A DNA stretch of 42,889 nucleotides from a virus: positions 1 through 42,889 of the IMG/VR virus record IMGVR_UViG_3300042691_034468; one strand, written 5' to 3'. Positions within the stretch are counted from its first letter, which is position 1. The number at the start of each line of letters is the position of its first letter. Positions 1 to 42,889 of the stretch are shown one piece after another. The notes beneath the pieces are model-generated. The model did no database searches and was not told where the DNA came from. It worked only from the letters and a program-made list of their open reading frames with translations. The position numbers and the translations under genes are program-made.

Positions 1-215
1 ACATTAAATTTAATTTTTTCAACTGTACCATCAGTTATGCTATACAATGAACTACTTGGTGAAACAGGGATGCTTTCACCAAATATTTTATCTATCCCTA
101 ATTGTACTGAGGAAGCGATACTTTCGTTGAAAATACCAAATTTAGCATTAGTATGGCTTTTACCATATAATTTTTTAAACGCTATCAGTAACTGGTTTTT
201 TTCTGTTAAAGCCAT
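1..215 (-). CDS. Partial conserved phage tail-region protein (N-terminal 71 residues)
   Basis: An open frame starts at ATG 215-213 and runs off the left edge without a stop, so only the first 71 residues are seen. It begins MALTEKNQLLIAFKKLYGKS and continues with HTNAKFGIFNES and IDKIFGESIP. It lies 9 nt after the TAG stop of the 1011-residue fibre gene, and that TAG forms part of a weak TAGG ribosome-binding site. The pattern GKSHTN, then an N-E motif, then IFGE.IP resembles a tail-associated family I recall from large aquatic myoviruses, but I cannot name a function. Its position directly downstream of a fibre suggests a fibre, fibre-tip or attachment protein; that is inference. The reading frame is well supported and the role is unknown. 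Confidence 0.65.
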   Translation of the reverse strand, partial: MALTEKNQLLIAFKKLYGKSHTNAKFGIFNESIASSVQLGIDKIFGESIPVSPSSSLYSITDGTVEKIKFN

Positions 216-224
216 ATTATTTGC

Positions 225-3200
225 CTATAAACCTGTAATAGTAATTCGACTAATATTATTAGTAAATGCACTAGAGGCTTCAATTTTTAATAAGAAATAT
301 TCACTTGGTGCTAAAGCTTCTGTTAATAAGTTAACAGTATGTTGAGAAGTTGTACTTGTGGTTGTAATACTACCTTGTAGAGCGCCAACGTTATCATTTA
401 ATGCTATACCAGAAGTAGAACCCGGAGCGCTTGTGCTAATATCTCTCCAACCGGTTTTACCGGGAACTTTAATCCATACTCTAGCGGAATTAGTTCCTAA
501 AGCAGTATTATAAGGAACTATTGTAATACCAGAAGATCCAGTAAAAGCTAACGTAAATGATGCTATGGCACTAGAGCCGTTTTGAAATACGCGAAAATAA
601 CCTCTGTTGTCAGTCACGCCGGAATAATTTGGTTGACCAGAAATCATGTGCGTAATACCAGATCCAGATATATTTCCACTGTTTAATAGCTGAGTTGGAT
701 ATCTAACAGCGCCATTATAAACTGCTAATTCTCCAGAAGCCAAAGAGGAGCCGCTTGAAAAAGAACCAATTGCATTAGAAGCACTTGTTTGCGTATCATA
801 ACTACCAGAAGATCCACGATAATTTTCTGATAGAAAATATTCTATAACGGTAGTGTTGGCAGGTGAATTTATATTATCATATAATATTGTATTTGTTGTT
901 AATACTGTAGAGCCAGTTTTACCTAAACCATTAGCAGCAGTAAGAGTAGAAGTTAGAGTTCCGTTTAAGATTCTATACCCTTGATTAAATGTATGTAAAT
1001 TGCTAAATTGAATGTTGCTAGTGTTTAATGTAGGAGTTGGAATAGTAATAGCAGCAGTAGTTAAACCAGTAGTTACTGATCCTATAGTTAACCCAGAAGT
1101 GGAATAAGTATTTTTATAATAATTATCAATACTACTAGAGAAATTATAAGTTATACTAGTATAATATTTAACGCCAGATAAACTCTTTTGACCAGTAGCA
1201 CTAAATGATGCAGAAGTTGGTGTAGTAAATGTATATGCTTCAACACCAGAAGAGCCAGTTGGATCATATACCCAATCAATATGATTTGTAGTATGTGTAC
1301 CAAGAGAAGAAACATGTGTTACTCTTGCATAATTATGACCATTTCTCCAAGAGCTTGTTGGAATACCAACAGTACCAGTACGATGTCTAAATAAATCTAG
1401 TCCCTGACCTGATGTAATAAATGTTCCTGTATTAGCGGTTGTTAATACAAACGTTGCTGTATTTGCAGAAGCAGTAGTTGTTGTAGAACCAGTAGGAGTT
1501 AAATCAGTGCCATTAACTTCTAATTTATATGTGCCAATACCATCAGCAGATACATTATATGCTTTTGCTGGATAATTTGTATATGAACTTGAGTTTGCTG
1601 TTGTGGCATTATTAAGCGACATTGTAATAACTACAGGAGCAGCATAAACACCTAATCTTATATATCCAGTTCCAGTTCCTGATGGTCCAAGACTTGATGT
1701 GAAATTATTAGCAAAAGCAATATTTGGTAAACCAGTTAATGAAGCAGTAACAGCAGTATAGCCGCTAATATCATTTATTCCGGTTCCAAACGCTAAATAT
1801 CTACTAGTTCCAACTGTACCAGCAGTTCTTTCTACATTAGAAAGATTAGGTGCTGGTGGTGGAGCGAGTGCTTTTAATATTTCATTAAATCTATCCACGA
1901 CTGTCCCCACTGGTGTAGTTGTAGTTATATCAGTAAATAACCCATCTGTATAATCGCCATCTTCTGCCGCACCAATATATGAAGTAGAAGCTGTTAAAGA
2001 ATTGGTTGAAAAACTAGAACTTACTGAGTTTAAAACATATGATGCTGATTCTGCATTTTGTACATAACTAGCTGTCGCAGCATATGTAGAATAGCTTGCA
2101 GTACCTATTAAATTACCACTAAATCCTAAAGATGCAGTGACAACACCAATTAATAATGGATCTTTAAGTGTAATTGGATTAGCAACAATACCACTACCAG
2201 TAATACTTCCACTTGTTTCAACACTAGTTAGACCACCACCACCGCCAGTGCCAGTATACGAAATGACACCAGAAGAAATATCTATGTCTGTTCCAGCACT
2301 AAATTGTGAACGTACATCACTAGTAAAATTAGATATATTAGATGCTGTTAAATCGCTTAATTCTGCAAAAGAAGAAGAAGCGTTAGAAATTGTTAAATAA
2401 GAATTTAATGAACCGGTTAATTGTGCAGGAGTTACAAATGATGCAGAAACATTTGCAGAAGTTGCATAACCACTCAATACACCCGTTACATCAGTTTTTG
2501 TTGCATAAATCGCAAGCGCACCGGTAATTTGAGCAGCAGTAGTAAAACTAGATGAAACACCAGTTAAAGTAGCATAATTATTTAAAGCGCCAGTTACATC
2601 TGATTTAGAAGCTAAATTAGAAATCGCTCCAGTAACACCAGCATTAGTTGCATAATTAATTAATGAAGAAGTTATTTCTGCTGGAGTAGCAAATGATGCT
2701 GAAACTCCAGAAAGAGTTGCATAATTAGATAATGGTAAATTATTTAATTGAGCACCGTTACCAATAAATGTACCGCTAAAATATGAAGCAGTTACAGCTG
2801 TTAAATTAATGCTGTTTGCTACATTTAATGTTACAGAACCAGTTGTACCACCGCCAGATAAATTAGTTCCAGCTATAACCGCTGTAATGTCTCCACCGCC
2901 GCCGCCTCCAGCAACATCTGCCGCTACCCAACTAGTTCCGTTCCATTGCAGTACTTGACCCGCTGTAGCGTTAGAAGCAGAAACATCATATAAAGCGTTT
3001 ATAGAGGCAGATATGGCATTTTCATAAACAACAGAAGTGGTAACTTCTGTTATAGATAATTGTTTAGCTGATAAAGTTCCTTCTACTATTAAATTACCGG
3101 GAGTATATATGCTAGATGCGGTAAGTGGTAAAGAAGAACTTACGTGACCATTACTTAAAGTTCCAGATACATCAAATAAAACATTATCATTGTTATCTAC

Positions 3201-3260
3201 TTTTTTAATGCGCTTTTTTACTTGTAGATCTGTAATTACTTTAACTGGTTTACGGGCCAT
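225..3260 (-). CDS. Large modular tail fibre protein (1011 aa)
   Basis: This is a long Ser/Thr/Gly/Ala-rich protein with the composition and modular build of phage tail fibres. The basic N-terminus (MARKPVKVITDLQVKKRIKK) probably anchors it to the tail. Residues 94-115 hold an A-GQVLQWNGTSWVAA segment typical of fibres. A poly-Gly linker leads into a GDITAV...NLSGGG...VTASY module (123-172) shared with the 482-residue fibre upstream. Residues 178-306 are tandem NYAT...VSASF..PA.ITG repeats, and 387-427 are TASY/SASY repeats. At about 450-472 comes VGTVVDRFNEILKALAPPPAP, a fibre hinge I recall from aquatic phages. The C-terminal half is beta-rich and is the likely receptor-binding part. The gene follows two small helical proteins and stops at TAG. 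The upstream GAGAAA is a poor ribosome-binding site. Fibre identity is secure; the receptor is unknown. Confidence 0.85.
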   Translation of the reverse strand: MARKPVKVITDLQVKKRIKKVDNNDNVLFDVSGTLSNGHVSSSLPLTASSIYTPGNLIVEGTLSAKQLSITEVTTSVVYENAISASINALYDVSASNATAGQVLQWNGTSWVAADVAGGGGGGDITAVIAGTNLSGGGTTGSVTLNVANSINLTAVTASYFSGTFIGNGAQLNNLPLSNYATLSGVSASFATPAEITSSLINYATNAGVTGAISNLASKSDVTGALNNYATLTGVSSSFTTAAQITGALAIYATKTDVTGVLSGYATSANVSASFVTPAQLTGSLNSYLTISNASSSFAELSDLTASNISNFTSDVRSQFSAGTDIDISSGVISYTGTGGGGGLTSVETSGSITGSGIVANPITLKDPLLIGVVTASLGFSGNLIGTASYSTYAATASYVQNAESASYVLNSVSSSFSTNSLTASTSYIGAAEDGDYTDGLFTDITTTTPVGTVVDRFNEILKALAPPPAPNLSNVERTAGTVGTSRYLAFGTGINDISGYTAVTASLTGLPNIAFANNFTSSLGPSGTGTGYIRLGVYAAPVVITMSLNNATTANSSSYTNYPAKAYNVSADGIGTYKLEVNGTDLTPTGSTTTTASANTATFVLTTANTGTFITSGQGLDLFRHRTGTVGIPTSSWRNGHNYARVTHVSSLGTHTTNHIDWVYDPTGSSGVEAYTFTTPTSASFSATGQKSLSGVKYYTSITYNFSSSIDNYYKNTYSTSGLTIGSVTTGLTTAAITIPTPTLNTSNIQFSNLHTFNQGYRILNGTLTSTLTAANGLGKTGSTVLTTNTILYDNINSPANTTVIEYFLSENYRGSSGSYDTQTSASNAIGSFSSGSSLASGELAVYNGAVRYPTQLLNSGNISGSGITHMISGQPNYSGVTDNRGYFRVFQNGSSAIASFTLAFTGSSGITIVPYNTALGTNSARVWIKVPGKTGWRDISTSAPGSTSGIALNDNVGALQGSITTTSTTSQHTVNLLTEALAPSEYFLLKIEASSAFTNNISRITITGL
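2343..2729 (-). repeat. Tandem YAT/SASF repeats within the 1011-aa fibre
   Basis: Residues about 178-306 of the fibre consist of alternating units of the type NYATxxGVSxSFxTxAxITGxL and shorter YATKxDVTGxL units. At least six YAT-like starts are visible. The regular spacing and small polar residues suggest a trimeric fibrous shaft. The DNA copies have diverged, so this is a protein-level repeat and not a recent DNA duplication. Confidence 0.75.
2745..2894 (-). other. Fibre module 'GDITAV' shared with the 482-aa fibre (copy 2)
   Basis: Residues 123-172 read GDITAVIAGTNLSGGG, then a VTLNVANSI stretch, then VTASYFSGTF and GNGAQL. The same pattern is found at residues 309-365 of the upstream 482-residue fibre. 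This marks a shared shaft or transition module, either exchanged or duplicated between fibres. Confidence 0.7.
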
Positions 3261-3277
3261 AGTGTTATTTTTCTCAG

Positions 3278-3547
3278 TTAATCTTTTATATCATACATTT
3301 CTTTTATTTTTTTAAAGTTTCTTAAAAATTCCGGTTGTATACCATGAAGAAATGTTTTTTTATTTACTATATCTTTAATTAGTAATAAATGACGCTTTTG
3401 TGCTTGTAATTTTTCTATTGCTTCATTTTTACTTAGTTTTTCATCTAATATGTCTTTTCTAATATTAAAAAGGTTTTCTCTACAAACATACATCCAGTTA
3501 GCGATTTGAATAAAATTAAACTTGTATTTCATTTTCGGATTCTTCAT
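3278..3547 (-). CDS. Small basic helical protein of unknown function (89 aa)
   Basis: Lys-rich and predicted to be mainly helical, with a central segment KDILDEKLSKNEAIEKLQAQ of coiled-coil character. I do not recognise the family. It overlaps the end of the 70-residue gene by 32 nt if the ATG at 3547 is used. An in-frame ATG at residue 6 (3532-3530) would shorten the overlap to 17 nt. An AAAGGG sits directly against the first ATG, so the start is uncertain. It lies between two tail fibre genes and 17 nt before the 1011-residue fibre. A fibre-assembly chaperone or small accessory tail protein is possible from this context, but no motif supports it. Confidence 0.65.
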   Translation of the reverse strand: MKNPKMKYKFNFIQIANWMYVCRENLFNIRKDILDEKLSKNEAIEKLQAQKRHLLLIKDIVNKKTFLHGIQPEFLRNFKKIKEMYDIKD

Positions 3548-3728
3548 CCCTTTCAGAAATATCTTTTATAATTTTATCATATTTTTTTGACATTTTATCT
3601 ACTTCTTTAAAAATTACTTCTTTGTTTTTTAATAACTCTGCTTGACTTTTTATATCTTTTGTATGAGATAATATTTCTTTCATCATTGCATCAAAATCTT
3701 TTAAAAGATAAGTTACTTTTTTTTTCAT
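3516..3728 (-). CDS. Small charged coiled-coil protein of unknown function (70 aa)
   Basis: A short Lys/Glu-rich, almost wholly helical protein (MKKKVTYLLKDFDAMMKEIL start, acidic ERDEESENE tail). It is the first gene after the intrinsic terminator at 3771-3788. It has one of the best ribosome-binding sites in the window, AAGGTGAT just before the ATG, and this site sits inside a small inverted repeat (3730-3748). It overlaps the next small gene, so the pair is probably translationally coupled. No family is recognised. Its place between two fibre genes makes an assembly or regulatory role conceivable only. Confidence 0.65.
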   Translation of the reverse strand: MKKKVTYLLKDFDAMMKEILSHTKDIKSQAELLKNKEVIFKEVDKMSKKYDKIIKDISERDEESENEIQV

Positions 3729-3729
3729 A

Positions 3730-3748
3730 TATCACCTTGTATGTGATA
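3730..3748 (-). promoter_or_regulatory. Inverted repeat overlapping the ribosome-binding site of the 70-aa gene
   Basis: The minus strand reads TATCAC, a 7-nt loop ATACAAG, then GTGATA, so a 6-bp hairpin is possible. The AAGG core of the ribosome-binding site lies in the loop and the 3' arm, 2 nt before the ATG. Such a hairpin could reduce translation, or the symmetric sequence could be a protein-binding site. It is weak (AT-rich) and may be chance. Confidence 0.35.
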
Positions 3749-3758
3749 AGTAGTATAA

Positions 3759-3790
3759 CAAAAAACAAAAGGGAGGCTTTCGCCTCCCCT
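3759..3790 (-). terminator. Rho-independent terminator after the 482-aa fibre gene
   Basis: On the minus strand a perfect 7-bp GC-rich stem GGGAGGC/GCCTCCC closes a GAAA tetraloop, extendable by a G-T and an A-T pair. It is followed at once by TTTTGTTTTTTG. It starts about 25 nt after the TAA of the 482-residue fibre gene. On the plus strand no T-tract follows the stem, so the direction is clear. It is the only convincing intrinsic terminator I found in the window. Confidence 0.9.
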
Positions 3791-3813
3791 CTGAAAAACA
3801 TATTTACTTTTTA

Positions 3814-5262
3814 TTAGACTATGTTGAAATCGCTTTCATTAATTGCAATTAAGCGATAGTTAGCACTTGGCGAAGCTGGTGCATCAATTTTAGCCCATAG
3901 TTTGCTCGCTGATACTTCTAATTTAACCGATACTAGATCATTATTCCAATAGTTTGAATCTCCAGTAGGACGAGTCATAACGTCAACAGAGATTTTATTT
4001 AAATCACCAGTAGCAAAATATGTTGCACCATTAGTAGTGTCTGTTAGATTTACCTCAACATAACCATTGGCATCAAGCACAGAAGAAGTAACAAAGCGAA
4101 CGTTACCATACATTGTATTAATATCAGATTTGGTAACATCGCCAGTACCACCGCCACCAAATTGTGTTGAAGAAGTAAGTTGTGTACCATCAGCAAGAAC
4201 GAATACACTTGCACTTACACCAACGCTTGCAGTGACAGAAGAAATGCTAATGTTATTAGCTAAATCTATGGTTACATCACCAGAAGAACCACCGCCAGTT
4301 AAATTGGAGCTTCCAGTTAGAACAGCGGTAATATCACCAGAGCCAACACCAACAGCTACACCATTTACAAATAGTTCGGTATAATCACCGCGTGTACCGC
4401 TAACAGCAGATGCAGTTAATGCACCTTGTAAAGTAGTTATGCCTTGAACAGTTAATGCATTTGATACAGTAGTAGCAGTAGCGCCGCTAAGAATTAATTG
4501 TGGTGCCTTCATAAATACATATGAAGAACCAGAAATTGTTGCACCAGCACCAGCTCTTAAACCACCAATGCTTGCTAAAGTAGCACCAACGTTACCTACT
4601 GAAACGGAACCGTATATAGAATTGCTTAATGCATGTAAATCAGAATCTGATGCAACTCCAGTGTTTTTTACTAATGCATTAGTGCCATTTAAATTATATG
4701 CCTTACCGCTTGCTACATTTATATTTTCGCTTGATGTCCAAGAATGTCCAGAAGCACCAAGAGCACTAGATACATATTGCAAACTTGCTACAGCGCTTGT
4801 ATCATTACCAAGGTAAATACCAGCAGTACTTGCATCTGCGGCTGTTGCAGAACCAGAAGCGAATACTACTTTTTTATCAGAAATCAATAAATTAGTAGAA
4901 TTTACAGTGGTTGTAGTACCAGCAACAGTTAAATTACCTTGAACTGTAACATTGCCAGCTAAGGTAGAGTCACCACCTACTTGTAATGTACTAGAACCGC
5001 TAATACCACCGTTAGATACTTGTACAGCACCATTTGTTACTACTAAACCGCTATTAGCAGTTAATTGACCGGTAATATTTGCACCACCACTATTAACAGT
5101 AACGCCGTTTGAATTAACAACTAAACCAGTGTTATTGTTGATTGTAATACCACCTTGATCAACTACTAAACCACCTTGTTGTACTTGTAAACCTGAACTA
5201 CCTGAAATGGCAGCACCATACGAAGCGGATAGTGCTGTCAAAACCTTCAATGGATTTGCCAT
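3814..5262 (-). CDS. Tail fibre protein with repetitive beta-strand shaft (482 aa)
   Basis: The N-terminal third (about residues 22-115) is a run of short V/I-x-N/S-G-G repeats (GLQVQQGGLVV, GGITINNNTGLVV, GVTVNSGG). This is typical of an intertwined or helical beta shaft. It is followed by TVQGNLTVAGTTTTVNST and SDKKVVFASG, a fibre segment I know from many aquatic phage fibres. Residues 309-365 repeat the GDITAV...GGG...VTAS module of the 1011-residue fibre. The last about 105 residues differ and end in NYRLIAINESDFNIV, possibly the receptor-facing tip. A good AAGGA ribosome-binding site precedes the ATG, with a GCCCTTTAGGGC palindrome just upstream. It ends 25 nt before the intrinsic terminator, so it is the last gene of the long upstream transcript. 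Confidence 0.85.
   Translation of the reverse strand: MANPLKVLTALSASYGAAISGSSGLQVQQGGLVVDQGGITINNNTGLVVNSNGVTVNSGGANITGQLTANSGLVVTNGAVQVSNGGISGSSTLQVGGDSTLAGNVTVQGNLTVAGTTTTVNSTNLLISDKKVVFASGSATAADASTAGIYLGNDTSAVASLQYVSSALGASGHSWTSSENINVASGKAYNLNGTNALVKNTGVASDSDLHALSNSIYGSVSVGNVGATLASIGGLRAGAGATISGSSYVFMKAPQLILSGATATTVSNALTVQGITTLQGALTASAVSGTRGDYTELFVNGVAVGVGSGDITAVLTGSSNLTGGGSSGDVTIDLANNISISSVTASVGVSASVFVLADGTQLTSSTQFGGGGTGDVTKSDINTMYGNVRFVTSSVLDANGYVEVNLTDTTNGATYFATGDLNKISVDVMTRPTGDSNYWNNDLVSVKLEVSASKLWAKIDAPASPSANYRLIAINESDFNIV
4168..4338 (-). other. Fibre module 'GDITAV' shared with the 1011-aa fibre (copy 1)
   Basis: Residues 309-365 read GDITAVLTGSSNLTGGG, then VTIDLANNIS, then VTASVGVSAS and ADGTQL. 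They match residues 123-172 of the 1011-residue fibre in order and spacing. The copies differ clearly at DNA level, so the duplication or exchange is old. Confidence 0.7.
4918..5205 (-). repeat. Gly/Asn-rich beta repeats in the shaft of the 482-aa fibre
   Basis: Residues about 20-115 alternate hydrophobic pairs (VV, IT, VT, LT, VQ) with turns of GG, NG or SNG at a spacing of about 8-10 residues. This pattern is seen in trimeric beta-helical fibre shafts. The unit is degenerate at DNA level. Confidence 0.6.
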
Positions 5263-5344
5263 TATATTATTTCCTTGCCCTAAAGGGCTAATAATTACTT
5301 CTTAAATTACTATTAATTAGTAGGTAAAAAATAAAAAAGTATAT
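5263..5344 (-). other. Intergenic leader of the 482-aa fibre gene with a short palindrome
   Basis: This 82-nt AT-rich gap contains the palindrome GCCCTTTAGGGC (5277-5288; a 5-bp stem with a 2-nt loop). It is followed directly by AAGGAAATAATATAATG, the ribosome-binding site and start. No T-tract follows the palindrome, so it is not an intrinsic terminator. It may stabilise the 5' end of a processed message or be chance. No convincing promoter is seen. Confidence 0.35.
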
Positions 5345-5656
5345 TTAACCAACAACTATAACTAAATAACTGTCTGTATTTATAACGTCGCCCATATCTA
5401 TAGAAACTATATTGGTAGAATCATACGTAACCGCTGGTTCCACTAGAGAAAAATCACCAAAGTTTTCTCTTACTTGCACTACAACCTCTCTTGTATTAAG
5501 ATTATGAGAAATGGTATAAACAGAATCGGTACCATTACCTATTAAAAATGTTTTTTTATATGCCATAGTTGTCTCCGGTCCCGTATCTACTATTTTTAGT
5601 ATTCTTTCTTGCCTAACCTTACTAGGACTAAGTAGGGTTATGTTCCTTGTTGACAT
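5345..5656 (-). CDS. Small beta-sandwich tail/fibre-associated protein (103 aa)
   Basis: From residue 31 the protein reads MAYKKTFLIGNGTDSVYTIS, HNLNTREVVVQV and later YLVIVVG. This matches a small beta-sandwich module (IGNGT...YTISHNL.TREV.VQV) often found at the ends of phage fibre and tail proteins. The first 30 residues (STRNITLLSPSKVRQERIL) are not part of that module. Two starts are plausible. ATG 5656 lies 5 nt after the gp15-like gene but has only a weak AGAG site. ATG 5566 has a strong GGAGAC site 6 nt away and would begin exactly at MAYKKT. The longer form keeps the tight gene packing, so I report it. The exact role is unknown. Confidence 0.7.
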   Translation of the reverse strand: MSTRNITLLSPSKVRQERILKIVDTGPETTMAYKKTFLIGNGTDSVYTISHNLNTREVVVQVRENFGDFSLVEPAVTYDSTNIVSIDMGDVINTDSYLVIVVG

Positions 5657-5661
5657 AGTAA

Positions 5662-6468
5662 TTATTTCTCTTTATCTAAATTTGATAACACAGTTTCTCT
5701 TGGAATGCGAACTTCAACAGCATTTTCTGTGATTTCTATTTGAGGTCTTTCTTGGTTTTCACCTTCACCAATTAAATATCCAAGAACTTTTACAGTTACT
5801 ACAGACTTATATTTTCTTTCTTCTTCGGCTAAATTAGCAATACTTTCTTGTGTAAAATCTGGATTCATAAAGCATTCATATCTATGATCATCTTTTTCAA
5901 TTATAAAATAATTTTGCGCTGTTCTAGACATAAATGGTTGAACCGCTTCATTCATTTGTGATTGATAGTTAGTATAAATATTAATTTTATATTCAATTGT
6001 TAAATAAACCGGTATTGGAACAGAAATATTTTGATAAACAATTTTTTTATTTTTTTTAGAAGTTTTAAAATTAATTTGATTATTTGCTCTTAATGAATCA
6101 GCATTAGCAAAATTAGATGTTTTATCTTGATTTAAAATTTTTGTTATAACATATTTATCTTGTTTTGGTGATAAATTTGCCTGAAATTTACCTTTTTTGT
6201 TTGGATCTTTAGTTATACTAGCTCTTTCAATAGATATAATTGGTGGTATTAAAGAGCCATGTATATCTCTAATTTCTTTGTTATCTTTTATTTGAAATGA
6301 TCTCTCGGCTGATGACCAAATGACTGGTATTTTTGTCCAACCAGAAATAGTATTACAATATAAATTTAAATTTTGAACATATTCATAAAAAGCAGAATCT
6401 ACAGTTTCTATTTTACTTGGTGCAAGAATAATATTTTTTGTATTTTCTGTTTGTTTTATGTTACTCAT
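5662..6468 (-). CDS. Probable tail sheath terminator/completion protein, T4 gp15-like (268 aa)
   Basis: The length matches T4 gp15 (272 residues) and the order of motifs is the same. WTKIPVIWSSAERSFQIKD resembles the gp15 segment with VPITYASKEHF, and LIPPIISIERASI corresponds to the following beta strand. VYLTIEYKINIYTNYQSQMN followed by EAVQPFM resembles YELSIFTRYEDDMFQIVEQI in gp15. ERKYKSVVTVKVLGYLIGEG resembles RRRIEWSLTFEVNGWMYPP. I compared these by eye from memory of gp15, without an alignment tool. In T4, gp15 caps the sheath and joins tail to head. Its ATG directly abuts the TAA of the preceding gene. In T4, gp15 lies with other tail-completion genes, so its place among fibre-type genes is unusual. 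Another virion protein with a terminator-like fold is the main alternative. Confidence 0.6.
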   Translation of the reverse strand: MSNIKQTENTKNIILAPSKIETVDSAFYEYVQNLNLYCNTISGWTKIPVIWSSAERSFQIKDNKEIRDIHGSLIPPIISIERASITKDPNKKGKFQANLSPKQDKYVITKILNQDKTSNFANADSLRANNQINFKTSKKNKKIVYQNISVPIPVYLTIEYKINIYTNYQSQMNEAVQPFMSRTAQNYFIIEKDDHRYECFMNPDFTQESIANLAEEERKYKSVVTVKVLGYLIGEGENQERPQIEITENAVEVRIPRETVLSNLDKEK

Positions 6469-7440
6469 TTAAATGTCCAATTTTAACTTAAAAGTTAAAT
6501 CACGATTTTCTGGTTTTCTAACTGGTTTAGATAATTTTGCAACTGCTATCAAATTTTTATTTTCATCATATATACCTATTTTTGATATATAGGTTTGTTT
6601 ATCTAAACTACCAGTAAAATTTTCATACGAATATTTTGTAGTATTTTTAATTTCTAATCTTGCATTTTCAAAATAGCCATGTCTTGATACAATTGGCGGT
6701 TTATTAATTATTTCTTGAAACTTTGTGTATGTTGGATTATTGGAGTGATTAAATTCACCCTTATCAGCATGTGCAAACATTGTAATTGTTGGAATATAGT
6801 TTATTCCATCAAATAGTAAGTTATAGCTAGAAGTTAGAGTTGTATTATTTGCTTCATTTAAACCAGCGCCCCAATATATCCAGCGTGGATTATCAATAGT
6901 AGAGGGATTATAAATATATTTTTCTGTGTGTGAATCGTTTAGCGACCAAGAGCCAGTTAATAAGATTAAGCCTTCGTTATATAAAACAACACCGGCAACA
7001 CTACCGGTATTACTGCCAGTAGTTTCTATTAATTCACCATTCTTATTTTTATCTTGTAATTTTCCAATCAATGTACCAGATATATAATACTCTAATTCAA
7101 TTGATCCTTTATCTAAAGATGAACCAAAAAATATAGACGGTATGTTAATTAATTTTATTTTTTGAGTTCTTTTATCCCATTTCAAAGAAGAACTATAGGT
7201 ATAATGATCGCTATAAATTGAATATGAATTAAGTATATTTTTTAAAGCATAAATATATTTTTTTTCTGGTTGATAGGAAATATCTGAACCACTAAAATAT
7301 GTAATATTTATTGAAGAACTATAAGGATATGATCCAGAAATTATCTCGCCAAATAACTTCTCTTGTAAAGAAGCTGTGGTAGTGCTTTTAAAAGAGTTAA
7401 GAGAGCTATTTTTTGGTAAAAAAGGATAGTATAAAGACAT
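6469..7440 (-). CDS. Tail/fibre structural protein, paralogue of the 373-aa protein (323 aa)
   Basis: The C-terminal 40 residues (YISKIGIYDENKNLIAVAKL, then SKPVRK and an LDI end) align without gaps with the last 40 residues of the gene at 10755-11876. Further shared features are (S/N)NPTY about 60-100 residues earlier, a KGS/KGT strand, and a GVVLYNEGLILLTG strand (GFVFYQAGVVALST in the partner). The two are therefore full-length paralogues. The ending GIYD..LIAVAKLS.P..K is one I recall from structural proteins of large aquatic phages, whose function is not assigned. The start codon lies at the edge of a 7-bp inverted repeat and has no visible ribosome-binding site, so translation may depend on coupling with the upstream gene. 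Confidence 0.75.
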   Translation of the reverse strand: MSLYYPFLPKNSSLNSFKSTTTASLQEKLFGEIISGSYPYSSSINITYFSGSDISYQPEKKYIYALKNILNSYSIYSDHYTYSSSLKWDKRTQKIKLINIPSIFFGSSLDKGSIELEYYISGTLIGKLQDKNKNGELIETTGSNTGSVAGVVLYNEGLILLTGSWSLNDSHTEKYIYNPSTIDNPRWIYWGAGLNEANNTTLTSSYNLLFDGINYIPTITMFAHADKGEFNHSNNPTYTKFQEIINKPPIVSRHGYFENARLEIKNTTKYSYENFTGSLDKQTYISKIGIYDENKNLIAVAKLSKPVRKPENRDLTFKLKLDI

Positions 7441-7458
7441 GATATAGTAATTATATCA
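7440..7458 (-). promoter_or_regulatory. Inverted repeat at the start codon of the 323-aa gene
   Basis: The minus strand reads TGATATA-ATTAC-TATATCA directly into the ATG, a perfect 7-bp inverted repeat with a 5-nt loop. No AGG or GAG element is found in the 20 nt before the start, in contrast to most genes here. It could be an RNA hairpin or operator at the start codon, or a chance AT-rich palindrome. Confidence 0.35.
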
Positions 7459-7462
7459 TATT

Positions 7463-7732
7463 TTAAGAAAATTGCGGTAAAACCGTAATATCGCTTAAAG
7501 AAGATGTTGGATAACCGCTAAAAATTCCAGTAGTGTCAACAGAACCAGTACTTACCCAAGTGGTATAACTACTGGAAACTGCTATATATGCTCTCATTTT
7601 ATAAAATTCTTGAGTTTGTAAAGTGCTTTTAACAGTGCTAAGAGTAAAATATGGGTGTCTACTTTTTATATAACTTAATGGAACAAAGGTTTCATTAAAT
7701 ATTGAACCTGTATTAAAGTCATATGCTGGCAT
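7463..7732 (-). CDS. Small tail-region protein of unknown function (89 aa)
   Basis: An 89-residue Ser/Thr/Tyr-rich protein beginning MPAYDFNTGSIFNETFVPLS and ending ITVLPQFS. A central SYIKSRHPYFTLSTV segment precedes the beta-rich C-terminal half. It has no signal peptide, membrane segment or catalytic motif. It sits 11 nt after the 351-residue gene, with an AGG ribosome-binding site overlapping that junction, and 22 nt before the 323-residue gene. Composition and context fit a small virion protein; I do not recognise the family. Confidence 0.65.
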   Translation of the reverse strand: MPAYDFNTGSIFNETFVPLSYIKSRHPYFTLSTVKSTLQTQEFYKMRAYIAVSSSYTTWVSTGSVDTTGIFSGYPTSSLSDITVLPQFS

Positions 7733-7743
7733 AAGGGTACCTA

Positions 7744-8799
7744 TTATAATTGTGGCGCTACATCAAACGGCAACCATATACTACCAACAGCTACTTTTTC
7801 TACATCACCGCTAGCTGGATATACAGCACCGGGAAGATAAGAACTAATAAATACATCATCTAATCTTCCTTTTAATCCAACGCTGGTAAACTGAACAGAT
7901 TGATTACTTCCCTTATAAAAAAGATATGCTGGGAAAGAATCTAGATCACCTTGTACGTTTGTAGATGGCCTATCAAAAGCATCATTACCGCCTTCATCAC
8001 CACCAACGGGTCTAATAATATTTAGATATGTATCATACAAATTATTGTGCGTCCTAGAAGGTATGTTAAAATTAGAAAATAAATTTGTTTTTAAAATATC
8101 TGTTGTGTAATTGTTAGATGCATCATACCAAATACCATACCAAGGCTGTCCTTCGGGACTTCTAACCTCTGAAACACTTCCAACGCCTAGCAATCTGCCA
8201 AACATATTAGAACCATTTTTTGAAGCTGCAAACCAGAAAGTTCCATTAGATGTTCTGCAAAGGTGATATTTGTAAGTACCAGTTTGTGTGGAGCCTAAAT
8301 ATAAAGTCATATTATTATTATCTGTTATTCCACCTAAAGAAATTTCAGTACTTGATGTTGGTCTTGATTCAGTAGTCCCGCTTGTAAAAGCAGTATTAGA
8401 TATAAAAGCACCAACTGTTTGTGTTGCATCAGGACCAGAATATAGTAGTAATAAATATAATGGACCAGAAGGGGTTAAATCTTCAGGAGATCTTAAAGTC
8501 ATCCAAGATAAAGGCTGTCCAGCATAATTGGTTAAATTATCTCCATATACCATTTTGCTATGATCATAAGAAGAAGTTCCCCACAAATCACTATTAGTAG
8601 CGGTTACTCCATCGCTGCTGCGTACGCATGTCCAATAAGAACTAGTTGGAGCAGCGCCATTAATCCCATGTGAGCCGGTTATATCGCCTTTCAGTAGCGC
8701 TTTTAGGCCCCATAATAAGTTACCGTTTATTGTAGTGGTAGATGTTCCGTCAGTTACCAAAACATTCATATCTGTATACCAAGTTTTTACATTAGCCAT
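7744..8799 (-). CDS. Tail-region structural protein of unknown function (351 aa)
   Basis: A soluble, aromatic- and Gly/Ser/Thr-rich protein with no membrane segments. Visible landmarks are NGNLLWGLKALLKGDITGSH near residues 25-45, WTCVRSSDG near 57-65, an RSPEGQPWYGIWYDASNNY segment, and a beta-rich C-terminus with VGLKGRLDDVFISSYLPGAV and WLPFDVAPQL. The pattern of W/Y-rich loops on a beta framework fits a baseplate or fibre-adaptor protein, but no named family is evident. It has a good AAGGA ribosome-binding site and is spaced 11 nt from each neighbour, as expected for an operon member. Confidence 0.7.
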   Translation of the reverse strand: MANVKTWYTDMNVLVTDGTSTTTINGNLLWGLKALLKGDITGSHGINGAAPTSSYWTCVRSSDGVTATNSDLWGTSSYDHSKMVYGDNLTNYAGQPLSWMTLRSPEDLTPSGPLYLLLLYSGPDATQTVGAFISNTAFTSGTTESRPTSSTEISLGGITDNNNMTLYLGSTQTGTYKYHLCRTSNGTFWFAASKNGSNMFGRLLGVGSVSEVRSPEGQPWYGIWYDASNNYTTDILKTNLFSNFNIPSRTHNNLYDTYLNIIRPVGGDEGGNDAFDRPSTNVQGDLDSFPAYLFYKGSNQSVQFTSVGLKGRLDDVFISSYLPGAVYPASGDVEKVAVGSIWLPFDVAPQL

Positions 8800-8810
8800 A
8801 AAATTAATCC

Positions 8811-9233
8811 TTAAACAAATGAATAGTCTATTATTAAATTAGCGCTTAAAAGCGTAACTGCACCAGTACCACTAGAATTTCTTATCCTTAATTCATACAT
8901 TTTTTGTGACGATGGAAAAGTTAATGCACCACTTAAGAAAAAATCAGTGGTTGTAGAAGTAATAGCCGCTGTGTGTATAACAGATGAATCAGAAAAATTA
9001 TATAATTGAACTTGTAAAGTATCTGTTAAATTCTCTACAAATCCTAATATTTCTAACTTAACTGTATTTACTAAAGTAGTTACATCCGACAAATTAACAA
9101 AATTACTTGCTGGGTCAAATAATGCGGCACCACAAACCGTAAAAGCAGAACTAGTTGTATATTTATTAAATGCAAGAGGTCTAACTAATTTTACAGCCGC
9201 TCCAGTATTAGTTGGATATATAATATTAGACAT
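8811..9233 (-). CDS. Small beta-sandwich virion protein (140 aa)
   Basis: The sequence alternates hydrophobic and polar residues (VKLEILGFVENLTDTLQVQL, AITSTTTDFFLSG, MYELRIRNSSG, VTLLSANLIIDYSF). This indicates a beta sandwich of about nine strands without helices. It resembles jelly-roll fibre tips or decoration proteins in general form, and no specific family is recognised. The ATG follows the TAA of the 427-residue fibre gene by one base (TAATATG), so translation is probably coupled. A role as a partner or cap of that fibre is possible from the position alone. Confidence 0.65.
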   Translation of the reverse strand: MSNIIYPTNTGAAVKLVRPLAFNKYTTSSAFTVCGAALFDPASNFVNLSDVTTLVNTVKLEILGFVENLTDTLQVQLYNFSDSSVIHTAAITSTTTDFFLSGALTFPSSQKMYELRIRNSSGTGAVTLLSANLIIDYSFV

Positions 9234-9234
9234 A

Positions 9235-10518
9235 TTAATATGTTTCCGTAACCATTATTCTTAAAGAATTTGAAGAACTTACAAAATAACCACCATAAAA
9301 TAATGTAGAGTTTGTCGAATCAGCAAAATAACTACCAGACGGATAAATAATAAATGAATAACTATTTGGATCACTGGAATTGTTGTTTAAATCAAAACCA
9401 TTTCTTCCAGCATCACTACTAGAAGCCTGTGTTGCAATTGCTATAAATAATCTCTGTGATGTTGGATTACTAATAGTTAATCCTTTTCTGTTAATATTAT
9501 TAGAACAAATTTGAAAAGCACCAAAATTTGTTAAATCATTAAAATTAATAGTATTATTAGAAGTGCTAAATACGTTTCTAATCGTTCCAGTTGGTACTAC
9601 GTTTCTTACATATTGAAAATCGCTATTGGAAGAACTAGTTTTTGTTGCTAATGGCTGCAAGAAAGAAGCAGTAACAACTAAAGGATTGATGTAAGAAGAG
9701 GTTACAGTTAAGGAACCGCTTGAATCTACAGAAACTCTGTTATTAGTTGAACCAAAGATACCAACTTTTTGTGATCCATAAGAATCAACATCAACACGAT
9801 TACTGCTAGAACCAACTAAAGTTACAGCATTAACATTTGAAGTGTATGTAGAAGCATTGTAGTTAGTAAAAGCAAGATTATTAATTGTCGCAGAACCAGT
9901 TACACCTATTGGATTAGTCAAACTAGACGACACATATATAGGGGATGAAACACTAGAGGTAACTATCTGTGCTCCACTGGAATCAATAATTGCTCTATTG
10001 CCAGAAGTACCAACTAAACCAATTGGAGTTAAAAGTCCTGAATAGGTTGTAGTATTATGACTAGTTTGTGTTAAATTATTAACTGTAGTCGATCCAGTAA
10101 TTCCTACTGGATTTGTTAAACTTGCAGAAACATAAACAGGAGCAGTATTACTGGATGTTACTAGTTGTGCTCCGTTAGAATCAATAAACGCTCTATTGTT
10201 ATTAGAACCATATAAACCAACAATTAGTGGATTGGCTAAACTAGAAGTTACTGTTATTAAATCTGAAATCTGTACGTCTACGTTTATAGATCCAGTAATT
10301 GGTACAGGATTTTGATATGATGCTGTAATTGTTTGTACTGAACCACCGCTTTTTACAGAAGAAGAAATTTGATTTAAAGCCTCTATAACACTTTGAATGC
10401 TTGAACCGCTAATATCTTGTATAATATGATGCGGCATGTGTTCGGCATCACCAGAGCCAGTAATAGTGGTAAATAATTTTTTTGCAACTCCATTTCCGTC
10501 TTTAATATCTAATGACAT
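9235..10518 (-). CDS. Tail fibre protein with about 67-residue tandem repeats (427 aa)
   Basis: The N-terminus reads SLDIKDGNGVAKKLFTTITG, then MPHHIIQDISG, a short adaptor I recall from phage virion proteins. Residues about 99-290 form tandem repeats of roughly 67 residues with the core NRA.IDS.GAQ.VTSS, P.YVS.SLTNP.G.TGS and NNL. Two copies are nearly complete and a third is partial (NRVDVDS...NRVSVDSSG). The C-terminal about 120 residues (GAFQICSNNINRKGLTISNP onward) are non-repetitive and beta-rich, probably the tip. Ser and Thr dominate. A strong AGAGGAAA ribosome-binding site overlaps the TAG stop of the preceding small gene. Fibre or fibre-like identity is well supported; the receptor is unknown. 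Confidence 0.8.
   Translation of the reverse strand: MSLDIKDGNGVAKKLFTTITGSGDAEHMPHHIIQDISGSSIQSVIEALNQISSSVKSGGSVQTITASYQNPVPITGSINVDVQISDLITVTSSLANPLIVGLYGSNNNRAFIDSNGAQLVTSSNTAPVYVSASLTNPVGITGSTTVNNLTQTSHNTTTYSGLLTPIGLVGTSGNRAIIDSSGAQIVTSSVSSPIYVSSSLTNPIGVTGSATINNLAFTNYNASTYTSNVNAVTLVGSSSNRVDVDSYGSQKVGIFGSTNNRVSVDSSGSLTVTSSYINPLVVTASFLQPLATKTSSSNSDFQYVRNVVPTGTIRNVFSTSNNTINFNDLTNFGAFQICSNNINRKGLTISNPTSQRLFIAIATQASSSDAGRNGFDLNNNSSDPNSYSFIIYPSGSYFADSTNSTLFYGGYFVSSSNSLRIMVTETY
9649..10224 (-). repeat. Tandem about 67-residue repeats in the 427-aa fibre
   Basis: Copy 1 covers about residues 99-165, copy 2 about 166-233 and a partial copy 3 about 234-290. Copies 1 and 2 share NRA(F/I)IDS(N/S)GAQ(L/I)VTSS and SLTNP(V/I)G(I/V)TGS in register. 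The repeat unit could be lost or gained by recombination and so change shaft length. Confidence 0.75.
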
Positions 10519-10528
10519 TTTATTTCCT

Positions 10529-10753
10529 CTATATTACTGCTACATATTGAGAATTTTCACAAGAAAAATCTAGAGATATATCACAGGTAGATGCCAATAA
10601 AGCAGGCGGTTCTACCAACAAACTATTTAGATATACAAAACCATCAGAATTATTTAATAATATATTGCCGTTTTGTATTTTAAATTGATAATGTGGTTTA
10701 CTTTTAATAATATTAAAAAAAATATCGTTATTTGTAAACTTTTTATATGACAT
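10529..10753 (-). CDS. Small virion-region protein of unknown function (74 aa)
   Basis: A 74-residue protein reading MSYKKFTNNDIFFNIIKSKP, then HYQFKIQNGNILLNNSDGF. The opening KKFT.NDIF.N.IK..P.Y.F.I.NG is a pattern I recall from short proteins beside tail genes in large aquatic phages, but no function is assigned. The ATG lies one base after the TAA of the 373-residue gene (TAATATG), the same junction type as at 9233. The TAG stop forms part of the ribosome-binding site of the fibre gene that follows. It is probably a small structural or assembly protein; the C-terminus contains two Cys (STCDISLDFSCEN). Confidence 0.65.
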   Translation of the reverse strand: MSYKKFTNNDIFFNIIKSKPHYQFKIQNGNILLNNSDGFVYLNSLLVEPPALLASTCDISLDFSCENSQYVAVI

Positions 10754-10754
10754 A

Positions 10755-11876
10755 TTAATAATCCAATCTTACTCGTAATATCATCTCTTGTGTTGGGTCT
10801 TTTTTCAAAGGTTCTGATAGTTTTGCCACAGCCAAAAGTTCATTATCTGGCGAATAAAGACCTACTGTTGTGAAATATGATACTGGAGAGTCAGTACTTT
10901 TATCTTTTACTACTAGTTTACTAGAAGATAAATATGTAGGATTACTGCTATAATTAAAATCATTATGACTGACTCTACAAAAATGAATAGCCGAATTAAG
11001 TTCGGTAGTATTATTGAAGGTTATATTTTGTATTCTAGACCTAAGACCGGCGTTTGTTTGTTCTATAGTGCCACTTTGGAACATCTTTTGAACATCGTAT
11101 GTTAAAGAATTGTTAGCAGACATATTAATACCTTGAGCTAACTGTCCTTGTTGATTGCCAGACATAGAGGTTAAAATGCTTGTTGTACCAGAGTTTGTAA
11201 ACAAACCAGTAGACAAAGCGACTACACCAGCTTGATAAAATACAAATCCTACTCTTTTATTAGTTTGACCAGAGGCTAAAGGAGTACCCGTATAATTTTC
11301 TGCATATAAAATACCATATTCACCAGCAGGCGAGTTTACTAAATAATTACTACTACCGCTTGCATCATAAACTCTTACTACGCTCGTAAAAGGTGTAGCG
11401 CTACTAGAAGCAGCACCTATTCTCATGTCAAATGTACCTTTTTTAATTTCATCTTTTACTAATAATCTTGAAAAATTCAAGAAATACATAGAATAATAGT
11501 TATCAGTAGTTGTAGCAGAATTACCATCACGATCAAATTTTAATATCGATCCCGTAGTATCATATCCAACCAAAACTTGAGCCATTTGATTATATATATT
11601 AATTTTCTTTTTAGCAAAAGTATCTATTGATAAGCTACTACTACCGGGAGAACCAACCGCTTGTCCAACCGACATATCAAATAACTGGTTAGCGGAAGAG
11701 CTAAGATATGGATAATCATATACACTCTGAAACATTCCATGAGTAAATGATTTAATGCTGCTTGTTAAATAAACAGAGCTAGAAACTATAGAACCAGTTA
11801 TAGGAATATTTTCATGTAATAGTGTTTTTGTTGATACTACATCATCATCTAAAAAAGTTTTGTAAGTTGTAGACAT
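10755..11876 (-). CDS. Tail/fibre structural protein, paralogue of the 323-aa protein at 6469 (373 aa)
   Basis: The C-terminal 40 residues (YFTTVGLYSPDNELLAVAKL, then SEPLKK and an RLDY end) align gap-free with the end of the protein at 6469-7440. SSNPTY, a KKGTFDM strand and a GFVFYQAGVVALSTG strand also match in order. The N-terminal part (residues 1-75) is Ser-rich, with ENIPITGSIVSSSVYL and SIKSFTHGMFQSVYDYPYLS. The body is beta-rich with no membrane segments. Both members lie in the same fibre-rich stretch, separated by six genes. The gene sits 10 nt after the 324-residue gene. It is probably a baseplate or fibre-attachment component; the exact place in the virion is unknown. Confidence 0.75.
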   Translation of the reverse strand: MSTTYKTFLDDDVVSTKTLLHENIPITGSIVSSSVYLTSSIKSFTHGMFQSVYDYPYLSSSANQLFDMSVGQAVGSPGSSSLSIDTFAKKKINIYNQMAQVLVGYDTTGSILKFDRDGNSATTTDNYYSMYFLNFSRLLVKDEIKKGTFDMRIGAASSSATPFTSVVRVYDASGSSNYLVNSPAGEYGILYAENYTGTPLASGQTNKRVGFVFYQAGVVALSTGLFTNSGTTSILTSMSGNQQGQLAQGINMSANNSLTYDVQKMFQSGTIEQTNAGLRSRIQNITFNNTTELNSAIHFCRVSHNDFNYSSNPTYLSSSKLVVKDKSTDSPVSYFTTVGLYSPDNELLAVAKLSEPLKKDPTQEMILRVRLDY

Positions 11877-11886
11877 ATTTGGCCTC

Positions 11887-12861
11887 TTAGCTTATTTTCT
11901 TAACAAGTAATAATGGAATATCGACATAATTTCCTGTTGTAACGCCAGTAACTCTAACACTTGTTAGAATACTTCTTACGTCACTATAACCAGTAGCACC
12001 ACCAAAATTACTTGTAATATTTGTGCCTAACTCAGTAAATAGATAGCTTGTTGTAGAGACATCAATAGAAGATTTAATTTTAAACATTAACTTTGTGCCT
12101 CTAGCACCAGCTAATACTTGAGCAACATTGTTACTTATAGTATTATCGACAACAGTTTCTATATCGCTAACATAGGATATATCTACGCCTTGAGAAAAAT
12201 AATATGTTGCTATATTATCATCATCAATATATGATGGTGTTGCAACAACATTACCATTTGGATCAACCACAGAGCCAAATCTATTATCAATTTCTACAAG
12301 GTATTGTGTTTCTTTTAAGTCTGGGTCTAAAACTGTAGAAGGAGGAATAGCGCTATTATCTATACCCTGATCTGTTCTTATTTCTAAACCAGTAGTAGTT
12401 GAAAAACCATTTAAAATACCATTTGCAGATATTAAACTACCATTATAAGTTAAACTAGCATTTTCAGTAAAGAAACGCTCTGTATCTCTATCAACCGCTA
12501 AGATATAACCATTTACTACCATGCTTTGAACAGCAAAATTTGACGCGCCTCTGGAAATATTATTAACTTTTATAACTGGTAAATATAGAAGATTATTTCT
12601 TGATATAGAAATTAATTTGCTTTTCATGGAAGAAGCATTGTTAGTAAACGCCTCAAGAACTGGGGTTTGCATTATTTCTAAGTCATAAAATGCTGAACCA
12701 CCGGTATTCGTTTTGTCATAAAGACCATAGTTTATTTCATCATCTCCTAGGGCAAATTTAACAATTTTAAATGATCCATCTCCTTTAGCCAAACGCATTC
12801 TACCGGTATCAGTTAAAACCGCATCAAGTATTATATCACCACTATTATCCAAAAAAGCCAT
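11887..12861 (-). CDS. Conserved phage virion protein, N-terminal paralogue of the protein at 18801 (324 aa)
   Basis: It begins MAFLDNSGDIILDAVLTDTG, then RMRLAKGDGSF and KFALGDDEINYGLYD. This N-terminal block of about 48 residues recurs in the protein at 18801-19772 with the same spacing (F.D....I.D..LT..G...L.KG.F....A..DDEI.Y). I recall the block from proteins of large aquatic myoviruses without an assigned function. The rest is beta-rich (NYVDIPLLLVKKIS end) and shows no enzyme motif. An AGAGGAT ribosome-binding site precedes the ATG. In transcription order it follows the lectin and FN3-like proteins and precedes the fibre run, so it may belong to the junction between baseplate and fibres. 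That placement is inference. Confidence 0.75.
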   Translation of the reverse strand: MAFLDNSGDIILDAVLTDTGRMRLAKGDGSFKIVKFALGDDEINYGLYDKTNTGGSAFYDLEIMQTPVLEAFTNNASSMKSKLISISRNNLLYLPVIKVNNISRGASNFAVQSMVVNGYILAVDRDTERFFTENASLTYNGSLISANGILNGFSTTTGLEIRTDQGIDNSAIPPSTVLDPDLKETQYLVEIDNRFGSVVDPNGNVVATPSYIDDDNIATYYFSQGVDISYVSDIETVVDNTISNNVAQVLAGARGTKLMFKIKSSIDVSTTSYLFTELGTNITSNFGGATGYSDVRSILTSVRVTGVTTGNYVDIPLLLVKKIS

Positions 12862-12888
12862 TTTTTTATCCTCTTATCTCATAAATAG

Positions 12889-14916
12889 TTAAGATTTTGT
12901 ATTATAGGTAAAATTTATATTAAAATCTATTATTTTACCAGTTTGTTTAGATTTTATTCTTATTTTAAAATCCCTGTTCCAAACAGATTCCTTATTAATA
13001 CCTAATTTAACAGAATTATTGCTTATATTTTCGAGAACTTTTTGTGCAATTGCTGGCTGTATTTTTATAAAAGCTCTCATCTGTTTAGTATCTACTTTTA
13101 ATTTATTACTTTTATTTAATTCTATAATATTAATATTTGGAATTATAGTTCCATTATCATTTATTATTTCTAATTCATATATATCTGTTGGATTAGACAC
13201 GCTTCCTTGATAATCTATAGAACGAAATGTATAATAATATTTAGTATTTGAATTTATTGAATCTTCAAAAGAAACAGAATAAGAATCTGTTATGTCTATT
13301 ACTTTATATAAATAAGGATCAAAATCAGAATAATTATTTGGTTTAATAATACTACGAAACACTTGATATTGACGTATTGGTATAGAAGAAGAATACTTAA
13401 GACGATCAGAACCAACTGGAACTTGCGATAGCAGTTGCATTAATTGCAGATTCGGTATTTGAGTCACTTCTTTAAGATTAAAAAACTCTATTTTTGCTAT
13501 CTTTTCTCCAGTACCAGCTGTAATGTTGCATTTTATTTTATTTGATACACCAATATATGGTATTAGTTCAATATCTGGATTGATCGGTGGTAATTTATGA
13601 TTTGCTATTGAATCAGCATATTGATTACTGTCTAATTCAAATATTTTTCCAACTGGAGAATAATTATAAAATAATTTAATTCCATTATTAACTAATTGCT
13701 TATTAGTGTATTTGTAGTTATAAGAAAAACTAAAAAGTAATAATTTAATTCTATAAAGATAATTTTTATTTGTATATATTTGTGAATCAATATATTCTAT
13801 TGTATTTTGTGAAATATTTGGTATATAAAAAACTTGTAATAACTTTGGAACACTATCGCTATTATATTCATATTTTTCAATTTTGTAAGCCATCACCTCA
13901 GTATAGTCTTCTTTACCAGATAAAATATGAGCAAAATTTTTTACTTTTGTTTCAGATAAAGAATTTAACTTACTAAAAAACGCTATTGAATCCCCTTGAT
14001 AAGTATTGGTAATAAATCTTTTAAATTGTTCTGACAAAACACATTCTTGAATATTTTTAGTTATAATATTTTTATTAAAATCTTTTTGTATTAAAATATT
14101 TTCTGTATTATTTGAAATAAAAAAATTTATTAATGCTGAATAAACACCTTCATCGTGAATTAAGGATGAGAAATTATTTTCTTCTTTTAAATGTTTATAA
14201 ATTTTTATTTTTGTATTAAATGGAAACTGATCTTTTAAAAAATTATATTTTTTTAAATATTCATCAATGCTTAAATATTTAAATGTACCGTCAGGTTTTT
14301 TTTCAAATCTAAAATAGGAATCATTAATAATAGTTTCAAAATCAGTTTGTAAATTTGTACTAGAAATTATATCTTGTGGATTATTAAAATACTCTTTTGG
14401 GTTATCTGTTACTAAAGTAACTTTATTAATTAAATCATTGTCTATAATATCATAAAAATTAGGTAAGTTTATTTCTGGTATATTTTTATTAATAAATAGA
14501 TAATTTTCATAATCTTTATAAAAATTATTATATTCAAAATCAACGCCAAATAATAGTTTATTTATTCTTGCCAACTCAGAATTAGTTGGTAAATCTGGAT
14601 CTAGTTTTTCTTCATAATGTTTGTTATATTTTATATTAAAATCAGTGAAAACATTTTCTTTTATTTCATCAAACGCATCATTAATTTTTTTAATTGTATT
14701 TTGATCAGAGAGTATTGTTATTTCTCCATCAATTGTCTGATCAGAAAGATTTATATTTTCTTTATTATCAACTAAAGATATATTTCTATTTAATACAATT
14801 TCAAGATTAGAATTTTGAGTACTAATAGCATTTCTAAGTTTATCAAAAGAAAATTCATATATATCTCTTGAAATAATTTTAGATGATTTACCAATTTTTT
14901 GATTTGTGTTTGACAT
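12889..14916 (-). CDS. Tail/baseplate structural protein with an FN3-like domain (675 aa)
   Basis: Residues 1-about 500 are Asn/Lys/Ile-rich with many acidic and aromatic residues, and I see no known domain there. Residues about 510-587 (QYQVFRSIIKP, then DSINSNTKYYYTFRSIDYQG and SNPTDIYELEI) have the strand pattern of a fibronectin type III-like domain. In particular, the NTKYYYTFRSID.QG.SNP segment resembles FN3 F and G strands. The C-terminus (KIRIKSKQTGKIIDFNINF) adds another beta segment. The ATG follows the TAA of the lectin-containing gene by 15 nt. No ribosome-binding site is visible in that AT-only spacer, so translation may be coupled. It is a virion protein by context; the function is unknown. 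Confidence 0.75.
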   Translation of the reverse strand: MSNTNQKIGKSSKIISRDIYEFSFDKLRNAISTQNSNLEIVLNRNISLVDNKENINLSDQTIDGEITILSDQNTIKKINDAFDEIKENVFTDFNIKYNKHYEEKLDPDLPTNSELARINKLLFGVDFEYNNFYKDYENYLFINKNIPEINLPNFYDIIDNDLINKVTLVTDNPKEYFNNPQDIISSTNLQTDFETIINDSYFRFEKKPDGTFKYLSIDEYLKKYNFLKDQFPFNTKIKIYKHLKEENNFSSLIHDEGVYSALINFFISNNTENILIQKDFNKNIITKNIQECVLSEQFKRFITNTYQGDSIAFFSKLNSLSETKVKNFAHILSGKEDYTEVMAYKIEKYEYNSDSVPKLLQVFYIPNISQNTIEYIDSQIYTNKNYLYRIKLLLFSFSYNYKYTNKQLVNNGIKLFYNYSPVGKIFELDSNQYADSIANHKLPPINPDIELIPYIGVSNKIKCNITAGTGEKIAKIEFFNLKEVTQIPNLQLMQLLSQVPVGSDRLKYSSSIPIRQYQVFRSIIKPNNYSDFDPYLYKVIDITDSYSVSFEDSINSNTKYYYTFRSIDYQGSVSNPTDIYELEIINDNGTIIPNINIIELNKSNKLKVDTKQMRAFIKIQPAIAQKVLENISNNSVKLGINKESVWNRDFKIRIKSKQTGKIIDFNINFTYNTKS
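13155..13387 (-). other. FN3-like domain in the 675-aa protein
   Basis: Residues about 510-587: a strand beginning QYQVFR, a loop with YKVIDITDSYSVSFEDSI, then NTKYYYTFRSIDYQG and SNPTDIYELEI. This fits the Y.v.R ... l.p.t.Y.f.v...D..G..S.p pattern of fibronectin type III folds. The assignment is by pattern only. Confidence 0.5.
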
Positions 14917-14931
14917 AGTATTTTTTTATAG

Positions 14932-17900
14932 TTATGTAAGTTGACCCTGAAAAGGGGATGGGCCGGTAGATGGTTCAGCGCTATCACCACCCCATAAACC
15001 ATCTAGACGAACTTCTGAGCCTTGTCCTATCGGATTTAAATTCTTAGGTCCATATGAACGCTTGTAAGTACTAGATTCCCATATAGCTACACCACTACCA
15101 TTATATATAACTAAATTACCGTCATCTTGTAAAATCATATAAGAATTAGTATCATTACTATATGGACCCATTCGTAAAATAATTTTACGCGCACTACCAA
15201 CGTATGCATCAATTGTTAATTGACCTTTGTAAAATGCTATTTCATTAATAGTATGGCTCTCTAAGACATTTCCTCCTATCGCTGCAAGGCCAGCAAAACT
15301 AGTTTTTGCTTGATAAATTTTAACATCATGATAATCTATATTCCATAAAACAGTGTCTGTGGTAGTATCTACAATTCTAATTTGATTTCTTGTATTAGCT
15401 TTATTATCTATAGTAAATGCATAACGACCATTTTTAGATTTCAATTGATATTGATCTGCTCCACTAATATCTTTTTTGCCCATTATTTGTCCATGACCAA
15501 TACTATAATGTTTTCCATGACCAAGTATAGGTTCATCAAATTGGCTAATGCTATCTGTAGCATCAACTTCGTCTTTGCTTTTTATGATATTATCTTCTAC
15601 TACTGGCTCTTGCATTTTTGGCGTTCTAGCTTCGTGACGTTTTTTTAATTCATAATAATTATATGCAAGCTTATATATTTTTCCATCTATAAAACTTTCT
15701 CCCGTAGGCTCAAGCCCAAAATCTTTTATAGTTATTGTACCATCTGCAGATATGCTATAGACATTATTACGAGAATTTAGTTCTAAAATAGATGGCGATT
15801 TTTTAAAGCCACCTTTACCATCTGCTACTCTATATATAAAATCGGGTGAAGGTATTTTAGAAGGATTATTAGGATCACCAGTAAAGAAATCTAATACTAT
15901 ATCATCTGCTGGAAAAGCCGCTGGAAATGGATTATTTATAAGCATTCCATATTCGTCTACACGATTATCACCAGTACCTACAAAACCGCCTACCAATATT
16001 ATGGGCGTATCTTCTGGTAATGGTGGCGGATTTGCAATGCCACTTTCTTGTTGATCTTCTATTGCTTGATCTTCTGAACTAGGTGGTAAAGAAAATAAAG
16101 GAATGCTTTCAAAAGATTTAGAATATCTTTCTACAACCGGCTGCACATTTAATAACTGTCTATTTAAAGTATTGGAGCTTTGATTTTTTGGTAATTCTAT
16201 AGTAGCTATAGAAACAGATTTTAATGGATTAATATTAGTAAGAATAAAATATTTATTATATATAGGAAGCTCAATATTATTAAAATTTTGCAAATTAAAA
16301 TCTGGATTATATATGGGAGTTAATCTACATAAATAGTTGTTGGTACCATTTAGAGTATTAACAAGTGTTTTAGTAAGTGGTTGCCAAAGTTCATTTTTTA
16401 TATTACCATTTGGATAAGTTAATATTTCAACCTTATGAATAGTATTAAAAAGTAACAAAAATTTTGAATTTAATGTTAAATCATTCAAATATTTAAAATC
16501 ATTTTGAAAAACTTTAGATTTATTTCTAAAAATTAGCTCTGCACAAGGTGGCAAAGTTGATAATATTTCTAAATATTTAGGATCAGAATCATCGACTGTA
16601 TTTTTAGTTATTTGTTTATTATTAAAATCATTTTTTTCTAAATTTAAATTTTTTGATAAAGACAGAAACAGCAAAATTGGATCACAATTATTATTATCTT
16701 GAATAGTAGAAGAATTATTATTTTGTCTCTGATTTAATAAATCATTATTATAGATAAGAGAATTAGGATTTACAATACCAAAATTACTGAATAATGAATT
16801 CATTTTTTGTTTTAATGTTTGAATTTCTGGTTTTAATTGATTATTAGTATTAGAAATTTTATATTGATCATTTTGATTATTTGAAAACAAATAGTTCTTT
16901 ATATCTAATTCAATTTCTGAATAGTTAAAAGAATCATAATAATTTATGTCTGAATCAATATTATTAAGATTTAATATAAAGTTTTTAGAATTTATAATTT
17001 CTGGCGCTACGAAGCCTATGGATCTATCTATCTGTTCGGGAAATAATGAATTATCGCCACCATATCTTTTAATATCATTTAAAATTTTATTTTTATACAC
17101 TTCACCTGTAATCTGCCCCAAACCACTTTCAGTGCTTAGGTCTAAAAATGAATAGCCTATATTAATTTTTTTATTACAATCAATTATTTCATTCTTAAAC
17201 CAATTTTCAACTTCTATAAAAGTATTAGTATTGTTATTTATTAACATACTAATTTGATTAGTAAATTTTGTATGAGTTTGTAAAAAATAGTTTATAGTAG
17301 ATGTTGTAGCTATAGCGGGATTGATCATATTAACTAAAGATAATATAACCTGTTCTTCGTTAATATCTTTATTAAAGAACTTTATAACTGATACCATCAA
17401 CTTAACTGCTTCTAATAAATCTCTTTCAAAGTTTTGTTTATAAACAAAAGATTTAAAATAATTTGTGAACTTGTCGGCTATAACATCATAATAGCCATTT
17501 AAGCTTATTATCCTTGATTCGTTATGAGGGTAGAAATTTTCTACAAAATCACCAGTAGAAACGGTTTTATGAGTTTGCTCAAGATAATTTTTAATTATTA
17601 CATTATGTTTATTTAATAAATCTACAACGCGTTGTAAATACTGTGTGAAACCATCAAGTAAACTTATTTGCACACCGTATTCATAAAAACCACTAGTTTT
17701 TAAAAAAATCTTTTTATCTACAGCTTCAAAAGTTATAAAATCACTTGTATTATCAGTAGATAAATCTATTTGTTTTATACTACCATCAATGGTATCTTTT
17801 TCCTGTATATAATCACCAATTTGACCCGATTCTATTACTTTAATATATGAATTTTCTGCTTTATCGTATAAAGTTTTATCTTTTTTATCTGTTTGCCTTC

Positions 17901-18789
17901 TAAGAATTTTTATTGATGATATCTTGCATTGTTTTAAATATTGATCACCCAAAGGAGAATCAATAAAATTATTTATATATTGAGAATTCTCTTTTAATAA
18001 TTTATATTTGTTTACATTAAATAAAATTCCTAAATTACCATCAAGTTTTCTGGAAAAATAGCCATTTGAAAAGTACTGTCCTATTTTAACATTTTTAAAC
18101 TGTTTTTCAGATAGAAGTTTTAAAACCTTACTATAGCTTTCTTGTTGTATAAGAGAATCAAAATTTAAATTTTTATTAAATATAGAATTTACGACTCTTA
18201 AATCTTGTACAGCAGAAAAAGACAATATTTGAGAATTTTGAAATATATTAATGACTTTTATAGTTCCAAATAATGTTTTTTCTGAAGTTTCAGACGGCTT
18301 CGTTTCATTTTCATTGCTATAGTCTGAATAATCATAATAAAAAACTATACCAACAGAGTAATTATTTAAATTATTACTAGTAGAATATTGCGAATCATAT
18401 TTTAAAGTTATAAAACCATTTTCTAAATAATGAAAATTTTTATTTTTTATATCACCAACAAAATCATATCCAGCATTTATATTTACATAATTTAATTTAT
18501 TATTGTAAATAAATTTGTTTAATTTTGTAATAGAATCGATATTAGATAAAGAAGTTTTTTGTTGTTCGTTTAATATCTCAAAAACTTTAATTTTCATATA
18601 CTTTTTTGTATTTAAAATATTAAATATTTTTGGTTGTTTGTAAGAATCACGAACAGAAATGGAAAACTTAATTAAATTAGAATTATTGTCGCTATTAATA
18701 ATAAATGAACTTAATTCAAAATCATTAATTAAAGGAAATAATAAATTTTTAGAATTTATAACTTCTTGTTGTGAAAATTTAAAAAACAT
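14932..18789 (-). CDS. Large tail/baseplate protein with C-terminal bulb-type mannose lectin domain (1285 aa)
   Basis: The first about 1000 residues are Asn/Lys/Ile/Ser-rich with no domain I recognise; the N-terminus (MFFKFSQQEVINSKNLLFPL) shows no signal peptide. About residues 925-960 form a Pro/Glu-rich linker (SLPPSSEDQAIEDQQESG, then NPPPLPEDTP). Residues about 1091-1245 form a bulb-type (B-)lectin domain. SKNGRYAFTID...VLWN is a degenerate first repeat. SYMILQDDGNLVIYNGSG followed by IWESST is a canonical second repeat containing QDDGNLVIY, which fits the mannose-binding motif QxDxNxVxY. This predicts binding of mannose-type or other cell-surface sugars. The ribosome-binding site overlaps the TAG stop of the preceding gene (TAGGA). 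The rest of the protein is probably a baseplate-anchored scaffold. Confidence 0.8.
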   Translation of the reverse strand: MFFKFSQQEVINSKNLLFPLINDFELSSFIINSDNNSNLIKFSISVRDSYKQPKIFNILNTKKYMKIKVFEILNEQQKTSLSNIDSITKLNKFIYNNKLNYVNINAGYDFVGDIKNKNFHYLENGFITLKYDSQYSTSNNLNNYSVGIVFYYDYSDYSNENETKPSETSEKTLFGTIKVINIFQNSQILSFSAVQDLRVVNSIFNKNLNFDSLIQQESYSKVLKLLSEKQFKNVKIGQYFSNGYFSRKLDGNLGILFNVNKYKLLKENSQYINNFIDSPLGDQYLKQCKISSIKILRRQTDKKDKTLYDKAENSYIKVIESGQIGDYIQEKDTIDGSIKQIDLSTDNTSDFITFEAVDKKIFLKTSGFYEYGVQISLLDGFTQYLQRVVDLLNKHNVIIKNYLEQTHKTVSTGDFVENFYPHNESRIISLNGYYDVIADKFTNYFKSFVYKQNFERDLLEAVKLMVSVIKFFNKDINEEQVILSLVNMINPAIATTSTINYFLQTHTKFTNQISMLINNNTNTFIEVENWFKNEIIDCNKKINIGYSFLDLSTESGLGQITGEVYKNKILNDIKRYGGDNSLFPEQIDRSIGFVAPEIINSKNFILNLNNIDSDINYYDSFNYSEIELDIKNYLFSNNQNDQYKISNTNNQLKPEIQTLKQKMNSLFSNFGIVNPNSLIYNNDLLNQRQNNNSSTIQDNNNCDPILLFLSLSKNLNLEKNDFNNKQITKNTVDDSDPKYLEILSTLPPCAELIFRNKSKVFQNDFKYLNDLTLNSKFLLLFNTIHKVEILTYPNGNIKNELWQPLTKTLVNTLNGTNNYLCRLTPIYNPDFNLQNFNNIELPIYNKYFILTNINPLKSVSIATIELPKNQSSNTLNRQLLNVQPVVERYSKSFESIPLFSLPPSSEDQAIEDQQESGIANPPPLPEDTPIILVGGFVGTGDNRVDEYGMLINNPFPAAFPADDIVLDFFTGDPNNPSKIPSPDFIYRVADGKGGFKKSPSILELNSRNNVYSISADGTITIKDFGLEPTGESFIDGKIYKLAYNYYELKKRHEARTPKMQEPVVEDNIIKSKDEVDATDSISQFDEPILGHGKHYSIGHGQIMGKKDISGADQYQLKSKNGRYAFTIDNKANTRNQIRIVDTTTDTVLWNIDYHDVKIYQAKTSFAGLAAIGGNVLESHTINEIAFYKGQLTIDAYVGSARKIILRMGPYSNDTNSYMILQDDGNLVIYNGSGVAIWESSTYKRSYGPKNLNPIGQGSEVRLDGLWGGDSAEPSTGPSPFQGQLT
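15055..15519 (-). other. Bulb-type (B-)lectin domain
   Basis: Residues about 1091-1245 of the 1285-residue protein. The intact sugar-binding motif Q-D-D-G-N-L-V-I-Y lies at residues 1221-1229 (15103-15129). It is preceded by a SYMIL strand and followed by a WESST strand, as in monocot mannose-binding lectins and bacterial B-lectin proteins. The first repeat keeps NGRYAFTID and VLWN but has lost the full motif, so a single functional pocket per chain is likely. Confidence 0.75.
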
Positions 18790-18800
18790 TTATTTTATTC

Positions 18801-19772
18801 CTAATTTTGCTGTAAGTCTGGACAACATGGATTCTCTGGATCTGGACATGGTGGTATAACGACATCAGAATCATATATAGTAATTTTAGCTTTTGCTTCT
18901 GGAGGTAATTCTATTTCATCGTCTACTAATATTTCAAAAAAATGTTCAACAAAACTAGAGTCTTCTAATTCTGGTGCTTGGGATATATAATTATCTTCTG
19001 GAACTGTTAATAAAATATTATTTTTTATATATGTTGGTTTTTTACGAAAACTTAATTGTTTCCAAGATGATTCTTCTGGAGAGATTTGTTCTTTTATAAA
19101 AACTTCAATTTCAAAATTTTCTTTTATATCATCAACATTATTTTCTATTATTCCAATTAAATTATAACTTTCTTTATAAAAAGCGTAAGAAGATAAATCA
19201 GCCGTTGCACCAAGTAAGGTAAAATTCTTTTCATCAGTAGTTGGAACATCAGAAAAGATTATTTCATATAAATTTTTTTCTAATGTTATTTGTGGAATGT
19301 TTATAAAAGATAAGGCACCAGAAACTATTCCTGTCAAACGAGGTTTATAATTACTTGTATCTACTAAGCCATTACCATTAACAAATTGCACACTCCAAGC
19401 AGGTAAATATTCTTTATCATATGATGATTTACCCAAAGGTAACGTAGAAGCAAAAAATTTTTCAGTAGAAAAGCTATTCTCTTTTCTTAATAAAGAATCT
19501 GGAGCATAGAAATCAAGAATTTCTGTCGTATTAACCCTTTCTTCTGCTCCGACAAATGAATATTGTGGTTTAAAAGTTGGCGTATCATCTAAAATTCTTG
19601 CCTGAATACTATTTTGAGATTCAGTAAGCATTATATACGAGGAATCATAAACTATTTCATCATCAAAAAAAGCATAGTATTCAGGTTTAAATTTGCCTTT
19701 TGATAACAAATATTTACCATGATTTGTTAATTCAATATCTATTATTTCTTCTTTAGAATCAAAAAACGACAT
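18801..19772 (-). CDS. Conserved phage virion protein, N-terminal paralogue of the protein at 11887 (323 aa)
   Basis: The start MSFFDSKEEIIDIELTNHGK, YLLSKGKF and FFDDEIVYD matches the first about 48 residues of the 324-residue protein at 11887-12861. The middle is a mixed alpha/beta region with acidic stretches. The C-terminus is odd: IPPCPDPENPCCPDLQQN has four Cys within ten residues of a Pro-rich tail, although the rest of the protein has few Cys. It lies between the 3554-residue wedge protein and the lectin protein, and its TAG stop is part of the ribosome-binding site of the lectin gene. A structural or assembly role at the baseplate is likely from context; no catalytic motif is seen. 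Confidence 0.75.
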   Translation of the reverse strand: MSFFDSKEEIIDIELTNHGKYLLSKGKFKPEYYAFFDDEIVYDSSYIMLTESQNSIQARILDDTPTFKPQYSFVGAEERVNTTEILDFYAPDSLLRKENSFSTEKFFASTLPLGKSSYDKEYLPAWSVQFVNGNGLVDTSNYKPRLTGIVSGALSFINIPQITLEKNLYEIIFSDVPTTDEKNFTLLGATADLSSYAFYKESYNLIGIIENNVDDIKENFEIEVFIKEQISPEESSWKQLSFRKKPTYIKNNILLTVPEDNYISQAPELEDSSFVEHFFEILVDDEIELPPEAKAKITIYDSDVVIPPCPDPENPCCPDLQQN

Positions 19773-19781
19773 ATAATTTAC

Positions 19782-22700
19782 CTATATTTTAATTTTTTTA
19801 CTAATAAAATTACTAAGAGCATTATTTACTGGTTTTATTGTTAAGTTATCAGATCTCGTTAATATATTTTGTATATTTTTTTGTATAGAATTATCATTTT
19901 TATTTATTATGTTAAAACCAGATTCTAATTTAGCTTCTATATTAACTAGTTCCACAAGAGAAAAGAAATCATAAGGCCAATTATAAGAATAATCTGGTGT
20001 TATTGCCTCTTGAGAATTACCAAGAACAAACTTAAATCTATCATCGTCAGATGAATTTAATGTTAAATCATAATAATTATTTTTTGCTTTTTTCTTAACT
20101 TTAAATACCTTCCAACGAATATCTGGTGGTGGGGTTTTGCCTTCAAAAAATTCATTATTGTTTAATTCATGAGTAAAGTTAACATTTTCTAGCTCTGGAT
20201 TCATAGCTATTTTTGGCATAATACCTTGCCAAATATCTGCTAGATCTTGTTGATCTAATGTGTGTTTAAATTCTAAAATATACATTACAAAAGGTTCTAT
20301 AGATCTGTTAGTTACCCAATCTAAATGATTGGGAATATTATATTCTGTCATTAATTTAACAGTTTTATAAATAGAATTATTACTGACACTTGTATTTGTG
20401 GATTGTTTTGTAATTGCTTTTTTAATAATATCAATTGTAGTAGAAGGATTGCTAAACGGTAACTCTAATATATTATTAATTGTTGTAGAATTAATTCCAA
20501 AATAATATGGACCTTTTCCTATATCCTTTGAAAGAATAATATCATTTTCACCCAAAATCTCAGGTATTGTTCTAGCATATAATCCAGTATTATCGTGATT
20601 TTTATATCTTTCTGTATATGGTATTAATACTATTGCTTCGCTTATTTCTTTATTTTTAGCTATTTGACCTATGTTTTTTGTATCGGGTAAGAATCCTAAT
20701 TTGTTTGACAAACTTTGAGTTACAGAATATATTTCATTTGCTACTGTTGGAGATTCCAAAGTAAGTTTTATGGAATTATTTGTTGGTATCTCTCCATAGC
20801 CGCTCCACATACCTAACATAGAGTTTTTTATATAATAATTATAATGATCAGTTCTAAAAAATAGTGGGAACCCAGTGCTCGTAGAACTAAATGATGAAGT
20901 GATAAAATTGGTATAATATAATTGATTTTTATTTAAATCATTATTAAAGTTTAGTATGGGAGTTTCAAATCTTGTTTGAATAACCCATGCTTTTTTATCA
21001 CCACTAATAACAATTGGATAACCATTAGCATCATATTGAACATCTTTTACATTTGTCATACCGTCAAGTTTTATAGATGCAGATAGTGGCATTCTACCAA
21101 CATATGATGGAGAATTTATATAAGAGGCTGATACTTTATTAACATTAGATCTAATATCTTGACTACCTAAAGTAAATAATTTTTCTAGATCGTCTGATGT
21201 TTCTTCATATTTTACATTACTCATTATTTCTTCTAGATCGTATGATCTTCCAGTATCAGTATCACTAGATTTAGTAATATCCAAATAAATTTTTACTTTT
21301 CGTTCTCCGTGAAAATATGGAGGAACATAAGGTGCATATGCTGGATCTTTGTATAATCTGTGTGAATAGCTATTTTCTGCTTGATCAGAAATATCAAAAT
21401 ATCTAAAAGGTGGACCAAACACAGAAGCTTCTGGGATGTTTATATAATCATTTCTTAAAGAATCAAAGACTCTAACACCAACATCATCAAAACGTATTTT
21501 AGAACTAGTATTCGCTAAAACCATTTTTAAATCTGTGTCTTTTGAAAGAACTAAATACATTTCATAACGTTTATCCGGTAGCAAAAAATATGGTCCCGGT
21601 TTAGAAATGAATGAATTTAATTGTCCATTTTGTAAGAAAAAGTTTGGTATTTCTGCTAAATAATTATTTATGGCTAATCTATAACGTTCATCTAGATATT
21701 CCGATGATTTATTTTTTCTATTTTCATTAGTTAGATTATAGCTTGGATTTCTTATTAGATTACGATCAGAACCACTTATTACGTCTACTGATAATCTTGT
21801 AGGATCTAAATAAAATAAAGCTTTTTCTTTGATCTGCTCAGAAGAAAATGCAGTATTAAAATCTAGCAAAGATTCAAATGGCATTCTTGTAGTTGGAGCT
21901 TTATCAATCATGAATTGATACATATTTTCAGTAATATCATATGAAGAAGTCGATTTGTTATATATTGTTAATGAAGATGTAATTGAGGCATTAGAATATA
22001 AACTGGAGCTATATGGGATAGTTCCAGTATTTTCTAAAATAACAGGCCAATCAACAGCAATACCGGATTTTATAGTGTTATATAAAATACCCGGTGCAAA
22101 CATAGTTTGCAATACAGCTTGCATTTGTTGTAATATAGGAGTACCACCAGTTGTTCCACTTAAGTTACTTGTTGCAAATAATGATAAATCTGTATTTGAA
22201 TTCTCTAAGTTTTGAAAATCTGTATAATTTTCAAAACCAAAGAAGCTTTTTTGAAATAAGTCTACTATTTGTAAGCTTCTGTCACTAGGATAAAAACCTT
22301 TATACGGTAATAATTTTTTAATTCCATTTACTTTTAATGTTAAAAGTTTATTACCCTTATTAACATCATCATAAATAAATGTATTAACAATCTCTGTATT
22401 ATTATTACTTGAGCTTAAGTTAATAAAATCTTTAGTTGCCCCATACAAACTTAAGTAACTACCAGTAATTAATACTTTGAAATCTCCTTTGTTTTGTTTT
22501 ACAAAGAAATCCATATGATCAGATACTTTATATTCAGAGACATTTGAATACTTAGAAGACATTGGAGCAATGTTTTCAAAATATTCATCATATGAATTAT
22601 ACCAAGGATTTTTTCCAGCAATTATATTTGTTTTATAAGCAAATCCTTCATTGATAAACAAATAAGAGCTATATTCTGTATATGAAATATCAGTTTCAGT

Positions 22701-25700
22701 AATAGCAGTGGTTGCTGGTAAATGAATTTTATTTACTAATGATGGCTTAGGTCTAGTAATATAGTGTCTAGTTATATCACTATCTAAATTATATTGATCA
22801 AAATAATTAAAATATTCTATCGTAGATTCCGTAGTTGTACCTTCCAAAGCCTTAGAGACATATTTATATGAACCACTAAAAGGCATTTTCATATATTCTA
22901 CAAGTTCAAATAAATCATCTGCTCCAGCTAAATCAGATGCGTAAGAAGAATTTATAAATATAGAACTTGTTCCTCCTGTAGACAGAATAATACTTGGAAC
23001 ACTATAGCTAATGCTAGATGTATTATCTAAAGGCCAAACAGTATCAAAATTATTAACTAAGCTTTTTGTAACAGAAAGCTTAACATTATCAAATATTCTA
23101 TAAGAAGTGGATCTTCTTATAGAAGAACTATAATTTGATACACTAGAACCAGTTATAAATCTATAGTCTTTTATATTTAAAGAATTAACAGAACTGCTAA
23201 TTGTATTTATCAAACTAGCACTGATTGCATTTGTTCTTAATCTATCATCAATACTGTCTTTCCAAATAGTATTAATATTAGCAACATTTCTATCGTATCC
23301 GCTATTAGAAAACCCTGAAACTTCGGAATAGTTATCTTTATAACGAATGTCTATTGATGTTATATCTTTTTCTTTTGGATAAATTATTTGTTCATACGTA
23401 GAATTTAATATTTCAGATTTTGGAGTATATTGTCCATTTTCTAAGTTTTTAAATATATCGTGCGCTTGGAAAGTACTTTTTTCACTTAACTCTAATCTTG
23501 TTGATAGTTCATTATTGGCAAAGTATTTTTTATTATTATCATAACTAGAAATAATTTCTACAGGATCTTTAGAACCAGTTACTATAATATTGTGTTTTAT
23601 TGGTTTATTAAATGTAACAACTGGCTCTTTATATTTTGTAAAAGTTAAACCTTTATTTCTTATAAATTCCTCTCTTGTTCCATCTTCATTAATTTTAATT
23701 TCAATTATTGGCTTATCTTGAACAGTAATATAATTTAATTTCTTTAAATATTTATTAAATTTGTTTTCTGCTGTTCTTGTTTGTTGCCAAGAGGCATGTT
23801 GATAAGGACCATTTAAATTTAATAAATAATCATTTAAACCATAAGAGGCAGTATAAGAAGATGAGTTATTAAATGTTATAAGACTAGATGATAAATCAAT
23901 ATCTAATTGTAAATCAGTGAAATAATAATCTGATGAAGCATTAGATCTGATGCCGAGATAATTTGTAAATTCCTGTCTATTAATTATTGTTGGGGTTTGT
24001 TTATCCCATGTTAATTGGAAACCGCTAGCTAGAATATTATTAGAAGTCCATGTAACTAAAAAATTAGAACCAGTATACTCTAAAGAGCTTGTTATATTGC
24101 TACCAAATGTTCTAGAAGGATATGTTAATTCATTATATTTTGAAGCATTAAAGAAATTAAATTGCAATTTCTTTCCTACATCATACATATAAGAAGGTTG
24201 TGGTGCAAAGATTTTGCCGTGATTAGGATTAGAAAATGGTAAATTTTTACCTATATTAATATTACCAATAAATAATATATTTTCTCCAGAACCATCACCA
24301 GAATTATCAATTCCCATTAATTCGCCATTACCAACTACGGGGGCAAAATAATTGTCTGTATCATATTGTGTATTATACCTTAATAGGGTAGTTTTAGATA
24401 ACCTAGAAGATAAATATTTGGGGTTATTAGCATCAATTTTATAAAAATATTCACCAACAGTATAAACATAGTTACCTATTAAAAAGAAAAACCCTTCAGA
24501 TTCTTCAGCTCGATAGACGTTTCTTTCACCATCAACAGGAGTATCGACACCGCCAGTAACATGTGAAAAAGTTTGTGTAACGGTATCATAACTAGAAACC
24601 GCTAGACTACTATCATATGAACTAGAACCAGATCTTTGACTTCCTATACCATACATCCATATTTTTGAATCGCTAGCAATAATTTTAGTGGCATGTCTAA
24701 TATTTCGTATTGGTTGATTAGCAGGTGAAGTACCTCTAACAATAGTATAAAATGAATCATGTGGCACAGGAGTTTTTGATCCATCAGAATTTATTTTGAT
24801 CATTGTCCAAGCGCGATCATCATTAAGATTACCACTTAAATCTTGACCTGCAACATATAAATCATAACCACTAGAATTTTGCACAAAAGTATGCACTAAA
24901 GGAGCTGTAGTCGTTATACCATCTTCTGGAAATCTAAACGACAATTGAGTATATAGCGATCCAACGCAGAATCTTGGCGATGCAGGATCTATACTAAAGC
25001 GTGTAATATTTCTTTCATTGTTTCTTCCATAATAAGAATCAGGATATATTGTGTCGCCGTTGTCATCTCTAAGAAAAGCATTTATTACACCTATATCTCC
25101 ATTAGATTGAGTTAAATTATCAAATGTAAAAAATCTAATCTCTCTTCCGACTCTATATTTGTCACCTGTTTCTGAATCAGCAATATTTTTCAAACCGGCT
25201 TGAGTATAAGTATATGGATCGTTATTAACTTTTGCATTTGCAAAAGTATTCCATTGTTTTTTTGTTAAATTATAAATTGATATAGCGTTATTATTGCCAT
25301 TATATATTTGATTACGATTACTATAATTTCTAGAGCCATGTGAAAAAATTAAGTAATCATGTTCATTAAATCTAGTATATAAAACGTCGTATGGTACCCA
25401 CCAACTAGCAGTGTGTGGAGAACCATATGGACCATCAGAGCTACCAGCAAATACATCATAATATGTTTTAGTTTCGTAATTATAAGCAAAAGCACCATAT
25501 ACTGATGTTACGCCAGCAACAGAGCTTGTTATTTGTGTAAAATTACCAACAACAAATATAGTACTACCACTAATGTCCATACCGTGAATTGTCGTTGGAT
25601 CTTCAACAACATATGGATAAATACTTGGACTATTAATCTTCATGCTATCTAGACAACCAGAAACATAAAATGGTGCTTCTGTTCCTCCATTAACAGCCGT

Positions 25701-28700
25701 GGCAGCATACCATGTATCTGGAAAAACAAAACTACCGCTTTCTAATAATGTTGGATCATCAGCAAAATAAACTCTCATTTTGCTATATAAATTACCACTA
25801 ATAGAAGAACTAATACTACTAGAAAGGCTATAAGTAATGTTTATACCAGTATCATATGTTTGACCATTTGAAGAAGTGGGAATAACAGTGAAATAATATT
25901 TTTCGTTTGCTCCATAATTTGATGTGTAGCCAGAATCATATAGCGTACCACGATAATTCGTACTTGAAGAAATAGAATTAGACATGCTATATGGAAGTAA
26001 AGAAGTAATAGGAATTTCATATTCTATAAATTTAAGATTACCAGATAAAATAGATAAATCTAGACTATTATATTCATCATTTGAATAACCGCTAAAACTA
26101 TTAGTATTCTCATTAGAAGCCTTTATCCATGTATAACCAGTATCGCTTCTAGGAATGGCATGAACAACAAATTCGTTATCATATTGATAATTTATGTTAC
26201 TTCCACTCGCATTAGCAGGATATTTAGCAACATTTTTATTAACTTTATGATATGAAGGATTATTACTATCAATACTAGAAGTTTCTGCCAGCCATGTATT
26301 TAAAATTTTTCTAACTTTATAATTTCTATAATTAGTGCTGTTATAAGCAGAATATTCTTCTGCGGCTTCGTCTAAAGCACCTCTACTTAAAACCTCTGGG
26401 CTACCCGGAGCACTAAAACGCTCAACTATTATAGACTCATTCAAGCTTCTAGATGGCAAAGTTCTATCATAAAATCCTAGATTTATACCACTAACAGTTG
26501 CAATTGTAGACGAACCAGAAACATTTCCTTCTAACTGTGTAAAAGATTTATTATTAGTAATACGACCAGTACCCTGTAAAAATTCGTATGTTTTATTATA
26601 GGTATTTATTTTTTTAACTGGTTGAACAATCTGTCCAGATGCTGTAAGACTTGCAGAAGCAAATACAAATTCTGTATTTGATTTAGATTTAATAATATCT
26701 ACAGGTTCTATGGAATTTTCAACTACTAATAATTTATCAGTTAAAAATTTATAAGGTTTATTAAATATTCTTAAAATATCTTTTTTGCCTTCATAAAAAT
26801 TTTGCGTATCATCACTATAAAATGTTGGTGCTTTATATAAATTAGTATAATTTATTACTTGACGAATTTTTTCTCTATCAATATCGTTTTGCGGCTCCAG
26901 CGGAGTATTAACATATTCATCTCCAACTAAACCTTCTGTTGTTCTGGCAACTCGTTTTTTTAACCATAGACTTCCAGCAGGACTACTAGGAGCATTTTGT
27001 AATGTATATGAAAAATCAATACCATTTGAAGCAGCTAAGGCAACTATTTCACCTTTAAATTCTAATGTAGGTAATTTATTTTGGTATTTATTTCTTTGTA
27101 AAATAGTATTTTCAACAATATTTCTTACTTTATCAGAACTATTAGAAGAAAAAGGTAGTAACTGATAAATCATCTGTGAAATAGATGAATCTATCCATTT
27201 ATAAAAATCAAAAAACTTTTCAAAATCTGGTGTATTTGAAACTCTAGAATAGAATAATTTTCTGAGATTGGTTAATTTGCTATATTCTTTTTTATATCTT
27301 TCTATTGGCTCACCAATTAAATTATTAAATTCATTGATAGTAGAGAACCAATTTATAATTTCATTATTAACAACTTCTGACATGCTCTTTTCTAGAGAAA
27401 TATAATAGTTTATTGGTTTAGAGCTTTTTTCTCTAGTAACATCATCAGTTGCGGGTATCGATATAAGATCATTACCGTTTAAGTTTTCAAAAAATTGTAA
27501 TTTTGCAGTATGTAAATAATCTTTATTAATAACTTGAGTGCTATTTGTTGGAAAATTATATCCCAATCCAGAAAATTTCTGGTTTGACATATATCCCAGC
27601 CAATCAAATGCAAAATTAAAATTATTTTGCTTTGAGCCAGAAGAAAAATCATTTATAGTGAATTGTCCTAAATTATTAGAAGAAGTAATATCAGAAAAAT
27701 TCCAATTTAAGATAAGTGTATCGGCCTTAGTAAAAGTATTAACAGTGCCAGAAATATCATCTATTGTACTATATGGAGAAGATTTCAAATAATGCGGAAC
27801 CCAAGTTGCATTCTTTACACCATAGTTTTCAATGTCATATGAATGCATTAATAATTCATCGTTAGAAATATAGTCTAACCAATATCTTACTTGTGAAACT
27901 TTAATATCACTTTTTTGTAGTGTTTCTTCGGTAAAATTATTTAAATGAGCGCCTGCATATATTCTTTTATTAGTTTGTAAGGAAGAAATAGCATTAGTTT
28001 TTGGTATTGATGCAGAAAGAACAAAAGAACTGTTCTGCTCTGTATCTAATAAACTATTAATTCCTACAAACTCTAATAAATAATCTTTATTATCGCTTCC
28101 TGTAACTGTATAAGCTTCATATAGATTTACTGGATGTACTCTAACGGCAAAATTCCATTTTGTATCGTCGTAGACATCATTATACCAACTAGACGTTAAT
28201 TCTACTCCATACCCATCAAATGATCCGGTTAGTTTAAAATATACATCTTTGCTATCTAATTCTCTTTTTATAGCATATACTTGAAAATTATATTTTTCAT
28301 TTCCCCATGTAAAATCATTTTCAAATGGTTCAGCCGTATGAATACCAAACAGCGACACTTCAGTAAAATTAGCTAGCCAATAATCAGTAAATTCAGTAGT
28401 TAATTTTTTGGGAAATATTATCTCTGCTTCTAAAGTTGTTGGTATATTGTATATATATGGATAAGAGCTAGAAACAACATTAGCTATAGAAGAGTTTTTT
28501 AAACTATAAGGCAAATAACCAATAGTTGTATTATCGCCAGAAATAATATTTTGAAATATTGTAGCTTCATATGTTTCTGGGCTGTTAAAATTAATAACTT
28601 TCTTGGGTCTAGAAGAGTAAATAAATTTATCTTTTATTTCAAACTCTGAGTTGTTGGCATAAAGGTTTATTTTTATTAATTCGTCATCTACACCAAAGCA

Positions 28701-30446
28701 TCTAATTAGGTTTCTTAACGATTCCTCAGTGCCTTTTGATTTATATATGTGAGATAGGTTATTATAGATATTTTGATAAATAATATTTTTTACATTTGAC
28801 AGTTTATCATCAAAATTTTTATTTTCGTTTTTAGAAAGGATTTCTTCAATGAATGTTGCTTCACTAAATAAATCACTAATTTCAAAACCATAAGATGATA
28901 AAATTTGATTAATAAACGGCTTTGGTTTATCAGATGATCCATCATATTTAATAGATTTTATATCTGGTAAACTTTGTATTTGAATGTGTAAGCTGTCAAA
29001 ATAACTAGAAATAATTTGAATTAAATTTGATAAATCGTTTAGATCTTTGGACTCAGCTTCTTCGATTATCCAACTTGGTAAAGATTTATAAATATTACTA
29101 GAATTTTCTTGATCGTATATAGACCCAGAAATACTATATTCTTCTAAAATATTAACAACTAAATTATTGGAAGAATAGATTATTGGATCTTTTGTTTCTT
29201 TTGTAGAAAGAAAATATTCATCAATCGCAGATCCTGTATTTCTACAAGTTAAAGAATAATTATTTATATTACCATTAGATATTCTACCGGAATAATCCAA
29301 AATTATTTTATCAATTTCATTTATGGCCGAAGTATTAATAATACCTTCATTAAATTTAAAATATATACCAAGTTCAGTGTTGGAATCATCTGTATTAGAT
29401 CCGCCACCTACAGAATCAAACCAATTTCTAAATATTTGTTGTGAACTCCTACATTCTTTCCAAAATCTAAATTCATCATAATAACCACAAGAAGAACCTA
29501 AAGTATTATAAATGGTAGAAACGCCCGAAGAATCTGCTTGATAGCAGCCAATATAAGCTTTTAATCCTAGATTATTTGCTAATTTAATATTTCCAGAAGA
29601 ATTATAAACTTCTTTAATTTGTAAATTTCCATCTACATATAAGCATACTTCTAAATTAGAAGAATTATTTATATCATTTTTAAAAGTAAAAGCATAATGA
29701 TGCCAATTATACGGATCAAAATTATAATCAATTGTTGTTAATGGTAATCCAGAAGTTCCTGAAATATATGAAACAGAAAAATTATTTTCATTTAAATTAT
29801 AATTTTTTCTTATTGTTAATCTAGTATAATCGGAACTACCACTAGCTATACCATTCCATAAATCAAATAAACAATATTCAGCAGATGACAAAGCACTTCC
29901 AGATTCAACGGAATCTTTAAACCAAAACTCTATTGTATTACCAAACTGCGTAATTCCTAAATTAGACTCTCTATTCTTAGAAATATCATATATATTACCA
30001 GTTTCAAACTTATTATCTGCACCAGCGTTTGGACCACCAAATACAGAAATATATTGTGGTAAAGAAGAAGATCTAATATTGCTACTAACAACAACATTAG
30101 AACCACTTAATAATACATAACCAGTAGTTTTTGGATAAACATTATCTAATACATACAGATCAAATTGAGAAGAATTATTTTTCCATTCTTCTTTTTCTTT
30201 TCTAGAACCGTCATAAGGATATCTTTGATAAATATTTTTTATTGCATCTACATAATATTTTTCTGCAGAGCCATATCTAGCAAAATTTTCAGCTTTAGAA
30301 AAATCAACAGATGGTAAAAATCTATTTTTATCTTCAACAATCTGGTCTAAATATCCTTCAGATTCTGCTTGATCATATAATTGCTGTAATTGGCTATTAC
30401 TAACAATTTTATCTGCTTTTTTATCAAATAAATCTTTTAATGACAT
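19782..30446 (-). CDS. Giant baseplate wedge protein, gp7/P2-gpI-like core with inserted LamG and beta-propeller-like domains (3554 aa)
   Basis: This one gene fills a quarter of the window. Residues about 165-345 form a LamG/concanavalin-like sandwich (TIEFWFKD, NWHHYAFTF, LYVDG, YYDEFRFW). Residues about 455-590 include LSHIYKSKGTEESLRNLIRC followed by FGV, the KGT...L...FG motif of P2 gpI-type tail proteins; the N-terminal part of T4 gp7 is related to gpI. Residues about 1610-2070 hold beta-propeller-like blades (IFVVGNFTQITS, LYVAGQDLSG, IWMYGIGSQ, FFLIGNYVY, ILFIGNINIG). The last about 1500 residues contain motifs I recall from giant virion proteins of aquatic phages, such as KVNGIKKLLPYKGFYP and FAPGILYNTIKSGIAVDWP. 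T4 gp7 has 1032 residues. It follows the gp6-like gene by one gene, so it is the likely third wedge partner, with surface domains added. Confidence 0.75.
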   Translation of the reverse strand: MSLKDLFDKKADKIVSNSQLQQLYDQAESEGYLDQIVEDKNRFLPSVDFSKAENFARYGSAEKYYVDAIKNIYQRYPYDGSRKEKEEWKNNSSQFDLYVLDNVYPKTTGYVLLSGSNVVVSSNIRSSSLPQYISVFGGPNAGADNKFETGNIYDISKNRESNLGITQFGNTIEFWFKDSVESGSALSSAEYCLFDLWNGIASGSSDYTRLTIRKNYNLNENNFSVSYISGTSGLPLTTIDYNFDPYNWHHYAFTFKNDINNSSNLEVCLYVDGNLQIKEVYNSSGNIKLANNLGLKAYIGCYQADSSGVSTIYNTLGSSCGYYDEFRFWKECRSSQQIFRNWFDSVGGGSNTDDSNTELGIYFKFNEGIINTSAINEIDKIILDYSGRISNGNINNYSLTCRNTGSAIDEYFLSTKETKDPIIYSSNNLVVNILEEYSISGSIYDQENSSNIYKSLPSWIIEEAESKDLNDLSNLIQIISSYFDSLHIQIQSLPDIKSIKYDGSSDKPKPFINQILSSYGFEISDLFSEATFIEEILSKNENKNFDDKLSNVKNIIYQNIYNNLSHIYKSKGTEESLRNLIRCFGVDDELIKINLYANNSEFEIKDKFIYSSRPKKVINFNSPETYEATIFQNIISGDNTTIGYLPYSLKNSSIANVVSSSYPYIYNIPTTLEAEIIFPKKLTTEFTDYWLANFTEVSLFGIHTAEPFENDFTWGNEKYNFQVYAIKRELDSKDVYFKLTGSFDGYGVELTSSWYNDVYDDTKWNFAVRVHPVNLYEAYTVTGSDNKDYLLEFVGINSLLDTEQNSSFVLSASIPKTNAISSLQTNKRIYAGAHLNNFTEETLQKSDIKVSQVRYWLDYISNDELLMHSYDIENYGVKNATWVPHYLKSSPYSTIDDISGTVNTFTKADTLILNWNFSDITSSNNLGQFTINDFSSGSKQNNFNFAFDWLGYMSNQKFSGLGYNFPTNSTQVINKDYLHTAKLQFFENLNGNDLISIPATDDVTREKSSKPINYYISLEKSMSEVVNNEIINWFSTINEFNNLIGEPIERYKKEYSKLTNLRKLFYSRVSNTPDFEKFFDFYKWIDSSISQMIYQLLPFSSNSSDKVRNIVENTILQRNKYQNKLPTLEFKGEIVALAASNGIDFSYTLQNAPSSPAGSLWLKKRVARTTEGLVGDEYVNTPLEPQNDIDREKIRQVINYTNLYKAPTFYSDDTQNFYEGKKDILRIFNKPYKFLTDKLLVVENSIEPVDIIKSKSNTEFVFASASLTASGQIVQPVKKINTYNKTYEFLQGTGRITNNKSFTQLEGNVSGSSTIATVSGINLGFYDRTLPSRSLNESIIVERFSAPGSPEVLSRGALDEAAEEYSAYNSTNYRNYKVRKILNTWLAETSSIDSNNPSYHKVNKNVAKYPANASGSNINYQYDNEFVVHAIPRSDTGYTWIKASNENTNSFSGYSNDEYNSLDLSILSGNLKFIEYEIPITSLLPYSMSNSISSSTNYRGTLYDSGYTSNYGANEKYYFTVIPTSSNGQTYDTGINITYSLSSSISSSISGNLYSKMRVYFADDPTLLESGSFVFPDTWYAATAVNGGTEAPFYVSGCLDSMKINSPSIYPYVVEDPTTIHGMDISGSTIFVVGNFTQITSSVAGVTSVYGAFAYNYETKTYYDVFAGSSDGPYGSPHTASWWVPYDVLYTRFNEHDYLIFSHGSRNYSNRNQIYNGNNNAISIYNLTKKQWNTFANAKVNNDPYTYTQAGLKNIADSETGDKYRVGREIRFFTFDNLTQSNGDIGVINAFLRDDNGDTIYPDSYYGRNNERNITRFSIDPASPRFCVGSLYTQLSFRFPEDGITTTAPLVHTFVQNSSGYDLYVAGQDLSGNLNDDRAWTMIKINSDGSKTPVPHDSFYTIVRGTSPANQPIRNIRHATKIIASDSKIWMYGIGSQRSGSSSYDSSLAVSSYDTVTQTFSHVTGGVDTPVDGERNVYRAEESEGFFFLIGNYVYTVGEYFYKIDANNPKYLSSRLSKTTLLRYNTQYDTDNYFAPVVGNGELMGIDNSGDGSGENILFIGNINIGKNLPFSNPNHGKIFAPQPSYMYDVGKKLQFNFFNASKYNELTYPSRTFGSNITSSLEYTGSNFLVTWTSNNILASGFQLTWDKQTPTIINRQEFTNYLGIRSNASSDYYFTDLQLDIDLSSSLITFNNSSSYTASYGLNDYLLNLNGPYQHASWQQTRTAENKFNKYLKKLNYITVQDKPIIEIKINEDGTREEFIRNKGLTFTKYKEPVVTFNKPIKHNIIVTGSKDPVEIISSYDNNKKYFANNELSTRLELSEKSTFQAHDIFKNLENGQYTPKSEILNSTYEQIIYPKEKDITSIDIRYKDNYSEVSGFSNSGYDRNVANINTIWKDSIDDRLRTNAISASLINTISSSVNSLNIKDYRFITGSSVSNYSSSIRRSTSYRIFDNVKLSVTKSLVNNFDTVWPLDNTSSISYSVPSIILSTGGTSSIFINSSYASDLAGADDLFELVEYMKMPFSGSYKYVSKALEGTTTESTIEYFNYFDQYNLDSDITRHYITRPKPSLVNKIHLPATTAITETDISYTEYSSYLFINEGFAYKTNIIAGKNPWYNSYDEYFENIAPMSSKYSNVSEYKVSDHMDFFVKQNKGDFKVLITGSYLSLYGATKDFINLSSSNNNTEIVNTFIYDDVNKGNKLLTLKVNGIKKLLPYKGFYPSDRSLQIVDLFQKSFFGFENYTDFQNLENSNTDLSLFATSNLSGTTGGTPILQQMQAVLQTMFAPGILYNTIKSGIAVDWPVILENTGTIPYSSSLYSNASITSSLTIYNKSTSSYDITENMYQFMIDKAPTTRMPFESLLDFNTAFSSEQIKEKALFYLDPTRLSVDVISGSDRNLIRNPSYNLTNENRKNKSSEYLDERYRLAINNYLAEIPNFFLQNGQLNSFISKPGPYFLLPDKRYEMYLVLSKDTDLKMVLANTSSKIRFDDVGVRVFDSLRNDYINIPEASVFGPPFRYFDISDQAENSYSHRLYKDPAYAPYVPPYFHGERKVKIYLDITKSSDTDTGRSYDLEEIMSNVKYEETSDDLEKLFTLGSQDIRSNVNKVSASYINSPSYVGRMPLSASIKLDGMTNVKDVQYDANGYPIVISGDKKAWVIQTRFETPILNFNNDLNKNQLYYTNFITSSFSSTSTGFPLFFRTDHYNYYIKNSMLGMWSGYGEIPTNNSIKLTLESPTVANEIYSVTQSLSNKLGFLPDTKNIGQIAKNKEISEAIVLIPYTERYKNHDNTGLYARTIPEILGENDIILSKDIGKGPYYFGINSTTINNILELPFSNPSTTIDIIKKAITKQSTNTSVSNNSIYKTVKLMTEYNIPNHLDWVTNRSIEPFVMYILEFKHTLDQQDLADIWQGIMPKIAMNPELENVNFTHELNNNEFFEGKTPPPDIRWKVFKVKKKAKNNYYDLTLNSSDDDRFKFVLGNSQEAITPDYSYNWPYDFFSLVELVNIEAKLESGFNIINKNDNSIQKNIQNILTRSDNLTIKPVNNALSNFISKKIKI
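24235..25615 (-). other. Beta-propeller-like region in the 3554-aa protein
   Basis: Residues about 1610-2070 contain several blade-like segments in which a hydrophobic strand IFVVG, LYVAG, IWMYG or ILFIG is followed about 20-30 residues later by a second strand such as YNYETKTYYDVF or YDTVTQTFSHVTG. This is the look of delta-60 or Kelch-like repeats. Blade count and closure cannot be settled by eye. Confidence 0.5.
28677..29084 (-). other. Tail protein I / gp7-like conserved segment
   Basis: Residues about 455-590 start LPSWIIEEAESKD and end with YKSKGTEESLRNLIRCFGV. The invariant-looking KGT followed by a helix and FG is typical of the P2 gpI family, which pairs with J-like (gp6) wedge proteins. 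This segment is the main reason to call the giant protein a wedge component. Confidence 0.6.
29412..29954 (-). other. LamG/concanavalin-like domain
   Basis: Residues about 165-345 of the giant wedge protein: NTIEFWFKD, LFDLWNG, a WHHYAFTF strand, LYVDGNLQIKEVY, LGLKAYIG and GYYDEFRFWKECRSSQQI. This is the strand order of LamG_3-type jelly rolls, many of which bind carbohydrates. No calcium or sugar ligand residues can be fixed by eye. Confidence 0.7.
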
Positions 30447-30448
30447 TT

Positions 30449-31873
30449 TTAAGAAATCCTAAACTTAAATATATTTCTAAATTCTTTTAATTCACTACCG
30501 TCCCAAATAGCTAATTTTATACCATATCCATAATCTTTTTCAAGAATTTTCATATCAAAATCAAAATAATTTCCATTAGAATCGTATGAAGTCTTAGTAT
30601 AAGCTAAAGAACCGGTTGAATAATCTACTATTGTATAATTATCATTAAATCTAAAAATTTTATAATATAAATTAGGAATTGTTATATTTTCAATGCTATC
30701 GTATGCTTTAGAATAAATTGTTGGTTGCCAATCTTGTTTTCTAATAAATATTTTAAATTTTGCCTGTTCATTATTATCATAATATGACTTTAAATTAAAA
30801 ATATTGATAACATATTGTTCATCATTATTATAATCATAATTAGTTCTTTGATATACGTCAAAAGAACTAGAAAAACAAGGCACAAGAGAGGAGGAAATAA
30901 ACCATTTATCATATACGACGCTAGCGGTTGTATTTAAAGAAACTTGTGATTTATAAACACCAGATAAGGGATTAGAAACCAACGAATAAGAAGCAGAAAT
31001 TTGTTGTGTATATTCTGAATCAGAGTAGAATTTAACAATTAAATTGGGTGAATTATTAATGTTTTTTAATAAACCATTGATTTTATTATAAAAATATAAG
31101 TTCATTATATTATCTTCTGCCGATAGAAGGCTACTAGACGCATAAAAAGATATTCTGTCGTCGGTTACAGAAGGATTCCATCTAACTTCTAAACAAGGTC
31201 TATTAAAATAAAACTCAGATGTTCTTGAAGAAAATCTTTTAGTATAAAAACTTTCATTAGCTGTACCATTTTCAGCTGATCCAGATAGAAATACTAAAAA
31301 TCCATTATTTTCTACAGTATTATTGATCCATTTTTCGCAAATATCAGTAACATCTAATTCAATATCTTCTAAGCCACTGTAAAATGATTGGCTTAATATA
31401 TAAGAACCGGTATAATAATCGCCTCCTTGATTAAACCAATAATAGTCTCTTTGTGAAAATAACCAATTAGATCCTTCGCCGTTATAATACTGTGAAAAAC
31501 CATAATCAGAATAAGAATCTAAATCAACGCCATAGCCTTCAACCCACGCGCCGCTAACTGGTGCTACGTTAACAGTAAAATTTCTTGGTACTGTAAAAGG
31601 ATGCTCTACGTTAAACATTCTTAAATAAAATTTTGTACTACCAGAAGCGGGAATAGCACCAGAATTTCTATCAGAAATTATATTATTAATAGGGAATTCA
31701 ATTAAAATTCTTGATTTCTCTAACGATGCAGATGTAGCTTGTCCTAGAATAGAGAAAATTTCTAAAGAATCTGCTGCACCCATATTAGCTTCTTTGGCTC
31801 TATTAATTAAACCCTCTACAAAAGCATCAGTTATAGTAGTATCTTTTGATGCAATATATCTTTTTATGGACAT
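30449..31873 (-). CDS. Baseplate-associated protein with N-terminal DNRLRE/CBM96-like domain (474 aa)
   Basis: Residues about 5-232 follow the DNRLRE/CBM96 pattern: an opening KDTTITDAF and NMGAADSLEIF, a SRILIEFPI strand, a KFYLRMFNV strand, VNVAPVSGAWVEGYGVDLD, then IELDVTDICEKWINN, NNGFLVFLSG, FSSR and NRPCLEVRW. In bacterial proteins such domains bind polysaccharides. The C-terminal half (235-474) is beta-rich with aromatic residues and may anchor it to the wedge. Its ATG overlaps the last base of the gp6-like TAA stop (TAATG), so both are translated together. The giant wedge gene begins two bases after its stop. This tight coupling places it in the wedge complex, where no equivalent is known to me in T4. 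Confidence 0.75.
   Translation of the reverse strand: MSIKRYIASKDTTITDAFVEGLINRAKEANMGAADSLEIFSILGQATSASLEKSRILIEFPINNIISDRNSGAIPASGSTKFYLRMFNVEHPFTVPRNFTVNVAPVSGAWVEGYGVDLDSYSDYGFSQYYNGEGSNWLFSQRDYYWFNQGGDYYTGSYILSQSFYSGLEDIELDVTDICEKWINNTVENNGFLVFLSGSAENGTANESFYTKRFSSRTSEFYFNRPCLEVRWNPSVTDDRISFYASSSLLSAEDNIMNLYFYNKINGLLKNINNSPNLIVKFYSDSEYTQQISASYSLVSNPLSGVYKSQVSLNTTASVVYDKWFISSSLVPCFSSSFDVYQRTNYDYNNDEQYVINIFNLKSYYDNNEQAKFKIFIRKQDWQPTIYSKAYDSIENITIPNLYYKIFRFNDNYTIVDYSTGSLAYTKTSYDSNGNYFDFDMKILEKDYGYGIKLAIWDGSELKEFRNIFKFRIS
31178..31861 (-). other. DNRLRE/CBM96-like carbohydrate-binding-type domain
   Basis: Residues about 5-232 of the 474-residue protein. Key landmarks are GAWVEGYG (family W.eG), LDVTDICEKW (family LDVT..v..W), NNGFLVFLSG, and RPCLEVRW (family RP.L.V.Y) at the expected distances. 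Assigned by motif order only. Confidence 0.6.
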
Positions 31874-33678
31874 TAAATTATTGTTCCTTTTATATCATCA
31901 TTAGGATATTTTAATTCTAAAATAACATTTAATGGAACTTTTATATATCTATTATCAGCAGAGGTGTTTTCTTTAAAAGAAAAAGATGCGTCAGAATAAA
32001 CGCCACCAACTTTTTCTTCAATAACAACTCTTGTAACATCTAAAATACCATCAACTTTTTTTAGACTATCGTAAACGTTACTTATAGAAAAAGTTTCTCC
32101 AATTTCTGGTAATAAACTAAAATCTCTTTTTAATTGTGCTATTGCGTCATTTAAAATATCATACTTAGCTCTATCGGCTCTTCCGACAGCCTGAAAAGTT
32201 ATTCCATAATTAACAATAATTCCATCTAAGATATCTATTGAATCATTGATCATTTTACTTTTAGAAATCCAAGTTTTTATATTATTTTTTACGCTAATGT
32301 TTGGCGCTGTTAAGAAACCATCTTCTCCAGAACAGACAACATATATATTTAAATTTCTTTTTAAAGAATTATCATCTCTTACTATGTTTACTCTCTTAAT
32401 AGAGCCATATTTAGACGGCATAGAATAAATAAGACTTGTATAATCACTCTTTGTTACTGCTCTATTTTGAGTAGCAAAGGTATTTTTTATTCTTACTTTT
32501 AAATCTTCAGAATCTACTTCGGTATTATCTCCAAGAATTGGAGCTTCATTATTAATTTCAATGCTATTTTTAACAATTGATACCAATTCTGAGTCTAGAG
32601 AACTTTCGTTTTTAAATTGTAAATTAGCAGCAACTACATCAGTTAATGAATTAACAGAAAAGTTATTAAAACTATTACTGATATTATATCTATAAGTAAT
32701 AGTTAATGTAGTATTGGAAGGAGAAATGCCAAATTTATCGCTTGTAGCTAACCTAGTAGGATCAAAGTATGTACTAGAAATGTAATCTTTTCCATGCATA
32801 TTTAACACTACTTTACTAGGCTCAGTTAACATTGTGTTAGTGTCATTAATATAAGCTTCTGAACTAGCACCAAACTGTAATATTGTTTCTCTTAAGCTTT
32901 TTTGTATTACAAATCTTCTTGGTACCATGAATGGTTTTAAAACTTCTTTTGCTAATACAGAATCATTCGCATTTTTATTAGTTACAGACCTATAAATAAT
33001 ATTTTGTGATAGAAAATCTACTTCATAATATTCATGACCTTCAGAATCAGTAACCGATAAAATTTCAACAATATCTAATTGAGATAAGGTGACTTTACGA
33101 AATTTTTCATATGCCCCAATAGTTATTGTTTCCGAATCAATCACACCAGAAATAACTGGCCCTAGTGCTTTAACGGCATAATATAACGGTCTTCCAGTAG
33201 TTGGTTCTGTTCTTAATATTCTTATTTCATTGTTTGGATTATCAAAACGTACATCGTCATTTAATATAAATCTTGTGTTATTTCTAGTAGAAAATACACT
33301 TCCTTTTTTTAATACTGGTAAATATGTTGCATTTGGTCCTAAAGCAGTGGCATTTGCCGGAACGCTTATATAAAATGAAGCTATGCCCGTAGAAGAATTA
33401 GCACTTGAATGTTTGTAACCAAACTGATTACCAATTTTAATAACATTGTCAAATTCTGCAGCTGTATCTAAAAAGCTTTCATTGGCCTGATAATCTAGAT
33501 AAAATGATAATATGTCACCAACATATGCTACCGTATCCATCATTAAAGAACCAAAAGATGCTTCACTAAAATCTTTATATGTATTTGGATAATATCTTTT
33601 AGCGTGCTCTACTAAATCATCTTTAATGGTTTGAAAGTCACGACTAGTATACTTTATTGGTACTATTTTTTTAGCCAT
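31873..33678 (-). CDS. Baseplate wedge protein, T4 gp6-like / J-like (601 aa)
   Basis: The N-terminus YTSRDFQTIKDDLVEHAKRY, then DFSEASFGSLMMDTVAYVGD and LDYQANESFLDTA, is the hallmark of gp6/J-like baseplate proteins. About residues 405-440, RAVTKSDYTSLIYSMPSKYG followed by IKRVNIVRDD, is the conserved mid-domain. The C-terminal DGIIVNYGITFQAVGR ... FSISNVYDSLKKVDGILDV completes it. T4 gp6 has 660 residues. In contractile tails two gp6 and one gp7 form the wedge core that builds the inner ring and transmits the contraction signal. A strong AGAGGAAATATAA site precedes the ATG. The gp25-like gene lies just upstream, the usual order. Confidence 0.92.
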   Translation of the reverse strand: MAKKIVPIKYTSRDFQTIKDDLVEHAKRYYPNTYKDFSEASFGSLMMDTVAYVGDILSFYLDYQANESFLDTAAEFDNVIKIGNQFGYKHSSANSSTGIASFYISVPANATALGPNATYLPVLKKGSVFSTRNNTRFILNDDVRFDNPNNEIRILRTEPTTGRPLYYAVKALGPVISGVIDSETITIGAYEKFRKVTLSQLDIVEILSVTDSEGHEYYEVDFLSQNIIYRSVTNKNANDSVLAKEVLKPFMVPRRFVIQKSLRETILQFGASSEAYINDTNTMLTEPSKVVLNMHGKDYISSTYFDPTRLATSDKFGISPSNTTLTITYRYNISNSFNNFSVNSLTDVVAANLQFKNESSLDSELVSIVKNSIEINNEAPILGDNTEVDSEDLKVRIKNTFATQNRAVTKSDYTSLIYSMPSKYGSIKRVNIVRDDNSLKRNLNIYVVCSGEDGFLTAPNISVKNNIKTWISKSKMINDSIDILDGIIVNYGITFQAVGRADRAKYDILNDAIAQLKRDFSLLPEIGETFSISNVYDSLKKVDGILDVTRVVIEEKVGGVYSDASFSFKENTSADNRYIKVPLNVILELKYPNDDIKGTII

Positions 33679-33694
33679 TTATATTTCCTCTATA

Positions 33695-34075
33695 TTAAAT
33701 AGAGCTTGTATTAATAATTAGTTGATCTTCGGAACCAATAGAAGGAATTCTGTAATTTATTAAAACATAAAGAGCGTTTTCTGATTCTGGTATTGAATTT
33801 ATAGATATATTAGTAATAATTATATAATCTAAATATTTATTTATTTGTGATTCTATCCTATCATATATTGTTTGCCTTAAATTTTCTGTATCTTGTTCAA
33901 ACAATAGCGCTCTAATACCTGCTCCAAAATCCCTATTCATTATTCTTTCACCGGGATTGGTTAATAAAAGCATTTTTAAATTTTGTTTTATAGCTTCTTG
34001 TGCTTCCTTATTAGAAGCATATGGACCATCTATTTTATCAACTATTAATGGTAATATTGGTGAATAACCGCTCAT
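33695..34075 (-). CDS. Baseplate wedge protein, T4 gp25-like / GpW (126 aa)
   Basis: The length is close to T4 gp25 (132 residues). Residues 31-60, NLKMLLLTNPGERIMNRDFG followed by AGIRALLFEQ, carry the family signature: a helix, a NPGER turn, FG.G....LFE. The C-terminal half ends with a YVLINYRIP strand. In contractile systems gp25 joins the wedge core to the first sheath ring and holds gp6. It sits 16 nt before the gp6-like gene, with a TAGGA ribosome-binding site. This is a secure family call. Confidence 0.92.
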   Translation of the reverse strand: MSGYSPILPLIVDKIDGPYASNKEAQEAIKQNLKMLLLTNPGERIMNRDFGAGIRALLFEQDTENLRQTIYDRIESQINKYLDYIIITNISINSIPESENALYVLINYRIPSIGSEDQLIINTSSI

Positions 34076-34089
34076 TTATTTTTTTCCTA

Positions 34090-37000
34090 TTAGTCTTTAA
34101 ATGTATTTGGCGGATTGGTACCCCAAACATAATATCCTTCGCTAGATAAATTAATTTTTTCTTTTTCTGGTACTTGTTCACAATTTATATTTTGAGGATT
34201 GGTAGAATTAATTAACATTCTTTCTAGGAAAGTATTCTTAGATTTATCTGAGAGTTTTTTATCGTCGTCATACCAAACTCCCGATGCAAAATATACAGCT
34301 GCCAATATAAAACTATTATATGGAACTATACCTAGAACATATGGAGGTGGTAATGGTATTCCCAAAGGAATAGACAAAGCGGGTATCATAAGAGAAGATT
34401 GCTCAGGAGCAAAACTCTTAATTAATTTATATGCAGCATTAACTAGTGCTATATTAGGATCGCCTGTTTCCATAAATCCTTTAAAAATTTCTAAAGGAGT
34501 TTTTACAAGTCTTTCTCTTATAAAATCTTGCCAAAAGTTTTCATCATCAAGATTAACTATATCTTGTGGATTATTAGGATCTGCAATAATTTGTAAACCG
34601 TGTGCTTGTGTAATTTTTATTGAAGAGAAAAAAGAAAGTTTTGTTTTTCTAAATGAACTAACTACTTGTCTTCTTGTAGAAGTTGACAATACGTTTATCA
34701 TAAATAAATAATTTAAATGATGATTTAATGGAACAAAATATTCAAATAAAACCTTGAATTCAATTGATTGTCTAAATTGTTCTTTAGTGCCATCAAATAT
34801 TTTTACATATTCGCTAAGATTGGATTGTGATAAAGTTTTAACAAATATACCATCATCTCTAAAAATAATATATTTATTTAAATTGGTATAAGAATTATAA
34901 ATATTTTTAAATACAATAAGATTATTAACAGGACCAGTTGCTGCTTCGGCAGTTACAATATTTCTATTTGTATCTTCTAAAATTCTTTTTGATAATTTAG
35001 CAAGAACATTTTGTTTTAATTCTTTTCTAACCGCATCAATAAATAAATCTCTTTTTAATGTAGTTTCTCTTATTTTTGTAGGAACATAATTTGGATTTCT
35101 AAATAAATATTGTTTATATAGATAACTCAAGAATAAGTTAAATACTGTATTATCATAACCTCTAATTTCTGATTCTACTAAATCGGCCATAAAGTTTATG
35201 AATGCTTCATTTTTTCTTAAAGATTGAGGATCATAAACGCCAAATACAGCGATTCCTCTTAATAGTATATCATGTAAAAATACTCTTAACATTAATCTAT
35301 ATTGACCAGACAACATGATATTTTGAGATTCTGTTGTTTCTAAATTTTCTAATTCATCTGTTCTAACAGGTACATTATTTTTAACTTTTTCCTCAATTAT
35401 TTCATCTAAGCAGACAGCATCTCTTTTATTAGTTAACATTTCTCTCTTAACATCGTCTATGTCAAGATAATGTGGACGCTTTTTACAAGCCTTTTGATCA
35501 CTAGTAACTTCTGTTTTTAATGCATCACCGATATAAGAAGTATAAGGTAAAATAACATTTTTTAATGATTGACCTTTTTTATCTTCTTCTTTTTCTACTT
35601 CTGGTAATTCATTTGTAATGACATAGGTTTTTAATAAAATATTTGATTCAGAAAGAATACTTTGTTGAATATTTTTTAAGCAAGAGGAGTTAGCTAATGC
35701 ATATGGATTGCTTCCTACGACATCGTTAGACTCTTCAATAGTAATAATTTTATTATATAATGTTTTTTTATGATTAATAAATTCATTATAGGCTAGTTCT
35801 TTATTAAGAGAAACGAGATTTAAGTTTAATATATTTTTTAAATAATCAGTTATTTCTTCTGGTAATATTTGTCCATTTTTTATTTTTATATATGGAGTAG
35901 CGTTTTTATTTATTTGTATATCATATAATTCATATAATCTATTATTAGAATAATTTGAAAAAGAATAATTATTATCTATATTTAATTTAGAAGAATTAAT
36001 ACTATAATCAATTGAAAACTTAGGATAGGTAAAAGCAACATTGGAAACAGTTTGATAATATGTTTTAACTAAGCTATAATTTTTTATTGCTTCATTTAAG
36101 AAATTTAATACTTGTGTTTTTTCTTCTAAATTAACTGTTGAGGTAGTGCCTCTTTCTGCTGATGGTCTTCTACCATCATTTAACCAAACTAATATTTCTG
36201 TAGTAATGTCAACAGAATAAATTGTATTTATTAATGAGGTTAATTGATTTATATTGTTAGTTATGTATTCCATAACCGTTAAATATGTAGGAGCACCTTG
36301 AGAACTCAAAAAGAAAGCAGCCGCTTGATCTGAATTATTTAATCCTAGGACTGTTGCTGCTTTTTGTAAAGATTTAGCATCAGCAAGATTATTTCTTGCA
36401 AATAAATCAAAAACTTTTATTAATTTAGCAAAATCACTTTGAGCAGCATAACCTGCTGCCTCACCAATGTTTTGCAAAATATCAGAATTAGATAAAACAG
36501 AGGGATTAAGGAAAAAATCATTAATACCATTAGCTAAAAATTTACCACCAGTATATACAGTATAAGCAGCGAGTTTGTTTAAAAATCTAGTAATAAATAA
36601 ATTTAAAGATTTTTCTGCAATTTCAATATTATTTCTTAATTCATTAGTAATAATATTAATATCTAATGATTGCTGTTGAAAACCATCTATATCAGCAAAA
36701 AGTTTATAATATTCATTAGTATTATTAATTGAATATTTATTATTTTGTAATATATCTTTTAATAAATAAAACATCAATATTTCATCTGGTTCGGTATTGC
36801 CATTTGCAATAGCAGTTGCATTTTCAGAAGAAAAAAGATTTTTTAAATTAGCTATTGAAGTTTCTGTTGGTTTAATTTTTCCTGTTTCTTCATCAAACAC
36901 TAAAGTATTATTTTCTGTTGATTTTTTAATTGAATATGTAGTTCTATACCAATCTAAAGCCTCAGAATCAAATAAATCATAATAATCATTAAAAAAATCA

Positions 37001-39984
37001 CCCAACATATCATTAAAATTATCTATTGATGGAGCTATATTTAGTGTTGGAGGTTTAGTTGTACCATCTGGTTGTTTAGTGCATCTCGTAGATGGTGCAG
37101 AAATGTTTAATATATCCTCAAGATTATTTGAATTTAAAGCATTCAATAAATCTTCTACTTCTTTTTCTTTTTTATTTTTTATATCATTTAATAAGTCATT
37201 TACCAACTCATCAGTTAAGCCTTTATCTAATAATAATCGTTCTCTTATTTTTCTTACAGCCCCAGCGTCACAATTATATCTTAATTCAAAAGAATCAATT
37301 GGCGCTCTGTTTAATAAATCTTGGCATATTGTAAGATTGATACCTGTATTTGAGCCAACTTTTTTAAATAAATCTTTTATTGTATCAATGTTATTTAATT
37401 TATTTGCCAAATTATAATCAGCATTTGGAGTATTATATTTTCTCTTAACTATTGAAATTATAACTTCATATACTTCATCATTAACAGAATATCCTAATAG
37501 CATCCTACATAATTCTTCAGGCGTTAAACAAGTAATAATATCATCTACTAAGTTTTTTAATTTTTCTGCTGCTTCTTGTTGTTTGATTGGATCTATTATA
37601 CCATTATCATCCGTAATCCCATTAAATAAATCATCTAATAAACTATTAATGTTAGGATCGTTAGCGCCCAAGCCAGCATCAATAGAATTATTTATTCCTT
37701 CAGGATTATTTGTACCAAAGTTACTTTTTGGATTTGTTAAACAGCCTTTTATAGCAGAATTAAGCAATTGTCTTACTAAAAGAATTAATAATTCATTAAC
37801 TATTTTTATTAATTGAGCAACTAATAAATCACTTAGTGATTGATTTCTATTAATAGTTGGTAATATTGGTAATTGTAATGAATTAATTTTTTGTAAAATA
37901 GAGCTTAAATATGGATTGCATATAGTTATCAATAGAGCATCTTCCACAAAGTCTCTAGCGCTCTTATAAACGCTTAATAAAGATTGCAAAACTTCTGGAT
38001 CTAATTCTGTTGATAGGCATTTTAATGCTTCTGCAATAATTCTAGGCCAGTCAATTATATTTAAACCGGCCATTACACGATTACTTTTTTTCTTAGCTAC
38101 TTGTAAAATATTATCTTTTGGATCTATTACAGGATCTGGGTCAAGACCAAAAAGTGCTCTCACGTTTGGATCTTGTATACCATTAAAATCGGCTTGTAGC
38201 TTTTTAAAAATATCTCCTTCGTTTTTATTAGCATCTCTACGTGCTTTTTCTAAAAAATCACTATATGTTTTTACTTCATTAGGCAATTTATTTTTTATAA
38301 TATTGGTAATACGATCATAATTATTTTCTACACAATTAGCTAGATCGATTGGATTCATTCTGGCAGTAGAAATTTTAGGATAGTAGAAATTTTTTAAAAA
38401 ATCTTCTACCAAAGCTTCGGGGAGAAAGTTTCTACCAAATTGCTTAAGATCTTCTATGCCTTTTTCAACAGCTTTAGCATTATTTTTAATATCGGTCTGA
38501 ATGCCTGTAGATAATTTTTGAATATTTTCTTTTATTTTATTTTCAGAATTAATATTTGTTTCAGATGTTTCATCAGTATTAGAAAAGAAATTAACCAAAG
38601 AAGACTCATTGGGAAATTCAAAATTAATTTCAGGTGTTTCTATATTACTAAGCGCTTCTACTATTCCACCAAACGGAGGAGGTGGTAGCAAATCTATTGG
38701 TATAGATTTAATATAATTTATTAGAGTTTTGTTTGTGACTATTGGATCTTCTAAAAATGCTAAAATACCTATATTTAATATTTCTTTTTGATTAGAAGGA
38801 TTTGTAAATTCAATATATGATAAATTTAATCCCTCTTCTATATATAAAGAAAGTTTACCATTCCAAATAAAATCTGGATCTGCTAAAGAAATAAAATTTA
38901 ATAGTTCATCTTTTGCTGTATTAACTACACTAGCGATATCTCCTGCTCTATCCAATGGTGTCTGCGAGGACAATAAATTTGTACTTATATTATTTTCTAA
39001 TAATTTATTTACTAATTCATAAAACTTAATTAAATTAGATAAATCTTTTATTAGATTAACATCCACCGCAGGCTCAATGTACCAACCGTTTATACCAGCA
39101 GCAAAAGCTATTTGTACTTGCTTTATTCTATTAGCAATCTTATTTATATGATTTTTAAAATCAATAAACGAGGAATACTCAATTACAGTATGAGGCACAG
39201 TTGCACCATCTTCAGCTGGTCCTTCGCCTATTATTCCACCGCCTGTTTTTGGAAGTCTATTAAAAATATCTCCCGTGCTACTACCAAGATTTTCATTTGG
39301 TATGAGAGGATTAGATAAAACAGAAGTTAATGATTTTCTAATACTTCCACTTTCTAAATATTTTTTTGGTATTGTTACTAAAGCTCTTAATGTAGAGCAA
39401 GGTCTTAAAGGGAAAAAATATTCTTCTACTTGTGCAAATTGATAAAAATTATTTAATAGAGTTCTAACATAATCATCAGTAAAGACCTTGCCATTTTCTT
39501 GTAATATTCTTTTAGTACCTAAAAAGTATGCTTCATCAAGTTTTGTTAATAAATCTTCTTTTCCGTCTACTTTTTCATATGGCAATTCATAATGAATAGA
39601 AAACTTTCCAGTATATTCATCATAATATACTAGATTAGGTCTTTTATCCTTCCAGTTTGTTTGTATAGAAAATTCATCAGCAGTAAAATTAATATTTACT
39701 TCACAAAAAGGCTTTGTATTTTGCAATGCTTCTAGAACTTTAGTTTCTAAAAATCCTATTTCTTCATTGAATTTTACTTTAGTCCAAATGCACTTGTACC
39801 CTACGGCATGTTCTAAAACAATTACTTCTGTATTTACTGGTAGGGTTCTTGTACCTGTATTAAAAGATAAAATACCTTTGGGAGCAGAATCGTTTGATTT
39901 TATAAAAAAAGCATTTTCTCCGCGTATCCTATGGGTTGGCGTTTTACTTATTTGAGGTATTTTAATATTTTCAAAAAAATCCAT
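34090..39984 (-). CDS. Very large baseplate/tail structural protein with SH3-like N-terminus (1964 aa)
   Basis: Residues about 18-88 (THRIRGENAFFIKSND, then VNTEVIVLEHAVGYKCIWTK and IGFLETKVL) have the strand pattern of an SH3-like domain. The rest is a long mixed helical protein with no family I can name. Helix-rich parts include a hydrophobic stretch VAQLIKIVNELLILLVRQLL. About residues 1865-1905 are strikingly apolar (IPALSIPLGIPLPPPYVLGI, then VPYNSFILAAVYFASGVW) before an acidic turn. It is not a typical tape measure, lacking long regular heptads and lying inside the baseplate cluster. Its place between the spike-like gene and gp25 suggests a hub- or wedge-associated scaffold, perhaps replacing several T4 baseplate proteins. 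That is inference. Confidence 0.7.
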   Translation of the reverse strand: MDFFENIKIPQISKTPTHRIRGENAFFIKSNDSAPKGILSFNTGTRTLPVNTEVIVLEHAVGYKCIWTKVKFNEEIGFLETKVLEALQNTKPFCEVNINFTADEFSIQTNWKDKRPNLVYYDEYTGKFSIHYELPYEKVDGKEDLLTKLDEAYFLGTKRILQENGKVFTDDYVRTLLNNFYQFAQVEEYFFPLRPCSTLRALVTIPKKYLESGSIRKSLTSVLSNPLIPNENLGSSTGDIFNRLPKTGGGIIGEGPAEDGATVPHTVIEYSSFIDFKNHINKIANRIKQVQIAFAAGINGWYIEPAVDVNLIKDLSNLIKFYELVNKLLENNISTNLLSSQTPLDRAGDIASVVNTAKDELLNFISLADPDFIWNGKLSLYIEEGLNLSYIEFTNPSNQKEILNIGILAFLEDPIVTNKTLINYIKSIPIDLLPPPPFGGIVEALSNIETPEINFEFPNESSLVNFFSNTDETSETNINSENKIKENIQKLSTGIQTDIKNNAKAVEKGIEDLKQFGRNFLPEALVEDFLKNFYYPKISTARMNPIDLANCVENNYDRITNIIKNKLPNEVKTYSDFLEKARRDANKNEGDIFKKLQADFNGIQDPNVRALFGLDPDPVIDPKDNILQVAKKKSNRVMAGLNIIDWPRIIAEALKCLSTELDPEVLQSLLSVYKSARDFVEDALLITICNPYLSSILQKINSLQLPILPTINRNQSLSDLLVAQLIKIVNELLILLVRQLLNSAIKGCLTNPKSNFGTNNPEGINNSIDAGLGANDPNINSLLDDLFNGITDDNGIIDPIKQQEAAEKLKNLVDDIITCLTPEELCRMLLGYSVNDEVYEVIISIVKRKYNTPNADYNLANKLNNIDTIKDLFKKVGSNTGINLTICQDLLNRAPIDSFELRYNCDAGAVRKIRERLLLDKGLTDELVNDLLNDIKNKKEKEVEDLLNALNSNNLEDILNISAPSTRCTKQPDGTTKPPTLNIAPSIDNFNDMLGDFFNDYYDLFDSEALDWYRTTYSIKKSTENNTLVFDEETGKIKPTETSIANLKNLFSSENATAIANGNTEPDEILMFYLLKDILQNNKYSINNTNEYYKLFADIDGFQQQSLDINIITNELRNNIEIAEKSLNLFITRFLNKLAAYTVYTGGKFLANGINDFFLNPSVLSNSDILQNIGEAAGYAAQSDFAKLIKVFDLFARNNLADAKSLQKAATVLGLNNSDQAAAFFLSSQGAPTYLTVMEYITNNINQLTSLINTIYSVDITTEILVWLNDGRRPSAERGTTSTVNLEEKTQVLNFLNEAIKNYSLVKTYYQTVSNVAFTYPKFSIDYSINSSKLNIDNNYSFSNYSNNRLYELYDIQINKNATPYIKIKNGQILPEEITDYLKNILNLNLVSLNKELAYNEFINHKKTLYNKIITIEESNDVVGSNPYALANSSCLKNIQQSILSESNILLKTYVITNELPEVEKEEDKKGQSLKNVILPYTSYIGDALKTEVTSDQKACKKRPHYLDIDDVKREMLTNKRDAVCLDEIIEEKVKNNVPVRTDELENLETTESQNIMLSGQYRLMLRVFLHDILLRGIAVFGVYDPQSLRKNEAFINFMADLVESEIRGYDNTVFNLFLSYLYKQYLFRNPNYVPTKIRETTLKRDLFIDAVRKELKQNVLAKLSKRILEDTNRNIVTAEAATGPVNNLIVFKNIYNSYTNLNKYIIFRDDGIFVKTLSQSNLSEYVKIFDGTKEQFRQSIEFKVLFEYFVPLNHHLNYLFMINVLSTSTRRQVVSSFRKTKLSFFSSIKITQAHGLQIIADPNNPQDIVNLDDENFWQDFIRERLVKTPLEIFKGFMETGDPNIALVNAAYKLIKSFAPEQSSLMIPALSIPLGIPLPPPYVLGIVPYNSFILAAVYFASGVWYDDDKKLSDKSKNTFLERMLINSTNPQNINCEQVPEKEKINLSSEGYYVWGTNPPNTFKD
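39721..39933 (-). other. SH3-like domain at the N-terminus of the 1964-aa protein
   Basis: Residues about 18-88: RIRGENAFFIKSND, a TGTRTLPVNTEVIVLE strand pair, then GYKCIWTKVKFNEEIGFLET. The W.KV.F...IGFL ending is the usual closing hairpin of bacterial SH3-like domains. Weak, pattern-based call. Confidence 0.45.
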
Positions 39985-39986
39985 AA

Positions 39987-40856
39987 TTAGTTTAGTTTAT
40001 GATACTTGCTGGTAATGCAATTTTGTGATCCTTCTGATAAATAGTCAGTAGAAAACAAACTTAAATTATATACTTGTTTATTATTATCTAGTTTTACTAT
40101 TCCATTCATAGTAATACTAAAAGATTTCATTGCTAAATTAACTTCTCTAGATTCTTGTGTTGGTTTTGCATAATAATCTGTGTAGTGTTTATGCGTTTGT
40201 ACTTGTCTATTAAAAGCCTCTTGTGCCTGCATAAAAGTAAGTAATATACCCTGTAAATCAAATATTCTAGATGATAGTACTTCTAAAGCTGATCTAAGAT
40301 TATTGCCTTTAACCATTGGTTGCATATCTTCATCGGTATAAGTATTATCTTTAGCTATTAATTGTACACCATTAATGGCAAGTACAGAGTCGTTTGTAGA
40401 AGTTATAGCATCTGTTTTAGTGACTATTTTTACACTTTCTCTGCCAATTATTCTAATGTCGTCTGCTTTCATAGCAACAGCAGATCTAGCAACACTATAT
40501 GCTGCATTGCCTCTAGGAATATTAAAATAAGCGTCTATATCACCTTTTTGTGTTAAATAAATTCTTGCAGAATCAGCACCAAAATTAGGATTTACAGGAC
40601 CATTTATTACACTTGTTTTTATAGATGAAACGCGACCAGCAACTATATCTATAGCTCCACTTTTATTATGTCCTTTACCGCCATAGCCGCTTTTTAAGCC
40701 TCCGGGTCTATCTCTACCTAAAACTATAAAAGAATTGCTATTTCCTTTTATAACTACATCATTGGGAGCTTGATTATATGCCGGATTATTATTAGGTTCG
40801 TGTTTTTCTGTATTTCCAAAACCTTGTGGCGTTGTTTTTTCATTTTCAGTAGGCAT
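39987..40856 (-). CDS. Probable baseplate central spike-associated protein (289 aa)
   Basis: The N-terminal about 35 residues are polar and disordered-looking. Residues about 33-170 carry repeated short beta segments (DVVIKGNSNSFIVLG, DSARIYLTQKGDID, DDIRIIGRESVKIVTK, NGVQLIAKD), as in gp5/VgrG-type needle or spike beta-prisms. A helical segment follows (about 184-222, NNLRSALEVLSSRIFDLQGI, then FMQAQEAFNRQVQ) ending in THKHYTDYY. The form 'helix, then H.H' is one I recall from virion proteins next to gp5 in aquatic myoviruses. It lies 12 nt downstream of the hub hydrolase gene and 2 nt before the 1964-residue gene. A spike or spike-tip role is inferred from these strands and from context; metal binding by the His residues is not established. 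Confidence 0.55.
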   Translation of the reverse strand: MPTENEKTTPQGFGNTEKHEPNNNPAYNQAPNDVVIKGNSNSFIVLGRDRPGGLKSGYGGKGHNKSGAIDIVAGRVSSIKTSVINGPVNPNFGADSARIYLTQKGDIDAYFNIPRGNAAYSVARSAVAMKADDIRIIGRESVKIVTKTDAITSTNDSVLAINGVQLIAKDNTYTDEDMQPMVKGNNLRSALEVLSSRIFDLQGILLTFMQAQEAFNRQVQTHKHYTDYYAKPTQESREVNLAMKSFSITMNGIVKLDNNKQVYNLSLFSTDYLSEGSQNCITSKYHKLN

Positions 40857-40868
40857 ATTATATCTCTA

Positions 40869-42377
40869 TTAAGCTTTTGAAGCGTTTGAAGGTCTTGGTT
40901 TGTTAGCGGCAGATGGCTTTCTTGGTTCTACTGGTGCTCTACGTTTTGGCAACAAAGAACCGTAAGATCTAGCTAATAAAGTTAATTTATAAATTTCTAA
41001 TTCTATCTCATATTTTTTTTGTGGATCAGTCTGGCTATTAGCAGAATTAGTTAAATCTTGTATATTTTTTTCTATAGGTAAATATTTTGCTTTTAATTGT
41101 TCTCTCTTGCTTTCATAAAAACCAGCAGGAGCCTTGGGAGATACATATACATGATATGAAATACCTTGTAATTTTCCATAGCTTCTACTGTTTGGAATAC
41201 CGTTTTTATTATCACCACCAGCGCTAGAGCATAATGGATCATCGGCATCCCCCAACATACGTATAGAACCGGGTCTAATTACAGTTACGTGTCCATGACC
41301 CCCGCTAATAACACAAAAGCCCATATTAGCGGCTATTTGTGCTTCTATCGCTGTTACTTGACGCCAACCGCGCTTTTTAGCAGCAGCACTTTGTAAATAG
41401 CTGGTCATATTATCAGCATTTTGTGGTCTATAATCTTTTTTCCATTTGTCATTTGTGCTTATATCATGATCAGCTTCTGGTATTTGTTCTCTTTTGTTTG
41501 TAAGCCAATATACTCCACCATCTGCCCCCATAGCTCTAGTAACATCATAAACAAGAATGTTACAAAAGGTATCTTTTTTAAAATCACCAGATACATCTCT
41601 TATAACATATCTTGGATTATTTTCAACAGAAAACTGATCAATAACCCTAGCATATAAATCTGGATTTGGATTTAATGGGTTACCTTTAATTGCGGCATTA
41701 ACTGGGATTGATATATCTAGTTGCTGTAATTCAGCCGCTGGTCCTGCTGGCGGCGGCGGTGCGGGGGGTATATTTTGTCCAAGTAAACCGCCACTAATTA
41801 GTCCGTTGAATTGTCTTAAAATACCACCTAAAGGAGAATTAGCTAAATCAGCAGCAGTTGGAACTGGGCCAACTCTATACATGATTACGCCATCAGTTCT
41901 AGTTTGTAAATTACCGTATGTTACAAATACTATATCACCTAAAACTGGGGTCTGATTGACCGTGGGCGATAATGTAAATTCATTATAATGTAATAGTATT
42001 TTATCTTTTCTAGCCTGATCAAGACCAGCAATTTTTTTATCTATTGTACTGTAAGGATTTGTAAGATTAGAGTTTAAATTTGGTACTCTAACTTTATATC
42101 TTTTCTCCATTTGACCGGGAGAAAATATTTGTCCCAAAGCAGCAGTAAGCCATTTAGCAGAAGTTAATAATGAAAAACCAGACCCGTTTTCAAACTTAGA
42201 TGGATCGTCAATAACTTCTATGACACTACCATAAAACCCGTTAACACCATCTACGATATTTGGAAGATAGTAATCGGTAATAATTTCTCTTACAACTCCA
42301 TCTACGGTTGTAGTTTTAATATCAATAAACGGTTTAGATCTATCAACAGTTAAAGGATTAATACCTTGTGGTAACAC
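40869..42377 (-). CDS. Baseplate hub protein: gp5-like OB fold joined to a papain-like cysteine hydrolase (502 aa)
   Basis: It starts with GTG at 42377 behind an AGAGGG site. Residues about 47-172 (GFYGSVIEVIDDP, KRYKVRVPNL, PVLGDIVFVTYGN) have the gp5-type OB-fold pattern. A Pro-rich linker (204-213) leads to residues about 250-375, which look like a CHAP/NlpC-P60 (papain-like) domain. TFCNILVYDVTRAMG gives a candidate nucleophile Cys272 (41562-41564), and GGHGHVTVIRPG gives His363 (41289-41291) in the usual GHV.V context. The C-terminal part is helical, then basic and Pro-rich. T4 gp5 carries a lysozyme at this place; here a cysteine amidase or endopeptidase would cut peptidoglycan during injection. 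The third catalytic residue is not fixed. The OB call and the hydrolase call are both pattern-based. Confidence 0.7.
   Translation of the reverse strand: MLPQGINPLTVDRSKPFIDIKTTTVDGVVREIITDYYLPNIVDGVNGFYGSVIEVIDDPSKFENGSGFSLLTSAKWLTAALGQIFSPGQMEKRYKVRVPNLNSNLTNPYSTIDKKIAGLDQARKDKILLHYNEFTLSPTVNQTPVLGDIVFVTYGNLQTRTDGVIMYRVGPVPTAADLANSPLGGILRQFNGLISGGLLGQNIPPAPPPPAGPAAELQQLDISIPVNAAIKGNPLNPNPDLYARVIDQFSVENNPRYVIRDVSGDFKKDTFCNILVYDVTRAMGADGGVYWLTNKREQIPEADHDISTNDKWKKDYRPQNADNMTSYLQSAAAKKRGWRQVTAIEAQIAANMGFCVISGGHGHVTVIRPGSIRMLGDADDPLCSSAGGDNKNGIPNSRSYGKLQGISYHVYVSPKAPAGFYESKREQLKAKYLPIEKNIQDLTNSANSQTDPQKKYEIELEIYKLTLLARSYGSLLPKRRAPVEPRKPSAANKPRPSNASKA
41253..41630 (-). other. Papain-like cysteine hydrolase domain (CHAP/NlpC-P60 type)
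   Basis: Residues about 250-375 of the hub protein. A Cys at the start of a helix (FCNILVYDVTRA, Cys272) lies about 90 residues before a His in a beta strand (GHVTVIRP, His363), with a W-rich segment (KRGWRQVT) between. This spacing and context are those of phage and bacterial peptidoglycan amidases of this fold. Confidence 0.6.
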
Positions 42378-42380
42378 TTA

Positions 42381-42680
42381 CTATCCCTCTTTAATTAAAT
42401 CAAATAGGTTATCTTTTTCACTTTTGCTTAAACCATCTTTAACACCATCACTTCTTTGTACTAAAGCAGCTATTTTTACTAGCTGCTCATTAGAACGTTG
42501 TAGTGTTTCAAGATACATAGCAGCTATTTCACCAAAGTTTTTATGAGTATATTTTTCTTCTTTGTGCTTTTCCATAGTAACTATAAGATCTTCTAATAGT
42601 TTAGTAGTTACCGCTCTGTCTTCTTCGATATTTTTAGTGCTATCAATTATATATTGTTCAAGACTTTTTCTATTACTCAT
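42381..42680 (-). CDS. Small helical protein of unknown function (99 aa)
   Basis: A charged, mainly helical protein (MSNRKSLEQYIIDSTKNIEE, then TTKLLEDLIVTMEKHKEEKY and LETLQRSNEQLVKIAALVQR) ending LFDLIKEG. No known motif is seen. I chose ATG 42680 over the GTG three bases upstream. The start lies inside the end of the previous gene (ATGAGTAA, an 8-nt overlap), which points to translational coupling. The TAG stop is 3 nt before the hub gene's GTG, and the GAGGGA in its last codons serves as the hub gene's ribosome-binding site. A small assembly factor or chaperone for the hub is conceivable from this coupling only. Confidence 0.7.
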   Translation of the reverse strand: MSNRKSLEQYIIDSTKNIEEDRAVTTKLLEDLIVTMEKHKEEKYTHKNFGEIAAMYLETLQRSNEQLVKIAALVQRSDGVKDGLSKSEKDNLFDLIKEG

Positions 42681-42889
42681 CACTATAAATCCTTGATTTT
42701 ACATGAGAAATATTACCATTATACCAATTCTTTTGAAATTCATAATATTTATATTTAAATTTCTTAAGATTATTTACAACCTGTTTTGTGTTTAAACCAG
42801 TTATTTCTCTCATATACAAATAAATAGCTTTTTTATTAAAAATTTCTATGTTTTCGCTTTCTTTAAATAATAATAATATTGCTTTATAT
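42673..42889 (-). CDS. Partial CDS, C-terminal 71 residues of an unidentified protein
   Basis: An open frame enters from the right edge and ends at TAA 42675-42673, overlapping the next gene's ATG by 8 nt. The visible part is very Lys/Asn/Tyr-rich: AIYLYMREITGLNTKQVVNN, then LKKFKYKYYEFQKNWYNG and SRIYSDE. The REITGLNTKQVVNNLKKF stretch could be a helix-turn-helix-like pair of helices, but this is weak. I do not recognise the family. Only the frame and the stop are secure. Confidence 0.6.
   Translation of the reverse strand, partial: YKAILLLFKESENIEIFNKKAIYLYMREITGLNTKQVVNNLKKFKYKYYEFQKNWYNGNISHVKSRIYSDE

Follow-up and report, generated by a model that had tools for sequence, protein, structure and literature searches.

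The 42.9-kb virus record analysed here (the window, 42,889 nucleotides), whose large genes all lie on the minus strand, probably comes from a distant branch of the T4-type myoviruses and holds its operon for the wedge and outer baseplate, with wedge proteins that bear glycan-binding modules. The folds of three of these modules, a DNRLRE domain, a LamG domain and a B-lectin, are established by homology or by fold. The modules appear to form two layers: conserved and perhaps partly architectural sugar-binding folds, and accessory modules that are exchangeable between relatives. The exchangeable layer comprises a slot in a giant protein, the B-lectin tip of a 1285-aa protein and, in one relative, a LamG domain in the DNRLRE loop. 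The initial annotation had read four sugar-binding folds into four consecutive genes. The genes are all present beside the wedge genes gp25 and gp6 and three of the four carry such a fold, while one of the four named folds, a beta-propeller, stays unproven.

Wedge core and gene order

Homologues of gp25 and gp6 adjoin in the window, as is characteristic of T4-type wedges, and their homology identifies them as the wedge core (Table 1). By gp6, Microcystis phage Mel-JY01 and Flavobacterium phages from the immuto group are the closest cultured relatives, at about 31% identity over the full length. Related viral contigs repeat the order gp25 - gp6 - DNRLRE protein - giant protein - 323 aa - 1285 aa - 675 aa. 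Among the 52 loci with gp6, 47 show the direct order gp25-gp6-DNRLRE, and the giant protein comes next in 38 of these 47; the counts refer to loci and not to independent viruses, since several loci share contigs. In close relatives the downstream succession is 323-1285-675-324-373, and marine relatives are more divergent. The order gp25-gp6-DNRLRE is also kept in Flavobacterium phage immuto and in Mel-JY01. A 1964-aa protein (34090-39984, minus strand) situated between a 289-aa protein and gp25 is kept in close relatives and has no match in a PHROG search.

Table 1. Features of the baseplate operon in the window, from the wedge core downstream
Feature	Coordinates	Strand	Basis
gp25-like baseplate wedge protein, 126 aa	33695..34075	-	Pfam GPW_gp25 1.1e-14; phrog_261 4e-24
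gp6-like baseplate wedge protein, 601 aa	31873..33678	-	phrog_219 baseplate wedge subunit 1.4e-17; full-length homologues in immuto and Mel-JY01
474-aa DNRLRE protein, the next gene after gp6	30449..31873	-	order gp25-gp6-DNRLRE in 47/52 gp6 loci
DNRLRE/CBM96-type domain, residues 1-235, followed by Ig-rich C-terminal half	31169..31873	-	NCBIfam in relatives; model; PDB 8wab; BFVD
Giant protein, 3554 aa, candidate gpI/gp7-like wedge subunit	19782..30446	-	position after gp6 and DNRLRE gene
LamG domain 1 (LamG1), residues 125-345	29412..30074	-	PF13385; model; Foldseek
gpI-like region, residues 441-620, invariant K.KGT	28587..29126	-	invariant K569, K571, G572, T573
Second LamG-like beta-sandwich, residues 665-870	27837..28454	-	model
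Accessory slot, residues about 1475-2140, insert without family ('propeller-like')	24027..26024	-	no homologues; relatives empty or with propeller/LamG
Conserved C-terminal module, residues 2200-3508, encoded by its own gene in some relatives	19923..23849	-	L009/L069, L011/L063, L013/L066, L054
323-aa protein, paralogue of 11887-12861	18801..19772	-	no family match
1285-aa tail protein, conserved over residues 1-855 and variable at the C-terminus	14932..18789	-	comparison with relatives
B-lectin tip, residues 1090-1250; QDDGNLVIY at 15103-15129	15040..15522	-	PDB bulb lectins, best 6e-9
675-aa conserved tail protein	12889..14916	-	conserved in relatives

Sugar-binding folds and the accessory slot

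The DNRLRE/CBM96-like domain ascribed to the 474-aa protein is corroborated by its relatives and by its predicted structure. The protein itself scores 24.7 bits with the family profile, below the cut-off of 34; matches to the NCBIfam profile, accepted at E up to 0.01, were found in 22 of 28 relatives (best 5.6e-8). The model (pLDDT 78.5) has as its top PDB match 8wab, a chondroitin-sulfate-binding CBM (E 1.4e-7, TMt 0.71), followed by many Ig-domain proteins, a sequence of matches that fits a DNRLRE domain joined to an Ig-rich half. Fold matches in BFVD include phage proteins named CBM96. In the relative L013, a LamG domain (2.8e-16) is inserted within a loop of the DNRLRE domain.

Relatives conserve two parts of the giant protein, its residues 1-1470 and 2200-3508, and the stretch 1500-2150 lacks homologues. 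The LamG-like domain claimed for this protein holds: within the N-terminal 1160 aa, PF13385 (Laminin_G_3) scores 31.3 bits against a cut-off of 27.6, and the beta-sandwich model (pLDDT mostly 80-90) finds lectins and pentraxins in Foldseek. PF13385 is found in 17 of 29 members (best 5.8e-15), and LamG1 occurs across the clade; in the outgroup homologues it was undetectable. The second LamG-like sandwich is seen in the model only, at pLDDT mostly 85-93 and with Foldseek matches that span two LG domains; it has no Pfam match, and profile comparison of LamG1 with LamG2 gave no significant result. The gpI-like region has a KGT...R motif that aligns in register with P2 gpI, at a weak hhalign score (E about 0.03-0.04), and Pfam Tail_P2_I appears below threshold in two relatives. 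Foldseek with the giant-protein model, in which the gpI-like region is predicted at low confidence, matched no wedge structure. Gene order and the weak motif lead us to propose that the giant protein may be the equivalent of gpI/gp7. Like P2 gpI and T4 gp7 it lies downstream of gp6, but it is several times larger and has no significant sequence match to them. Several relatives encode the giant protein as two genes, divided at varying points (L059 60-4298, L009/L069, L063, L066, L054), and the second gene then begins with a new N-terminal stretch, of about 437 aa in L059 for instance.

Between the conserved parts of the giant protein, the window carries about 660 residues more than six relatives (L002, L025, L026, L028, L035 and L048), which have at most about 65. 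Other relatives fill the region (residues about 1400-2200) with recognizable domains: a Rax2 beta-propeller in L005 (7.9e-9) and LamG in L038 (1.3e-8) and L047 (4.8e-7). Further LamG insertions lie near the slot in L010 and L011, and a Reelin subrepeat in the same general region of L014. The insert of the window has no match in Pfam, PDB, phage records or the viral-contig scan, and the beta-propeller that had been assigned to it was not recovered, as no propeller family matched in the Pfam, PDB and phage searches. Homology to the propeller region of L005 was considered and rejected, the best E-value being 0.024. Since L005 holds a Rax2 propeller at the slot, a propeller in the window is plausible by position and unproven.

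The B-lectin attributed to the 1285-aa protein forms its variable C-terminal tip. Bulb-type-lectin-fold proteins or lectin bacteriocins account for 31 of its 33 PDB sequence matches, and QDDGNLVIY (residue 1221) fits the QxDxNxVxY sugar-site signature, which is thus intact. The Pfam B_lectin score is 17.2 bits against a cut-off of 32.4, with one repeat matched rather than three subdomains. Among the relatives examined, the tip is common only to the window and L056 (39% identity over 75 columns); it is missing from the C-termini of nine further relatives that were read, and phage records hold no match to it. A GNA lectin usually has three sugar sites. The tip shares the QxDxNxVxY signature with bulb-type (GNA) lectins and the LlpA/putidacin bacteriocins, but unlike GNA lectins it has one complete sugar site, placed at the end of a tail protein. 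The family profile of the 1285-aa protein matched no solved structure, and its conserved part has no wedge-family match. A viral-contig scan returned no relatives of this protein; relatives were found instead within operon-bearing contigs.

The GC content of the accessory modules differs from its comparison value (0.32 against 0.27 for the insert, about 0.35 against about 0.22 for the B-lectin tip). We did not take this contrast to indicate recent transfer, because GC at third codon positions is nearly equal (0.15 against 0.13); it mostly reflects amino-acid composition.

Role of the modules and known systems

The most likely interpretation of the sequences and models is a wedge that grips glycans. 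The DNRLRE protein and the giant protein would build outward from the gp25/gp6 core, as gene order and the weak motif suggest, and the constant DNRLRE and LamG domains would form a fixed part of the baseplate rim. The 660-aa insert and the B-lectin tip, presumably exchanged between relatives, might tune which surface polysaccharide is gripped while the baseplate settles on the cell. We infer that both the DNRLRE protein and the giant protein belong to the wedge as subunits, and that the modules face outward and bind host glycans. The main argument for outward-facing binding, as opposed to a buried role, is that relatives exchange modules at fixed sites. The combination of fixed and site-swapped modules suggests that the phage holds host surface sugars by an exchangeable grip, like the one shown for Bacillus phages.

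LamG and DNRLRE folds can also mediate protein-protein contacts. The two might therefore be architectural connectors of the wedge that have lost sugar binding, leaving the insert and the B-lectin tip, if anything, to touch the host, an explanation to which we give appreciable but minority weight. Both domains occur in the whole clade and evolve almost in step with the adjacent scaffold, at close to its level of conservation, which is the main argument for a structural role; the DNRLRE protein adjoins gp6 even in distant isolates. Against a purely architectural role, relatives insert extra LamG domains in the DNRLRE loop and beside the core, which suggests that these positions are exposed, and the failure to detect LamG1 in the outgroup homologues indicates that the wedge can probably do without it. 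A structural role and outward-facing binding may both hold. Of the glycan-adhesive baseplate of the initial annotation, the several sugar-binding folds within a baseplate operon are upheld, with the qualification that DNRLRE and LamG1 may be partly structural.

Another explanation, which we regard as rather unlikely, makes the 1285-aa protein and its tip a tail fibre or spike and the operon a mixed structural cluster. It draws on the want of any wedge-family or solved-structure match for the conserved part of the protein and on the fibre-like genes downstream (225-11876); the place of the gene between those of the 323-aa and 675-aa proteins, next to the giant protein, is nevertheless kept in the relatives that were readable. 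It is very improbable that the set of lectins arose by chance, from common beta-sandwich folds read into unrelated sequences. The DNRLRE and B-lectin scores of the window do fall below curated cut-offs, and the propeller and FN3 claims lack support, but many relatives score well for DNRLRE and LamG, fold searches agree, and nearly every PDB match of the tip is a bulb-type lectin; these results disfavour the explanation. Tail fibres are the usual guide to the host range of contractile phages. A broader version of the glycan-gripping wedge, which we advance tentatively as the less probable form, would extend to the whole lineage: a constant gp6-DNRLRE-giant-protein scaffold with fixed slots for swapped whole lectin modules (propeller, LamG, B-lectin), in which the baseplate and not the fibres would set sugar specificity at the irreversible step.

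The combined system had been thought to lack a described precedent, but the Herelleviridae phages Vp4 and Deep-Blue have CBM-rich baseplates, and of their homologous wedge proteins the CBM-bearing Gp119 of Vp4 decorates host cells while Gp177 does not (PMC11406892). They resemble the window in the contractile tail, in several carbohydrate-binding folds in baseplate or wedge proteins and in the presence or absence of CBMs between homologues; they differ in their Bacillus hosts and in the CBM16, CBM22 and xylan-binding types, and the available text describes neither a DNRLRE protein beside gp6 nor a giant LamG protein (PMC11406892). Relative to this work, the set of folds, the lineage and the slot architecture are new; CBM-rich baseplates, wedge homologues with or without CBMs and cell binding by a CBM-bearing wedge protein had already been published (PMC11406892). 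The baseplate operons of pelagimyophages likewise contain carbohydrate-binding domains, including concanavalin A domains (PMC7029224). Pelagimyophages and cyanomyophages, which are marine T4-type phages, share with the window such domains in a structural operon; that study puts VrlC forward as a substitute for gp7, and the protein set of the window does not figure in the available text (PMC7029224).

Immuto and Mel-JY01 have gp6, a DNRLRE orthologue of 369-386 aa (QQO92077 in immuto), one more protein and then a KGT-region protein of 1265-1336 aa (in immuto QQO92079, 1265 aa), far shorter than the 3554 aa of the window. A relative of the 324-aa protein comes directly after this KGT-region protein or one gene later. 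Unlike in the window, LamG1 and a 1285-aa protein with a B-lectin tip were not detected in them. A literature search found no paper on Mel-JY01, and a paper on Baltic Flavobacterium phages makes no mention of immuto. If exchangeable sugar-binding wedge modules do operate in aquatic phages, host prediction should take in the baseplate. The slot positions offer a direct way to examine its role in host range, and in the two cultured relatives the scaffold can be reached by proteomics and cryo-EM.

Adjoining genes and the fibre region

The 323-aa protein had been counted among the lectin-type genes as a member of a paralogue family. Its paralogue exists at 11887-12861; the protein itself has no family match and no evidence of a lectin, and its family profile matches no solved structure. 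The two paralogues (both on the minus strand) flank the 1285/675 pair and share the N-terminus LT..G...L..G.F...YAF.DDEI.Y, and a relative is present in both immuto and Mel-JY01. An FN3-like domain claimed for the 675-aa protein found no supporting match in family searches, and the family profile of this protein also matches no solved structure.

A C-terminal motif (GLYSPDNELLAVAKLSEPLKK...LRVRLDY) is common to the fibre-region proteins 10755-11876 and 6469-7440 (minus strand), and five consecutive genes of Mel-JY01 (L051 26990-35936) match it. The motif suggests that different fibre proteins share one type of end, used for attachment or maturation. Near the end of the window, the fibre-type genes 225-3260 and 3814-5262 (minus strand) vary strongly in number and length between relatives and form a second variable region, possibly in contact with the host.
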